Below are positions 1-64,000 of a stretch of DNA of 64,000 nt, piece by piece; the stretch's first letter is position 1; each line of letters opens with the position of its first letter. Below the pieces are notes generated by a model. The model was not told the origin of the DNA. It saw only the letters and a program-made list of their open reading frames with translations, and did no database searches. The DNA is from Chaetoderma sp. LZ-2023a. Taxonomy: Eukaryota > Mollusca > Caudofoveata > Chaetodermatida > Chaetodermatidae. Made by a program: the position numbers and the translations under genes. Where the stretch lies: assembly GCA_034401795.1 (NCBI GenBank), contig CM067373.1, forward strand, positions 41,051,781 through 41,115,780, read 5' to 3'.

Positions 1-772
1 TATCATATTAACTTATGAAATTCGCGATCGCAATATTACAGTTAATATTTTCTTCAAGGCATGATTTCGTTCTCGGGTCGAATTGGAAATGAAAGAAGAA
101 AGGGAGATAATTACATCATAATTAATTACAATCGCGTGATTTACGTCTTTTCGCAACCTGTTTTGCTGATTTATGATTAATTTTGACAAAATAAACGATG
201 TTTATTTAACTGTGCGTAATATTTAAGCGGTCTACTTAATAATTTCACTCCCGCGATGATGGATATTATAAGGTATGTTAAGCTTTAAAGGCGTAAAACG
301 TTACGAATGTATCAGGGCATGAAAATACGCTCTGTTTTCGTGCTAATTTTTATCATTTAAATTTTTTGTTTCATGTCCATAAAAACCGATATTCGGTTAA
401 AACCGATATGAAAAGTCATATCGAAACCGATATGGCTGTAAGCCAAACCGCGCAGCCCTAGTCTATTAGCTCGCCTGGTATTCACATCTGAATTTTGAAT
501 TTTTACTCGGGACTTACTCGTACATATAAGATGTCCAGCGGGGTCATGACTTCCCACAAGACAATCCCATATCTACAACATGATTGTTGCTTTTTGACAT
601 GTTTTAAATAAGTTCAAGTAAAGAACACTGTGAAGTAGAATAGTGTTGACAGGCAGCAAATTCTGGATGTCCGGTACTAAGTAGCTGGTACCTGACAAAG
701 TGTTGGACACTGTTGAAAAAGTTATTTCCAGGCCTGAGAAAATAACTTCTTTACAATGTAAATTGTATTCTG

Positions 773-860
773 TCAAATATTTTGAAATTATTAGTGCAGC
801 AGATGTTGCTGTCATCAGTAATGGCTACATGTCAAATTATTTTGGAAATATTCTGCAACT
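773..860. repeat. Degenerate copy of the GTTGCTG palindromic family
   Basis: One arm reads AAATATTTTGAAATTA and the other AAATTATTTTGGAAATATT, with GATGTTGCTGTCATC in the middle. The arrangement is that of the intact copies at 4585-4675 and 6536-6614, but diverged. The family is defined by comparison within this window only. Confidence 0.5.
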
Positions 861-1156
861 TTCTCTGTATGGCTACCATGATAGTAAGACATTTTTCAAG
901 GAAATAATTAACCATTTAATGTTAAAAAATGGACAGAAAATGCTGATATATGCTGACCAAGAAGACAATTTTTGAGAATTACAACTAGAATCGATCCAGT
1001 CATTGCAATAGTAAAATTTAAGAATTAACCTTAAATTTCTCTACAAATGGACATTTCTCATTTCCACTGCAGAGACCATTTCAGTAGGCTTGACCAGTAC
1101 AGGGTTAAACCGTACAGAACAAATATGAGAAATATGTTATGATGTATGGAATACTT

Positions 1157-1238
1157 TGTTGAACATTTTGAAATTAACTTCATTGGGAGCTGTTGATCTA
1201 TGTCAGCAACATATTTCAGGCAAGTTAATTTCAACATA
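1157..1238. repeat. Degenerate copy of the GTTGCTG palindromic family
   Basis: It starts TGTTGAACATTTTGAAATTAA and ends TTAATTTCAACA, with a CTGTTGATC / GTCAGCAAC centre. The layout and length (about 80 bp) match the intact family members. Confidence 0.6.
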
Positions 1239-1504
1239 CACAGCTTCTCGATGGAGTTGTATATTTAATTTGAAAATCTCAGGGGTTAAATGGATACGAC
1301 TTGGAATTTGTGAATGTACACCTAGCTTAAGTAGCTTTGTCCCTTTTCCTGTTACATGTTAGTTGCTAATTGCAGTTTATTCTCAAAATCAATAAACTGA
1401 TGTGATAATCATTTTGCTTATTCTCTACGTGTTACATGTATGTATACAGTTTTGACCAACCCTTAAATTAAACAGAATTATCAATTGGCTATGTAATTTC
1501 CTCA

Positions 1505-1645
1505 AAAGTGCTTAAGGGCTTGTGCTTAAGCCCTTTGCAAAGGGTTTGTGCTTGTGCTTGTGCTTAAGCTCTTTGAAATCAGGGAGGGCTTGTGCTTAAG
1601 CCCTTTTTAAGTGCAAGGGCTTGTGCTTAAGCCCTTTCAAAAGTA
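1505..1645. repeat. Short minisatellite, GGGCTTGTGCTTAAGCCCTTT-like unit
   Basis: The motif CTTGTGCTTAAGCCCTTT recurs about four times with variable spacers. Each unit contains the dyad GGGCTT...AAGCCC, so single strands could fold. Confidence 0.75.
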
Positions 1646-1745
1646 CTTCGCCCCATGCCTGCTTAGCACTCCGATGTCAATATTCTAACTTTTGCTATGT
1701 AAATAACAAAGAAACTGGTATACATTTTTCAATAGTTTGGTTGAT

Positions 1746-1772
1746 GATGTTGCTGTCTATGACAGCAACATC
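1746..1772. repeat. Perfect 12-bp-arm hairpin, GTTGCTGTC core
   Basis: GATGTTGCTGTC, a TAT loop, then GACAGCAACATC: a perfect dyad. It matches the centre of the dispersed palindromic family, while the outer arms are not evident, so it is probably a core remnant. Confidence 0.6.
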
Positions 1773-2069
1773 CTCTAACAAATTTGCCAAAAAATCTACA
1801 CCAGATCATCTTTTAATTTAATATGAAAATTAAAAATTCTGCCATCAGAGTAGCAAGGGTTAACACTGATTTGTGGAAATGCTGTGGTGCAGATGGGTGT
1901 TCCCCGCATCAGCTACGGTATGCCACCTACACTCATGGTGACACCATGCTGCACCTGGCATTTGGTTATATGTTGACTTGTGGAGGCCATAGTTGGTCTG
2001 ATTGCTGCTGTGTTCATCTTACGTGTTTGTCGCTATCTGAATCTCCTGCTCTACGCTAGTAACTCTTCA

Positions 2070-2691
2070 CGCTATAAGTTAGTCCGAGTCTGCTCTGACT
2101 CAATCCACCCCTGTGACAGATATTTGGACAGACTGACGGGCCGGAGAGAGTCAGAGCAATTTGTATGCTCAAAAGTTGGAGAACTCCGCCACCGCTTGGT
2201 AGCGCGCCTCTTAATCAACCATAGCTACAATATTTGACACAAACCCTGGTTAATACTTCGTATAATTCACATATCCATTTGCTCACACCTTAAATCCTGT
2301 TAAATATGTCCTATATCTCACGTTATTTAACTTATTAGTTCATTGTTGACAAATTTTATCAAATTTCAAGTGAAACAGCCATTGCAAAAACAGTGATGAC
2401 GTAGTACACAACTTTTCGCCTCGAAAATCATGCAATTTCACCCTGAGCAAATTTGAACCCCAGGGTGACTAAATTAAACTGGAAAGAAAAGGACGGATCT
2501 AGATCGCGTCAGTTTTGTTGGTTAGATAAGATAATCAATTATTTATGCTGCATTCATTATTCTCATTTTACATCCGTGGGTGGTTGGGTGTGTGAGGGTG
2601 GGTGGGTGACAGGGAAGTGGGTGCCTGGGTGAGTGGAAAATTAAGTGAGTTATTCAGTGACTAAGTGGTTCGGTGAATTAATGAGTGGGTG
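2070..2691 (+). repeat. Left arm, outer domain of the foldback-like structure
   Basis: This is the reverse complement of 18425-19003, with scattered substitutions and small indels. It contains the single-copy hexamer ATGAGT (2681-2686), which is the empty version of the site occupied by the element at 15557-18424 in the other arm. A short frame (about 2097-2237) is open in both arms, but I do not recognise it. Confidence 0.85.
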
Positions 2692-3170
2692 TGCGGTCGG
2701 TGGGTTGGTCGGCCATTCGGTCGGTGGGATGGGGGTCGGTAGGTCGGACCTCGGTCGGTCGCTCGGTCAGTTCGACCTCGGTTGGTGGGTAGATGGATGG
2801 GTCGGTCATTGGATCGGTCTGTGGGTCAGTCGGTTGGTGGGTGGGTCGGTTGGTCGATGGCTGGGTGGGTTGGTCGGTCGGTTGGTCAGACCGTCGATCG
2901 GTTGGTTGGTGGATGGGTCGGTCGGTCGATGGGTGGATCAGTCAGTCGGTCGGTCAGTGCGTGTGTGGGTCCAACCTCGGTCGGTTGGTGGGTGGGTCGG
3001 TCCGACCTCAGTGGGTGTGTGGGTCAGTTGGTTGGTCGATGGGTGGGTTGGAGAGTTGGTTGGTCAGTCGGTCGTTCCGACCTCGGTGGGTGGGTGAGTG
3101 GGTTGGTCGGTCGATGGGTGGGTGAGTTTGTCGGTTGGTGTCGATCGGCCCGACCTCAGTTGATCGGTTT
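2692..3170 (+). repeat. GGTCGGT / GGTGGGTC minisatellite, left arm
   Basis: Irregular tandem array of GGTCGGT, GGTTGGT and GGTGGGT units, punctuated by GACCTCGGT. All three forward frames stay open and give Gly/Val/Trp/Ser-rich low-complexity products; these are not genes. It is mirrored at 15318-15550 and continues at 5010-5188 after an inserted element. Confidence 0.9.
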
Positions 3171-3324
3171 GTATGGAAAACTAAAATATCAGCAATCCTA
3201 ATTTTTCACACCACCATTTTTTGGTTTACGAACGAAATCTCGCGTTTTCGCCAGAATCTAATTCGATTGGGTCCCAGTCGCGTCTTACAATATAAAACCG
3301 CCTATTACCGGGAACATCTCGCGG

Positions 3325-3707
3325 TTGTTGAGCAATACGTGTCTGAACATGTTCAATTACAACGCAATAAAAATGAGCGAATCAGCAGTCGTCTGTCAAA
3401 TAGTACAGAGTCTGAGAAGTCAAACCAATGAAATAATTTGCGAGATTGCCTTTTTTTGTGATACAGTAAACATGGGAACGTGCAAGTATTCTAGTGTTTG
3501 GGAAACTAACGATAAATATAATGATTGGATTTTACCGGACAACACATCAAACTCGCGTGCCAAATGTAGTTTTTGTAATAAGTCTTTTGACATCGGGAAT
3601 ATGGGTGAAGTGGCTCTTGTTAGCCACATGTTGGGAAAAAACCATGAGACACTGACAGACGTTCGTCTAAAGCCAGCGCCGAAAGTTACAGATTTCTTTG
3701 GTTCAAG
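3325..3707 (+). pseudogene. BED-like zinc-finger exon of a hAT-like transposase (exon 1)
   Basis: The 128-codon frame ends one codon after a good splice donor (TCAAG|GTAACA at 3707/3708). I favour the internal ATG at 3373, because the codons before it look like leader. Residues about 58-110 read W-x(8)-W-I/L-x(2)-D..., then C-x2-C (KCSFC) and H-x5-H (SHMLGKNH). This C2H2 spacing, with a G-x4-AL-x-SH context, is what I expect of the DNA-binding finger before hAT-like transposase domains. The catalytic exon is absent from this copy; a compatible one lies at 15785-16448 in the other arm, with matching intron phase. So this copy is non-autonomous, and the exon is a remnant. Confidence 0.65.
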
Positions 3708-3746
3708 GTAACAATATTTTACATTTTCACGTTGATAGTACTAGCA

Positions 3747-4092
3747 TCATTTAGAAGCGTAGCAATTTTATATCGCCCAACGTTAGATGATCCCAACTTT
3801 GCTTGGAGTCACGATAAAATATTATTACTGCCCAACAGCTCTCTCGTTTTACGAGGTCTCTTATGTTGGCGTGTTATCGAGTGAAAATAATGAGAATTCC
3901 TCCTGTTGCTACGGCGATCATTTAGAAGCGTAGCAATTTTATATCGCCCAATGTTAGATGATCCCAACTTTGCGCTGAGTCACGGTAAAATATTATTGAC
4001 TGCCCGACAGCTCTTTCGTATCGCGAGGCCTCTTATGTTGCCGCATTATCAAGTGAAAATAATGAGGATTCCTCCTGTTGCTATGGCGATAT
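3747..4092 (+). repeat. Tandem duplication, two units of about 172 bp
   Basis: Both units begin CATTTAGAAGCGTAGCAATT and end with CCTCCTGTTGCTA. They differ by scattered substitutions and small indels. They lie inside the hAT-like element, downstream of the zinc-finger exon. Confidence 0.85.
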
Positions 4093-4228
4093 GATCAGCG
4101 ATGGTAAATTTAAAATAAATTAGTGTATGTGTATATGTGCAGGGTTTAACTTGTTATCTAAAGGTGGGGGTGGGGGTGGCCCTCAACAAATAAATGTGGG
4201 TGTCTCAAACTCAACTTTGCATGATAGC

Positions 4229-4309
4229 TGTTGAATATTTTGAAAATAATTTGACTGGAAACTATTGCTGCAACAGTTTCCAGTCAAATTATTTTCAAAA
4301 TATTCAACA
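4229..4309. repeat. Palindromic family member, 81 bp
   Basis: TGTTGAATATTTTGA at the left and TCAAAATATTCAACA at the right are exact inverse copies. The middle reads GACTGGAAACTATTGCTGCAACAGTTTCCAGTC, given here only by position. About 35 nt following it are repeated after the copy at 4585-4675, so one of the two arose by local duplication. Confidence 0.85.
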
Positions 4310-4584
4310 AAAAATGTGCTGCTGTAATGAAATTCATATCTGGTTTGCATCCTGAAAAACACTGAGCCACTCCTAGACAATATACGGTTCCCAGAACCAC
4401 TCCTAGACAATATGCTGTTCCCAATCTAGATTTTGGGGCTATATACCCTCAAAAAGTCCCTTTATAATGAGAAATCCTGAGTATGTGTGACACACTGCGT
4501 GTGTTTGTGTGTATGTTGATATTTCTGGCTATATTAGATTAAGATAACTCCTATGATCTTTTAATAGTGTTTTGATAGGATAGC

Positions 4585-4675
4585 TATTGAATATTTTGAA
4601 AATAATTTGACTGGAAACTATTGCTGCTTAAAGCAGCAACAGTTTCCAGTCAAATTATTTTCAAAATATTCAACA
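4585..4675. repeat. Palindromic family member, 91 bp
   Basis: An almost perfect inverted repeat with arms of about 42 bp and centre GCTGCTTAAAGCAGC. It lies at the position equivalent to the copy at 6536-6614 in the related element, so it was present before that element multiplied. Confidence 0.9.
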
Positions 4676-5009
4676 AAAAATGTGCTGCTGTAATGAAATT
4701 CATATCTGTGCGTGGGCGCGCTGTGCTTTGATATTCTTGTGACAATTATTTATATATATGCAGTTTGTTATTGTCCTCGGGTCTTCCACTACTGCGGTTG
4801 CTTCAGTTCCACAGGCAAAAGTGCGTGCGCTGTGTTTTGATATTCTTGTTTTATAAAGTTTAATAAAGTTTATATATGATAATATGATGAACTTAGTAAC
4901 TGTGTTTGTTTTTTGTCTGATTGAAAGTCCCAAAATGAGGTCTGGAAAATTTGAAATTGAGTCTGGAAAAAGTCTGGAATTTAATTCTGCTGAGGGTGTA
5001 TGAACCCTG

Positions 5010-5188
5010 CGGTCGGTCTGACCTCGGTCGGTGGGTCGGTCGATTTGGGTGGGCGAGTTGGTCGGTCAGTCCGACCTCGGTTGGTCGGTCTGTGGGTGGG
5101 TTGGTCAGTCAGTCGTGGGTCGGTCGGTCAGTTGGTCGGTGGGTGGGTCAGTCAGTTAGACCTCTGGCAGTTGGTCGGTCGGTCTTCT
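5010..5188 (+). repeat. GGTCGGT minisatellite, continuation after insertion
   Basis: The same GGTCGGT/GGTGGGT/GACCTCGGT array as 2692-3170, resuming immediately after the hAT-like terminus at 5009. Confidence 0.85.
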
Positions 5189-6185
5189 AGCCTACAGGAC
5201 TAGTCTACCAGCTTACTAGCCTAGTCTAACAGCCTACTAATCTACTAGCCTATATGCCTAGTCTACCCGCTTACTAGCCTACAGTCCTAGTATACCAGCC
5301 TACTAGCCTATGGGCCTAGTCTATCTTTCATGTTTAGGCCATAGCTCTGCCTTAGCCAGTCTTGTCTTGGTCTTAATTAGATAGCAGCTAAGCTATGGCT
5401 AGGCCTTATCCGGGCTTAGATATGCCTTACCTAGCCTTAGCTATGGCTACCTAGTCATTACCTAACCATTAGATAGGCTTAGTTAGGCCTTCCTAGGCCT
5501 AATCTATGCCTTATCTATGCTTCGCTTAGTCTTACCTTGGCCTTAGCTATGCTTATTTAGGTATTAGTTAGTCCTTACTTCGACCTTACCTGGTCCTTAT
5601 TTAAGCTTGGCTAGGTCTTAGCGAGGCCTTAACCTGGCATTGCTTAGCCGTACATAGGCATTGACCAGGCTTTGCTAGGCATTACCTAGGCTTGGGTAGG
5701 CCTTAGCCAGGCTGGATTAGGTATTACTTAGATCATAGCTAAGATTGGCTAGGCCTGAGTGTAGCCTTATCTAGGCTTGGATATACTTTATCTAGGTCTT
5801 AGTTACCGTAGGTTTTAGCTAGTAATAGCTAGGCACTACCTATGCCTTAGCTAAGGCCAGGCTAGCCTTATATAGTTCTAAGCTATGTCTTATCTAGGAT
5901 TGGCTTAGTCTTACCTAGGCCTTAGCTATGCTTATGTAGGCATTAGTTAGTCCTTACTTAGACCATATCTGGTCCTTATTTAGATTTGGCATTACTTAGA
6001 CCATAGCTAAGCTTGGCTATGCTTGAGCATGGCCTTATCTAGGCTTGGATATACATTATCTACTAGGTCTTAGTTAGGTTTTGGCTAGCATTAGCTACTC
6101 TTTACTTAAACCTCAGGTAGGCTTGGCTATGCCTTAGCTAGGCTGGATTAGGCTGTACCAAGGCATAAGCTAGGCTGAGGTAGGC
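5189..6185 (+). repeat. CTAGCC / CTTAGCTAGGC minisatellite, left arm
   Basis: Degenerate tandem array. The first 120 bp use units such as CTACTAGCCTA; the rest use GCCTTAGCTAGGC-like units of about 11-13 bp. The inverse array is at 14197-15312. It resumes at 7021 after an inserted element. No coding potential. Confidence 0.85.
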
Positions 6186-6191
6186 CTTATA

Positions 6192-7014
6192 CAGGGTTCA
6201 TACACCTTCAGCAGAATTAAATTCCATACCTTTTCCAGACTTTTTCCAGACTCAATTTCAAATTTTCCAGACCTCATTTAGGGACTTTCAATCAGACAAA
6301 AAACAAACACAGTTACTAAGTTCATCATATGATATATAAACTTTATAAAACAAGAATATCAAAACACAGCGTGCACACTTTTGCCTGTGGAACTGAAGCA
6401 ACCGCAGTAGTGGAAGACGTGAGGACAATAACAAACAGCATATATAAATAATTGTCACACGAATATCAAAGCACAGCGCGCGCGCACACACACAGATATG
6501 AATTTCATTACAGCAGCACATTTTTTGTTGAATATTTTGAAAATAATTTGACTGGAAACTGTTGCTGCTTTAAGCAGAAAGTTTCCAGTCAAATTATTTT
6601 CAAAATATTCAACAGCTATTCTATCAAAACAAACTATTAAAAGATCATAGGAGTTATCTTAATCTAATATAGCCAGAAATATCAACATACACACAAACAC
6701 ATACAGTGTGTCACACATACACAGGATTTCTCATTATAAAGGGACTTTTTGAGGGTATATAGCCCCAAAATCTAGATTGGGAACCGCATATTGTCTAGGA
6801 GTGGCTCTTGGAACCGCATATTGTCTAGGAGTGGCTCAGTGTTTTTCAGGATACAAACCAGATATGAATTTCATTACCGATATTTAATTTTCCATACATT
6901 TTCCATACCAGTTGGCCCAAAATTGGAAATTCCACACTTTTTCCAGACCTGGAAAAGGCTTTCCTAAATTTCCATACCTTTTCCAGACTTCCCTATAGGA
7001 ATAGACGAACCCTG
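6192..7014 (+). mobile_element. Non-autonomous hAT-like element, 823 bp, 6-bp TSD
   Basis: Termini are CAGGGTTCATACACC and GACGAACCCTG. The hexamer CTTATA flanks both ends perfectly (6186-6191 and 7015-7020). Subterminal regions are packed with TTTTCCAGAC and TTTCCATACC motifs in both orientations, typical subterminal transposase-binding repeats. It has no ORF, holds a palindromic unit (6536-6614), and is largely the inverse of 4200-5009. Confidence 0.85.
6536..6614. repeat. Palindromic family member, 79 bp
   Basis: TGTTGAATATTTTGA ... TCAAAATATTCAACA with near-perfect arms and a short GCTTTAAGC centre. It sits inside the non-autonomous hAT-like element. Confidence 0.9.
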
Positions 7015-7020
7015 CTTATA

Positions 7021-7191
7021 TAGGCCATAGCTAGTCTTGGTTATGCCATACCTAGGCCATACCCAGACTTTGCTAGCCTATTGCTAAGCTTTGGTCAGGA
7101 TTGACAATGCCTTAATCAGGTCTTAACTAGTGCTTTATTAGGCTTATCCAGGCCTTAACAAGGCATAGCTAAGCCTGGCAACGGTCTAGGG
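7021..7191 (+). repeat. CTTAGGC-type minisatellite, left arm, end portion
   Basis: The array of 5189-6185 continues after the inserted element and stops at the DIRS terminus (7192). Confidence 0.75.
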
Positions 7192-7231
7192 ATGAAGGAA
7201 ATTTCAATTTCCCTTTCTCAGAGATCTAACA

Positions 7232-7390
7232 ATACTCACCATTCTATTACTTCTGATACAAGTTATCTTGGATAGCTGGCCCTAGGAATATAGACTTAGT
7301 AAGCTTTACCGGCTCCTGGAACCGGGTACTCGGCTCCCAACAGCCGAGTACCCGCTTGCCATGAAGCTCATATTGTTTGCATAGCCACCA
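7232..7390 (-). repeat. DIRS inverted terminal repeat, 3' side
   Basis: From CACTCACCATTCTATTAC-like sequence through TTGGATAGCTGGCCCTAGGA to TTGCCATGAAGCTCAT, it is the reverse complement of 14010-14185. The left copy additionally contains a local dyad GTACTCGGCTC...GCCGAGTAC. Confidence 0.85.
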
Positions 7391-7449
7391 AACAAGAGAT
7401 ATCCATGGCTTGCCTCCGAGGGTCTGGGAGGCAGGGTCCGTAATAAAAT

Positions 7450-7530
7450 GGTGAGTATTGTTAGATCTCGGAGAAAGGGAAATTGAAATTTCCTTCATTC
7501 TCCTTCGATCAATACTCACCATTCTATTAC
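7450..7530 (-). repeat. DIRS internal complementary region (joined complements of both ends)
   Basis: Positions 7450-7497 are the inverse of 7192-7240 (GAAGGAAATTTCAATTTCCC end). Positions 7498-7530 (CTCCTTCGATCAATACTCACC) are the inverse of 14162-14194. Established DIRS models use this region to template circle formation before recombinase integration. Both halves are still clearly complementary to their ends. Confidence 0.85.
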
Positions 7531-8027
7531 TTCTTATATACACCAGATTTAGACAGTAACCTGGTGGGAAGGGGCAAGCCATCAATTGCTACTTTTGCCC
7601 CTTGGAGAAAGAGCTTAGACTTAAACTTGACAAATGGAGACGTAAAAGGACCATCAAGTTAAAGGGACCGAATCACATTCGCATCACTGCCCCCCCCCCC
7701 CAACCCCTTTTGTCTCCTAAGAGAAGGGAGAGAACTCACGAACATGCATCTCGCCTGAAAACACAAATATGCTAAGAAGGTTAACTGCTCTTTGCATATA
7801 TCAGCCTGGGAATGAGCATGAATATTTAAGATGAATGAACATGATATATACACATAATACAAAAAATTACCTCAAGATATTCGGATTCCAGATGCGGAGC
7901 CTATAACCAATCACTCGTCCGGCCATCAGTGATACAATCTGGTTGACATCCTCTCGCTTGACCATGTCTGTTTCTTAAATCTTGCTTACAAATGCCAAAA
8001 ACGGAGAATTGCAGTGTGGTCATTTAA

Positions 8028-9143
8028 CTATCGTTTCAAAACAGCTAAAGCAAGTGGATTGGCAGAGTCTGACATATCCCTCATATAGTAATCCATGAAA
8101 AAGGCCCCGCAGTGCCATTGTGCAACAGCCATGATGTCCTCTAACGGAACACCATTGTAAAGGGCGGTCGAGGCGGCTATTCCTCTAACATCGTGTGCCC
8201 TTGCGCATTGCACCTGGTGCCCAGTCGCAATCTCATGGGTAGTCTGAATACATTCGACTACCCAACGAGAGATAGAATCCATGGATGCGGTGCCATATGG
8301 CTTTTTATGGCAGATCCACAGATGTCTATCATTCGACCGTAACGAGTCTGTCCATCTTTTGTACTTAGTCAAAGCACCGACTGGGTACCAGACACTGGCA
8401 TCACGATCAAACCTAGTTAGTTTCGGTATAATGATCGGTTTGCCGGGATATTTCAAAGCTTGATTGTTTGACATAAACTCTGCTCTTGGCAGTAGATGCA
8501 GACCCTCTCCAGAGACAATAAATCGGTCCCTCTCTGCTGAAAGCGCATGGATCTCACTGCGCATTCTAGCTGAGGAAGCCGCCAATAGAAAGACCGCCTT
8601 TAGAGTCAAATGCTTTAGATTAGCTGAACGCAATGGTTCGAAAGGGTGCTTGGCCAGTACATTAAGCACTAAAGATAGACGCCAGGCTGGAATGACTACC
8701 AGTTGTCTCGGTCGGAGATTGCTCATTCTCTTCCCCATCACATTTAACTGGGCCACCTCTGGACTATCCCTGTTGGCTAGACAAGGGATAACTGATGCCA
8801 AAGCTGACTTGTATCCAGTAATTGTGACAGGAGCTAGTCCTGAAAAGAACAGCTCACAGAGAAAGTCTGCTATTTGCTGAATAGTGGATTGAAAGGTATT
8901 AATACTCTTTCCTTCACACCAGTCTGCAAACCTGTTAACCTTGTGGTTATATGACTTGAAGGTTGACCTCCTTCTCGCAGCTGCGATTAATTTCGCAGTT
9001 TGTCGAGAAAAATTTGATAACATCCACCCAGTCAAGTTGAACATTTCGGGACGCTTGTGTAGGAAGCGTCCCTTGGCCTGGGAGATCTCGGGTAACCGCA
9101 CTGGATTGTCCACCAGCAGATCTAGAAGATCCGTAAACCACAA
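8028..9143 (-). CDS. DIRS tyrosine recombinase with RNase H tail remnant
   Basis: An open frame of 371 codons that would catalyse site-specific integration of the circular DIRS intermediate. It has no ATG at its 5' edge (first codon TTG at 9143; first ATG at residue 34), so it was once the 3' part of a longer RT-RNase H-recombinase ORF. Residues 2-20 (WFTDLLDLLVDNPVRLPE) resemble the linker after RNase H in such polyproteins. The core-binding domain spans roughly residues 45-150 and the catalytic domain 165-365. Likely active-site residues are all present: R193 or R195 (SSARMRSE), H317-x-x-R320 (AHDVR), H344 and Y352/Y353 (DYYMRD). There is no internal stop or frameshift, in contrast to gag. 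It overlaps the end of gag (8947-9143) in another frame. Confidence 0.85.
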   Translation of the reverse strand: MWFTDLLDLLVDNPVRLPEISQAKGRFLHKRPEMFNLTGWMLSNFSRQTAKLIAAARRRSTFKSYNHKVNRFADWCEGKSINTFQSTIQQIADFLCELFFSGLAPVTITGYKSALASVIPCLANRDSPEVAQLNVMGKRMSNLRPRQLVVIPAWRLSLVLNVLAKHPFEPLRSANLKHLTLKAVFLLAASSARMRSEIHALSAERDRFIVSGEGLHLLPRAEFMSNNQALKYPGKPIIIPKLTRFDRDASVWYPVGALTKYKRWTDSLRSNDRHLWICHKKPYGTASMDSISRWVVECIQTTHEIATGHQVQCARAHDVRGIAASTALYNGVPLEDIMAVAQWHCGAFFMDYYMRDMSDSANPLALAVLKR

Positions 9144-10765
9144 CCTGCTGGGTCAAAATGGTGCTATTAGCAGGACCAGGCACGGTTCCTCTCTGACGGT
9201 CGGTGGCAACATTGGGGTGGGTAGGCACCTCCACAACCTTCTTGGCCGGAGGCGGCTGAGAAGACCCAGTAGAAACAGAAGCAGCACGAGGCTTGGCTTT
9301 CGCCTTGCTTTTATGCTTCTTCTGCTTCTTAGAAGGGTGTCTGGTTAGTGGCTTGGCGAGTGATGAGTGCCATAAGTTTGTGAGGGTCTTGTTCAAGATT
9401 ACAGCCCCTAGTGCATGCGCCTCTCGCACTAGTTCCAGCTGCAGATTCACCACTAACCGATTCTGCGCGATGCTGGCAGTGTCTTCTAAGATGGCCCACG
9501 CTTGGACACCAAAGATGCTAGGGCCAGTAAGGGGCGTCCCAAGAAGACGCTCCCTAACAGCCATAGCTGGACGCATATGGTCAAGGACCATCTGCCTCCT
9601 AGACTTTGTCACTTGCGCCTGCACCCTTGCCAATGCGTCCATAGACAACACTCTGGACTCCCAGCATCCAGCGATCATCCTCAGTGACCGCTGGCACAAC
9701 ACCATATCTGTCGTATTCCGCACGGGGAATACGGCACCTTGCCCGCACCTCCCTGGAGGCTGCAGGGAGATGGCCCTTGGTCAGAAGCTGTTTGCTATAA
9801 ATAGCATCCAACAACTCCATAAAGACTGGATCCGGGATGCGGGCAAAATCCAGGTCCTAATCGATACCACCGATGGACGGGGTGCATCCTCCTCGGTCGT
9901 GGTCGAAACCACAGAGCCAAGCCAGAGCCTCCGACCAGTCTGTCCGTGAAGAGGACACTCCCGTGAACACGTCACCCGTCGACGTGCTCACGGGCCTACC
10001 AGCAACGGCCTCCCGGCTAGGAGCCATTGCTGATACGCCAGGAACTCCGGTACCGTACGGTTCCGCCGCCAACCCATGGAAAACACCAGTCCATGGAGTA
10101 GGCCCACACGGAAAATTGTGCGGACCCGTAACGGTTGAGGAACCGTGGCCAAGCACAGGCGCCAATGGCACCCCATGCCTGACCGCTGGACCAGGCGATA
10201 TAGGTGTATACTACGCCTGGCCAGCCACACAGGTCACTGTGTCGGTTGGTGGCAAACCAACCATCACAGAACCAGTGCCCGGTACAGGAGTGGCCTCAAC
10301 CATGGGCGGAGCTGCTGTCCTGGCTTGCGCCAAGCCAGACAGATGGAGGATGGTTCCGCAGCATCTCAGGCCGCAGCAATCTCTCCTCCTCGGCCTCCTC
10401 GTCTTCAGACTCCGAAGAGTCGTCACCAGACGAGGAAGCACTGGAGCCGTCCTTGTGGATGGCTCCCATACTTGACCGGCTACCGCTACTGGACCACCCA
10501 GAGGTGGCCGCAGAGAGACAGAACCCATCAGGCCAGAGCCCGACGGGACTGCCAGGGAGCTGTACGAAACGGTTCCCTCGCTGGCCAGTCCAGAACCCTG
10601 TCCAAGGACATGGTCTGTACCAAGCACGGGAAGAGACTGCCCTGCAACTTTTGGTAGCAGGGACGACACCAGCGTGGGAAGGACGCTATGCAAGAAGCCT
10701 TGCATAGCAGGTCCAAACCACGCCAGAGGTGCCATTTCCGCAACCTCCGGTTGCAGATGTCTCAT
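8947..10765 (-). pseudogene. DIRS gag-like ORF, two stops and a frameshift
   Basis: Read from an ATG at 10765, one frame runs through about 10211 (TAG), continues in the same frame to 9857 (TAG), and then to about 9640. There the frame must change to join the open frame ending at 8947. The last third is rich in Lys/Arg (KKQKKHKSKAKAKPR), consistent with a nucleic-acid-binding Gag tail. An earlier part (IPDPVFMELLDAIYSKQLL) and the block around SRRQMVLDHMRPAM look like DIRS Gag, but I base this mainly on position. After about 9145 the frame runs into the recombinase region, which marks the RT/RNase H deletion junction. Long plus-strand ORFs here are antisense shadows. Confidence 0.6.
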
Positions 10766-11009
10766 GGCACTCGTCACATGATGGCAGGGCTGGCGTGGCC
10801 TATAAATAAGCACAAACCTACAATAAACAGGCGGAACGAAACACGAATGGAAGGCAGACAAATAATTTTCAAATAAATTTGACCCTAAATTAATGTTACC
10901 CTCCAGCACCCCACCCCGCCACATTACAGCAAAGATCGCATTGATTATGACGACAAGAACGAAACGGGTAACATACACCCATATACTGATCCTGAAGGAT
11001 GTATAAACG

Positions 11010-11387
11010 CAGGGTTTGTACACCTTTCTGGTATTAAAATTCCATGACTTTTCCATGACCAAAATTAACAAATTCCATGACCTCCAAGAATTAATATCTA
11101 GCAAATTTGTGTGTATGACATAGATACATAAGTTACGACCTGAGCTATTATGTAAAATATCTGGCCAAAGGCTTGTTTTGATAAGCGGTTGCTATAATTT
11201 TCATTGCATTAAGGTGACGGTGGAAATTAATGCCTCAGACTTCTTTAATTTTGCACGATTACCATTTTCCATGACTTTTCAATGACATATGAGAAAAAAT
11301 TATGATTTTCCATGACTTTCCAGGCCTGGAATTCAGATTTTCAAATTCCATGACTTTCCAGGATTTCCATGACCAGTACAAACCATG
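11010..11387 (+). mobile_element. Short hAT-like MITE, 378 bp, 6-bp TSD
   Basis: Starts CAGGGTTTGTACACC and ends GTACAAACCATG, with the hexamer TAAACG on both sides (11004-11009 and 11388-11393). Subterminal TTCCATGACTTTCCAGG motifs match those of the element at 16622-18187, of which it is an internally deleted relative. It lies within the DIRS leader. Confidence 0.85.
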
Positions 11388-11393
11388 TAAACG

Positions 11394-13139
11394 GAACCAG
11401 GAACCATATCGCATAGCATTCGGGGTATATTTACTAATCAATATAAATTATACTCCTAACGAAGGCCAAAACGATATGTGAAGAAACAACAAAATGTAAA
11501 CAAACTGCTGTAGCACACGGTAAAACCGCAGACCACACATCTAAATCAAGAATTTTGAAACCACCGATCATTGCAAACAGATCGTGAAACTGGCTGGCTA
11601 GCTAACATTAGAAGCTGGCTAACCAGTTTAATTATCGGGCGCTCAAGCAATTTTCTCCAACACCGCATTAAGTTTTGGATCATTTTATGTTGGTCACTTA
11701 CACTACAATATAACCAGTAATATAAATGATAAATTTTCTCGCTAGATTTAGAAATCAAGTGAACGCAAGTTTCTCGCTAGATTTACAAATCAAGTGAACT
11801 CGATAATCTGACACAGGTTTAATAGCCTATCTAACAAAAGAGGGTTATGTGATTACAAGGATTCAAATCAGTATCGTAATTTAGAACATCCGGGCATTCC
11901 GAGATCGTTTGACATTTGCAATTTACGACACACTAAAGAGGATATCACATAGCAACGCGCTGTTTACATTTTTCACGAAACTAAGGCCATAAAAAAGACT
12001 TATATCGAATAACCCCGCCCGGTATTACAAAACATAAAATCTCGAGTAATTTTTGCAAGATATTAAATAAAAAGTAAAAAGGTTTCACGGCCCATTGCTA
12101 GTAATGTTAAGTTAAATTAGCCTGCAAAAACGGCGCCAATTTAATGCGAAGACCGAATCGCGAATTAATATGATGGTCTTGTCTTTATTGTAATACGACT
12201 GACATGACTGATCATCGCGAAGTAATTGCGAGTTTCATGTTAGTTGGTTAGTAACGGTCCTTAGAATGACCACTCGCTTTTCTTCAGGGGATGATCGTGG
12301 TGTATCCTTGTGGTGTTCATCCGGTCCACCACGCCTGTTTGCACCACTGTCACATTCTTAATAGATCCAATAACTTCCCAACAGGTATATTACATAGTTA
12401 TGTAGGATACCTTATGTAGGATTCGATCCAAACCGGTATGTAGTGTACCTTATGTAGGAAAGAATGACGCTCGGAAATACGTACATGTACCTAGTCAAAA
12501 CTCCTAATTGATCCAAGAACTTCCCAACCGGTATGTTACATATGTCATGTAGGATACATTATGTAGGAGATGTTCCAAACCGGTATATAGTATACCTTAT
12601 GTAGGAACGAGCCGCTGTGGCTAAAATAGGATCAGAGATTTTGACTTCACCTTGATTAATTGTACCGCGAAGCTGATTGATGACGCAATTTTCTTTGCAG
12701 TCACACAAACTCCTTCTGTTTCATATGACTTGTTCAACAAAGATTGCAAGTTCTGTGACATTCATGAAAAATCAAATGTGGATCTAGCTCCACAAGATTA
12801 TGGAATGAATAGGATTTGTTGAGATAAGAGTTAGGTGTTTCCTGTAATACAGAAAATTAATTAATGACGGCTTGGACTCGGTCGCATGTATAGTAGCATA
12901 AGTGTGCATGCTCACGGACTCGTTTATGTTCTCTATAGGAATAGAGGAACCGGTTCCCTAGAGCAATGACTGCTTTAGAGTTAAAGAGATACTATCAAGA
13001 CTACCCAATGGATGGATGTATCTCTGCTAACCTTGTTTACAAGGGAACCCACACACCATGGGAATGAATAGGTTAAAATTTTCTGAGATATCTAAGTCAG
13101 GTGACTTATAGCAAACAGTGAATTGAGTGGCTTAGTATT
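11394..13139. other. DIRS leader region without recognised genes
   Basis: AT-rich sequence with no convincing ORF. It contains the segment 11519-11590, repeated at 13148-13300, and the tandem duplication at 12359-12612. Whether it is native DIRS leader or inserted DNA cannot be decided by eye. Confidence 0.5.
12359..12612 (+). repeat. Tandem duplication with GTAGGATACCTTATGTAGG motifs
   Basis: Two units of about 105 bp (12359-12467 and 12508-12612) share GATCCAA-AACTTCCCAAC, GGTAT-TTACATA and TATGTAGGA blocks. Within each unit, TTATGTAGGA recurs at short intervals. Confidence 0.8.
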
Positions 13140-13173
13140 TTTGTTGTGTTACAAAACCGCAGACCACACATCT

Positions 13174-13240
13174 TCTTCTTCTTTTCGTTCGCTGATCATA
13201 CCGCCAGTCCTGTAAGTGACTATCGACATGATCATAAGCG
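13174..13240 (-). mobile_element. 5'-truncated copy of a 233-bp SINE-like retroposon
   Basis: These 67 bp are the terminal part of the elements at 23634-23866 and 44813-45045. They are flanked by the direct repeat CACATCT (13167-13173 and 13241-13247). The paralogous segment at 11519-11590 lacks the insertion, which gives an empty site. Truncation at the end distal to the GAA-rich tail indicates target-primed reverse transcription, with the element on the minus strand. Confidence 0.9.
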
Positions 13241-13329
13241 CACATCTAAATCAAGAATTTTGAAACCACTGATCATTGCAAACAGATCGTGATAACACGC
13301 AAAACTTGAAAATTTCAAAGTAGTTCTGG

Positions 13330-13578
13330 TACCAATTACAGTACGCAGCACCCAGAATCAGATGCGCGAATTAATGAAACATGTACGACATCACCCGTTT
13401 GTCCTTGTGGAGTAGCAGAACAGACCACAGAGCACATACTTCAATGTTGCAGTACGTATCAGCTGCTGAGAGAAGAGATCTGGCCTTTGTCAACCTCTTT
13501 TCTTGAAAAGCTGTATGGGCCTGTGGAAGAACTGCAGAAAACCACAGATTTCATTTTGAGAACGGCTCTCCATGTATG
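13330..13578 (+). pseudogene. C-terminal fragment of a LINE reverse transcriptase protein
   Basis: A frame of about 80 codons ending in TGA at 13576-13578 contains CPCGVAEQTTEHILQCC, a Cys/His cluster typical of the region after the RT domain in several animal LINE proteins, followed by an LRE-x3-WP-like block. No RT core lies upstream. It is a fragment of unknown clade. Confidence 0.6.
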
Positions 13579-14009
13579 ATACCAGCGATCGAAAAGAAGA
13601 TGAAATATTTTCTTCACATAAAAATCCGAGATAACTTGGGTGTGACATCACCCGCTCGGATCACATGGAGAACGACGCCAGCCGATATTCGTGTTAAACA
13701 CCGTATAGCCAACACCTTATTTCATATCTGCCGATCGCCTGTTGGGGTTAAAGGAAGGCGACCAATCTGGCATATTTCCTTGTTAACACACGTCCCAGAT
13801 TCGGGGTCAGAAATTGGAACATGCGACACACACACAATTTTGAAGACCTAAGTATTTTAACTATGGAATAATATGGAATTATACAACCTGGATATCATCG
13901 GCTCCTTCCATGGTAATCCAGATAATCCTTATAGACCCCACACAAAGCTATCAATATCACAGAAAAAAGACTTAGAAACTTTATGAAAAGTCAAAGAACT
14001 TCCAACTGC

Positions 14010-14185
14010 AACAAAACATGTAGCTCTTGTTGCTATGCAACCAAGAATGAGCTTCATGGCAAGCGGGTACGCAGCTGTTGGGAGCCAAGTACCCGATTCC
14101 AGTAAAGCTTACTAAGTCTATAGTCCTAGGGCCAGCTATCCAAGATAGCTTGTATCAGAAGTAATAGAATGGTGAGTGTTGATCG
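14010..14185 (-). repeat. DIRS inverted terminal repeat, 5' side
   Basis: Inverse of 7232-7390, including AGCTATCCAAGATAGCTTG and GAGCTTCATGGCAAGCGGG. The outer extension to 14194 ends GATCGAAGGAGAA and is matched in the internal complementary region. Confidence 0.85.
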
Positions 14186-14196
14186 AAGGAGAAAGG

Positions 14197-15312
14197 CTTA
14201 GTCATGCCTGGCGGAGGCCTGGGTTAAGATGTAGCCAAGCCTACCTATGGTCAATCCCAGCCTGGCTAAGGGCGAGCCAAGACATAGGTACGGCCTAGTC
14301 AAGACTTGCTACGGTCTAGGTAAGGCATGGTGAAGTCTGGCGAAGGCCTCGGTAAAGCATTGCTAAGGCCTATGTGAGGCCTAGTCAATCCTTGAGACCT
14401 AGTTAAGCCTTTATAAGGCATAGGCAAACTTGTTGAAGGCTTACATGTAGGTAATGTATAACCAAGCCTAGCTACGGTTTATCCAAGCCTGGCTAAGGGC
14501 AAGCCAAGACATAGGTACAGGCCTAGTCAAGCATGGTCAATGTCCAGTTAGCTTAGTAAGTCATAGCGAAGACTGGCGAGGGCCTAGGTACGGCAAAGTT
14601 AAGCCTACCTGAGGCCTAAATAAGGACTAGCTAATGCCGATGTAAGCCCAGTGAAGGCCTACATAAGACTAAGCCAAGCCTAGATAAGGCATAGTTTAGG
14701 CCTATATAAGGCTTAGCCTGGCCTTAGCTAAAGCCTAGCTAATGCTAGTCAAAACCTAACTAAGACCTAGATAATGTATATCAAAGCCTAGATACGGCCA
14801 AACTCAGGCCTAGCCAAGCTTAGCTATGGTCTAAGTAATGCCTAATCCAACCTGGCTAAGGCTTACCCAAGCCAAGCTAAGGCCTAGGCAATGCCTAGCA
14901 AAGCCTGGTTAATGCGTAGGTAAGGCTAAGTCATGCCAGGTTTAAGGCCTAGCTGAGACCTAGCCAAGCCTAAATAAGGACCAGGTACGGTCTAAGTAAG
15001 GACTACGTAAGCATAGCTAAAGCCTAGGTAAGACTAAATGAACCGTAGACACAGATTAGGCCAGGAAGGTCTAACCAAGCCTAACTAAGGCTTAGGTAAC
15101 AATAACTAAGGCTAGATAAGGCATATCCAAGCACGGATAAGGCCTAGCCACAGCTTAGCTAATGTCTAATTAAGACCTAGCCAAGACTGGCTAAGGCAAA
15201 GCTCTGGCCTAACCATGTAGGTTGGTAGACTAGGACTGTAGGCTGGTACAATAGGCTGTTAGACTAGGACTGTAGGCTAGTAAGCTGGTAGACTAGTTCT
15301 GTAGGCTAGAAG
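14197..15312 (-). repeat. GCCTAGCTAAGG minisatellite, right arm
   Basis: Reverse-complement counterpart of 5189-7191. Most units resemble AAGCCTAGCTAAGGC; the last 100 bp use TAGACTAG/GTAGGCT units, mirroring the start of the left array. Degenerate, non-coding. Confidence 0.85.
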
Positions 15313-15317
15313 ACTGA

Positions 15318-15550
15318 TACACTCACACAACCACCCACCTACCGAACCACCCACCACCGAGGTCGGACCGACTGACTGACCCACTCACTGACCGACCGAC
15401 CCACTGACTGACCGAGGTCAGACTGACCAACCCACCCACCGAGCGACTAACCGACCCACCCACCGAGCGACCGAGCAACCAACCCACCCACCGAGGTCGG
15501 ACCAACCGACTCGCCGACTGACCGAGGTTGGACCGACCGACTGCACACCC
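15318..15550 (-). repeat. ACCGACC minisatellite, right arm
   Basis: Reverse complement of the GGTCGGT array (ACCGACCGACC, CACCCACC, ACCGAGGTC). It is shorter than the left array. Confidence 0.9.
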
Positions 15551-15784
15551 ACTCATCACGGTTCCCACACCTTTTGGAGAATATTTTTCCATACTTTTTC
15601 CAGACCAAATTAAAAAATTTCCATAGCCATTTAAAGACATTTTAATAGTGGACATTTGGGGAAAATAAAAACTTAAAAAATAATTTTTAACATTTGAGGC
15701 TTTTAATTGGTTCTATTTTGTACATCATATCACAGTTAAACATGCGAAAACAATGTACATGTATAAGTAAATTTCATAATTAAA

Positions 15785-16448
15785 CTAGCAAACAGTTTTA
15801 ACACTACCCGCTCTGATGGCATTGTGTACCTGGTGTAATCCACAGCTACCAATATTTATCACCCGCTTCTGATTTTCATCCTCTATGGCCTTTGAAAGAC
15901 TATCATATGTCTTCCAATTGACATTGGGTCCATCCATTGACAGTTGGAACATGCCACGAAGACCTAACTTATCACAACATTCTCGGAGTTTTTCATGAAT
16001 ATCTGTTGCTGTGACATGGCCGAGGAATTCCGATGTGTAGAATCGAGTGGAAATCTGATCTGCTTGCCAGAACCGAACATGAACATCCATTTGTTTAGAC
16101 TGAAGATGTCCATTAAGGCTTTCGTCGAATAATAAAACATAATCCGTCTCAGCCTTCACATTTGACAATAACAGTGACTGAAAATATGGTGCAATGCCAA
16201 AAGTAGAAAGATAAGCACACTTCATCTCTCCACAAGAGAATTTCGAGGCGATCATACTATCTGGAAACATTATACGGAATAAATTGCCAACCTTCTCACA
16301 ACTTTTGAATGAGAAGTGATTCTGTATGACATTAAGGCACCAGTAAATCTCGGATGAGAGGACTTCATTTGTTGCTACGAATGATCCTAACGAGGCTGAT
16401 GGTGTAGAAAAGACTATGGGTTGCTTGGGAGGAATGACTGCTGGAGTT
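15785..16448 (-). pseudogene. hAT-like transposase catalytic-region exon (exon 2)
   Basis: About 220 codons open on the minus strand. A splice acceptor (CTCCAG|AACTCC at 16448) gives the phase that fits the donor of the zinc-finger exon at 3707. Recognisable blocks are FSFKSCEKVGNLFRIMFPDS, then CGEMKCAYLSTFGIAPYF, then YVLLFDESLN, VRFWQADQISTRFY, LSMDGPNVNW and GSCGLHQVHNAI. The Asp residues in LLFDES and SMDGPN are plausible acidic catalytic positions of an RNase H-fold transposase. The family is widespread in invertebrate genomes and is usually described as hAT-like; I am not certain of the superfamily. The frame stops at 15785, short of a full transposase, and the finger exon is absent, so this copy is probably dead. 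Confidence 0.7.
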
Positions 16449-16621
16449 CTGGAGTTTTTCAAAATTTACAACAAATTTATTTGACACAAATATTTATTTT
16501 CCTTCCTAATGGGGGAAAATAATTAATTTAATTTAAAAAAATTTTATACGTTGAATTTTTTTTTTTAATTTCATTAATTTTTTTACAATTTTTATGTTCC
16601 CGGTAATCGCAATGTATTGGA

Positions 16622-18187
16622 CAGGGTTTGTACACCTTTCAGTATTTGAAATTCCATGACTTTTCATGACTAAAATTAAGAAATTCCATGACCTCCAAGA
16701 ATCAATAGCTAGGTCAAAGACAGTCAAATGTGTTTCAAAATGTTCAACAGCATATAGTGAATCATATGGAATTCACTTTATCTAGGGCAAAGGGTCAACA
16801 TGTGAGAATATCCGGTACATTTTTAATAAAATCTGAGGTTTTCACATAAAAAATTGATGAATAAAAATTCTGAATGGAAGTTCTAGAGCCTATGATCATA
16901 CATGTAGTATCCTTTCAGCCTAACATGGTTGAAATCGGTCAAAATGGTAAGAAGCAATATGGCCATTTCTAGTAAAGATTTTGACCCAAAAAATTCTCTA
17001 TTAACCCTTTAACACTCATATCAGCCAAAGCCGGCTTCTGTCATGCGTGGTCTTGAGAGATGTCCATTTGCAGGCCAAGAGAAGATTATTGTTGAACATT
17101 TTTTATAAAATAGTCTTCACTTGGTCTGCAAATTGACATTTATTTTTTAATTAAAAAAAATTTTGAACAAATTTAAGGCCGAGGCTTCTATTTGGACAAG
17201 GTGTTCAAGAATAAATTTAAATCCAATCCCTAAAATTGTTACTTTCGCAAATATGTTGCGCACTAATAGATAACACGCATGGGAAAATTTGACAAAATAT
17301 GAGCCAAAAAAGCCTTATACATGTATATACCATACCACGCAATCAGTTTAGAAATATTGCAAAACATATTTTTCACACGAACGAAAATTGGTAACTTTAC
17401 CGCTAGATTCAAAATAATAATAATCCTTTATCGGCTAAATATCTTGTTATTCTTTTAATTTTACCAAGTTTATTTCATACTTTAACCGTAATAGAACGCA
17501 TAAAACCATCTTTGAGCAAGAAATACGTTCAATATACAGGGGAATCTCCATACACTAGCGAGACCGAGATATCATCGGCATCTAATTATCATAATGTAAC
17601 CAATTCGGCCGGGACGAAATCGCCCAAGTGAACAAAAAATCTTGCCACTAAATATACTGCCGAATGCATACGCTGAGTAGGAAATAGTGAATTTATTGCT
17701 CAAATTGTTTTTAAAACATTCTCTTCTGTACATATTTATTATTAATTTGGGATATTCGCATTCGCGGCGTTACAAAACCCGTTTTTATTTGGGAGGCCTC
17801 CTTCCAGTCCAGATATAATTTCAGTGGAATGTCTCCAATCACAAAAGAGTTTAATATGGCCTACCAACATAAGAAGGGATTTAACCTCATTTAATTTCTT
17901 ACGTTGTTTTGGGTCATTTTATTTTGGTTGGACATATGACTTTGATAATGAATGAAATCATGTGATCGCCGCGATAAAGATATGGAAATGTGTATTTCCG
18001 AGCTTTATTTCCCCATTTCACATTTGTATGCCATCAGATTTTATTTTTATTTAGGGAGATTATCATTTTCCATGACTTTTCCATGACTTTTATCAAATTG
18101 ACAAATTTCCATGACTTTTCCAGGCCTGGAATTTAGATTTTCAAATTCCATGACTTTCCAGGATTTCCATGACCCGTGCGAACCCTG
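16622..18187 (+). mobile_element. Non-autonomous hAT-like element nested in the 15557 element, 1566 bp
   Basis: Begins CAGGGTTTGTACACC and ends GTGCGAACCCTG; ATTGGA is repeated at 16616-16621 and 18188-18193. Termini and TTCCATGACTTTTCC subterminal repeats match the 378-bp MITE at 11010-11387. Its interior has no recognisable ORF and includes a TTAACCCTTT block near 17003. Confidence 0.85.
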
Positions 18188-18424
18188 ATTGGAGCTTGGT
18201 GGTTACCGGTACCCAATCCAGACTTGCGAAACCAGGAACAAGGAAGTGTTTGTTGACAAAATGGCTGCCGGAAAAAATTACAAATCCCGATATTTTAATT
18301 TTCCATACCTTTTCCATAGCGGTACCGCAAAATGTCAAATTTTCCATAGCTTTTCCAGCCCTGGAAATGCTTTTCTTAAATTTCCATACTTTTTCCAGAC
18401 TTCCATACCTGCGTGGGAACCCTG

Positions 18425-19003
18425 ACTCATTAATTCACTGAATCACTTAGTCACTGAACCACTCACTTAATTTTCCACTCACCCACCCACGGATGTAAAA
18501 TGAGAATAATGAATGCAGCATAAATAATTGAATATCTTATCTAAGCAACAAAAATTGACGCGATCTAGATCCATCCTTTTATTTCCAGTTTAATTTAAAC
18601 ATCCCGGGGCTCAAATTTGCTCAGGGCGAAATTGTGTGATTTTCGAGGCAAAAAGTTGTGTGCTACGTCATCAATGTTTTTTGCAATTGCTGTTCGCTTG
18701 AAATTCGATAAAATTCGTCAACAATGAGCTAAAAAGTTAAATAATGTGAGATATAGGACATATTTAACAGGATTTAAGGTGCGAGCGACTGGATATGTGA
18801 ATTTTACGAAGCAATAAGTGAATAACCAGGGTTTGTATCGAATATTGTAGCTAAGGTCGATTAAGAGGCGCGCTACCAAGCGGTGGCAGAGTTCTCCAAC
18901 CTTTGAGCATACAAATTGATCTGACTCTCTCCGGCCTGTCAGTCTGTCCAAATATGTCACAGGGGCGGGTTGAGTCAGAGCAGACCTGGGACTAGCTATA
19001 TGT
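18425..19003 (-). repeat. Right arm, outer domain of the foldback-like structure
   Basis: Reverse complement of 2070-2691. Homology ends near 19003, where GGGACTAGCTATA parallels TATAAGTTAGTCC at 2070. Confidence 0.85.
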
Positions 19004-19497
19004 CATGTGCGGAGGTTGAGATTGTAGTATTAGATGATAGTAGTAAAAAAGTAGTAGATGATGACGATTGGTCGTAGACATATCAAAGCACATGCTGCCA
19101 CAGATGCCACAGTTTTAGGGTAGAGGTAGCTATACCTCAGCTAAGCTAAAAAGGAAAACTCGAAAAGTAAACAATCACGGAAATAGAATACTATTCACAT
19201 TAAACAATGGTAATATTATAGCTGAAATAAGTTCGTCACTTAAAACAAATATTTACTTACCCTATCTATAAAGCTGTTAACACCCCTGTATTGTATATTT
19301 ACTACAAGATTATTTTATCATAAAAACATAAACTCGGCGACAAGTTTGTTTTTCACCAAAAATCTCTGTTTTGGGGAATGGATAATACGCAGGAACGTTT
19401 TTTTTTGGAAAATGTAGATTCAAGATTCAAGATTATTAATTCAGTAATTCCAAGATAAACATATTCACGAGTCATACCAGGTTGTCCGCCGAAGTCA

Positions 19498-22264
19498 TTG
19501 GCTATTATTATTGCGGACACCTTACACACACATACATATACATGTATTTATACGAAACAAGCTTTCAACTTCAGAGAGTTCACTTTCGAGTCCGTATCAG
19601 CACAGGAATCCATATGGATAGAAGCACATCTCAGGAATAATTACAGCATATTAATCGGTTGTATATACAGATCGCCCCACAGCATAACTACGAATGACAA
19701 TAATATTAGAGATATGATGAAACTGGCATATGAATCGCACCACAGTCACATTTTAGTGGCTGGGGACTTCAACCACCCAGAAATAAATTGGAATGACTGC
19801 ACATCGCCATAAGATATTACACATCCTGCAAGCCGTTTCCTCGACTCAGTGAGAGACTGTTTTCTCCACCAGCATGTGCTCTGCCCAACACACTATAGAG
19901 GCAACCAACACCCGAACACACTTGATCTAGTACTGACTAATGAAGAAGATATGATAGGTGAGCTGCAATACCTACCCCACTAGGCAAGAGCCACCATATT
20001 GCCCTGCTGTTCACATTGAATTGCTATATGTCAGTAAGCCCAAGTAAAACACAGAAACTACCATACGACAGAGGCAATTATGATAAGATGAGAAGTGCAT
20101 TGAAAGGAATAGACTGGGATGCTGAGCTAAATGGAAAGAACATTGAAGATTCATGGACACTAATTAAGACGAAAATTCTCGACTCGGTCAACGACTGCAT
20201 TCCCAGTAAGAAAATCATCAACTCTCCTAGACGCAAACAGAGAAGTGCTTGGATGAGCACCAGTATTCAGCGGAAAGTAAAAAGTAAGCGCCAAGCATTC
20301 AACCAGTTTAGAAAGACACGTGATGAAACTCACTATAATGAATATGCAAAGTACAGAAACCAGCTAAAATGGGAAGTAAGGAAAGCTAAGTGGAATTTTG
20401 AAAGAGACATCGCTAGGAAGTCCAAAATTAGTCCTAAAGTATTCTTCAGCTACATAAAATCCAAGTTAAAAACATCATCAGGTATCACAGATTTGAAATG
20501 TGAAGATTGTACAATCACCAGAACGGATGCAGAAAATCCAGACAAACTCAACATCTACTTTGCCAGAGTATTTACACATGAATACCTAACCCCAATACCC
20601 CCAGCTCAACAGTAGAGATCCCAGCAGTACATTAAGCAATTTCGCCATCAAGGAAGAGGATATCAAGAAAAGGTTGGATAGCCTGCTAGTGTCAAAGTCA
20701 CAAGGACCCGATGGGCTTCATCCAAGAGTCCTGAAGGAAATGAGCCATTGGATTGCCCGGCCACTAGCGATACTGTTCAACAGATCTTTACATGATAGAA
20801 CTCTCCCACAGGAATGGGAAAAATGGTCAAGTAACCCCTATTTTCAAGAAAGCCAGTAAATCATCAGCCAGCAATTACAGACCTGTAAGCCTGACTTCAG
20901 TTGTATGTAAAGTCATGGAGCGGTTCGTTAGAGATAAGCTCATTAATCATATGTCAAACTCTATTTCCGACTGTCAGCATGGCTTCCTAAGTGGAAGATC
21001 CTGTACCACACAATTGTTAGAAACCTTAGATTATTGTACTGACATCGTAGATCAAGGAGGAGCAGTCGATGTAATATAGGCCTACCTTGACTTTGCCAAA
21101 GAGTTTGATACCGTCCCACACCAGAGATTGCTTAGAAAATTAATGCGCTACGGCATCAATAGCGATGCCTTGGGCTGGATTCAAGACGTTTTGAGTAACA
21201 GAAGGCAGAAGGTTGTCATTAAAGGCTCTAGCTCAAATTGGGCTCCAGTCCTCAGTGGAATCCCACAAGGCAGTGTGCTGGGACCTGCATTATTCGTCTG
21301 CTACATTAATGACATGCCCGAAGTAGTAAACCGTATGATAAAGCTCTTTGCAGATAATACTAAGCTCTACTCAAAGATAGCTTCAGAATAGGACCATCAG
21401 AAGCTACAGACAGATCTCAACAATCTAAAAGACTGGTAAAATACTTGGCAAATACGCTTTAAAGCATCCAAGTGCAAAACCATGCACTTGGGTAGATGCA
21501 ATAAGAAACAGCCTTACAGTATGAATGAAAATTGTCAAAGCATAACACTTGGCGAGACAATCTGTGAAAAAGACCTGGGTGTTTTTGTTGACATTGGACT
21601 AAAGTTTAACAGCCATGCAGAGACAGCAGTCAACAAAGCCAACAAAATCGTTGGGATGATTAGAAGATGGTTCGACTTCCTAGATCCAGTCACATTTGTA
21701 CTGCTCTTCAAAAGCCTTGTACGACCCCACCTAGAATACGGAAACATGGTATGGTCTCCACAGTACAAAAAAGGCGTGCTGTTACTTGATAACGTCCAGC
21801 GACGAGTGACAAAGATGATCCAAGGGCCAAGTGATTTGCCATATGAAGATAGACTCAGAACACTCAAACTACCAAGTCTAGTATATAGGCAGATTCGCGA
21901 AGACCTTATCGAGGCTTTCAAATGCACGCACAACATGTACGACGTCAATCGGGAGCACCTACTGCCATCAGATGTAGGTGATCGCATAAGAGGTAACAGT
22001 TACAAGCTCACCAAACAAGGCTTCTGCAGTGATAACAGAAAGAGGTTCTTTAGCATACGAGTAAACAAGCATTGGAACAGCCAACCTGATCACATAGTGA
22101 CAGCTCCAACACTCAACACCTTTAAAGGAAGGATTGATAAGCACTACCGAGAGAACCTCTACACAATTCAGTTCCCGATCTCACCCATCCGCACCCAATC
22201 CGTTAAACAGGTTAATGAAACCCAGGCTCAAGAAGAAAGTGAAAATCTGTTACAGGCTTACTAG
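19498..22264 (+). pseudogene. CR1-like LINE, endonuclease-RT ORF with several stops and frameshifts
   Basis: From 19498 the C-terminal half of an APE endonuclease is readable (LIGCIYRSPHS, ILVAGDFNHPEINW, and further on NTLDLVLTN). A basic linker follows (20016-20615), then the RT: GPDGLHPRVLKE, SNYRPVSLTSVVCKVMER, HGFLSGRSCTTQLLE, LDFAKEFDTVPHQ, SGIPQGSVLGPALF. The catalytic YADD-type box reads LFADNTKLY, so its second Asp is replaced by Asn. The C-terminal part (21482-22264) is open and contains YGNMVWSPQYKK and a KRFFSIRV-x-HWN block, typical of CR1-like proteins. In-frame stops occur near 19810, 20613, 21077, 21389 and 21437, with frame changes near 20800-20850. The 5' end is truncated. 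Dead copy. Confidence 0.85.
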
Positions 22265-22536
22265 CCTAACCAGCAGAAGAGGATATGTATATGTATGTAT
22301 ATATATATATATAAATTAGACAAGACAGAACGTACATAAACGATTATAAATTCGGACATTACATTTACCACTTCCTTATTAACCCTTTGACCCTTGATCC
22401 ACATAAACAGTTTAAATTTCAAAAAGGGTCATCACCATTACAATTTGTTAGTTTCATAAATCCATTTATAGTTTGCGATACATATGGGTAGTAAATAAGG
22501 ACAAGACAGCTACGTAACAGACAAGCACAGAACAGT

Positions 22537-23498
<962 letters not shown>

Positions 23499-23633
23499 TT
23501 AAAAGTCCACTCACTGGCTCACTGTATTATAGTAATTGATAGGATATATTAATGCTTGTTACTCTAACAACATGCCATTTTTTCCTTCAAATACTAGGTG
23601 AGTTCGTAGTCATGGCGATCCATACGTCTCCGT

Positions 23634-23866
23634 CTTCTTCTTCTTTTCGTTCGCTGATCATACCGCCAGTCCCGTAAGTGACTATCGACATGATCATAAG
23701 CGTTAAGTGCGTGGATCCATGGTTTATTAGAGTGCGCCGTGCGCCTGGAATCATTGTCTTCAGCACTCGAGGTTTCTGTCAGGGTTACCTAACCCTTACC
23801 TCCTTTAGTCGCCTCTTACGACACGCAGAGGATACGGAAGGTGTATTCTAAGCCCCACATACAGCG
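23634..23866 (-). mobile_element. SINE-like retroposon, 233 bp, 13-bp TSD
   Basis: Flanked by a perfect direct repeat CATACGTCTCCGT (23621-23633 and 23867-23879). On the minus strand it begins near GTGGGGCTTAGAATACACC, has an internal GTCGTAAGAGGCGAC block, and ends in a GAAAAGAAGAAG tail. It has exactly the length of the copy at 44813-45045. I do not see clear A and B boxes, so the promoter type is unknown. Confidence 0.9.
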
Positions 23867-24029
23867 CATACGTCTCCGTTACATGCCAAAAATGAGATAT
23901 CGGCCGTATATAGCGTATTTAAGAAGCTGAAGAGGCGTTGGAAGACAGAGGCATCTCATTCAAACAACATTAACACCTCTTGTATCAGCAGCGTCTCAAA
24001 GCGCTCAAAATTATACCTATATCAAGTAA

Positions 24030-24338
24030 CCCTTTAATGGTCAAGATTTTACAAAATTTACAAAAATAGCTTTCTGTTGTCGTGCAAAAAGACATTGCTC
24101 AAGACAACTACAGGTGCTGTTTTGGCCGGCTTGACCATGAAAATGGACAAGAAAATCTAATTTGTAACTATTTACCGGCTGACAGAAGATTATCTTTTGA
24201 TAATTTACCACTGGAGTGACTGGCACGGTTACCGAGCCAGTCATTCCAGTGGTACATTTTCATTCTCTTGGATGAAAAAATTGACATTTCTCAAGACCAC
24301 TCCATAGTCCGTTTTTGGCGGTCTTGACCATTAAAGAG
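24030..24338. mobile_element. TTAA-flanked MITE, piggyBac-like ends, 309 bp
   Basis: CCCTTTAATGGTCAAGA at the left and its inverse TCTTGACCATTAAAGAG at the right (16 of 17 matching). Flanks are GTAA (24026-24029) and TTAA (24339-24342), consistent with a decayed TTAA duplication. An inner hairpin (24207-24253) pairs ACCACTGGAGTGACTGGC with GCCAGTCATTCCAGTGGT. Superfamily inferred from TTAA and CCCTTT only. Confidence 0.65.
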
Positions 24339-25388
24339 TTAAGTTAGCACACGAGGGTTTAAGGGTATTCCCCTCTGTTAGAACGATTGAGGTTATGACT
24401 TGAAAAAATTCAGCAAAATAATTGCGCAAGAAATCTATTACATGCCTCCAGTCACGCCAATCAAGGCGTATTGTTATGCAATTTAATGACATATTTATTG
24501 ATTTACAAGATAATTGAAATTCAATGTTTTATAAAACTATGCAATATGGATGAGCTTTTTAAATATGTAAATTGTGCCTCTCGAAATGAATGTGGGAATA
24601 TCTATATAGTTAGAAGAATGAACAATTTCATTGAATTTACACGTAATAATTATAATAAGATGTCAAACGTCAAACAGTATATACTTTCTATTACTAATCG
24701 AAAATATAGCTAAGGTTAAGAGTAGCTATGGAGTTTATAAACAATGAACGGATGAACCAGTTTTAGGATCATCAGTGATGAACAAGCAATGTGCACCAAA
24801 AAATTTTCTCAAAATGGAATCTCTATCATCTTGGTATCATCTACATCTTCCGGATTCGGAATTTGATTGATCCGTCATGATATATAATACATCATTCTTT
24901 GCACAATCAACCTCCACTCATTCAGTTCCAAGAGGATACACCCCCACCCCCATCTTATTTTGAGCAGCTTGATATAGCTGCAACTAATGTGTGCTTCTGG
25001 TTTTAATGACGACAAGTTGATGGCCCCCTGCTTTGGCAAGTACATTTGCTTCGGCCACTTCCGTTTGACAACCAGTCTAAATCTGCATGATTAATTTTTA
25101 ACAGAAACTATCCCTTTCTGCTATGTATAGCAAATCAGGTCCTCCTCATTCATCACTCAGTTCCCATGACTTGTGACCTGTCACATGCTGTACCACATTT
25201 GTCGGAAATTGAAACAGGACATTAGAACGCACACGATTAGCGCACAGAGAGTAACAACCTAAGATAGAAACGGATGAGCCCAGTTTTCGCTATGCCCCAC
25301 CCAACTCTAGCTAAGCCCCACTGACGCATTGCCCGTGTTGCGATCGATCGGTCCCTGAATCACAATTACCAGAAAAGTATACAGGTAA

Positions 25389-25455
25389 GCAGTTGAATAT
25401 TAAAATAATAATTTGATTGGGTGCTGTTGCGACCTATGGCAGAAACAGCGCTTTG
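25389..25455. repeat. Half copy of the palindromic family
   Basis: GTTGAATATTAAAATAATAATTTGATTGG followed by GTGCTGTTGCGACCTATGGC, shown here by position. The centre resembles that of the units at 50260-50870. The right arm is missing. Confidence 0.5.
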
Positions 25456-25728
25456 TTTTAAACATACTTTATTGTCATTTAACAACAATTGGATTGAGTC
25501 ACAAGTCGAACTGACTTAGATTCGACTCTTCATAAAAGACTATAAAATACGATATGTTATAATTTTACATAATAATTTTACAGTAAAATGCAATTGGATA
25601 TTTACATATATACATTACATTATTTATGCTACATATTAAGAATAGTGAGACTAATAGTTGAAAACTGAAACTGAAATGTGCGTCAAGTTTATTGATTGTA
25701 TGTCTTTGATAGATTTTAGTAAACATGC

Positions 25729-25819
25729 TGTTAAATATTTTGAAAATAACCGGACCTGGAGCCATTGCTGCAAAAAGGAGCAACGACACCCAATCACACT
25801 AGCCTCATCATATTCAACA
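25729..25819. repeat. Diverged palindromic family member
   Basis: TGTTAAATATTTTGAAAATAA at the left and CATATTCAACA at the right, with GCCATTGCTGC / GAGCAACG in the centre. Preceded by TTGTATGTCTTTGATAG, a block also found next to the units at 43606 and 62492. Confidence 0.6.
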
Positions 25820-26035
25820 CCACTCATGGATAGTTACATCGAAATGGGATTCTGGGAATCCATGATTCTGGGAATTCATGATTCTGAATCCAACACGTCA
25901 CATGGAAATGCGGGCTGTGCTTAGAGTCAGTCAAACAGCGCTCAGTCAGATTAGTTTCGAATTATTCAACAGAATGTTTACTAAATACTAAAAAGACACA
26001 CAATTCGTCTAACTTGATATACTATTAAACATTTA

Positions 26036-26120
26036 TGACGTTCATAATTGCGTCATTCATGACGTAATTGAGTATGACGTCAGCCTACATATGCCGTTGT
26101 TGATTATGACGTCATATGAT
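26036..26120. promoter_or_regulatory. Cluster of TGACGT/ACGTCA (CRE-like) motifs
   Basis: Six or so TGACG/CGTCA motifs lie within 85 bp, including two full TGACGTCA-type sites (TGACGTCAGC, TGACGTCATA). It is part of a dispersed repeat (related clusters near 32115-32185 and 43490-43555), so a regulatory role is only a possibility. Confidence 0.4.
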
Positions 26121-26464
26121 TGATAGATAAACTGTATTCATCTAATGCCCGTCACAATGACCAGTGTTGATAAATATTTCCGGAGACAGCAATCAGTCTG
26201 AGTGAGCAACACTCAATTTGAGTTACTTTATTGACTTGGACAGCAGTCGCAGCAACCAATTCAAAATTAACAAACTTGCGTATCACTCAACATCCAAGGT
26301 GTATATTCACACACATGTACTTGAAAATAAGTTGTTAAAATTGCATACTTTTAGAGGCTTAATTTGTATACAGTAATTCAATGAAACAAAATAAATTTTA
26401 ACTTAACACGAGTCCCTAATTAATTAATCTTCACACAAATTACCTTAGGTTATAGCGAATATTA

Positions 26465-26580
26465 TGAAATCATTTGTTTCGTTTCCTTACATCTACGCGC
26501 ACAATTTAAGCCTGTAAAAGCATGCAATTTTAACAAGTTCGGCATTTTGGTGTGAATACGGACATTTAACACGCATGCCT
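26465..26580. repeat. Dispersed repeat shared with 60410-60535
   Basis: Shared blocks: ATGAAATCAT, TCGTTTC-TTACAT, AATTTAAGCCT-TAAAAG, GCAATTTTAACAA and TTGGTGTGAATA. Same orientation at both places. Function unknown. Confidence 0.65.
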
Positions 26581-26968
26581 GTCATAAATAAACTATCACG
26601 TGCTCATCATTGTTTTTATAACGACTGTAGATGAATATCCCGGCCAGTTCTGTCGATTGTTCAACCACCATCTCGCCCACTTCTCCAATATCCATCTGTC
26701 ACAAACTAATTAAAAATGAATATGCTAACGTTGACGAGATAATGATGACATAGATAATGACTGAATAGGTCTACGTATATCAGAAATGCAGTGACCTTCC
26801 TCACAATAAGGTCAACATAAATTCGCGAGGTCAGAGGTCACACGCAAAACAAGCTTGGAATAAATGAATTGCTAATTCATATACAGATATCTTGCACTAT
26901 CTACAAAGCGCAACCGGAGGAGTCTTATTCTAAATTTTATTTATCAAATTTTTTATTTATTTCCGTAG

Positions 26969-27117
26969 AAAATTTTAATAGCTGGTGATTTGAACGCTGG
27001 GTGTGATTATGTGCGGTCCTAGAAAGGGATATCTTTGCACTCAGACAAACAATTCCAATGGCTGATTTCTGATGCACAGGATACTACAGCGACCAGCACG
27101 AACTGCCCATACGACAG
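26969..27117 (+). pseudogene. DNase I-like gene 1, penultimate exon, with an in-frame TAG
   Basis: DNase I is a secreted, Ca/Mg-dependent endonuclease that cuts double-stranded DNA. This 149-nt exon has a good acceptor (TTTCCGTAG|AAAATT) and donor (GACAG|GTAAGC). It encodes ILIAGDLNAGCDYVRS, then a TAG stop (27020-27022), then [15 protein letters not shown] and NCPYDR. GDLNAG carries the metal- and phosphate-contacting Asp and Asn. The two cysteines (AGC, TNC) are those that form the conserved disulfide. The stop replaces a position that is usually Trp in this family (TGG to TAG). The splice sites and the rest of the exon are well kept, so the lesion is recent, a polymorphism, or an assembly error. 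Earlier exons were not found in the window. Confidence 0.8.
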
Positions 27118-28988
27118 GTAAGCAGCATATGACACACATCAGTGATGTCACTGCCATTTTATCACTGGTCACTCCTCTACCCGCACTCTCAACCGAGTGC
27201 CTGCTCAGCCACCTGCCCACTCTTACCGTGTCCATCCGCATGCCCACCCTTCCCCGTCTGCTTGCTAAACCTTCCCATACTAACCGAGTAACCCAACCTT
27301 CCCCCACCAACCGAATTGTCCAACCTGGCCCTACCCACTAACCTGCCCACCAGCTTACACGAACGCAGTACACAATGGAGTGGACGGCGTGCTGGTAACT
27401 GACCGGCCCTACTGTATGCGTTTATAAGTCTGAAGCCGCTGCTGATTCACAAATTTGGTGGCTACGGTGCACTAACGTGTGCGCTTAAGTGTGGTCGTAG
27501 TTCAGTAGTTCTTTCCTCCAGTCAATGCAGCTTGATGGGCGGGTAGATATATATATATGTTTATGGCTCGGTTTTACTGTGGCAAATCTCGATCGAGTAT
27601 CACGGGAAAGTCATGTAAGAGAGCCGATAAATTGTCATCTTGGTACCCGAGTACAAGGATATGGTCTAATTATGATCGGTTGACCACATCCTGGGCTACG
27701 GCCGTGTTCACATTAGAGAGTTACCAGGGTGTAACACCGATCCATCGATTAATTTCCTAAGTCGATACATTCGTAGGAGTAGTTATTTGGGGGGTAATTG
27801 TCGGGTTAACTGATTCGAATGGTTCCTGAAGTAGAGAGGGGGCAGCTTTCAGAACTTAGGTATCAAGTGGTTATACTTTCAACTATTACGGCTAGTCAAA
27901 TGAACGGGCGTTTTTCGCTTAAGATAATTGTAATACAGCACATATGGTTTCAGATTAGAGTCGCTTTATATTTTCCTGAACAGCAGATGGTAAACAAGAA
28001 CCAATGCCAAAGGATAGCAAGCCTTATTACCACTATCCAGTCCTTGATCAGTGACCAACTCCTTGTACATTAGACCTTAAGTCATTTTGAACTACTGTTA
28101 GGAATACCAGATGCTGGACCAGGGACTAGTGATAACAGAGTTAATATCTCCTTCTGTAATGATGAGGATGATGATGATGATTTTTGGCCGTGTTCTGCAG
28201 CTGAATAATTGAAAACCTCTTTCACCTGTAATCAGTCTTTCGTCATCTGTCTACACTGTGTCTTGTCCAGGATGTAATGTTGGAACGTCGACTGAGCACG
28301 TAAGTGGAAGCAGACTATAACCCCTGACCTATACATATGCTTATATTGTTCACTGCGAACGTTCTTAGTTCCTTTAGGTTCTTTATCGGCTTTAAAGGTC
28401 CTGGATTACTATCTTTGAGGTCTGATCACAATTCGCAAAACACTTAGAAAGTTCATGTTCTGGTGTCCTTCGTATGCCTGATACATGTTGGCATGTACGA
28501 CTGCAAATTCTAGTGCTTTTTGGGCAGGTGTGTTTTCTGGAATACGAAGAACATTTTCGAAAATAGACCATCGCTGTTACGCTACCCTCACCTATTGACT
28601 CTTTGTTACACAGTTTATAGAGTGCTGCATTATATCAGATTGTGTGATCAGCGTTGATTTGTAATGGTTGGTTGGTTGCTCATAGATTCCTACTTTATTA
28701 GAAGCACCGTCAAATGGTTCACGGATGTTTGCGATGATATGCATCAAGTTTGTTCAAGAGTGCTTTTGGCGCTGCCAACTGTTCCAATTGCATAGCATAA
28801 TGCAAACTCATGTAGCACCATATAGTTGTATCTTGAAATTCAGGGGAACGTTAGAGCCACGAATCCCCACCTTCTAAAACGGGTGGAAGGCGATATTACA
28901 CAGCGAGTTCCAATGTCTGTACATAGAGCTGCAGAAGAGGGAACCCAAAATTCTGTTCTTCCTCCTCTTCACAGTGCGTCGATGTTAT

Positions 28989-29096
28989 CCCAGCAGGCAC
29001 ATGACGTTGTTTCAACGTTGAATCCACGTTGAAATCACGTCATGACGTGATTTTAACTTGGATTCAACGTTGAAACAACGTCATGTTCCTGCTGGG
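28989..29096. mobile_element. Palindromic MITE, 108 bp, CCCAGCAGG ends
   Basis: Nearly perfect inverted repeat from CCCAGCAGG to CCTGCTGGG. Arms contain ACATGACGTTGTTTCAACG and the centre CACGTCATGACGTG. AT stands on both sides, as expected of a very short duplication. It could fold into a hairpin of about 50 bp. It sits inside an old LINE fragment. Confidence 0.9.
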
Positions 29097-29214
29097 ATTC
29101 GTTCATTTCTTTGATGTCGGATATGTATATACGTGATTGAACTCGTGGCATGCTCTGCGAAGTTTAGTAGCCTTGAGCTTTCCTGCACCTATCGGAAGTA
29201 GTGTATCAAGAGGA

Positions 29215-30520
29215 CCCTTCCGCCGTCGATAAAATCAACATCATCTGCATACCCCACCTCTCGTAGCATGACTGTCATTCAGATTGGAGGGTTTGGTCTT
29301 GTGGAGTGTTCTCGAACAGATGAGAGAGCTGTGGCGAGGTAGCAAGTGAAAAGCACTGATGATAAGCAACCACCTTGTGGAGATCCTATTGATGTCACAA
29401 ACTGTGCGGAAAGCGATGATTTGAAACATACATTTAGTTTTGTGTTTACCAAAAAGAGTTTCACCAGGTGTAGTTCGTCATCATCGCAGCCAACTTGATG
29501 GATAAATTGAATGATCCGTGTGGTCCTGACTGTGTCAAATGCACGTGACATGTCGATTACCATCTTGTAGAAGTCTGAAGGCTTTGATAGAACTATTGAG
29601 ATCAACATTTGTTGTGACCAGACTGTGGCAGCGCAGCGACGTCCTCTCTTAAAACCACTCTGTTAGGGTCCTGTAAATTTGTCAATCTTATTGCTGTTAC
29701 GAGATAATGTCACATTTGATAGAATCTTTTAGGTGCCGTTCAAAAGCAATATTGGTCTCAGGTTGGAAAGGGGTCCGGTGGTTTTTAGGCCTTGGGAGTG
29801 CGATGAGTGTACCTTCTCACACATCATCGATATGGAAGTATTGTTCAAAGGCAGAATTGATGACATGTGCGATTTGTGTCGAGATGGTATTATCTGCATA
29901 TAATTATAAGGTGTTTGTTGTTAATGCCGACATGGCCGCATTCACGGCCATTCATTAGATAGTTAAATCTTTTCTAACTTCTGCTTCTGCATGTGACTTT
30001 TGCAGGTGCAATGGCTAGCCAGCAAATGTGGTTAGAGGTTCATTTTCCGGGCCAATGAACTTACCTTTGAACCATTCATTAATTGGTTCCGCCTTCTCTG
30101 GTCAGAGCTGATGACGTGACCATCAGAGTTATGCATAGCAAGTGCTTGTTCTGGAGTGCTGAGCTTTAATGCTTTGCTTGCTCTGGACATTCTTCAACAA
30201 CCGTCGGTGGTCGTGATCTAGTTTACCAGGTCATCTGCCTTTCTTAATAGCGAGTTCTTTCAGTCGTTTACTGATTTGGCGCAGGATTGTATTGCGATTC
30301 TGTCTTAGTTCAGTTTGGTGTTCAATTCAGACTGCGTTGAGAAATGCGTAGTCGCAATTGTTTCTGTTGTTCAGACAGCATTGTGACAAGTTGTTCAACA
30401 ACATAGGATTTCCTTTGGATGGTATTTCTGGCTACACTGATGTTTTTAGATGCTGATGCTATCACACATTTTAAGACTTTACTTATGGCTTCGTTTGGTT
30501 TACAGTTGAGGTCAACCATG
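29215..30520 (-). pseudogene. Decayed LINE reverse transcriptase fragment
   Basis: On the minus strand, blocks read KMVIDMSRAFDTVRTTRII, then SIGSPQGGCLSSVLFTCYLA (29279-29608), then after a stop VGYADDVDFID (about 29222-29270). The YADD box is intact. Upstream (to about 30520) other frames retain short linker-like pieces such as KALKLSTPEQALAMHNSDG. Stops and frame changes are numerous. The same family, better preserved at the C-terminal side, occurs at 48720-49830. Confidence 0.7.
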
Positions 30521-31454
30521 TGTATCTGCTCAATTATGTCTGGATGGTCTTGTCGTTAGTTAGTTTAGAGAGATCATGGTTGACCTTGGATTTCTGTGAG
30601 GTCTATTACATACAAATAAAACAATATTAAGAGAGGTTCACGCACTTTCGGTCACAAATTTTCTTTAAATTTTTATCGTCCACCTAACTTATAGATAAGT
30701 CTTTAGCACATTATCTGCGATGGTATTGGTGGGACTATACAGCGCGATTCTTCAAAAGCAAGTCTCCAGGCTACTACAACAGCCCATATATTAACTCCTA
30801 GAGATAACATAAAGACTGAAACTCTCTTTTTACATAAGTAAGGAAGAAGTCATTTCTCACATAGAAGAACAAGAAAGGCGATTTTGAGGATTTTGAAACT
30901 GGGAAAGGCACCCATGCCCACCTTGGCTTCAACTGCACACTGTAAGTTACTCATGAAACGGATATCTGGAGATGAAACTGCATTTGAATCGAGTGAACTC
31001 GCCCAAGTGACGTCATCTATAAGATTAATACAATGTGCACCAAGAAAATATGTCAGTTGTACATATGATGAGGAATGATGGATTTTCAACATCCTTGACA
31101 TTTCTGAAAAAATGGAGATGTACAAATATTTCATTGGCCAGCGGGAGAAGACAGCCTCTATCATGTGCCATATTAGGACTCCATTTACTCCAAATGGCAG
31201 GCAGGACAAGCTGAACAAAGACAACGAGCTGCTAAAATCTCAATCTATAACTACACGCGTGCTACTATTATCTTAATGATCTTTCGAGTTATTGTCTATT
31301 TTAACTTACATGTAGTTTTATACATTTAAACTACACTCAAAATATGTCTATAGAGAGTGTGAACAATTAAAATACCAGATATGAACAATCATGTAAGTAT
31401 GAATGAGTCATATAATAAGACTGAGACTTTGTGTGTATAAACTACATACACATA

Positions 31455-31745
31455 GCTCCATATGTGCAAAGTTTGGATCTTGGGATATGCCAACATGTAT
31501 TTTTACCCTACGAAAAATGGGTCACGAGGTGATTTTTGGGCAAATTTGAAGATGTGTATCTTTAGACTGAGTCTTAGAAGACAAATACAACTGTGGGCAG
31601 ACAAACTACACCCCTGTAACTTTATGCACACAAAGTATCAAACATGTTGGCATATGCCCACATTTGCTTTTCCACCACTGAAAATGTGTGCTGAAATGAT
31701 TTTATTTTGCAAATTTGAAGAGGTTTACCTTCAACGATACTAATT
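31455..31745 (+). repeat. Imperfect tandem duplication, unit about 155 bp
   Basis: Both units contain ATATGCC-ACAT, a GAAAAATGGGTC / GAAAATGTGTGCTG segment, GATTTT followed by TTTGCAAATTTGAAGA, and a T-rich end. Well diverged, so old. Confidence 0.6.
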
Positions 31746-32827
31746 TCAGAGCTGTCATAGTTGGTTATCATACAGCGAATGTGTTGGACTGAAAGCACAG
31801 GAAATATGAAGTGGCTCAGACATGGCTAAGTAGTATCAAAATGAAGATATCCGCGAGATTACTTGTAATAAAAAGCTAAAACTCCAGATTTATTCTTTAG
31901 ATAGTTGGGAAATAAATGGTAAATATTTAAAGACAATATGAGATCGAAGTGCGCGAAGCATTGGTTGATTTGTTGTGTTCTGACCCGTAATATAGAACGG
32001 ATTAATAATAGGTCTACAGAGCCACAGTCACATATTTTATATTTATATTCTAGCTACACCCGGCAGCCAGCCCCTCTCTCCAGTAGCGGATCATTACTGG
32101 ATGTCCAATTCCGTCACAGATACGTGCGTTATTATGCGCATGACGGAGTTATAATACGTCATTATGATTATGACATCAGCTAGAGAGTGGCATAATTTAT
32201 TATGACATCAGATACTTAAGTGACGCAACTGTAGCTGCTTTAACGGTATCCTAACTTTACACACGGCAATGAGATCAGTTATTGCACTACAAGTTTGAGT
32301 TGTGAAGAAGCTATTAAAGCACGGTTCACCAAGCCATGAACTGAGTTTTGATCTCGGTTCGTGGTTGCGTGTTCGTAAATTTCAAAATGGAGGCGTCCAG
32401 CTAAATTTTACATCTTATTTGACTGACAAAATCTGGTCACTATATTAATCGATGCAGTGGTCCGCGATTTATTTTAACTGGATTTAAAGCATGAATCGAA
32501 ACGATCAAATTAATTGCAATTTAGAATTCTTGTGGTTTCAGAACATTGCCACGAAATCACGATCATCAAACGTCGCCGATTCACATAAATGCCGTTGCCG
32601 TTGTGGTTCGTGGGGATTCGTGGCACGAACCAAGTCAGTAAATTCACTGACCCGGTCAGTCTAAAAAACGCACCCATATTGGAGTTTGATCTGACCATGG
32701 ACCTGGGCCCACGTAACCAGCATCTTCGATGCAGTTTCTAAGCCGGTAAAGTTCCGGTGGGAACAGTCATGGCAACACAGATTGCCCAGTTCAGTGGAGC
32801 GTGTATGACAAAATGCAAAAAAGCACC

Positions 32828-33535
32828 GTGGAGTCACCAGACATGGAATACACCTCTTCACCGGTAGATGGTGTCGTCACCAGACATGGAATACGTCTCT
32901 TCACCAGCCCATGGTGTCGTCACCAGACATGGAACACGCCTCTTTACCAGCGCATGGTGTCGTCACCAGATATGGAACACGCCTCTTCACCGGTACATGG
33001 TGTCGTCACCAGACATGGAACACGCCTCTTCACCAGCCCATGGTGTCGTCACCAGACATGGAATACGTCTCTTCACCAGCCCATGGTGTCGTCACCAGAC
33101 ATGGAACACGCCTCTTTACCAGCACATGGTGTCGTCACCAGAAATAGAACACGCATCTTCACCAGCGCATGGTGTCGTCACCAGATATGGAGCACGCCTC
33201 TTCACCGGTACATGGTGTCGTCACCAGACATGGAACACGCCTCTTCACCAGCCCATGGTGTCGTCACCAGACATGGAACACGCCTCTTCACCAGCCCATG
33301 GTGTCGTCACCAGACATGGAACACGCCTCTTCACCAGCGCATAGTGTCGTCACCAGAAATGGAACACGCCTCTTCACCAGCGCATGGTGTCCTCACCAGA
33401 CATGGAACACGCCTCTTCACCGGTACATGGTGTCGTCACCACAAATGGAACACACCTCCTCACCAGCGCATGGTGTCGTCACCAGAAATGGAACACGCCT
33501 CTTCACCAACGCATGGTATCACCAGGGATGGAATA
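32828..33535 (+). repeat. 43-bp minisatellite, about 16 copies
   Basis: The unit is GTGTCGTCACCAGACATGGA followed by ACACGCCTCTTCACCAGCCCATG-like sequence, 43 bp in total. Positions vary between copies (AACACG/ATACGT, AGCCC/AGCGC/GGTAC). As 43 is not a multiple of three, all three forward frames read the same peptide repeat out of register. All are open over long stretches, producing apparent proteins of up to 279 codons. It lies about 270 bp upstream of the last DNase exon, in the intron. Confidence 0.95.
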
Positions 33536-33805
33536 CGTATCTTCAACCCCTGGATGGCTGACGCAGGCCCTACCTTCGTCACCAATACGGTAGAGGGTCT
33601 GAGTGTGGACAGGCAACTAAACATTAATTATGTTGTGTAGGTGGGATGACTATGTATCTAGGTGATATAATAGTACTCGGATAACACGGGTTACTGAACC
33701 ACCACTAGACCAATACCACGGCAATGTGACCCGCTATTGGCAAACTTACCAGCCCAATAACCTGCATTATCCGGGCAGAGTGTTCATATTGTAATCTTCT
33801 TTCAG

Positions 33806-33968
33806 GTTGATCGTCCATGATGCATTGTTTTCGTCCGTGCTGCGGGACAGTGCTAGAGTGCTACGGTTTGATGATTTGCTGGGATTGAGCACCGCTGAAG
33901 CCTCGTTAGTCAGTGATCACTACCCAGTACAACTGCGGTTCAAAGCTAAACGTACGTCCATTATATGA
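33806..33968 (+). CDS. DNase I-like gene 1, last exon
   Basis: The acceptor TTCTTTCAG (33797-33805) is followed by G|TTG ATC, completing the AG|G arginine codon of the exon ending at 27117. The exon encodes a segment ending SDHYPVQLRFKAKR and stops with TGA at 33966-33968. SDHYPV contains the Asp-His pair at the catalytic centre of DNase I. The short basic tail after the core is usual. Spacing from NCPYDR to SDHYPV fits the family. The exon itself is intact; the gene as a whole has a stop in the previous exon. A trinucleotide microsatellite begins 30 bp after the stop codon and would lie in the 3' UTR. Confidence 0.85.
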
Positions 33969-33996
33969 CAGTCCATCTGTTCCTCTGCTTGGAAAC

Positions 33997-34032
33997 GCAA
34001 CAGCCGCAGCGGCGGTGGTGGTAGCGATAGTG

Positions 34033-34093
<61 letters not shown>

Positions 34094-34139
34094 CGGCAAG
34101 CGTAGTAGTAGTAGTAGTAGTAGTAGTAGCAGTAGCAGT

Positions 34140-34183
<44 letters not shown>

Positions 34184-34292
34184 CAACAACAGCAAAACAA
34201 CAACACAAGCAGCAACAACACCAGCATCAGCAGGAGCAGCAGCAGCAGCAGCAGGTAGTAGTAGTAGTAGTAGTAGTAGTAGCAGTAGCAGT

Positions 34293-34333
<41 letters not shown>

Positions 34334-34423
34334 CAAAACAACAACACAAGCAGCAACAACACCAGCATCAGCAGGAGCAGCAGCAGCAGCAGCAGCAGGT
34401 AGTAGTAGTAGTAGTAGTAGTAG
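33997..34423 (+). repeat. Compound trinucleotide microsatellite (GTA)n (GCA)n (CAA)n, internally duplicated
   Basis: (GTA)n, (GCA)n, (CAA)n and a CACCAGCATCAGCAGGAGCAG segment occur twice in the same order (about 34030-34255 and 34256-34423). It ends at (TAG)n, directly at the 5' end of a LINE whose 3' end abuts (TAG)n again at 41166. The long ORFs here are repeat artefacts. Confidence 0.9.
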
Positions 34424-35113
34424 TCGAAGTGAACGCACGCGTTTATTTAGCTCTGCAATTGCTGCCCGAATTTGCTAGTTTCTAGCGCGATTTTGTAGAT
34501 AAATTTTATACATATATTTCGTATTAGTATTTCCTTTCAAACTTTATGTTTAATTTGTAAATTCTTGTCTTGGTTGGAGCGCATTTTGTGTCTCCATTTT
34601 CTACAGGCATTCCTCTTAGCTGGCGGTTTCCGCCATTTAATAGGGCTCCTCTTACTGTGGTCAATGCAATACATTTCTCCCCGCGCCAGTCTGCTATTTC
34701 TATAGTTCGTAGGCTAGCGCATTATATTTGGCAAGATCGCTTGAGTGAGTGGATTTAATTCCTTTGTCATTTGTAAGCACAAGCCTAGTTCTTTAACTAT
34801 ATAAATCCTTATAGTCAGTTGGCTGTCCCCGGTCAACTCGAACAGACTAACAAATATATGACTGTACTATCTATTCATATATTTGTTAGTATACTTTAAT
34901 CGGCTAGGTGTTAGTGAACCACTTAGAAAGTGGTTCAAACTAACAAATATACGACTGTACTCTCTATTCGTATATTTGTTGGTAGACGTCAGGGTTTCAA
35001 AAGGGGACACTATTTATTTAGTGTTTAGCTCTTTCCCTGACGTCCTGGTGTTATATAAGTATATATTTATTATATATAGTAGTAGTATGGGGTTCCTCCT
35101 TTGATAAACCACC

Positions 35114-36468
35114 ATGGCAACCTATAAGCGTACCCTAAGCCTTAAAATAACAACTAAGGGGTGGGGTGTCACGGCTATCGACGTGTATCATGGGTTAAAA
35201 GACGTCGTTGGCGCGGGACCTGCTACTTTGCAGGGGCTTATCAATGTTACTAAAACTGTATGGAATGTAACAGTGTCAAATGAGGGGTCAAGGAAAAGCT
35301 TCTGGAAGATGTTCTTATTGTAAAAGGTGAAGTTTGTAACGTAGAGGAAATCGAGTCAGATAGGTTGCTAGTGAAGATGACAGTTCCACTAGAAATTCCA
35401 GATGACAGAATCATGAGTGAACTAAAAAAGTATGGCAAAGTGCAAAAGATTGAACGGGAAACGTATCCCTTTGACAGAACGCTAGAAAACGGTGTAAGAC
35501 GTATTTGGTTTGATAAAGTGGATAGCCCTTTACCAAGCAGATTGACGCTTGATGGCAGCTTTGTCCTGCCCTTATGGTATAGAGGGCAAATTAAAGAATG
35601 CCGGATCTGCCTAAGTACTGACCATTTGGCAACAGATTGTCCCAATCGAAACAAATGTTTGCTCTGTGGTTCAGTTGACCATTTTAAATGGCGCTGTCCA
35701 AAAAATCGAAACAAGCCCTCAGTATCAGGAGATAATCGCCCATTAAAGGATGCAACTGAGTCAAATGCCTCTGAAGCAACCGCTACGGAAGCTGTTGTTT
35801 TGGTTCATGCCAGCGTAAATGACACAAACAAATCATCAAATCCTGTTAAAGTAACTACAGTTGATGAAATTCATGTATTAGAGGAGGGTATAACCTTAAG
35901 TCAAGAAAATACTCAAAATGCAGTGGAGCCAAACGTTGCTGTAAAAGACACGCAGGAAAATGATGATCTTACAGAAGGGCCAGTTTACAATTCCTAAGAA
36001 GATGAATTAAAATAAGGACAGGATAAGTTTAGGACTCAGAAGACAGAAAGTTCAGTCGATTTTCCGCTAAGCCCACTTGATTTAAGTCAGCTTGAAGATA
36101 TGGTAAATGATGCTCCTGCCAAATGTTACTTAAGTAGCAATAAGCGTCATAAAGAAGACAATAGCTCAGAATCTGAGATTGAAGTAAATGATATGGATGA
36201 TGATACAATGTCAGTTGCAGAATCAGATGTTCCCATTCAAACACAGAGTTCACAGATGAAAGATGAAATGGTAATGTACCGATCAGAAGGGGGTGAAGTG
36301 TTAGTGCCATATGTAACGGCGAGAGGCGTGAAATATCGTCTACTGCGCCATGATTCTGATATTTCCAAATATGAATGTTTGTCTGTGGTAGAACTAGGAA
36401 ATATTGAATTCGCAGGAAAATTAGGTAAATGGTCTAAGAAACGAGCTAAAAAACCCAAATCTAGTTAA
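35114..36468 (+). pseudogene. LINE ORF1, nucleic-acid-binding protein with CCHC knuckles
   Basis: It starts at ATG 35114 and shifts frame near 35310. It continues to a TAA at 35995 and, after a second stop a few codons later, in the same frame to 36466. Two zinc knuckles follow each other: C-x2-C-x4-H-x4-C (CRICLSTDHLATDC) and CLLCGSVDHFKWRC, about residues 75-105 of the main block. The upstream segment (VLIVKGEVCNVEEIES and on) resembles the RNA-binding part of Tx1-like ORF1 proteins. The tail is acidic and Ser-rich and ends in KKRAKKPKSS. ORF2 begins five bases after the stop. The lesions may be real decay or sequence errors. Confidence 0.75.
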
Positions 36469-36472
36469 TCTA

Positions 36473-39400
36473 ATGATGGCGGTTGTAAACATCATTTTAC
36501 AAATTATGATTATCTGCACCATCAATTGCAGAGGATTAATTACCGAATTCAAGCAGTGCCACATGCTTGAAGAATTAGCAAATGAGAGAGTTGATATTGC
36601 TTTTCTACAAGAGACCAAAATTCGAAAAGCTGAAGTGTATGAATCTCTCAAAGATATTTCAAAAGGGCAGATTTTTTTTCTCTTTATCACAAGATAATAG
36701 TGCGGGAGTGGCCATTCTTATCCTGCCCCACTGTCTCAACTATGTTGACGTTATTTCGTCGTCATCAGATCCAAATGGACGATGGATTTGTGTATCAATT
36801 GATGTACTAAACACAAGTTTAAATTTGACGTGCCTTTATGCACATACCTCTCATCAATTTAATTGCATATTAGACGAGGCTAAAGACAGAAACTCTAGGT
36901 CTAATTTTAATGACACATCGCATAATATTTTGAAACACATTTGTGAAAATAAAAGCTTGTTAGACACTTATCGGATTGAAAATCCAGAAGGCCAGGAATT
37001 TATTTGGTTTTCAACCGATGGAAGGTTAGCTTCAAGGTTAGACAGGATCTATGTAGAACGTTCATTGAAAGGTTACATGTGTAAAACTAACATAAAACCA
37101 GTAACTTTCTCTGATCACAATATGTTTTCCATCACATTAGACAATGCTGACTGGGTCAAACGAGGAGATGGATTTTGGAAACTTAATGTAGCATTGCTAC
37201 GAGATAGTTGCTACCGCAAATGTGTGGAAAGTTGTTGGAGGCATTGGGATGAAAGAAGAGGTTCGTATAAATGTATAACAGACTGGTGGGAAGATGCTAA
37301 ATCAGACCTGAAATATATTTCAAGGCAGTATTCCATTAGCAAATCACGTGAAATACGAAAGCGTAAAAAGGCGCTTCAGAGGTCGTTGTGTAAAATTAAT
37401 AAGAAAATTAATGATGGGGAATATAATTATTACGAACGATTAGTTAAATTAAAAGGTAGACTAAATGAAATAGAGCAATATCAGTTTGATGGTGCAAAAA
37501 TAAGGTCAAGAGCACAAATGCACACCGAGGGCGAAAAGCCTACACGTTACTTTTGTAATTTGGAAAAAGCAAGAGGTATAGAGAAATTAATGCGCTCACT
37601 GAAGACTAATGATGGCGTATCAGTGTGCTCAAATGCAGAAATGATTGAAACAGTATCCGAATTTTACAAATCATTGTATAAATCTGAGGGAAGCGAGGAA
37701 ACTGCAACTAGAGATGTTTTAGCTAATATAACGAAGACTTCCAGATTCATGTCGCGAAAGCTGTGACCAATCAATAACAATTGATGATTTGACAAAATCC
37801 CTCAAAGGTATGAAGTTAGAAAGGTCTCCTGGATGCGACGGACTTCCAGTTGAATTTTATCAAACATTCTGGCACATGTTTGGGCCAGTATTAGAAGAAA
37901 TAGCAACCAGCATTTTTAAGCAAGGGCATCTCCCTACATCGATGGCCCAAGCATATGTTCGGCTTATATACATGAGGGGTGACGGAAATAAAATACAGAA
38001 TTATAGACCAATCTCTCTACTCTGTGTAGATTATAAGATTATTACTCGGGCACTAACATTAAAACTTGGCGCAGTCCTAGGTGAAGTCATTCATGATGAT
38101 CAAACCTGCTCTGTGCCAGGAAGATCAATATTAAACAACACTTTGCCTATACGGGACCTTAATCAATTAGTTGAAAAGGATTGTATCCCAGCAGCAATAA
38201 TAGCACTTGATAACGAGAAGGCGTTTGACAGACTAGAATGGGATTTCTTGTTTAAGTATTTAGACCATATTGGCTTTGGTTCAAGATTTATTAAATGGGT
38301 CAATATTTTATATACTGATATAACAAGTTGCTATTTAGTTAACAATCAGCTATCCAAACCTGTAGTGATGGAACGAGGTGTCAGACAGGGTTGCTCACTG
38401 TCCCCGCTTCTATTCGTCATAGCTATGGAATCGTTGGGGGCCACATTGAGGCAACGCAATGACTTTCAAGGAATATGTATACGTGGTGTAGAAAGGCCAC
38501 TAAAGGTTTCTCAATATGCAGATGATACGACTGTGTTTTCGGGTAAAAATACGGATTTTAGAATTTTAAATGGAGTATTAACAGATTTTCAAAAGGCATC
38601 AGGACTTAAAGTCAATAAAGATAAATCTAAGGGATTGTTTTTGGGCGATTGGAAGGGCAGAACTGATAATGTGATGGATATTAACTGCTCAAATGATGTC
38701 ATAAAAATTTTGGGTATTTACTTTAGTAGAGAACAAAATGTATTACTACACTGGGAAGAGGAGGATATCCAAGCTAAAGTGTGCATTACTAAATTGGAAA
38801 CGACGTCGCCTAACTGTCTTTGGCAGGACATTTGTCCTTAATAATTTAATTTTATCTGGACTGTGGTATACCGCTTCTTTATTCATATGCCCAAATCAGT
38901 AGAGTCAAAGATCAACACGTTACTTTTGTCCTTCTTATGGGAGGACAAAGCCCATTTAGTATCACAGTCAATCCTCACCAATGAAAAGCATGCCGGAGGC
39001 CTGGATTTGGTTAATGTTTCAGCAAAGTGTGCTTCTTTAAAATTGAAATTCTTGAATAAGTTACTTACTTCAAACTCATCTTGGTCAAGTGTTTCAAGGG
39101 CACTTCTCCAAGGGTACGTTGACCCATTTCCAGTAGAATGTTTATTTATGTGCAATAAATTGCCACCTAATCATCAAAAGATTCCAAATGTATATAAAGA
39201 ACAGCTCGAAGCCTTAAACATATTTACACGATCAATGCCACAACCCAATTGTTGGGAAGATGCCTTAGAGCAACGTCTTTGGGGCAACGAGTTGATTCGT
39301 GATATTGATGATGTATTATATTTGCCCTCTATGGCCAAAAATGGTATTCAATATTTACGTGACTTGGTAAATCCGAAATCTCGTAGATGGATTGCGATGC

Positions 39401-40257
39401 AAGATGTAGCAAGAATAACATCAATGAGACATATTGATGCTCAGCGCTTATTTGTTAGAATAAAGAATGCAATACCTGCTGTATGGTTCAAATTGCCGAA
39501 AGCACGTGGCAACATTGATATGTTGCAACCAACATTAGTATTTATGTCAGAACATAAAAAATACAACATGGCATCTAGAGACTGGTATAGAATTCTAATG
39601 CAAAGTCTGAGACAGACTCCTATTGTGGGTAGGCATTGGAACAATTTAGGATGCACGCCAAAGAACTGGAAAAATGCCTGGAAAGCAATACATCTACCTT
39701 GTCTACCAGGAAATGCACGGGACCTGGCATGGCGATTACTCCATCGAAGGCTATGGGTCGGTCATCTTACTTATATGTGTAAAATATCAAGTACAGACCG
39801 GTGCTTATTATGTAATACTGAGGAGGAAACGATAGACCATCTATGTACTCAGTGTCGCATAACTACAGGCTTTTGGGTATATATCAATATGCTCCTTGCT
39901 AAATTTGGAACCAAATATGTGAATTTAGTGGCTGAAACAATTTTGTTCAAAGATTGCTCAACTATCGGACGAATCATTAATAGCAAGGAGAAAGAATTGT
40001 TAATAACCCTGTTATCTGTAGGAGTGTGGGCCATCTGGAAGCATCGGTGTTCAGAGGCCAGAGATAAAACCGGCAACAACCATCAGAGAGCCATACAAGC
40101 TATATTTCGATCATTGTTGATAAACTGCATTCATTGTGAATTTTACAGGCTAGTAGAACATGGGAGAGAAAGTAGATTTAAAGACGTATGGTGCAAAACT
40201 GGCCTAGTATCAATTGAATACGGATATCTTAAAATATCAGAAGCGGAACTTGTATAA
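36473..40257 (+). pseudogene. LINE ORF2, APE endonuclease and reverse transcriptase, L1/Tx1-like
   Basis: It starts at ATG 36473 (ICTINCRGL...FLQETK: endonuclease N-terminus). The frame changes at a run of eight T's near 36670, where homopolymer slippage is likely. The endonuclease continues with FSDHNM near 37110. The RT follows: SPGCDGLPVEFY, NYRPISLLCVDYKI, ALDNEKAFDRLEWDF, GVRQGCSLSPLLFVIAMESL, and the intact catalytic box QYADDTTVF. Two compensating frame changes flank about 38790-38885, a region whose alternate frame reads through sensibly. The C-terminal part (38863-40257) is open and holds CLLCNTEEETIDHLCTQC, the Cys/His cluster usual after the L1/Tx1 RT. About four lesions in 1260 codons. 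Confidence 0.85.
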
Positions 40258-40628
40258 GCTAGCACACTCGCTGCTTGCTGTATATTGATAAATGCTATTT
40301 TAATTTAATTTAATTGCCTTTATTTTGAAATTGTAATGCCTTAGGAGACTCTAATCTTGACGAATATCCTAACCTTGGGATCAGAATATTTAAATATCAA
40401 ATGAGCATAATGTCAATATTCTGGAGGTGATCCGATTTTCAAGTTAACAATTAGCTTCCTGTTGTAAATATTTACTGTAGGTGTATTTGTTCCAGGGTAA
40501 TTTGCAAAAACTTACAATGAAGTAAATTTAGAATGTGAACCCAGAGCGCCATCTAAGTAGTCATAGTTTGTATACGTTTGCTTTGTGCATTATATTATAT
40601 AAAGGCTACTACGTCCGTTGGGTATTTA

Positions 40629-40893
40629 ATAATCGGCTAACTGGCATCAATGAGTGACCTTTTGTTACTTATTGACGAGTCACCTCGCCACTTGTTGGCG
40701 AGCTGCACTCGCCATTTGGCCTACTACTATACGGTGTTCTACGTTAAACTACATATGATCTACTTAGCCTGTCGGTCATGAATCGGCTCAATGGCATCAA
40801 TGATTAGCAGTAGCTTACTGCTAATTATTGATGAGTGGCTTTACCACTTGTTGGTTAGCTATGCTCGCCATTTGGGCCTACTACTACACAAAT
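40629..40893 (+). repeat. Tandem duplication in the LINE 3' UTR, unit about 155 bp
   Basis: Both units contain ATCGGCT, GGCATCAATGA, a hairpin-forming GT/AGTTACT stretch, ATTGATGAGT, CCACTTGTTGG, CTCGCCATTTGG and CCTACTACTA. Tandem 3' UTR repeats are common in LINEs. Confidence 0.8.
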
Positions 40894-41165
40894 AGCAATG
40901 TCTTTGTTGAATTATGTTATGTTATCAGCTCTTTATTAATTATGTTTTCTATGTAGTTATGCCACGGTTGTGGTATATGATAATAGAGTATTTTAGCTTG
41001 CACTGTTTTGACATGTTAGGTTTGTATTGTTATTCTATTAATAAAGCCTGCTATTTCAACCGATTTTTTATGGGGGTTTGCAAGCCTTTATAAAGGAGTT
41101 CCTCTGGGAAGTGTATCCGACTGCGTCAGCGTCGGATTTAAAAAAAAAAAAGAAAAAAAATGTAC

Positions 41166-41237
<72 letters not shown>

Positions 41238-41300
41238 AAGCAGCAGCAGCCGAAGCAGTAGTAGCAGTATTAGCCGTATCATCATCAGCATCATCAGCAT

Positions 41301-41341
<41 letters not shown>

Positions 41342-41430
41342 GCGGCGGTGGCTTCGGCGATGAAGACGCCGATGACGGCGCCATCGACAGTGCCGGTGGC
41401 GGCCGTGGCGGAAGTGACGGCGGCGGCATA
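41166..41430 (+). repeat. (TAG)n with CAG/CAT/GCG trinucleotide runs
   Basis: (TAG)n from 41166 to about 41237, then AGC, ATC and GGC triplet runs. It is probably the downstream half of the microsatellite at 33997-34423, split by the LINE. Confidence 0.85.
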
Positions 41431-41604
41431 GTAGTAGTTTTTGGTGTTTAGTGCAGTAGTTTTCTTAAAATGTTAGTGATATTTACTAGTATTCTTAGCT
41501 GTGTATTATTTCAGAAGCCGCTATCTTGGCCAGCTCTGGCGTGTCAGATGTGTCTAGCTCCGCGATGATGGTCAGTCTTTTTCGCCGTCATCATGTTCAG
41601 AACG

Positions 41605-41765
41605 TAACTTAGGAGGGAGGAGGCGGATGGAGAAGAGGGAAATGGGTGGGTGTGGATGGGGAGGAGGGCGAGTAGGATGGATGAGGAGAGGAGGATGAGG
41701 AGAACGAGGGGAATGGGAGGATGGGGAAGAGACGTTGTGGAGGAGGGTGAGGGTGGGAGTGGTTC
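41605..41765 (+). repeat. Purine-rich tract, GGGA/GGAGGA
   Basis: About 160 bp almost devoid of pyrimidines on this strand (GGAGGGAGGAGG, GGATGGGGAGG). Low complexity, non-coding; could form a triplex or G-quadruplex. Confidence 0.75.
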
Positions 41766-42281
41766 TGTGGAGTTAGCAACAACAACTAGTGCTATTAAAG
41801 ATGCCAATGATAATGCCAATGACGATGATGACGATCACGATTATTATGTATTTATTTCTATATTTTCTATATAAATGAGAGCCTTATTACAATTGCGTAC
41901 ACTTTATAATTTTAAGATATTTTTTATATATATTTAAGACAAGTAAATTGTTATTATAATAACAAATTGTGCGTTAAACGCATGCATTCGAGTTCATTCA
42001 ATGTACCAATGTGATATACAGTCACATCTGGCTATATCAGACACTGTCATGCCACCAACATACTTACTAACGGAACCCTGGAATTTACTGTGACGGGTCT
42101 GGGCCCAAACTGGACCGTATTGGCCTAGTATTGGTCAAGTACTGGCCCAGTAACCTGCGTTATCAGCCAGATGCTCACCTAACTGAATTACTGCTGTAAA
42201 TATCTCCTTGTAACCAAGAACTGTGGTTCCCTAAGGCAGATGATCTTATGACCAACAGTGCTAAAGAACACTTTGCGCCCC

Positions 42282-42359
42282 CCCCCCCCACCCCACCCCC
42301 AAGCAAGTGTCCATACAGGCCTGTGGCCTGCAGCGGGTTGTGAGTGGCTGTCGGTGGAG

Positions 42360-42390
<31 letters not shown>

Positions 42391-42411
42391 CTGCCTGCCT
42401 GCCTGCCTGCC

Positions 42412-42443
<32 letters not shown>

Positions 42444-42532
42444 TGGTGGTGGTTGGTTGTGGGTGGGGAGGGGGTGGGTGGTTTGGTGGGGGTGGGTGGG
42501 GGGGGGGGGTGGAGGGGGGTGGGGGTGGAGGG
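42282..42532 (+). repeat. C-run, (GCGT)n(GCCT)n(GCGT)n and G-rich tract
   Basis: A C run (42282-42300), a spacer, then GCGT repeats switching to GCCT repeats and back (42360-42445), followed by G-rich GGTGGG/GGGGGG sequence to 42532. Open frames across it are artefacts. Confidence 0.9.
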
Positions 42533-43484
42533 ATATGTACTATGTAAATTACGCATCTAAAACTAAAATAGCTTCATTACCAGCTGACGGTAAACATTGA
42601 CCTCCAGAAATACACATACGTGAGAGTCTTCAGTGGGGTTTTTTTATAATGAAAACTGGGATTTCAAAGGCTTCTGCTTTTGATTAAATACCTTTAAAAC
42701 TAACCTTTCTCTAAAGGGCGGGGGGGGGGGGTTTGGTGTTTGGTAAATGTTTTTCAGTGTTTTCCAAGATTTTTCAGGGGCTTTCTTCAGTTTCCACTCT
42801 CATCAGTGAATACAGGACAAGCGCTCTTAGAGCAACTAGACATCGGAAATCTTTCTGGGGCCCTATCTATCCTTTTGTCCCCCTTACTACCAAGTACACG
42901 CTGCAGTCTTGCCATTTTAACCGTATTTGACTGAGTGGTTCCAATGTAGCCTACAGACACTTAACAATTTTAATAAAAAAGCTGCGCTTGTTGTTGGACA
43001 TACTCCTTCTAGAATTTATCTACAAAATATACACGCCATCCACTGAATCTGGTCTCAATATTATATTGCTGAAATAAAGCCAGCAAATTTTTATTTTATC
43101 ATATATGTATACATACAATTGCCATTAAAGACACATGTTTGCTTTGCCCTGGTCGTCTGTAGTAAGAAAATACACATGCACCGAGGATGTAAGACAGTGG
43201 TCTTTATTTAACTTTGAAAGCCAAAGACCAAATATACCTACCAAACATTTATATACAGTAAGACATATTCTTAGTCCGGGAGACAAACTTCCTTAGATGT
43301 TCATAATAAGATCACTGTCTTACATAGTTACAAGTTGGCCACCTTTTCTTGTTTCTTGGTTTTGTTTGCTTGATATACCCTGCCCAATGCGCATCCAATC
43401 AGATTACTCAGCTCATCCACAGTCTGATGACACAGACTATTTAGATCATTGAACAATGGGTAGATCAGATCTACCACTCAGGTA

Positions 43485-43560
43485 TATAACGTCATACTTA
43501 AATACGTCACATGTCGGCTGACGTCATAATCAAAACGCGTAATGAATGACGTATCTAGGT
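43485..43560. promoter_or_regulatory. Cluster of TGACGT/ACGTCA motifs
   Basis: AACGTCAT, TACGTCAC, TGACGTCATA and TGACGTAT lie within 75 bp. Further on come GACGAATTGT and TGTATGTCTTTA, also present near 25990 (inverted) and 62490, so it belongs to a dispersed repeat. A promoter role is unproven. Confidence 0.4.
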
Positions 43561-43856
43561 CCGTTATGCACATTGAATAGTCTGGAACATGTACCGTGTG
43601 GACGAATTGTATGTCTTTAATATTATTATCCTTACCTGTATAGTTATTAATCTGCGATGCAATCACAGATCATTAAAATCACTCTTTCTTCTTCTTTCTT
43701 TCTTTTCTTTATTTCTTTCTTTCTTTCTTAGTCTTCGTCAAAAACTTTGCACCACATCTCCTTCTACAATTTTTCTTGGACCAACTCCAAACTTGTCCAA
43801 TTCTGCTACCCAGTCTGGAATCGTGTCCTTGTGCATTTTTTCCCGGATTCGTCCCA

Positions 43857-43958
43857 GGGGTTTTGATTTTTTCGGATTCGCCCAAGGGGTTTTGATTTTT
43901 TTCGGATTCGCCCAAAGGGTTTTGATTTTTTTCGGATTCGCCCAAGGGTTTTCGAACT
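43857..43958 (+). repeat. About 30-bp minisatellite, 3-4 copies
   Basis: The unit GGGGTTTTGATTTTTTTCGG followed by ATTCGCCCAA repeats three times plus a partial copy. Preceded by a TTTC-rich tract (43683-43730). Confidence 0.85.
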
Positions 43959-44499
43959 ACTCACTTTTCTGCTGGCAAAAAGTCCTATAGGAAACGTATA
44001 GTGATTTTGAGTATTGGTTTTTAAACTGCTACTACACCTAGGGTGAAATTCAATAAGGAGGTTTAGCGAGACCTGGCTTAGAGAGCTAAACCGGCTTTAG
44101 CTATTACTAGGTTTGAATGTGCATTTAGACTGGCTTAAAATACTTGACCAATAAAAAATAATTTAGCACACATATTACCTTTCTAAATATATGTACATTT
44201 AAATCGATTCTGTGAAAGCTATAAGATAATCTTCTGAGAATATCAAAATTTAAACCAGCTAACAAACCAGCTAATACACATGATAACAAGCAAACCCGAT
44301 TTCAAGAAGCTAGTTTATATAATTAAGCTAGAAACAAATGTCATCAAAATTTAAACATGGGGTAGGGTAGTTTAACTCCTATTGTCATGTGTAAAATCGG
44401 CACTTTTATAACTTGTTAGCTAACAAAACAGAAAGCCCGCTGATTATTCTGAGAAAAATTGGACAACCCTGTTGCTGCCTTGGTCAGAAATGACTATCA

Positions 44500-44690
44500 A
44501 TAAAGTTGCTCGAAATATTTTCAGCTAGTCTTGCAACATTGACTGCCCTGCTGATTATTTTGATAACTATTTGATTGAAAGTTGTTGCGTCAGTGATGTT
44601 CAGAAAAAAATGATAATCAAATCGTTACCAAGTGACAATTGTATTATAAACACCAATTTGATTGAAAGTTGTTGCTGCAGTTTTCAGTAA
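44500..44690. repeat. Cluster of diverged palindromic family fragments
   Basis: TTTGATTGAAAGTTGTTGC occurs twice (44570 and 44657), and GTTGCTGCCTTGGTCAG occurs at 44471. Each is half of the palindromic unit; arms are incomplete. Confidence 0.5.
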
Positions 44691-44812
44691 GCATAAATAT
44701 ATTTGTTGTCACTTGCACCATAGCAAATATACAACTGGTATTGAACTATGCTAGGCACTTACTATGCGTTCACCTTGGAAGTCAGCATAAGAATGACTAG
44801 CATTAGCGTTAT

Positions 44813-45045
44813 CTTCTTCTTTTCGTTCGCTGATCATACCGCCAGTCCTGTAAGTGACTATCGACATGATCATAAGCGTTAAGTGCGTGGATCCATGGTT
44901 TATTAGAGTGCGCCGTGCGGCCTGGAACCTCCGTCTTCAGCACTCGAGGTTTCTGTCAGGGTTACCTCACCCGTACCTCCTTTAGTCGCCTCTTACGACA
45001 CGCAGAGGATACGGAAGGTGTATTCTAAGCCCCACCTACAGGGCA
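44813..45045 (-). mobile_element. SINE-like retroposon, 233 bp, second full copy
   Basis: Flanked by AGCATTAGCGTTAT (44799-44812) and the same 14-mer with one change (45046-45059). Identical in length to 23634-23866 and nearly identical in sequence. On the minus strand it starts about CCCTGTAGGTGGGGCTTAG and ends in the GAA-rich tail. No protein coded. Confidence 0.9.
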
Positions 45046-45261
45046 AGCATTAGCATTATGAGAATGGTTTTATACGAACAATTGCACACCGCAAAGGAGA
45101 ACAGAGTCTGAAATAATGGCGCTAGTAAATATCTATCTAAAATGGCGGCTACAGCTCTAGTTAGTTAAAGTGCCAATAAAGCAACAAATAGTCCTAAATT
45201 TAGCTAGGATATGCATCATTTAGTATTAGATGAGAACTTTAATGCCACTGAACGTTCATGC

Positions 45262-45396
45262 TGTCTGTCTGTCTGTCTGTCTGTCGGTCGGTCGGTCGGT
45301 CGGTCGGTCGGTCGGTCGGTCGGTCGGTCGGTCGGTCGGTCGGTCGGTCGGTCGGTCGGTCGGTCGGTCAGTCGGTCAGTCGGTTGGTCAGTCAGA
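45262..45396 (+). repeat. (CTGT)n followed by (CGGT)n microsatellite
   Basis: CTGTCTGTCTGT then about 25 CGGT units with a few CAGT variants at the end. It resembles the GGTCGGT core of the arrays at 2692 and 15318 but is far more regular. Confidence 0.95.
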
Positions 45397-45975
45397 CATA
45401 TCTCTGGAATCCTATGAGGTAGAATCAACAAATTTGGCATATACATTCATATTATGAGTGGATAGAAAATGTTATTTTGGGTCAAAGGGTAAAAAATCGA
45501 TGTCACAGACTCGCTTAGCTGCATACCAGAATACACATTTTCTTTAATAACTCTGCAATACAAAAATGTAGAATCACCAAATCGATAACATACATAAAAT
45601 GGTTGGCTAGAAGTAAAATTTGTGATCAAAATTTCAAATATCTAGATCACCGAATCATTAAGTGCATCCAGAAATAGACATTTTTCTATAAATCGGGAAA
45701 GCAAGTAGGTAGAATCACCAAATTTGGTACATTTATTTATATTATAATTGGCTAGAAGTTCTATGAGCAGCAAATATCTATGTCATGGGGTCACAAAGTG
45801 CATAATGGAATACACATTTTCGCTATAACTCTGGAATTCACGGAGATAGAATAACCAGATTTAGCACATGCCTTCATATTGCGACAATTGATTATTGCCT
45901 TGAGTTTGAGGTCAACGGATTAACTATCTATGCCAGGGGGTCACTAAGTGCATTGTCAAGACAGAGCACAAAGGC
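45397..45975 (+). repeat. Diverged satellite, about 4 copies of a 140-150 bp unit
   Basis: TAGAATCACCAAATTTGG-like blocks recur at about 45420, 45570, 45710 and 45848, each preceded by CTCTGGAAT-like sequence and followed by ATTCATATTAT and TGTCA-GGTCAC-AAGTGCAT blocks. It starts directly after the CGGT microsatellite. Confidence 0.75.
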
Positions 45976-46938
45976 GTGAGTCAAGTAGTATATAAAATGG
46001 CAATCTGGACCACAACATTACTGGGAGGGAAGTAGGGAAAGTCTCACCCACCATCAGCCAAACAAGAAATCAGACCAGACCACCCCCAGGGTATGTAGCA
46101 GCTCCCAGCCATAACATGTGTGGGCGAGATACAACACACAGAGCACAGGCGGCCTACACTTATTTTCTGATTCGTCAATGTAATATTTGTAAACTTTGGG
46201 AGATTGTTGTTTTAGCAATATGTTTCAAGCTTGTGAAAATCGTTTTAAATTGCGTATATATTGCAGCGTTACCTCCCCTTATTTATTTGGAGTAGGCGTA
46301 TTGATTACCATGAGCAAAATTGAAAAAGGAAAATAATTTGTTTATTTATTTATATATTTGGACACACCTGTGAGGGTGGACACCTTCGGATATAGGCTAC
46401 AAGTCGGATATAAATTAGGTCAGTTTGCTATAGTAATAAGAAAGCTTTGACAAAAGTGATATCTGGTTAAATTACTATTGGTTCCAATGTAAAAATATAC
46501 ATTTGGCCTATGTTCTCCAGAAACTAGGCCAACTGACCTAGTCTATATACACCTGGTAGCCTGTGTTCAGATTTGCTCACATGTTTCCTGCAAATATATC
46601 AAGACTTAGGCAGCAATATCTTCCGATCCAATCATGTTCAAAATGTTCAACAGCATGTTTTATTTTGCTTTGGAAACGGGTTAAGTTATTTCTGAGCTTT
46701 ACTGTACAGATCAAGCTGTTTCCATCTTACCTGAAGTTCAGAGAATCGCTTTATAATTATTGCTTTCTTATCGATATAGGCGCATACCAAAGACACATAT
46801 TAACATTGTCTGAGGATTCATACTTGCTTGCAATATTAATAAGAACACACTGTGTTTGAAATACACGTAATTTAAGCACTATTAAACATTAAAACTGTTT
46901 GTACTAAGTGAATAACAGTAATCTCTGAACCTTGGGAA

Positions 46939-47271
46939 ATGAAACATGTTACACAAGCCAACAACACGTCGTACGAGTTTAATATGGAGCAGCCACATCT
47001 ACCATTATATCCTAGCACGCGTAGTGACATGCCGAGTGTACTTATTTACGAACTAGCCGTGGCCTGGATGGTAACTGGTATGGTGTTTAACGGACTACTT
47101 CTAATTTATTATCTAATTGCTGCCAAGAGGTACATGTCACCCGTGTTTATGCTTGTGTTATTCCTGGCAAACACTGATTTTGTTGTTTGTTTGGCCTATC
47201 TACGTTCTATACAGGAACACATTGTCTTCTATATGCATGTTTCATCAGCTTCGGCTAGTCCGTATTATTAG
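46939..47271 (+). CDS. Rhodopsin-type GPCR fragment: N-terminus, TM1 and TM2
   Basis: 110 codons from ATG 46939. The N-terminal part has an N-glycosylation sequon (NNTS, residues 8-11). TM1 is about residues 33-58 (AVAWMVTGMVFNGLLLIYYLI) and contains the family Asn in GMVFNGLLL. TM2, about 65-88, contains LANTDFVVCL with the conserved Asp. A short K/R-containing loop (AAKRYMSP) joins them. The frame ends at a TAG formed where a GCTCACCTGG-type repeat begins (47270), so TM3-TM7 are missing here. It is either a first exon whose splice site lies before 47265, or a gene truncated by the repeat. No close match to a named receptor group is evident. Confidence 0.5.
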   Translation: MKHVTQANNTSYEFNMEQPHLPLYPSTRSDMPSVLIYELAVAWMVTGMVFNGLLLIYYLIAAKRYMSPVFMLVLFLANTDFVVCLAYLRSIQEHIVFYMHVSSASASPYY

Positions 47272-48330
47272 CTCACCTGGCCTGAAAGGCCAAATGAGCT
47301 TATGTCGTGGCGACCGTCCGTCGTGTGCCCGCCGTCCATCGTCCGTCCAACCGTCAACTTTTCCTTTGAACGACTTCGTCTCAAGGGCATAGGCAGCTTG
47401 GATTTTGCCCGATTTATAGAAACATCTTTTAAAATATTCTTCTCCGAAACCGCTTGAGGGATTGAAGGAAACCTCATGAAATATGATCTAGGGCAAGAGC
47501 TCAACCAAGTTTGTTTAAGGGAACTTGATTGATCAAATGGTTCGGAGGCTTGACCGAGTTTTAGCGAAAATTACTTCTCCAGAACCGCTGAAGGAATCTG
47601 GCAGAAATTTGGCAGATCTGATTATGGACTTAGGGCCACTAAACTTTGTTTAAGAGATGTTGACCCGTCAAAAATCATGGCCGCCGTGGGCCAATCAAAA
47701 TATAGCATGTTTGGTGGCCATATTGGATTTTTTTATTTGATGGATTTTGAGGCCGAAATTGGTTTTATATAGGTTTTTGGGTATTCTGATCTCAAATTTG
47801 CAGTTTTCGAAACTGTCGGATAAAAGGTTTGGCGGCCAGCTTGGATCATTTTTCCGCCAAAATCTCCAATACTAAAGCAATGGTAAATATAAAATGTCTT
47901 CTCGAGAACTACTGGACCGATTTCAATTATATTTAGCATGAAACACCCTTAAGGCATAGAGATTCAAATTGGTTCAAACAAACTGGATCGGCCAATTTGG
48001 CCGGCGACCATCTTAGATTTTGGTCGACTTTTAGAAATGTCTTTAAAAATCTTCTTCTCCAAAAGCGTTTGAGGGATTGATTCAGAACTCACGAAATATG
48101 ATCTAGGGCAAGGGCTGAACCAAGTTTATTCAAGGGAACTTGATTGACTAAATGGTTCAGCGGCCATCTTCCCCAGAACCGCTGAAGTGATCAGGTCGAA
48201 ATTTGTGATATATGATTAGGGACTAAGGGCCATTAATATTTGTTCAAAAGAAGTTGTTCCTTCAAAAAACATGGCCGCGGAGGATCAATCAAAATACGTG
48301 CGACGTACGTGCATGCGTGCGTGTCCGGAG
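47270..48330 (+). repeat. Dispersed mollusc-like repeat starting AGCTCACCTGGCCTG
   Basis: It begins AGCTCACCTGGCCTGAAAGG, then GCTTATG and CGTCCGTC-rich sequence, then internal subunits with GGAACTTGATTGA-CAAATGGTT and ATGGCCGC blocks. The same element lies inverted at 55755-57612. Such elements are familiar to me from mollusc genomes and UTRs; the class is unknown. It ends near a CGTACGTGCATGCGTGCGTG run. Confidence 0.75.
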
Positions 48331-48471
48331 CTGTATCTAAAGACACTACTTATCCGATTTTGCTCAAATTTTAACCGAAAGAAACTATGCATCAGGATTT
48401 CCAAAACCAGGACGTGATCTGGATAAAGTAAGTCTGCATTTGAGTGAGTTGTATATAAAATGTATGAAAGC

Positions 48472-48561
48472 TACTGAATACTTTTAATAAAGTTGACTGG
48501 AAGGCGTTGCTGAATAGATCAACAGCGACTCTCAATCAAATTCTTATCAAAATAATCAACA
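48472..48561. repeat. Diverged palindromic family member
   Basis: ACTGAATACTTTTAATAAAGTTGACTGG at the left and CAATCAAATTCTTATCAAAATAATCAAC at the right (by position), centre GCGTTGCTG/CAACAGCG. Arms still pair over most of their length. Confidence 0.65.
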
Positions 48562-48719
48562 TGACTTGAAATAATTACAACTGCTAATGGTTACGCTCAC
48601 ATGAGCATGATTAATGTTACAATTCAAGGGAGAAAACCACTGACAGGTTAATCCACAATTTGAACTTATCTCCCCTGTATGTATGATTACTGTATTCTGC
48701 GGCTGTAGCATATATAAAC

Positions 48720-49830
48720 ATTCTACAACTGTAATCCGTCCTTCTTAGCTTTTGCCCACTGTGTCTTGTCCTCAGCCGAAATCCTTAGCTTCCCCAGGTC
48801 CATTCTTGACTTGGGTGTACCGAGTCCTGCTTTCTTGAGGTTACCTCGTAGCCCGCTTAGCAGATGGCCAAACACGGACCATCTTTGCTGGGCGACTTTT
48901 ACAGACAGCGGCGACGTATTACACATCTTACAAAGTGGATCGTTGGAAATTATGCTGTCTAGCCATCGGTGTCAAGTGATAGTGCGTAGGTGTTTGCTGT
49001 GGCAGGCGTCGAGTTTGTCTAGAGCTGCCTTTGGAGCTGCCCAGCTATTACAGTTGTACAACATCAAGGATACGCAGGTTGCATTGTATAAACGTAGCCT
49101 TATTATCAAGGGCATCTTTGATCTACGAATCAATAGCTTCCAGAAGGACTGGAAAGCTATGTTCCCCATGACACAACGTGAAAGCTATGTTCCCCATGAC
49201 ACAGCGTGCAGCAATGTCAGCTGTACGGAAAAGCAGTGAGCTCAGAATTGTTCTTTTTCCCCATGGTTCGCCGCCACGAAGTGGATCGTCATTTTCTTTA
49301 TTTCACGCTTTGTAGATAGGTATATGCAGGTGAACTCTGTTTTGGATTCATTCATAAAGAGATTCTCAATTTTTATTTTGCTTGCAGCTTTTGGGAGAAT
49401 TTCGTCAAGGGGGTTCTTTTCCTCGTCTATGAAGTCCACATCGTCGGCATATTCCACCTCTAGCGGCATACCCAGTATTAACACTGGGGGTTTGGTCTTG
49501 TGGAACTTTCCAGCACGGATTTCAGTGCAGCAGCGAGGTAGCAGGTGAAAGGCACCGGAGATAGACCATCTCCCTGTAGGGACTGGGGAGCCGATTGATG
49601 TTTCAAACTATATAAACTTAACTGACTTGACTCATACTCTCAGCTTGGTGTCTGCACGCAGTAGTCTCGCTAATCGTAGCTCATCTTCATTGCAACTAGC
49701 CTGGCGTAGTACATCTATGATCTTTGAGCGTTTAATTGTGTCGAAGGCTCGTGACATGTCAATGCCCATTTTGTGGAAATCCCAATGTTTGGACATGACT
49801 ACCAACACAAGTATGCGTTGAGTCAGTACC
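48720..49830 (-). pseudogene. LINE reverse transcriptase, C-terminal half, decayed
   Basis: On the minus strand: DMSRAFDTIKRSKIIDV (about 49750), then, after lesions, EYADDVDFIDEEKNPLDEIL (49400-49450) with the intact YADD box. Next come LYNATCVSLMLYNCNSWAAPKAALDKLDACHSKHLRTIT (48972-49169, by position) and SVKVAQQRWSVFGHLL (48840-48890), ending at 48723. Several stops and frame changes. Same family as 29215-30520 (shared MSRAFDT, YADDVDFID). LINE clade not determined. Confidence 0.75.
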
Positions 49831-50149
49831 GTTTTAACGTGCTACATACAGCTTTATCGTCATACGAATTAGTCATTATTTTGGGACACGTCATATTTAT
49901 CGGAAAACGACGATAAATAGAAGGGAAATTCCCAAAAATGTGGAAATGTAATACAGGGAAGTAAATCAGTCACGCGATTCGGGCGAATAAGTACAACGTG
50001 TTTATAATACATAAACGCTCGACAAAACATTAATAAGCGTATACCGTTCATTCTGACGCTTTCAATGGATAAAACGTTGTCAGAAAGTTGTTGCTGCCTT
50101 GGATAGCAATGATTTTCAATCAAATTATTATAGTGTACGTGAATTAACA

Positions 50150-50885
50150 AGAATATCAGTTACTGCCATTTTCAATTATTGCAGATGTTAGAATCTATTT
50201 ATATACTCTGAACCGTATTTACCGTAGTACAAGTCTCAGGATAACTGTACAGAGAAAAACTGTTGCGGATTTTGAAACCAACCCGACCAGCGGCTGTTGT
50301 TACTTATGGCATAAACGGCCGCCAGTCACTCTAGCCTCAAAATACACAACAGAATATGCAATATTAAAACATAAATCAACAAGTTCAATTAAAAATATAA
50401 GTTGCTATCATTTCCAATTATCACACGTGGTAGGATCGATTTATATACAATGAACCAAGGCAACTGTACAGATAAAAGCTGGTGCGTGTTTTGGGGCCGG
50501 TCGAACCAGCGACTGTTGCTACCTATGGCATCAACTGCCACCGCTCGCACTAGCCTCACAATACCCAACAGAATTTATAATATTAAAGCGTCATCATAAT
50601 GGTTTGGGCAGAAATTCACATAATAATGTTACATAATACAAATATACATAAATTAAGAAGAATATCAGTTGCTATCGATTCCAATTATTGTCCATGTTAG
50701 GGTCGTTTTATATACTTTGAACCTTATTTACCGTAGTAAAAATCTCAAGATAACTGCACAGAGAAAAGCTTTTACGCATTTCGAGACCAGTCCAACCAGC
50801 GGCGGCTGTTGCTTATGGCACCAACGGCCCCTGGTCGGGCTGGCCCTAAAATACCCAACAGAATATACTATTAAATCATAATCAC
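50150..50885 (+). repeat. Three diverged tandem units of about 200-260 bp
   Basis: Each unit has ATCAGTTGCTATC/TTCCAATTATT, a TTTATATAC-GAACC block, CTGTACAGA-AAA, a CCAACCAGCGGC-like block, GTTGCT-CTTATGGCA-AAACGGCC, and AATACCCAACAGAATAT-TATTAAA. They start near 50155, 50395 and 50665. GTTGCTACCTATGGCA resembles 25430, linking the units to the palindromic family. Confidence 0.75.
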
Positions 50886-51483
50886 AACTATTGCCACTTT
50901 TATATCTTCAATCCATATTATTATCATCCAGTGACATCGTTAGTATTATCACCAATTTCAATTATTACGGTCATCATTTACCCTCACCTACCCACACCCC
51001 AACCCTCTAGTGCATAGTGCGTTCACCCGGTCTTCTCTTCTCCTTTCTTACATGTAACCGACACGAAAGCGAAAGGAGAAGTGAGACCCGGCCACGCCCC
51101 ACCCACCCCACCTACACATTCGAGTACGAATTGTATGGCATTATGAGGATTACAATTTAATAAATGTTGGATATTTTGATACTAATTTGTCTGCCGAAGA
51201 TTCTCAATGTCTATTCTCCGTGTGTCATCCCCACGTGTGCGAACTGTATGCTGTTGATAAACAAATAACCTAATAGCTGTTGAATATTTGAAACTAATTT
51301 GACTGGTGACCTGCTCAATTTATTCTTCCTATAGTATATAGTGTATGAATTGTATATATGTATAGCAATCTATAGGCCTAATAATAGTCCGACCTGAAAC
51401 CTGTGGTTACCTAGGCAACACCGGTTTCTGGTCATATTATCGTCTATGATGATAAGATTGATAACAATAATGAAAATTGTTGC

Positions 51484-51484
<1 letters not shown>

Positions 51485-51547
<63 letters not shown>
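51485..51547. repeat. (AAT)n microsatellite
   Basis: About 21 AAT units directly upstream of the 5'-truncated LINE at 51590. Confidence 0.95.
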
Positions 51548-51589
51548 TATTGTATCTCTATAACTGTGCATTTCTTTGAGAGCTGGGAT

Positions 51590-54562
51590 ATTGTACCGGA
51601 ATTGCTTAAGATGAAGGTTAGCTGTAGCCTAGCAACAATAGACATCACTCTGTTAAGGTCCTCCAAAGACACTAAAAGAAACAATTATGGGTATAGGTTA
51701 GTAGAACTGTGCAAGAACCAAAGTATATGCATTGTTAATGGGAGGGTAGGGGCTGACAGAGAAGTGGGAAAAACAACTTGTAATGGGGTTAGTGTTGTAG
51801 ACTAGTGTATTGTTTCACCTGGTATTTTCTCTTTAATAGATTCCTTTGAAATCCAAGACTTTAACGAAATGCTGTCGGATAAGCACAATCCTGTACATAT
51901 TGGTTTTAAGTCTAATGCAAATACTACACATGAGCTCACAAACAAGACAGAATAAAATGTAAGTGAGCCGAAAATGAGATGGAAAGAGACCAACAGATCA
52001 GAATATTTATCCCATATAGAACCAGCACATGCCGAATCTATCCTCCAACGTCTAAGCGCACTTGCTGACTCGCCAGAAATAACAATTGGAAACATTAGTA
52101 TCATTGTAGGAGAAGTTACTTTAATGCTGAATACAGCTGGCGAGGCAGCAGAGTGTTGTGGGCGTAGAAGGAAGAAGAGAAAATGTCCAGCAAAGAATGA
52201 TAAGCCATGGTTTAATCATGAGTGTACAATAAAAAGAAAGGAATTTTACAAAGCAAAACGAGTATACCTACGAGAGAAATCTGAAACGAATAAAGACCAT
52301 AAACAAATTGCGAGCAAAAACTACAAAAAAGAAATTAATAAGCAGTATAAATTATATTTTACGTCTTTTGTAAATAAACTTCGCAGCATCAACGATCGCG
52401 ATCCCAAAGCATAGTGGGACATAATAAATAAACCGCTCTCACAAACGCAACAAAAGCAGCCGCAAATCCCGATGCAGTCTTTGGTAGAACATTTCAGAAT
52501 GTTAAATCAAGCATCGGAAGACGATACTCAACTAGACTTCCAACCTTTGGCCTCGTTAGAGATAAATGATTATTTAAATAAATCATTTAGCGAAAAAGAA
52601 ATATCTACTGCTATTGCGCAATTGAAAAACAACATAGCCAGCGGTACATACCGAATAATAAATGAATTTCTCAAAGCCTCAACCGAAGGTACTGGTTTGC
52701 TTCAAATATACACAAAACTGTTTAATTTGATGTTATGTTCTGGCCATATACCAACGGAATGGACGAAAGGTCTTATATTACCACTGTACAAAAACAAAGG
52801 TTCGCTATTGGACCCCGAAAACTACCGAGGTATTACGCTCTTGAGTTGTTTCTGTAAACTGTTTACAACAGTCATTAATAACAGACTGACACATTTTGTA
52901 GAAATGTCAGGTCTGTTAGGTGAAGAGCAAGCAGGTTTCCGGGCCGGCTACTCCACAATTGACCATGTATTTGCATTGAAAGCACTAATTGATATATATC
53001 TGTGGAGGAAGAAACATTTAAACTGTACATTTGTTGATTACAAAAAGGCCTTTGACACAGTTAACAGGTCATTTCTGTGGATGAAGCTCTTATCAAATAA
53101 CATAAACGGGAAACTATTTACATTATTATTTAATTTATATAAAGGAGCTAAATCTTGTATTAAAGACACAATAAATAATACTATGTCTGATTTCTTTACC
53201 TGTGAAATAGGCGTACGGCAGGGGGAGAATGTGTCTCCTCTGTTGTTCGCGATATTTCTTAATGACCTTGAAAGTACAATTTCCATGAGTTACAAAGGAC
53301 TTCAAAGTATATCAGAACTCTCCAAATCAATGAACCCAAGTGAAACAGAATTATATTTGAAGCTTTTTATTTTACTCTATGCCGATGACACAATTTTATT
53401 AGCCGAGTCTCCACAGGAACTGCAAAATGCACTGGATGCACTACACGACTATTGTCTCACATGAAAGCTCTTTGTTAACGTTTCGAAGGTGAAGGCTATG
53501 ATTTTTTCGAAAGGAAAAATAAGAAATTTACATAAATTAACACTTGGTAACGAAGACGTGGAAATTGTACAGGATTACGTTTACTTAGGGATAAAATTTG
53601 CATATAACGGGCGTTTTACAATGGCGATAAAGTAATTGTACGATAAGGCAAATAGGGCAATGTTCGCCCTAATTAAAAAGGAACGAGCTCTTCATCTACC
53701 TGTCGATGCCCAACTGGAACTCTTCGAGTCCTTAATTATGCCTATAATATTGTATGGTTGTGAAGTCTGGGGATGTGCAAACATCAGCATGGTAGAAAAG
53801 TTGCACTTACGTTTCTGTAAGATTATTCTTGGACTAAAGAGTTCCACACAGACTTCAATGGTATGCGGAGAGCTAGGCCAACCGCATGTCTGTATCAAAA
53901 TTAATGTGAGGATAGTCACCTACTGGGCAAGGATAATTAATGGAAAGGAATCAAAAATCGCACATAGACTTTACAACTCTACAATGAGCCTAATGTATTC
54001 GAACGACGATTTTCAATGGCCATGGATATCCCATATTCGAAATGTATTAGACATTACGGGTCTTTCTAACGTTTGGGTTGAGCAAAACCCAGGCGACCAG
54101 GATGAACTGAAACTCGTCGTAAAGCAACAACTAACTGATCAGTTTGTACAAAGGTGGAGGGGCGAACTTTTCAAGAGTAAAGGGTGTATAACTTATAGAA
54201 TATTTAAAGATGAATTCAAATTCGAAAATTATTTGATTTCACTCCCACACATTTTTTCAAAAGCACTTTGCAAGTTTAGAACTTCCAATCATAAATTACC
54301 AGTTGAGGTTGGCAAATATGATCAAGTAAGACCCAGGCATGAACGCATATGTACTCTCTGTAATGATAATGTAATGGGAGATGAATTCCATTACTTGTTC
54401 GAGTGTCCTGCCATAACTAGAGAGCGTAATCAACTCATAAAAAAGTATTTTCGCCGGCACCCAAATACATTTAAAATGAAGCAACTGATGAATGATCAAA
54501 ACAGGAAGAAAATGATATCATTGTGTAAATTTATAGAAATAATTTTCAGATGTTTTAAATGA
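51590..54562 (+). pseudogene. Non-LTR retrotransposon ORF, 5'-truncated, with several stops
   Basis: It begins in the C-terminal part of an endonuclease domain (NNYGYRLVELCKNQSICIVNGRVG). A linker with a basic region (RRRKKRKCPAKNDKPWF) and RKEFYKAKR follows. RT blocks are TEWTKGLILPLYKNKG, ENYRGITLLSCFCKLFT, EEQAGFRAGYSTIDHVF, FVDYKKAFDTVNR, GVRQGENVSPLLFAIFLND and LLYADDTILLAESP (intact YADD). The C-terminal part (53636-54562) is open and contains CTLCNDNVMGDEFHYLFECP. Stops occur near 51803, 51953, 52412, 53462 and 53633, with few frameshifts, so decay is mainly by substitution. The clade is not certain; it differs from the other LINEs here. Its 3' end may be at about 55320 (AATAAAGAAAATTGAAATTG). 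Confidence 0.8.
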
Positions 54563-54743
54563 AAATAATATTGATAAATCAACTCTCCAGGTAGGCGCTT
54601 TCCGGAAAGATTAGGCGATTCGATATATCCGTATGGATTCACTTCCGGATAAGTGAAACCACTCATTGGGATGTGAGTCCAGACGGAGGTACAGGATCAA
54701 CTTTCCCACGAGCGTTGGTGGTCGAGGGCCCAGTTGCACTAAT

Positions 54744-55234
<491 letters not shown>

Positions 55235-55754
55235 TTATAATTTAATTTGTAAACTTACTGTTTATTGTTGTATTCGTATACTTCAAAAGAAGTTTATCGA
55301 AATAAAGAAAATTGAAATTGGAAAAAATTGAATTGGGAACCAAGTACCAGTGTAGGAGCACCGCATTAGATCTCTGGTACCAGTGCCGGATTAAGCCTTG
55401 CCTGGGGGGGGGAGGGGGCAAAGTACATTTGTGGAGTTGGGTGGATGCGAAAGGCAAACCAAAAGGGGTTGAAATCTAGATGCTCGCAGATGACATCTCC
55501 TACATTTCCAGAGCTAAATATGGACGATCAGTTGGCTGTTAATTTTTTTTTTTTAGCTATTTAATTTAATTTTCTTTGTTCACTCAATTTTTTTTAGCCG
55601 TTCAGTTGTAAGGGCAGGACTGGATAAAAAACTGAATGAACAAAAAAATGAAATTAAATAGCTAAAAGTAGAATAATTTAATAGCCAACTGAGGGGCCAT
55701 ATTTACCTCTGGAAGCGCAGGTGGTGCTATCTGAGGGCATCTAGAAGTTTAAAA

Positions 55755-57612
55755 ACAAGAGGCCCAAGGGGGCCTGTATCGCTCACCTGGAGCATAGGTA
55801 TCTCAACTAGAATGGTCATTAACAATAAGTAGAACTCTAATGAGTTAACTAGACTTGTAACAAGAAAACAAAGGCCATGTTTCTTTATGTATCAACTTCT
55901 CTTGAACAAACTTTAATGGCCCATAGTCATCAATATCATCTCCCAAATTTCGGTCCGATCACTTCAGCAGTTCTGGAGAAGTCGTTTCTCGAAAATTAGG
56001 CAATCCAAGATGGTCACCGAATGATTCGGCCAATCAAGTTCACAAGTGAACAAATTTGGTTCAGGGCTTGCTCTAGATGATATTTCATGATTTCTGAATC
56101 GATCCCTCAAACGGTTTCGGAGAAGATTTTTAACGACGTTTCCTAAAATCGGACAAAATCCAAGACGGTAGCCGGCCCAATTGGCCGATCGGCTTCACTT
56201 GAACAAACTTGAATCTCTATGCCCTAAGGATGCTTCCTGCCAAATATAATTGAAATTGTCGCAGTAGTTATCGAGAAGACATTTTAAATTTTCCATTGCT
56301 TTAGTATGGGAGCTTTTGGCAGGAAAATGATCCAAGATGGCCGCCAAACAGTTTATCTGACCGTTTCGAAAATTGCAAATTTGAGATCAGAATACTCAAA
56401 AACACATAAAACCAATTCCGGCCTCAAAATCCATCAAATAAAAGAATCCAATATGCCCGCCAAACATGCTATATTTTGATTGGCCCACGCCAGCTCAACT
56501 TCCCTTGAACAAACTTTAATGGCCCTTAGTCCCTAATCATATCAGCCAAATTTGGACCGAGCCGTTCAGCGGTTCTGGAGAAGACCTCGTTTTCGCTAAA
56601 ACTATGTCAACCAAGATGGCTGCCGAACCATTTGACCAATCAAGCTCTCTTGAACAAACTTGGTTCAGCCCTTGCCCTAGATCATATTGCATGGGGTTTG
56701 CTTCAATCCACCAAGCGGTTTCGGAGAAGATTTTTAAAGACGTTTCTAAAAATCGGGCAGATTTCAAGATGGCCACCGGCCAAATTGGCCGATCGGCTTC
56801 GTTTGAACAAACTTGAATCTCTACACGGTAAGGATGCTTCCTGCTAAATATAATCGAAATCGGGCTAGTAGTTCTCGAGAAGAAGACATTTTAAATTTCC
56901 CATTGCTTTAGTATGGGAGCTTTTGGCAGGAAAATGATCCAAGATGGCCGCCAAACAGTTTATCTGACAGTTTTGAAAATTGCAAATTTGTGATCAGAAT
57001 ACCAAAAAACATATATAAAACAAATTTCAGCCTCAAAATCCATCAAATAAAAAAATCCAATATGGCCGCCAAACACGCTATATTTTGATTGGCCCACGGC
57101 GGCCATGTTTTTTGACGGTTCAAATTCGCTTGAACACACTTTAATATCATATCTGCCAAATTTCGACCCGACCCGTTCAGCAGTTCTGGAAAAGATTTCG
57201 TTTTCACTAAAACTAGTTCCACCAAGATTGCCGCCGAACCATTTGACCAATCAAGTTCCCTTGAACAAACTTGGTTCAGCTCTTGCCCTAGATCATATTT
57301 CATGAGTTTTGCATCAATTCCCCTGGCGGTTTCGGAGAAGCAGATTTTTAAAGACGTTTCCTAAAATCGGCCAATATCCAAGATGGCCGGCGGCCATTGG
57401 CCGATCCGCTTCGTTTGAACAAACTTGTGTCCCTATGCCCTAAGGATGCTTCCTGCCAAAGAAAATTGAAATCGGCCGAGTGGTTCTTGAGAAGAAGTCG
57501 TTTAAAGGAAAAGTTGACGGACGGACGGAAGACGGACGACGGACGGACGACGGCCACACGACGGACGGTCGCCATGGCATAAGCTCACTTGACCTTTCAG
57601 GCCAGGTGAGCT
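55755..57612 (-). repeat. Dispersed mollusc-like repeat, longer copy with three tandem subunits
   Basis: The inverse of the element at 47270, ending CAGGCCAGGTGAGCTAATA (57612). Three subunits of about 600 bp share CTTGAACAAACTTTAATGGCC, CAGCGGTTCTGGAGAAG, TTGACCAATCAAG-TC, GCCCTAGATCATATT, AAGATGGCCGCC and TGCTTCCTGCCAAA blocks. An ACGGACGGACG run (57517-57550) corresponds to the CGTCCGTC run of the other copy. The left end, GTATCGCTCACCTGG near 55780, forms an inverted pair with the right end. Short ORFs are chance. Confidence 0.8.
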
Positions 57613-58007
57613 AATAATATTAAACTGTAATACAATCATGAACCATATGACTTCTAAAACATCAGAAAAGTCTCAAGGCAAAAAAACCTCTTTAATATGA
57701 ATAATACTGAAGCAATATATAATGGAGAACTAAGACAATAAGACCATATCCGGTTATGCGGTTTCTCACTTTACAATGGAAAATATCTATCTGGACATCT
57801 AGTACATAAACTACATAAAACACATTATTCACCCCAAAATAAAAAATCCTTTTGATAGAAAAAATAGGGGCCTGGTCAAGATCTGGGCAGGGGTGGGGTT
57901 GGGGGGGGGGGGCAAATGCCCCCACTGCCGCTATTATAATCCGCTACTGTCTGGTACAGCGATGAAATGACGTCTTTGTGAACGGCTAGAATCAGCCAAT
58001 CGGGACG

Positions 58008-58106
58008 ATGTTCCCGAAGCTATCCTTAGCTTGCGATATCGTTACACCCATTGCTTTAATATGGTGTAACGATATCGCTAACACAACACGAGCTTCGCGA
58101 ACATGG
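58008..58106. repeat. Imperfect palindrome, about 99 bp
   Basis: TGCGATATCGTTACACCCA pairs with TGGTGTAACGATATCG around TTGCTTTAATA. Outer parts TGTTCCCGAAGCT and AGCTTCGCGAACA also pair. Confidence 0.8.
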
Positions 58107-58167
58107 GTCCAGGACGATGTTTGGTAAACTGTGTTGTTGTTGTTGGTTTAGTTTTATTGGCCACTCA

Positions 58168-58268
58168 CACCTAGACGTATTCGAGCTTCCCCGAAGGGTT
58201 GCGTTGCTTCACCGAAAGGTTGCGTTGCTTCTCCGAAGGTTGCGTTGCTTCACCGAAGGGTTGCGTAA
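58168..58268 (+). repeat. Minisatellite, GGTTGCGTTGCTTCACCGAA unit
   Basis: About 3.5 copies of a 24-26 bp unit, with CACCGAAAGG/CTCCGAAGG variants. Confidence 0.85.
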
Positions 58269-58644
58269 ATGAGTCAAAACTGAAAAAAATGAAAATATAT
58301 ACAGTTGCTAGGGGTGTATGCGTTGCCTGTTGCTACCTAATGTGCTGTTGTTGATGGGTGTTGGTGTTGTATGTAGTGCAAAGGAGGGTGGGAGGGGGTA
58401 ATTACTTTATTTCTCTGGGGTTGGAGGGCAGTCTGTGAAATGAAATCTGAAAATGGAAATTAAGCATGAAGCTTTGAAATAGAAAAATATTAAGAGACGA
58501 AACTGAAAGATAATACTATCAAATAAGAATTTGGCCGTGTTCTCAAAGGTTCAAGGTTTTTATTTACACTCAGATCGCAATTTTGTGATACATGAGGATC
58601 TATTGGTTACAATTATATGCGTAGACGACTATACAATACGTCAG

Positions 58645-58646
<2 letters not shown>

Positions 58647-58733
<87 letters not shown>
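58647..58733. repeat. (ATT)n microsatellite
   Basis: About 29 ATT units, followed by ATCATC. Confidence 0.95.
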
Positions 58734-58986
58734 CATCATCAAATGTTATTATCACCATTACTAAAACTCATTATTAGTTCTATTTTACGTCATTAAATTA
58801 CCGAAATTACACCCATCCGGCATCAAATATCGCTGTACACGCCCACACAATGTGAGGGCACAGTATTCCGTATTCACACAATGGAGAATCAGTTTGGGTT
58901 TGTGACATATATATTAGTTATTGTAAGTGTTGGCCGCAGGGGCCTAGTGCACCGCCATGGCGCAGAACAGGAGTACAGTAAAGTCC

Positions 58987-59028
58987 GACGCCAGCCCACG
59001 TTTAACGCATGGGCTGACGCCGGACGCC
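58987..59028. repeat. Short hairpin, 16-bp arms
   Basis: GTCCGACGCCAGCCCA and TGGGCTGACGCCGGAC pair with two mismatches around an 11-nt loop. Close to a GC-rich, C-run stretch (59107-59140). Confidence 0.7.
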
Positions 59029-59217
59029 ACCGCCCGTCTATATTCCACGTCACAGCGGCGCACCAGGCCTCAGAGCTGTAAGGGTTAACGTAGTCTGAGC
59101 TCTCCGACACCCCCGCCCCCCACCCCCCCCCCCCCGCCCCATGCCGCCTCCAATATGATGCCCGTCATGTCAGAGACGGCATAGGGCAAGGAGCCAGGGA
59201 ACTAGGACCAGGGTTAA

Positions 59218-60215
59218 AGGGAAACACCAGACACTCTATACTACTTTGTATAAAATGAATCTACAGACCGTAACGGTTTCAAAAATATAATTGTAAGCTC
59301 TGTGCTCAAATTAGAAATATATATCTTCGTTATTAAATGCGTGATACAGTAGTTAAATTTCTATTCCCGGATGAGGCGTATGACGTCATAAGTTGAACGT
59401 TTTTCTCACTGTCATTCAATAGTACCGCAATAAAATTGCGAATTGCGTTTTATAAGGGGGTTCCCTTCAGCGGTGTTAGGAATATATAAACTATATTTGC
59501 GGAAATGTTAAAGAATAAATAATAACAGCCATTTGTCTGATTTCTCTGAAGGTGCCGGTTTTGACATCAAGTTTTGATCTTGAGATAAATGAATGACGCG
59601 ATAGTATAGGTATATCAATATGATTGCCACTTTTGAATACACACTCTCACTGGCGCTACGGCAGATACTGTTATTAACGTTTCATCTAGTAATATGAGAG
59701 TGTAAATAGTTCTTACATACATCCAGTCCATCTTTAGGTACTTATTTTCTCATACTAGCCTCAAAACATCCTGAGATATTTAAATATTCAAGTAACTGGC
59801 AGGTATCTTAATAGAAAATGGTCAGCTTAAGGTTCGGCAACTAATGTATGGAAATAACAAATAAATTCCACAAAGTTGCGATAGCGTGATAAACGTCTTA
59901 ATCTCTTCAATCTGTACATATATAAACGATGTCGATAGCATTATCACCGATAGAGATATCACCATCCAAATGCATACACACCTGTCTTCAGAGTGCCGTT
60001 ATCAATATGGTTCTTGTCGGATAGGATTCAACCTATGACGTTATAGGTTTAATTAACTCGCAGAAAATTATAGCAACATAGCGTTCTTTAACACCATTTT
60101 AATCGGATTTATATATAAATGTCACAGGAAAGTTTTACACAGTAGCTTAAATATGGGCTCTACGATAGAACTGCGTGTTTTATGCATACCATGGTGACCC
60201 TTCTTGTGTTCCCCT
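59218..60215. mobile_element. Non-autonomous DNA transposon with exact TTAA duplication, 998 bp
   Basis: TTAA precedes AGGGAAACACCAGA (59218) and follows the inverse of AGGGGAACACAAGA (ending 60215); the 14-nt TIRs match at 12 positions. TTAA duplication is the signature of piggyBac and Kolobok elements. No transposase frame inside; AT-rich interior. Confidence 0.65.
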
Positions 60216-60282
60216 TTAACGGCATTAGAGAATGATTGGCAACACCGACTTATGGATCGGTAGGTATGCTTATTTCATGGTA

Positions 60283-60300
60283 ATAATAATAATAATAATA

Positions 60301-60349
<49 letters not shown>

Positions 60350-60392
60350 TTTTTAAGTTGCCTTTATTTCAATTTCGCAACTTAAAAAATTA
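60283..60392. repeat. (AAT)n followed by an AACTTAAAAAATT palindrome
   Basis: About 22 AAT units with one slip, then AATTTTTTAAGTTG ... CAACTTAAAAAATT around TTTATTTCAATTTCG. Confidence 0.85.
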
Positions 60393-60409
60393 TATTAATT
60401 TATATGGAA

Positions 60410-60535
60410 TGAAATCATCATATGTTAAGATTTTTTTCGTTTCATTACATAAAGACATATAATTTAAGCCTATAAAAGAATACAATTTTAACAATTTTAT
60501 TTTCAAGCAGTCTGGTGTGAATATGCACCTTTAAA
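60410..60535. repeat. Dispersed repeat shared with 26465-26580
   Basis: See the blocks listed for 26465-26580; same order and orientation, moderately diverged. Confidence 0.65.
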
Positions 60536-61589
60536 TTGCTTTTCATTTTGGACGTAGTCAGTTAACATGCATTTATATAACACGCACGCTAACTCAGTTT
60601 GCTTTCCGGAAATAAGTCTAATCAAATACGCAATCATGCGCTGTTCTATTTTAATTTGTATTCGTAATTCACCAAGTTTCCCATAAATCATGTATTGCTG
60701 CGTTTAATTTTTAACGTAGGTCTTAAGAACTACATAGCGACTTAACCAGCGTAACACAATACTGAGATATGGCGTTATTTTTTTACTTAAGATCTAGTCT
60801 TTGCAATCGAAAGTTCCAAAGTTAAACCTTAAAATTATAACTTGTTGCCGTTTGAAACATTAAGGCCCGATTTATAAGTCGAACTTCTCATGTGTCATGC
60901 CAGCTAAATCTGCCTGAAAAGAGTCCACTATATAAACCAATCAACCGTCATTGGTGCGACAGGACGGAAAGTTCGACTCATGAAACGGAACCGAACCTAA
61001 GTTGGGTGCGTGGGTTGATGTTTATTATGGATTATTGTTCAAGCCATTGCCGTCTTCAGTCGAGGCTCAGGCGACGAAGAAGAGCGATCTCTCGTATTCA
61101 GTGCAGAGTGATTATCCAGTTGAGCGTCGACATCAACAGGTAAGCTATGAATGAGCCCAAACCTGTATATAGAGACTACGTGATAACGCGGGTACTTGGG
61201 CCCGTAATGGGCTAATGCGGTCCAGAATCCGCCTGCTTTGTGGCTTAAAGACGCACAAAATATGGGTGTAGTCTCCGCACATACATTCGCAGTTATACTT
61301 TATAACAGGTAATCAACCGAGTCTTTAGACTCGAAAGGTGAAAACACATAAATCGTTTATAATTTAATAATTATTCTACGGATCATTTTGAAAGCAATTT
61401 CACCGGGAGTTGTTGCTGTCAGGCTGTTACCTTGAAATTGAGATTCCGGGACTTCAGAGTGTAATGGGATTAAATTAATATGGCATTTGTCTATTTATTA
61501 TTGCGTAACTTATTTATACTTCCTCGTCCATCGTATACTGTACAGTTCAGATATAACTTAACGTGTTTCAAACAAAAATAAAAAGATAC

Positions 61590-61687
61590 TGTTGAATATT
61601 TTGAACATAATTGGATTGGAAGGCATTGCTGCCTTGGGCAGCCATCAGCCATGTCTTCCAATCCAATTATTTTCAAATTATTCAACA
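61590..61687. repeat. Palindromic family member, 98 bp
   Basis: TGTTGAATATTTTGAACATAA at the left and TTATTTTCAAATTATTCAACA at the right (by position). The centre is GGCATTGCTGCC/GGGCAGCCAT. The flank 61500-61590 matches the inverse of 46660-46740, so the repeat is longer than the palindrome. Confidence 0.85.
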
Positions 61688-62039
61688 GAACATTCTTTAC
61701 ATCGTGTTTGAAATTTTTCTCTTGAAAACGCCTTGACTGATTCACGAGTTGCGCTGTAGGTATGCCATCTTATGCATACTAACTGAACCTTCGCGGGTCC
61801 CCAAAACATTAAGACAAAAAATGATTTGTGTAACTTTTGGGGGGGGGGGGGCACTTGGTGTTTGGGGCATTGCGTAAATACACTTGTTGCATTGCTTTAA
61901 GTTCTGCCTGGTTTGGGGCCTACTAAGCAGCACGATAAATTATATCATATTTTGTTTTTCAACACTGAAGCCAAAGTTTACTAGAATCTCATTTTCAAAG
62001 CGATTAAACGACAAATTTTCCAACGGTGGCGCCGAAAAG

Positions 62040-62262
62040 AAACTGTAATAAAGGAGGGAGATGCTTTATGGAGAGGGTGGAGGGAGTGGGTGGGATAGGT
62101 GTGAGGTGTGGGTTGTGAGTGTAAGGAGTGGGGTGGAGTGGAGTATGGTGGCGTGGGGTTTGGTGTTGTGTATGTATGTGTGTGTGCGTGTGTGTGGGGT
62201 GAGGGTAGTGGGGTGGTGGTGGGGATGGGGGTGGGGGAGTGGGGTGGTGGTGGAGGGAGTGC
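62040..62262 (+). repeat. G-rich low-complexity tract
   Basis: GGAGGGAG, GTGGGTGG and GGGGTGG-type runs with TGTGTG inserts. ORFs on both strands (Gly/Val-rich, Pro/Thr/His-rich) are artefacts. Confidence 0.85.
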
Positions 62263-62524
62263 TCTTCGCATGGGCCCACACAATATCAGGGTCTCTGAGA
62301 AGCCGTTTCATGCATTCCTGTACTAAAAATACTGCCGAAAGTTGAGGACGTGTTGGACAGAACAATCTTTGCACAATTATCTGGCCTCATAATCAATTAC
62401 GTCACTTGTTAGCTCTCGTCTCAATAAAAATGACGTATTTCCGACACGGAAGCGGCAAAAGTTCGTCACGAATTCTGTGTCAGAATTGTATGTCTTTAGT
62501 AAATTTACAATTTGATGAACATGC

Positions 62525-62612
62525 TGTTGATTAATTTTGAAACTAATTTGCTTTGGAGCTGTTGCTGCAACAACATCAGATCTCAGTCAAATTAGTTTCC
62601 GAAAATTCAACA
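62525..62612. repeat. Palindromic family member, 88 bp
   Basis: TGTTGATTAATTTTGAAACTAA at the left and TTAGTTTCCGAAAATTCAACA at the right (by position), centre GCTGTTGCTGCAACAAC. It lies about 250 bp upstream of the first exon of DNase gene 2. Confidence 0.75.
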
Positions 62613-62858
62613 ACGTACCTGTATAGTTCACTTGAAATTTTAATTCTGTGAATTCAAGGTTTTAAAGTTTCAAATCGATTCCAACACCCATAAAATTATA
62701 AAATTGGTCAGAGCTTAGATAACTATAATGTATTCGGTCTCGCTCCCCCCCCCCCCACCCCACCCCCCAACAACACCCCCACCCCCGGACAACACTCGGA
62801 CAAATTATTTGTTCTGATTAACAGATCTGGTCTATGAGTTACGTTACATTGCCACCTC

Positions 62859-63050
62859 ATGATGTCATGTAGAGAAGGATCCTTGGTGATACTGGTATTC
62901 TGGCTGGCGTTGCTTGGTAACACCCGTTCTGAGAATCTGAGTATATCCCCTCAGACAATCACCGGTGATATTCGGTTCGGCGCATGGAATATCCAGCTGT
63001 TTGGGAAGAGCAAGATGAATAAGCCTGCTGTCGTTGAAAGCATTACACAG
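62859..63050 (+). CDS. DNase I-like gene 2, signal-peptide exon
   Basis: 64 codons from ATG 62859 (a second ATG follows directly) to the donor ACACAG|GTGGTG, phase 0. Residues about 7-22 (SLVILVFWLALLGNT) form a typical secretion signal. The mature start contains IRFGAWNIQLFGKSKM, whose Asn-Ile-Gln corresponds to the active-site Asn of the DNase I strand 1, and then PAVVESITQ of helix 1. The remaining exons lie beyond the window. It is in the same direction as gene 1, which ends about 29 kb upstream, so the two are probably tandem paralogues. The following intron starts with a (AAT)n tract. Confidence 0.8.
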
Positions 63051-63056
63051 GTGGTG

Positions 63057-63058
<2 letters not shown>

Positions 63059-63152
<94 letters not shown>
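63059..63152. repeat. (AAT)n microsatellite in the first intron of DNase gene 2
   Basis: About 31 AAT units with one ACT variant, starting 9 bp after the splice donor. Confidence 0.95.
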
Positions 63153-63359
63153 TAGAGAACATTTACTGAAGTAACTAAATCTGCGATGTATGGCCATGAA
63201 GAAATAGTATAAGGCCTCTTCTAATAACGAGATGAATTAAGGTGTGTCTTTGAAACATGATCACTGAAGTTGCATGATGAAAGGCAGGTAACTTACGCCA
63301 AACATGAAAACTTGAAAGATTTACCCATGAATGACCGTGACCCCAAGGGAGATATAACA

Positions 63360-64000
63360 ATTTTTATTGGTAATTTTTTAGATCTCTCAATGTTCTAGAA
63401 TCTGACGAGGTTTGACGAGATCGGAAAAAATAACTATAACACTGTCCCAATATTGCTCCCATAGGTTTACTATGGGGATATGTGGCACCCAAAAGCTTAT
63501 TTTCTCGAAAACTGTTGGTCAGATCAACTTTAAATTTAACACCAAGTAAAGGCAATATGAAGGATAGAGTGTCACCAAATTTCAAGTTGATCGGAGCAAA
63601 ACTCATTTTGGCGGGCATTTTGAAAAAAAGAGCATTTTTTCTCACCAAGTGTTCATTTCTGCAAACAAATTTTTTGGTCATTTTGACCCCAAAAGGGCCA
63701 CCTGGTCGTCATTTCCCCCCAAAAAAATATTTCAAAAAATTCTTTTTTTCAAAACTTTTCTTCCTGACTTCATTTCTGCCAAAAAACGAAAACTGCTATT
63801 TTTGCCCATCCTTTTTCAAAGTGATCATCAGTGGTAGCATCCTACCCAAGTATGCTAGTGATCCGATCAAAACTCTAGGTGTAGTAGCACTTCAAACATC
63901 CATTTGAAATTCCCATACATTTGCTATGGATATTTTTTTCATGCATTGTGGGGGTCAAAGGTTTGGCGGGCATTTTGAAAAAAAAATTTGGTAACATCCC
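63360..64000. other. Intron sequence, repeat-like, no recognised gene
   Basis: GGCGGGCATTTTGAAAAAAA occurs at 63611 and 63965 in the same orientation, and a CCATA-TTTGCTATGG pair near 63455 and 63915, suggesting a dispersed or satellite-like repeat with a unit of about 350 bp or more. No convincing ORF. Confidence 0.4.

Follow-up and report, generated by a model that had tools for sequence, protein, structure and literature searches.

A dispersed family of foldback-type transposons with two stacked short-period arrays per arm in the genome of Chaetoderma sp. LZ-2023a

The window, a stretch of 64,000 nucleotides of contig CM067373.1 of Chaetoderma sp. LZ-2023a, carries an element with symmetric termini that spans positions 2080 (TAGTCC) to 18994 (GGACTA). 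Its features, in window coordinates, are as follows.

2071–2079, plus strand: left target site duplication GCTATAAGT, 8/9 with 18995–19003
2080–2693, plus strand: left outer domain, starting TAGTCCGAGTCTGCTCTGACTC; first ~66 bp common to small hairpin elements
Arm position 69 of the left outer domain, plus strand: inverted motif GAGTCAGAGCA
2694–3165, plus strand: GTCG (period 4) array of the left arm, outer part
About 3166–5009, plus strand: nested insert A, CAGGGTTC type, no clear target duplication, ORF at 3325–3711
5010–5184, plus strand: GTCG array of the left arm, inner part
5185–6191, plus strand: CTAGCC/CTTAGGC inner array of the left arm, period ~10.7 bp
6192–7014, minus strand: nested insert B, CAGGGTTC type, 823 bp, 6-bp duplication CTTATA
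7015–7191, plus strand: inner array of the left arm, continuation
7192–14193, minus strand: nested DIRS-type retroelement with inverted terminal repeats and an internal complementary region at 7440–7538
8028–9143: tyrosine-recombinase-like ORF of the nested DIRS
14194–15311, minus strand: CTAGCC/CTTAGGC inner array of the right arm
15312–15556, minus strand: GTCG array of the right arm
15557–18424, minus strand: nested insert D, CAGGGTTC type, 2868 bp, 6-bp duplication ACTCAT
15785–16462, minus strand: ORF of insert D
18425–18994, minus strand: right outer domain, last bases GGACTA
18995–19003, plus strand: right target site duplication GCTATATGT

The 16.9 kb of the window copy consist mostly of four later insertions, and without these the arms measure ~2.4 and ~1.9 kb. 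Insert D parts the outer domain from the GTCG array in the right arm, and the left arm keeps an uninterrupted junction. The first-pass annotation had described an order of outer domain, GGTCGGT array and CTAGCC/CTTAGGC array mirrored from 2070 and from 19003, and the mirrored order of outer domain, GTCG array and CTAGCC array is present in the window. The outer domains (2077–2590 against 18997–18476) give an inverted alignment at 89%, and the CTAGCC parts of the arms score 776 in inverted orientation as against 40 in direct orientation and a maximum of 319 in 200 block shuffles. The GTCG parts score 125 inverted and 20 direct, but their block shuffles averaged 133, so that only the orientation is informative. 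The two proposed ends fall almost exactly on the outer boundaries of the 9-bp target duplications, the termini of the element itself lying at 2080 and 18994. The flanking duplications, GCTATAAGT and GCTATATGT, are identical at eight of nine bases; at least eight matching bases occurred in 14 of 20,000 random pairs of window positions, and a control allowing shifts of up to 2 bases gave 8 of 3,000 pairs.

Searches of the host genome with the terminus (up to one mismatch) returned 776 and 774 matches on the two strands, counts that include small relatives, and the control returned none on either. The outer domain had 41 genome matches, 33 of which start at query positions 10–13, corresponding to the terminus at window 2079–2082. 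Twenty 10-kb stretches were read around the best-conserved outer-domain matches and so do not represent a random sample; 11 of them hold a second outer domain that faces inward, and in the other 9 the outer domain had no partner inside ~9.5 kb. The GTCG array follows the outer domain in all 20, and the mirrored array order was seen in 10 of the 11 pairs, with L021 having no GTCG array on one side. Five copies are intact: they measure 4.55–4.72 kb, each has a 9/9 target duplication, and in all five the outer domain, GTCG array and CTAGCC array are mirrored, with no loop. Target duplications in the nine copies with both ends complete match at 9, 9, 7, 9, 5, 9, 9, 7 and 8 of 9 bases, the 5/9 belonging to L020, which has complete ends yet no target duplication; none of 72 mismatched flank pairings reached 7 of 9. 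With the inner array as the query, 40 places were scored, one of them being the query's own copy; 33 have an inverted partner measuring ≥200 bp inside 3 kb, and six have a short one of 53–123 bp. An exact search of viral_contigs and genome_contigs with a 34-base outer-domain stretch gave no matches, and the terminus did not occur as text in papers.

These data bear on whether the structure could be a local duplication in inverted orientation, or an artefact of assembly, instead of a transposon. A local duplication does exist, as window 1–11311 recurs ~20.9 kb upstream on the same contig at 99.74% identity, without the right arm; this upstream copy covers window 1–11311 only, and a whole-unit tandem duplication of the element was rejected. 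However, the five intact copies elsewhere with perfect target duplications, the 1550 terminus matches (hairpin elements included), the pairing by at least 200 bp at 33 of 40 inner-array places and the paired copies with target duplications found on many contigs all argue against such an origin, which we regard as extremely improbable. Because paired inverted copies recur, the outer domain is neither confined to a single pair nor always single in the genome. The genome-wide outer-domain search put forward in the first-pass annotation therefore favours its proposal of a foldback transposon: inverted, inward-facing pairs share array order, terminus and 9-bp target duplications, and the two minisatellite classes that it distinguished in each arm are mirrored in all five intact copies too. 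Its element size of 16.9 kb has to be revised, being inflated by the four nested inserts.

The features of foldback-type elements, namely inverted arms with tandem repeats, dispersed paired copies with common termini and a target duplication, were all found, and we conclude that the region is very probably an old copy, riddled with insertions, from a dispersed family of foldback DNA transposons that are non-autonomous. Intact members, at ~4.7 kb, form a single long, imperfect palindrome that has no loop. Their arms each comprise a unique outer domain of ~610 bp, then the GTCG array and then the CTAGCC/CTTAGGC array, whose prevailing strand switches near the centre of the palindrome. The family has spread as a whole, with arms that differ recognisably from each other and with 9-bp target duplications at its flanks. 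Three CAGGGTTC-type elements and a DIRS later inserted into the window copy.

The earlier suggestion that the DIRS had taken over the loop did not survive, because the five intact copies have none; the DIRS sits within the central array of the window copy and is an ordinary nested insert there. Its class is indicated by inverted terminal repeats with an internal complementary region, a tyrosine recombinase and a reverse transcriptase (RT), the last two by way of its relative L016, in which Pfam places the recombinase SAM-like domain and RT above cut-off. In the window DIRS the recombinase falls below the Pfam cut-off and the RT region of L016 is absent. Targeting of arrays by this family was rejected, none of 20 flanks of other DIRS-family copies being array-like; two of the 20, L061 and L063, did not show the expected end motif where they were cut but were counted.

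Comparison of the five intact copies showed that arm identity is kept between copies by the arrays and not by the outer domains. Inner-array identity is 0.886–0.972 for the same arm as against 0.806–0.858 for opposite arms. For the outer arms, mean identity is 0.958 within a copy (n = 5) as against 0.942 between copies. Because these ranges overlap and a tree of the outer arms resolves little (of 30 inner branches, 22 are open and one is starred), copy-by-copy homogenisation of the outer domains is not proven. The identities suggest that the outer domains of both arms were made alike later than the arrays, through gene conversion or constraint on transposase-bound ends. Two distinguishable arms in a palindromic 4.7 kb element make it possible to ask which part of an arm homogenises (here the outer domain is the candidate) and which does not (the arrays).

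Minute hairpin elements of 82–138 bp have the same ends as the foldback element, which makes the origin of the foldback arms testable. Their first ~66 bp are common with the foldback arm and most share the duplications too: among nine, six have a 9/9 duplication, one has 8/9 and two have 3/9, one of which (L037) gives 8/8 when an 8-bp duplication is assumed for the printed flanks. It is possible, if somewhat doubtful, that the element is composite in origin, two opposite-facing hairpin elements having flanked satellite DNA and their inner ends having decayed, so that the whole now moves as a unit; this alternative concerns the origin and not the nature of the element. In its favour, the arm opens with ~66 bp that equal the terminal repeat of the hairpin elements, and GAGTCAGAGCA (up to one mismatch), the complement of bases 12–22, lies near position 69 in 29 of 30 arms, at the point where the hairpin would close, with the last 11 bp of the hairpin missing. 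However, the hairpin elements could just as well have arisen from the foldback element by deletion.

Since hairpin and foldback elements share their ends (~66 bp) and mostly their duplications, one transposase, probably Mutator-like, presumably moves both. Long terminal inverted repeats (TIRs) and duplications of 8–11 bp are described as typical of the Mutator (MULE) superfamily (PMC6446971; PMC5225508), and both were found in the foldback family. The transposase would be supplied in trans, most likely by a MULE, and would bind the ~66 bp shared ends, moving both kinds of element by cut and paste. We consider movement by a transposase from outside the MULEs, such as a P/Galileo-like or Merlin-like one, unlikely. 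Foldback-type arms do occur in more than one superfamily, Galileo being described as a P-superfamily element (PMC3573991), and no transposase is tied to the foldback family here. Against this, 9/9 duplications occur in five of nine two-ended copies and six of nine hairpin elements, as opposed to the 7 bp given for Galileo (PMC3573991), and Tm1, Tetris and Muta1, with similar arms, are reported to give 8–10 bp, Tm1 and Muta1 being MULEs (PMC3169594, PMC4079207, PMC5225508). When compared at 8 and 9 bp, the duplications did not have the 7–8 bp of the P superfamily, five copies being 9/9; eight copies with at least 7 matches at 9 bp gave only 1–3/8 at 8 bp.

MULE domains are present in the host genome (at least 130 matches, with 150 scored of 344 candidates). 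The copies examined yielded no transposase. For contigs C1 and C2, where 81 exact termini were listed, each of the 18 MULE matches was at least 133 kb away from the nearest of them, and no MULE was tied to the TAGTCCGAGTCTGCTC terminus. In Pfam, ten interior ORFs from seven stretches, a minority of the total, had domains of hAT, BED, recombinase or RT type or no match at all. Nine of these were hand-picked from 122 in 13 stretches, several of the 122 being runs of unknown bases, and the tenth came from L027; Pfam assigns this last ORF RVT_1 only, and motifs suggest that L027 may be Penelope-like. An autonomous partner was sought with a pattern excluding the common inner sequence, and the resulting 74 places were compared by eye with the MULE list. 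Only one, L043, lies within 10 kb of a MULE match; it was rejected as a partner, being a hairpin element inside another repeated element, ~8 kb from a MULE fragment, with no second terminus nearby.

In all 12 inner arrays tested, TA steps return with a period of 10.65 ± 0.07 bp along ~900 bp. This is near the DNA helical repeat, and the register is kept between the five intact copies compared. The sequence might be taken to suggest a helically phased scaffold in place of an idle minisatellite, although we rate this as a long shot. Such an array could bend the arm or offer one face of the DNA to a protein, and could bring the ends of the palindrome together for transposition or shield the palindrome from folding and silencing. 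If true, functional phasing would be a new role for transposon minisatellites.

Overall, the data support a real foldback element, a known kind of jumping element that here has two stacked short-period arrays per arm. FB of Drosophila and TU of sea urchin likewise have long inverted arms of short tandem repeats, whose units, as described, differ from those here. Literature searches found no described element with such a pair of arrays, in agreement with the first-pass annotation. Foldback elements are on record from flies, nematodes, plants and sea urchin (PMC3169594, PMC4079207), and the number of arm repeats is described as variable in Tm1, Tetris and Galileo (PMC3169594, PMC4079207, PMC3573991). 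Galileo of Drosophila also has long, internally repetitive TIRs, and its first-found copies were TIR-only, but it is reported to have 7-bp duplications, a P-superfamily transposase and, in one subfamily, tandem repeats of ~210 bp (PMC3573991). Muta1 of Aedes aegypti, a MULE, resembles the present family in its foldback-type TIR with subterminal tandem repeats, duplications of 8 or 9 bp and many non-autonomous relatives; unlike it, Muta1 is described with 145-bp TIRs, 12-bp repeats and its own transposase, active in yeast (PMC5225508). Tm1 of root-knot nematodes shares tandem-repeat foldback arms, mostly 9-bp duplications and non-autonomous copies, whereas its repeats of ~14 bp vary in number, its 7-bp end motifs are asymmetric and its Phantom-type MULE transposase is known (PMC3169594). 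Tetris of Drosophila virilis, as described, is likewise non-coding, with a unique flanking domain followed by tandem repeats in each arm, target duplications of 8–10 bp, a small inverted-repeat element (DAIBAM) with the same ends and a transposase that was not found (PMC4079207). It is reported to have one repeat class of ~220 bp in variable number and three complete copies only (PMC4079207), whereas here two short-period classes are stacked in each arm and their register is kept in five intact copies.

In a self-comparison of the window, the outer domains (2077-2590 and 18997-18476) align in inverted orientation at 89% identity and the array regions (4933-5964 and 15632-14613) at 74%. The arms run inwards from symmetric ends through outer domain, GTCG array and CTAGCC/CTTAGGC (inner) array:

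2080, left end of the foldback element, TAGTCC
18994, right end of the foldback element, GGACTA

The inner arrays of the two arms, which have period peaks at 10/11, 21, 32, 43, 53 and 64 bp, gave an alignment score of 776 inverted versus 40 direct, and the maximum of 200 block shuffles was 319; hence the order of variants is mirrored, and not composition alone. For the GTCG arrays (period 4) the scores were 125 inverted and 20 direct with a block-shuffle mean of 133, so that here orientation alone is informative. The mirrored order of outer domain and arrays described in the first-pass annotation is borne out. The 9 bases flanking the element, GCTATAAGT on the left and GCTATATGT on the right, are equal at 8 of 9 positions; random pairs of window positions agreed at 8 or more bases 14 times in 20,000 trials, or 8 times in 3,000 if the two could be offset by as much as two bases.

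We searched the host genome (2.44 Gb, 2753 contigs) with the outer domain, which gave 1436 first-look candidates; scoring 40 of these yielded 41 rows, and 33 of the 41 listed start at query position 10-13, the terminus. Allowing one mismatch, the terminus occurs 776 times forward and 774 times in reverse (control, 0), a count that takes in the small hairpin elements described below and is therefore not one of foldback copies alone. Of 20 stretches, each 10 kb long, taken from the surroundings of the best matches (the window and its duplicate left out), 11 held a second outer domain, inverted and facing inward in every case. Two pairs (L019 and L021) were excluded from the target-duplication comparison because one end was missing; in the nine pairs with both ends complete, the flanks agreed at 9, 9, 7, 9, 5, 9, 9, 7 and 8 of 9 positions, while none of 72 mismatched flank pairings reached 7 of 9 (mean 2.4). 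Inverted pairs sharing a terminus and 9-bp duplications thus recur in the genome, as expected of the foldback transposon first proposed. Separately, window 1-11311 is found again at C15:41030835-41042157, about 20.9 kb upstream, at 99.74% identity, and the match carries on upstream of window position 1 for 835 bp or more; either the left half alone was duplicated recently or the repeat is an effect of assembly.

Five copies (L010, L011, L013, L022 and L023) are intact, with lengths of 4554-4723 bp, and all five show the order outer domain, G-rich array, inner array, C-rich array, outer domain; the inner array tends to switch strand near its middle. The GTCG array follows the outer domain in 20 of 20 stretches (one 150-bp bin in L028), and a clear inner-array signal comes next in 18, being weak in L028 and missing from L025. 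Array order is mirrored in 10 of 11 pairs, so the arrangement attributed to the window copy is shared by other paired copies. A 900-bp inner-array query from L011 gave 1098 candidates. Among the 40 places scored, which include L011 itself, 33 were paired on the inner side, no more than 3 kb away, with an inverted partner of 200 bp or longer; six had only a short partner (53-123 bp), such as a repetitive array might yield by chance, and one had none. For 12 of the 40, one of the 40 listed outer domains was no more than 5 kb away.

The first-pass annotation had also placed a DIRS element in the loop of the transposon. This had to be given up, since none of the five intact copies has a loop and the DIRS element (7192-14193) lies inside the inner array, as in L016. 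Longer copies contain other elements too: the arms enclose an RT element in L027 and a BED-type ORF in L012. Copies of the DIRS family are numerous (1575 genome candidates, 40 scored) and show no attraction to the arrays: array-like sequence was seen in 0 of 20 flanks of other copies, and the DIRS copies in L009, L021 and L026 likewise have other flanks. In the left arm of the window copy the outer domain joins the GTCG array uninterrupted at AATTAATGAGTGGGTGTGC; the right arm is broken at ATGAGT by an insert with this 6-bp duplication (plus strand ACTCAT) on both sides. A second insert, of 823 bp, has CTTATA on either side, and a third, at about 3166-5009, showed no clear target duplication at its flanks. 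Without inserts the arms measure 2447 and 1925 bp. We observed CAGGGTTC-type ends on the elements at 3166-5009, 6192-7014 and 15557-18424, with 6-bp duplications in two. ORFs in two of these elements (3325-3711 and 15785-16462) look transposase-like; for one of the ORFs Pfam returned only zinc-finger/BED matches below cut-off, and the other had no match.

We then computed arm identities among the five intact copies. Inner arrays of the same arm in different copies were 0.931 identical (0.886-0.972, n=20), compared with 0.828 (0.806-0.858) for opposite arms and 0.833 for the two arms within one copy. It follows that the palindrome is older than the dispersal of the copies and that the arrays move unchanged. 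Unlike the arrays, the outer domain keeps no memory of its arm: same-arm and opposite-arm identities were both 0.942, with a small excess within copies (0.958), and the tree lacked resolution. Gene conversion would fit this pattern, as would constraint by transposase binding.

TA-step power was scanned over periods of 8-14 bp in the inner arrays of the window (5330-6190 and 14232-15200) and the five intact copies. The peak fell between 10.54 and 10.74 bp in all 12 arrays (mean 10.65, sd 0.07) and in each of them was higher than any of 100 base shuffles. The DNA helical repeat is about 10.5 bp. The nearness of the two periods may be chance, because any tandem unit averaging about 10.65 bp gives the same signal. 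Elsewhere the window has TG repeated perfectly 442 times (22612-23495) and, at 32833-33517, a minisatellite with a 43-bp unit and about 16 copies, which is spanned by an open frame.

The same ends are found on much smaller elements. For contigs C1 and C2, 81 exact termini were listed; 10 inverted pairs among them are spaced 82-138 bp apart, and the nine that we read are hairpins whose first ~66 bp are common with the foldback arm. Their 9-bp duplications match at 9/9 in six, 8/9 in one and 3/9 in two; of the last two, L037 has an 8-base repeat, GGAGTTCA, in its flanks and L030 has none. The complement of bases 12-22, GAGTCAGAGCA (at most 1 mismatch), lies near position 69 in 29 of 30 arms. From its sequence, each foldback arm looks as though it started with a hairpin element minus its last 11 bases. 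The repeated target CAGTATATCCCT is shared by several of these MITEs (L029-L037, L039). At L038 (C1:89855838-89856344) three stand head to tail with a period of 141, perhaps a MITE changing into a satellite. One repeated element found at four places (L043-L046; 99.7-100% identity over ~1 kb) bears a hairpin element that belongs to a second subfamily (TCTCAACCCGGCCTAT); its L043 copy has a 946-residue open frame.

We found no published description of a foldback element with these arrays, in a search that had Repbase and most subscription papers outside its scope, and the terminus sequence as text had no match in papers. A transposase acting in trans would cut at TAGTCC and insert with a 9-bp stagger. 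No MULE (Mutator superfamily) partner could be tied to the terminus, the nearest MULE match being 133 kb from the exact termini listed on C1 and C2. A MULE is nevertheless the best candidate and probably the source of the transposase, because MULEs have 8-11 bp target duplications and long TIRs (PMC6446971), the genome has at least 130 MULE-domain matches, and Tm1 (PMC3169594) and Muta1 (PMC5225508) are MULEs with foldback arms. The closest published element that we found is Tetris (PMC4079207).
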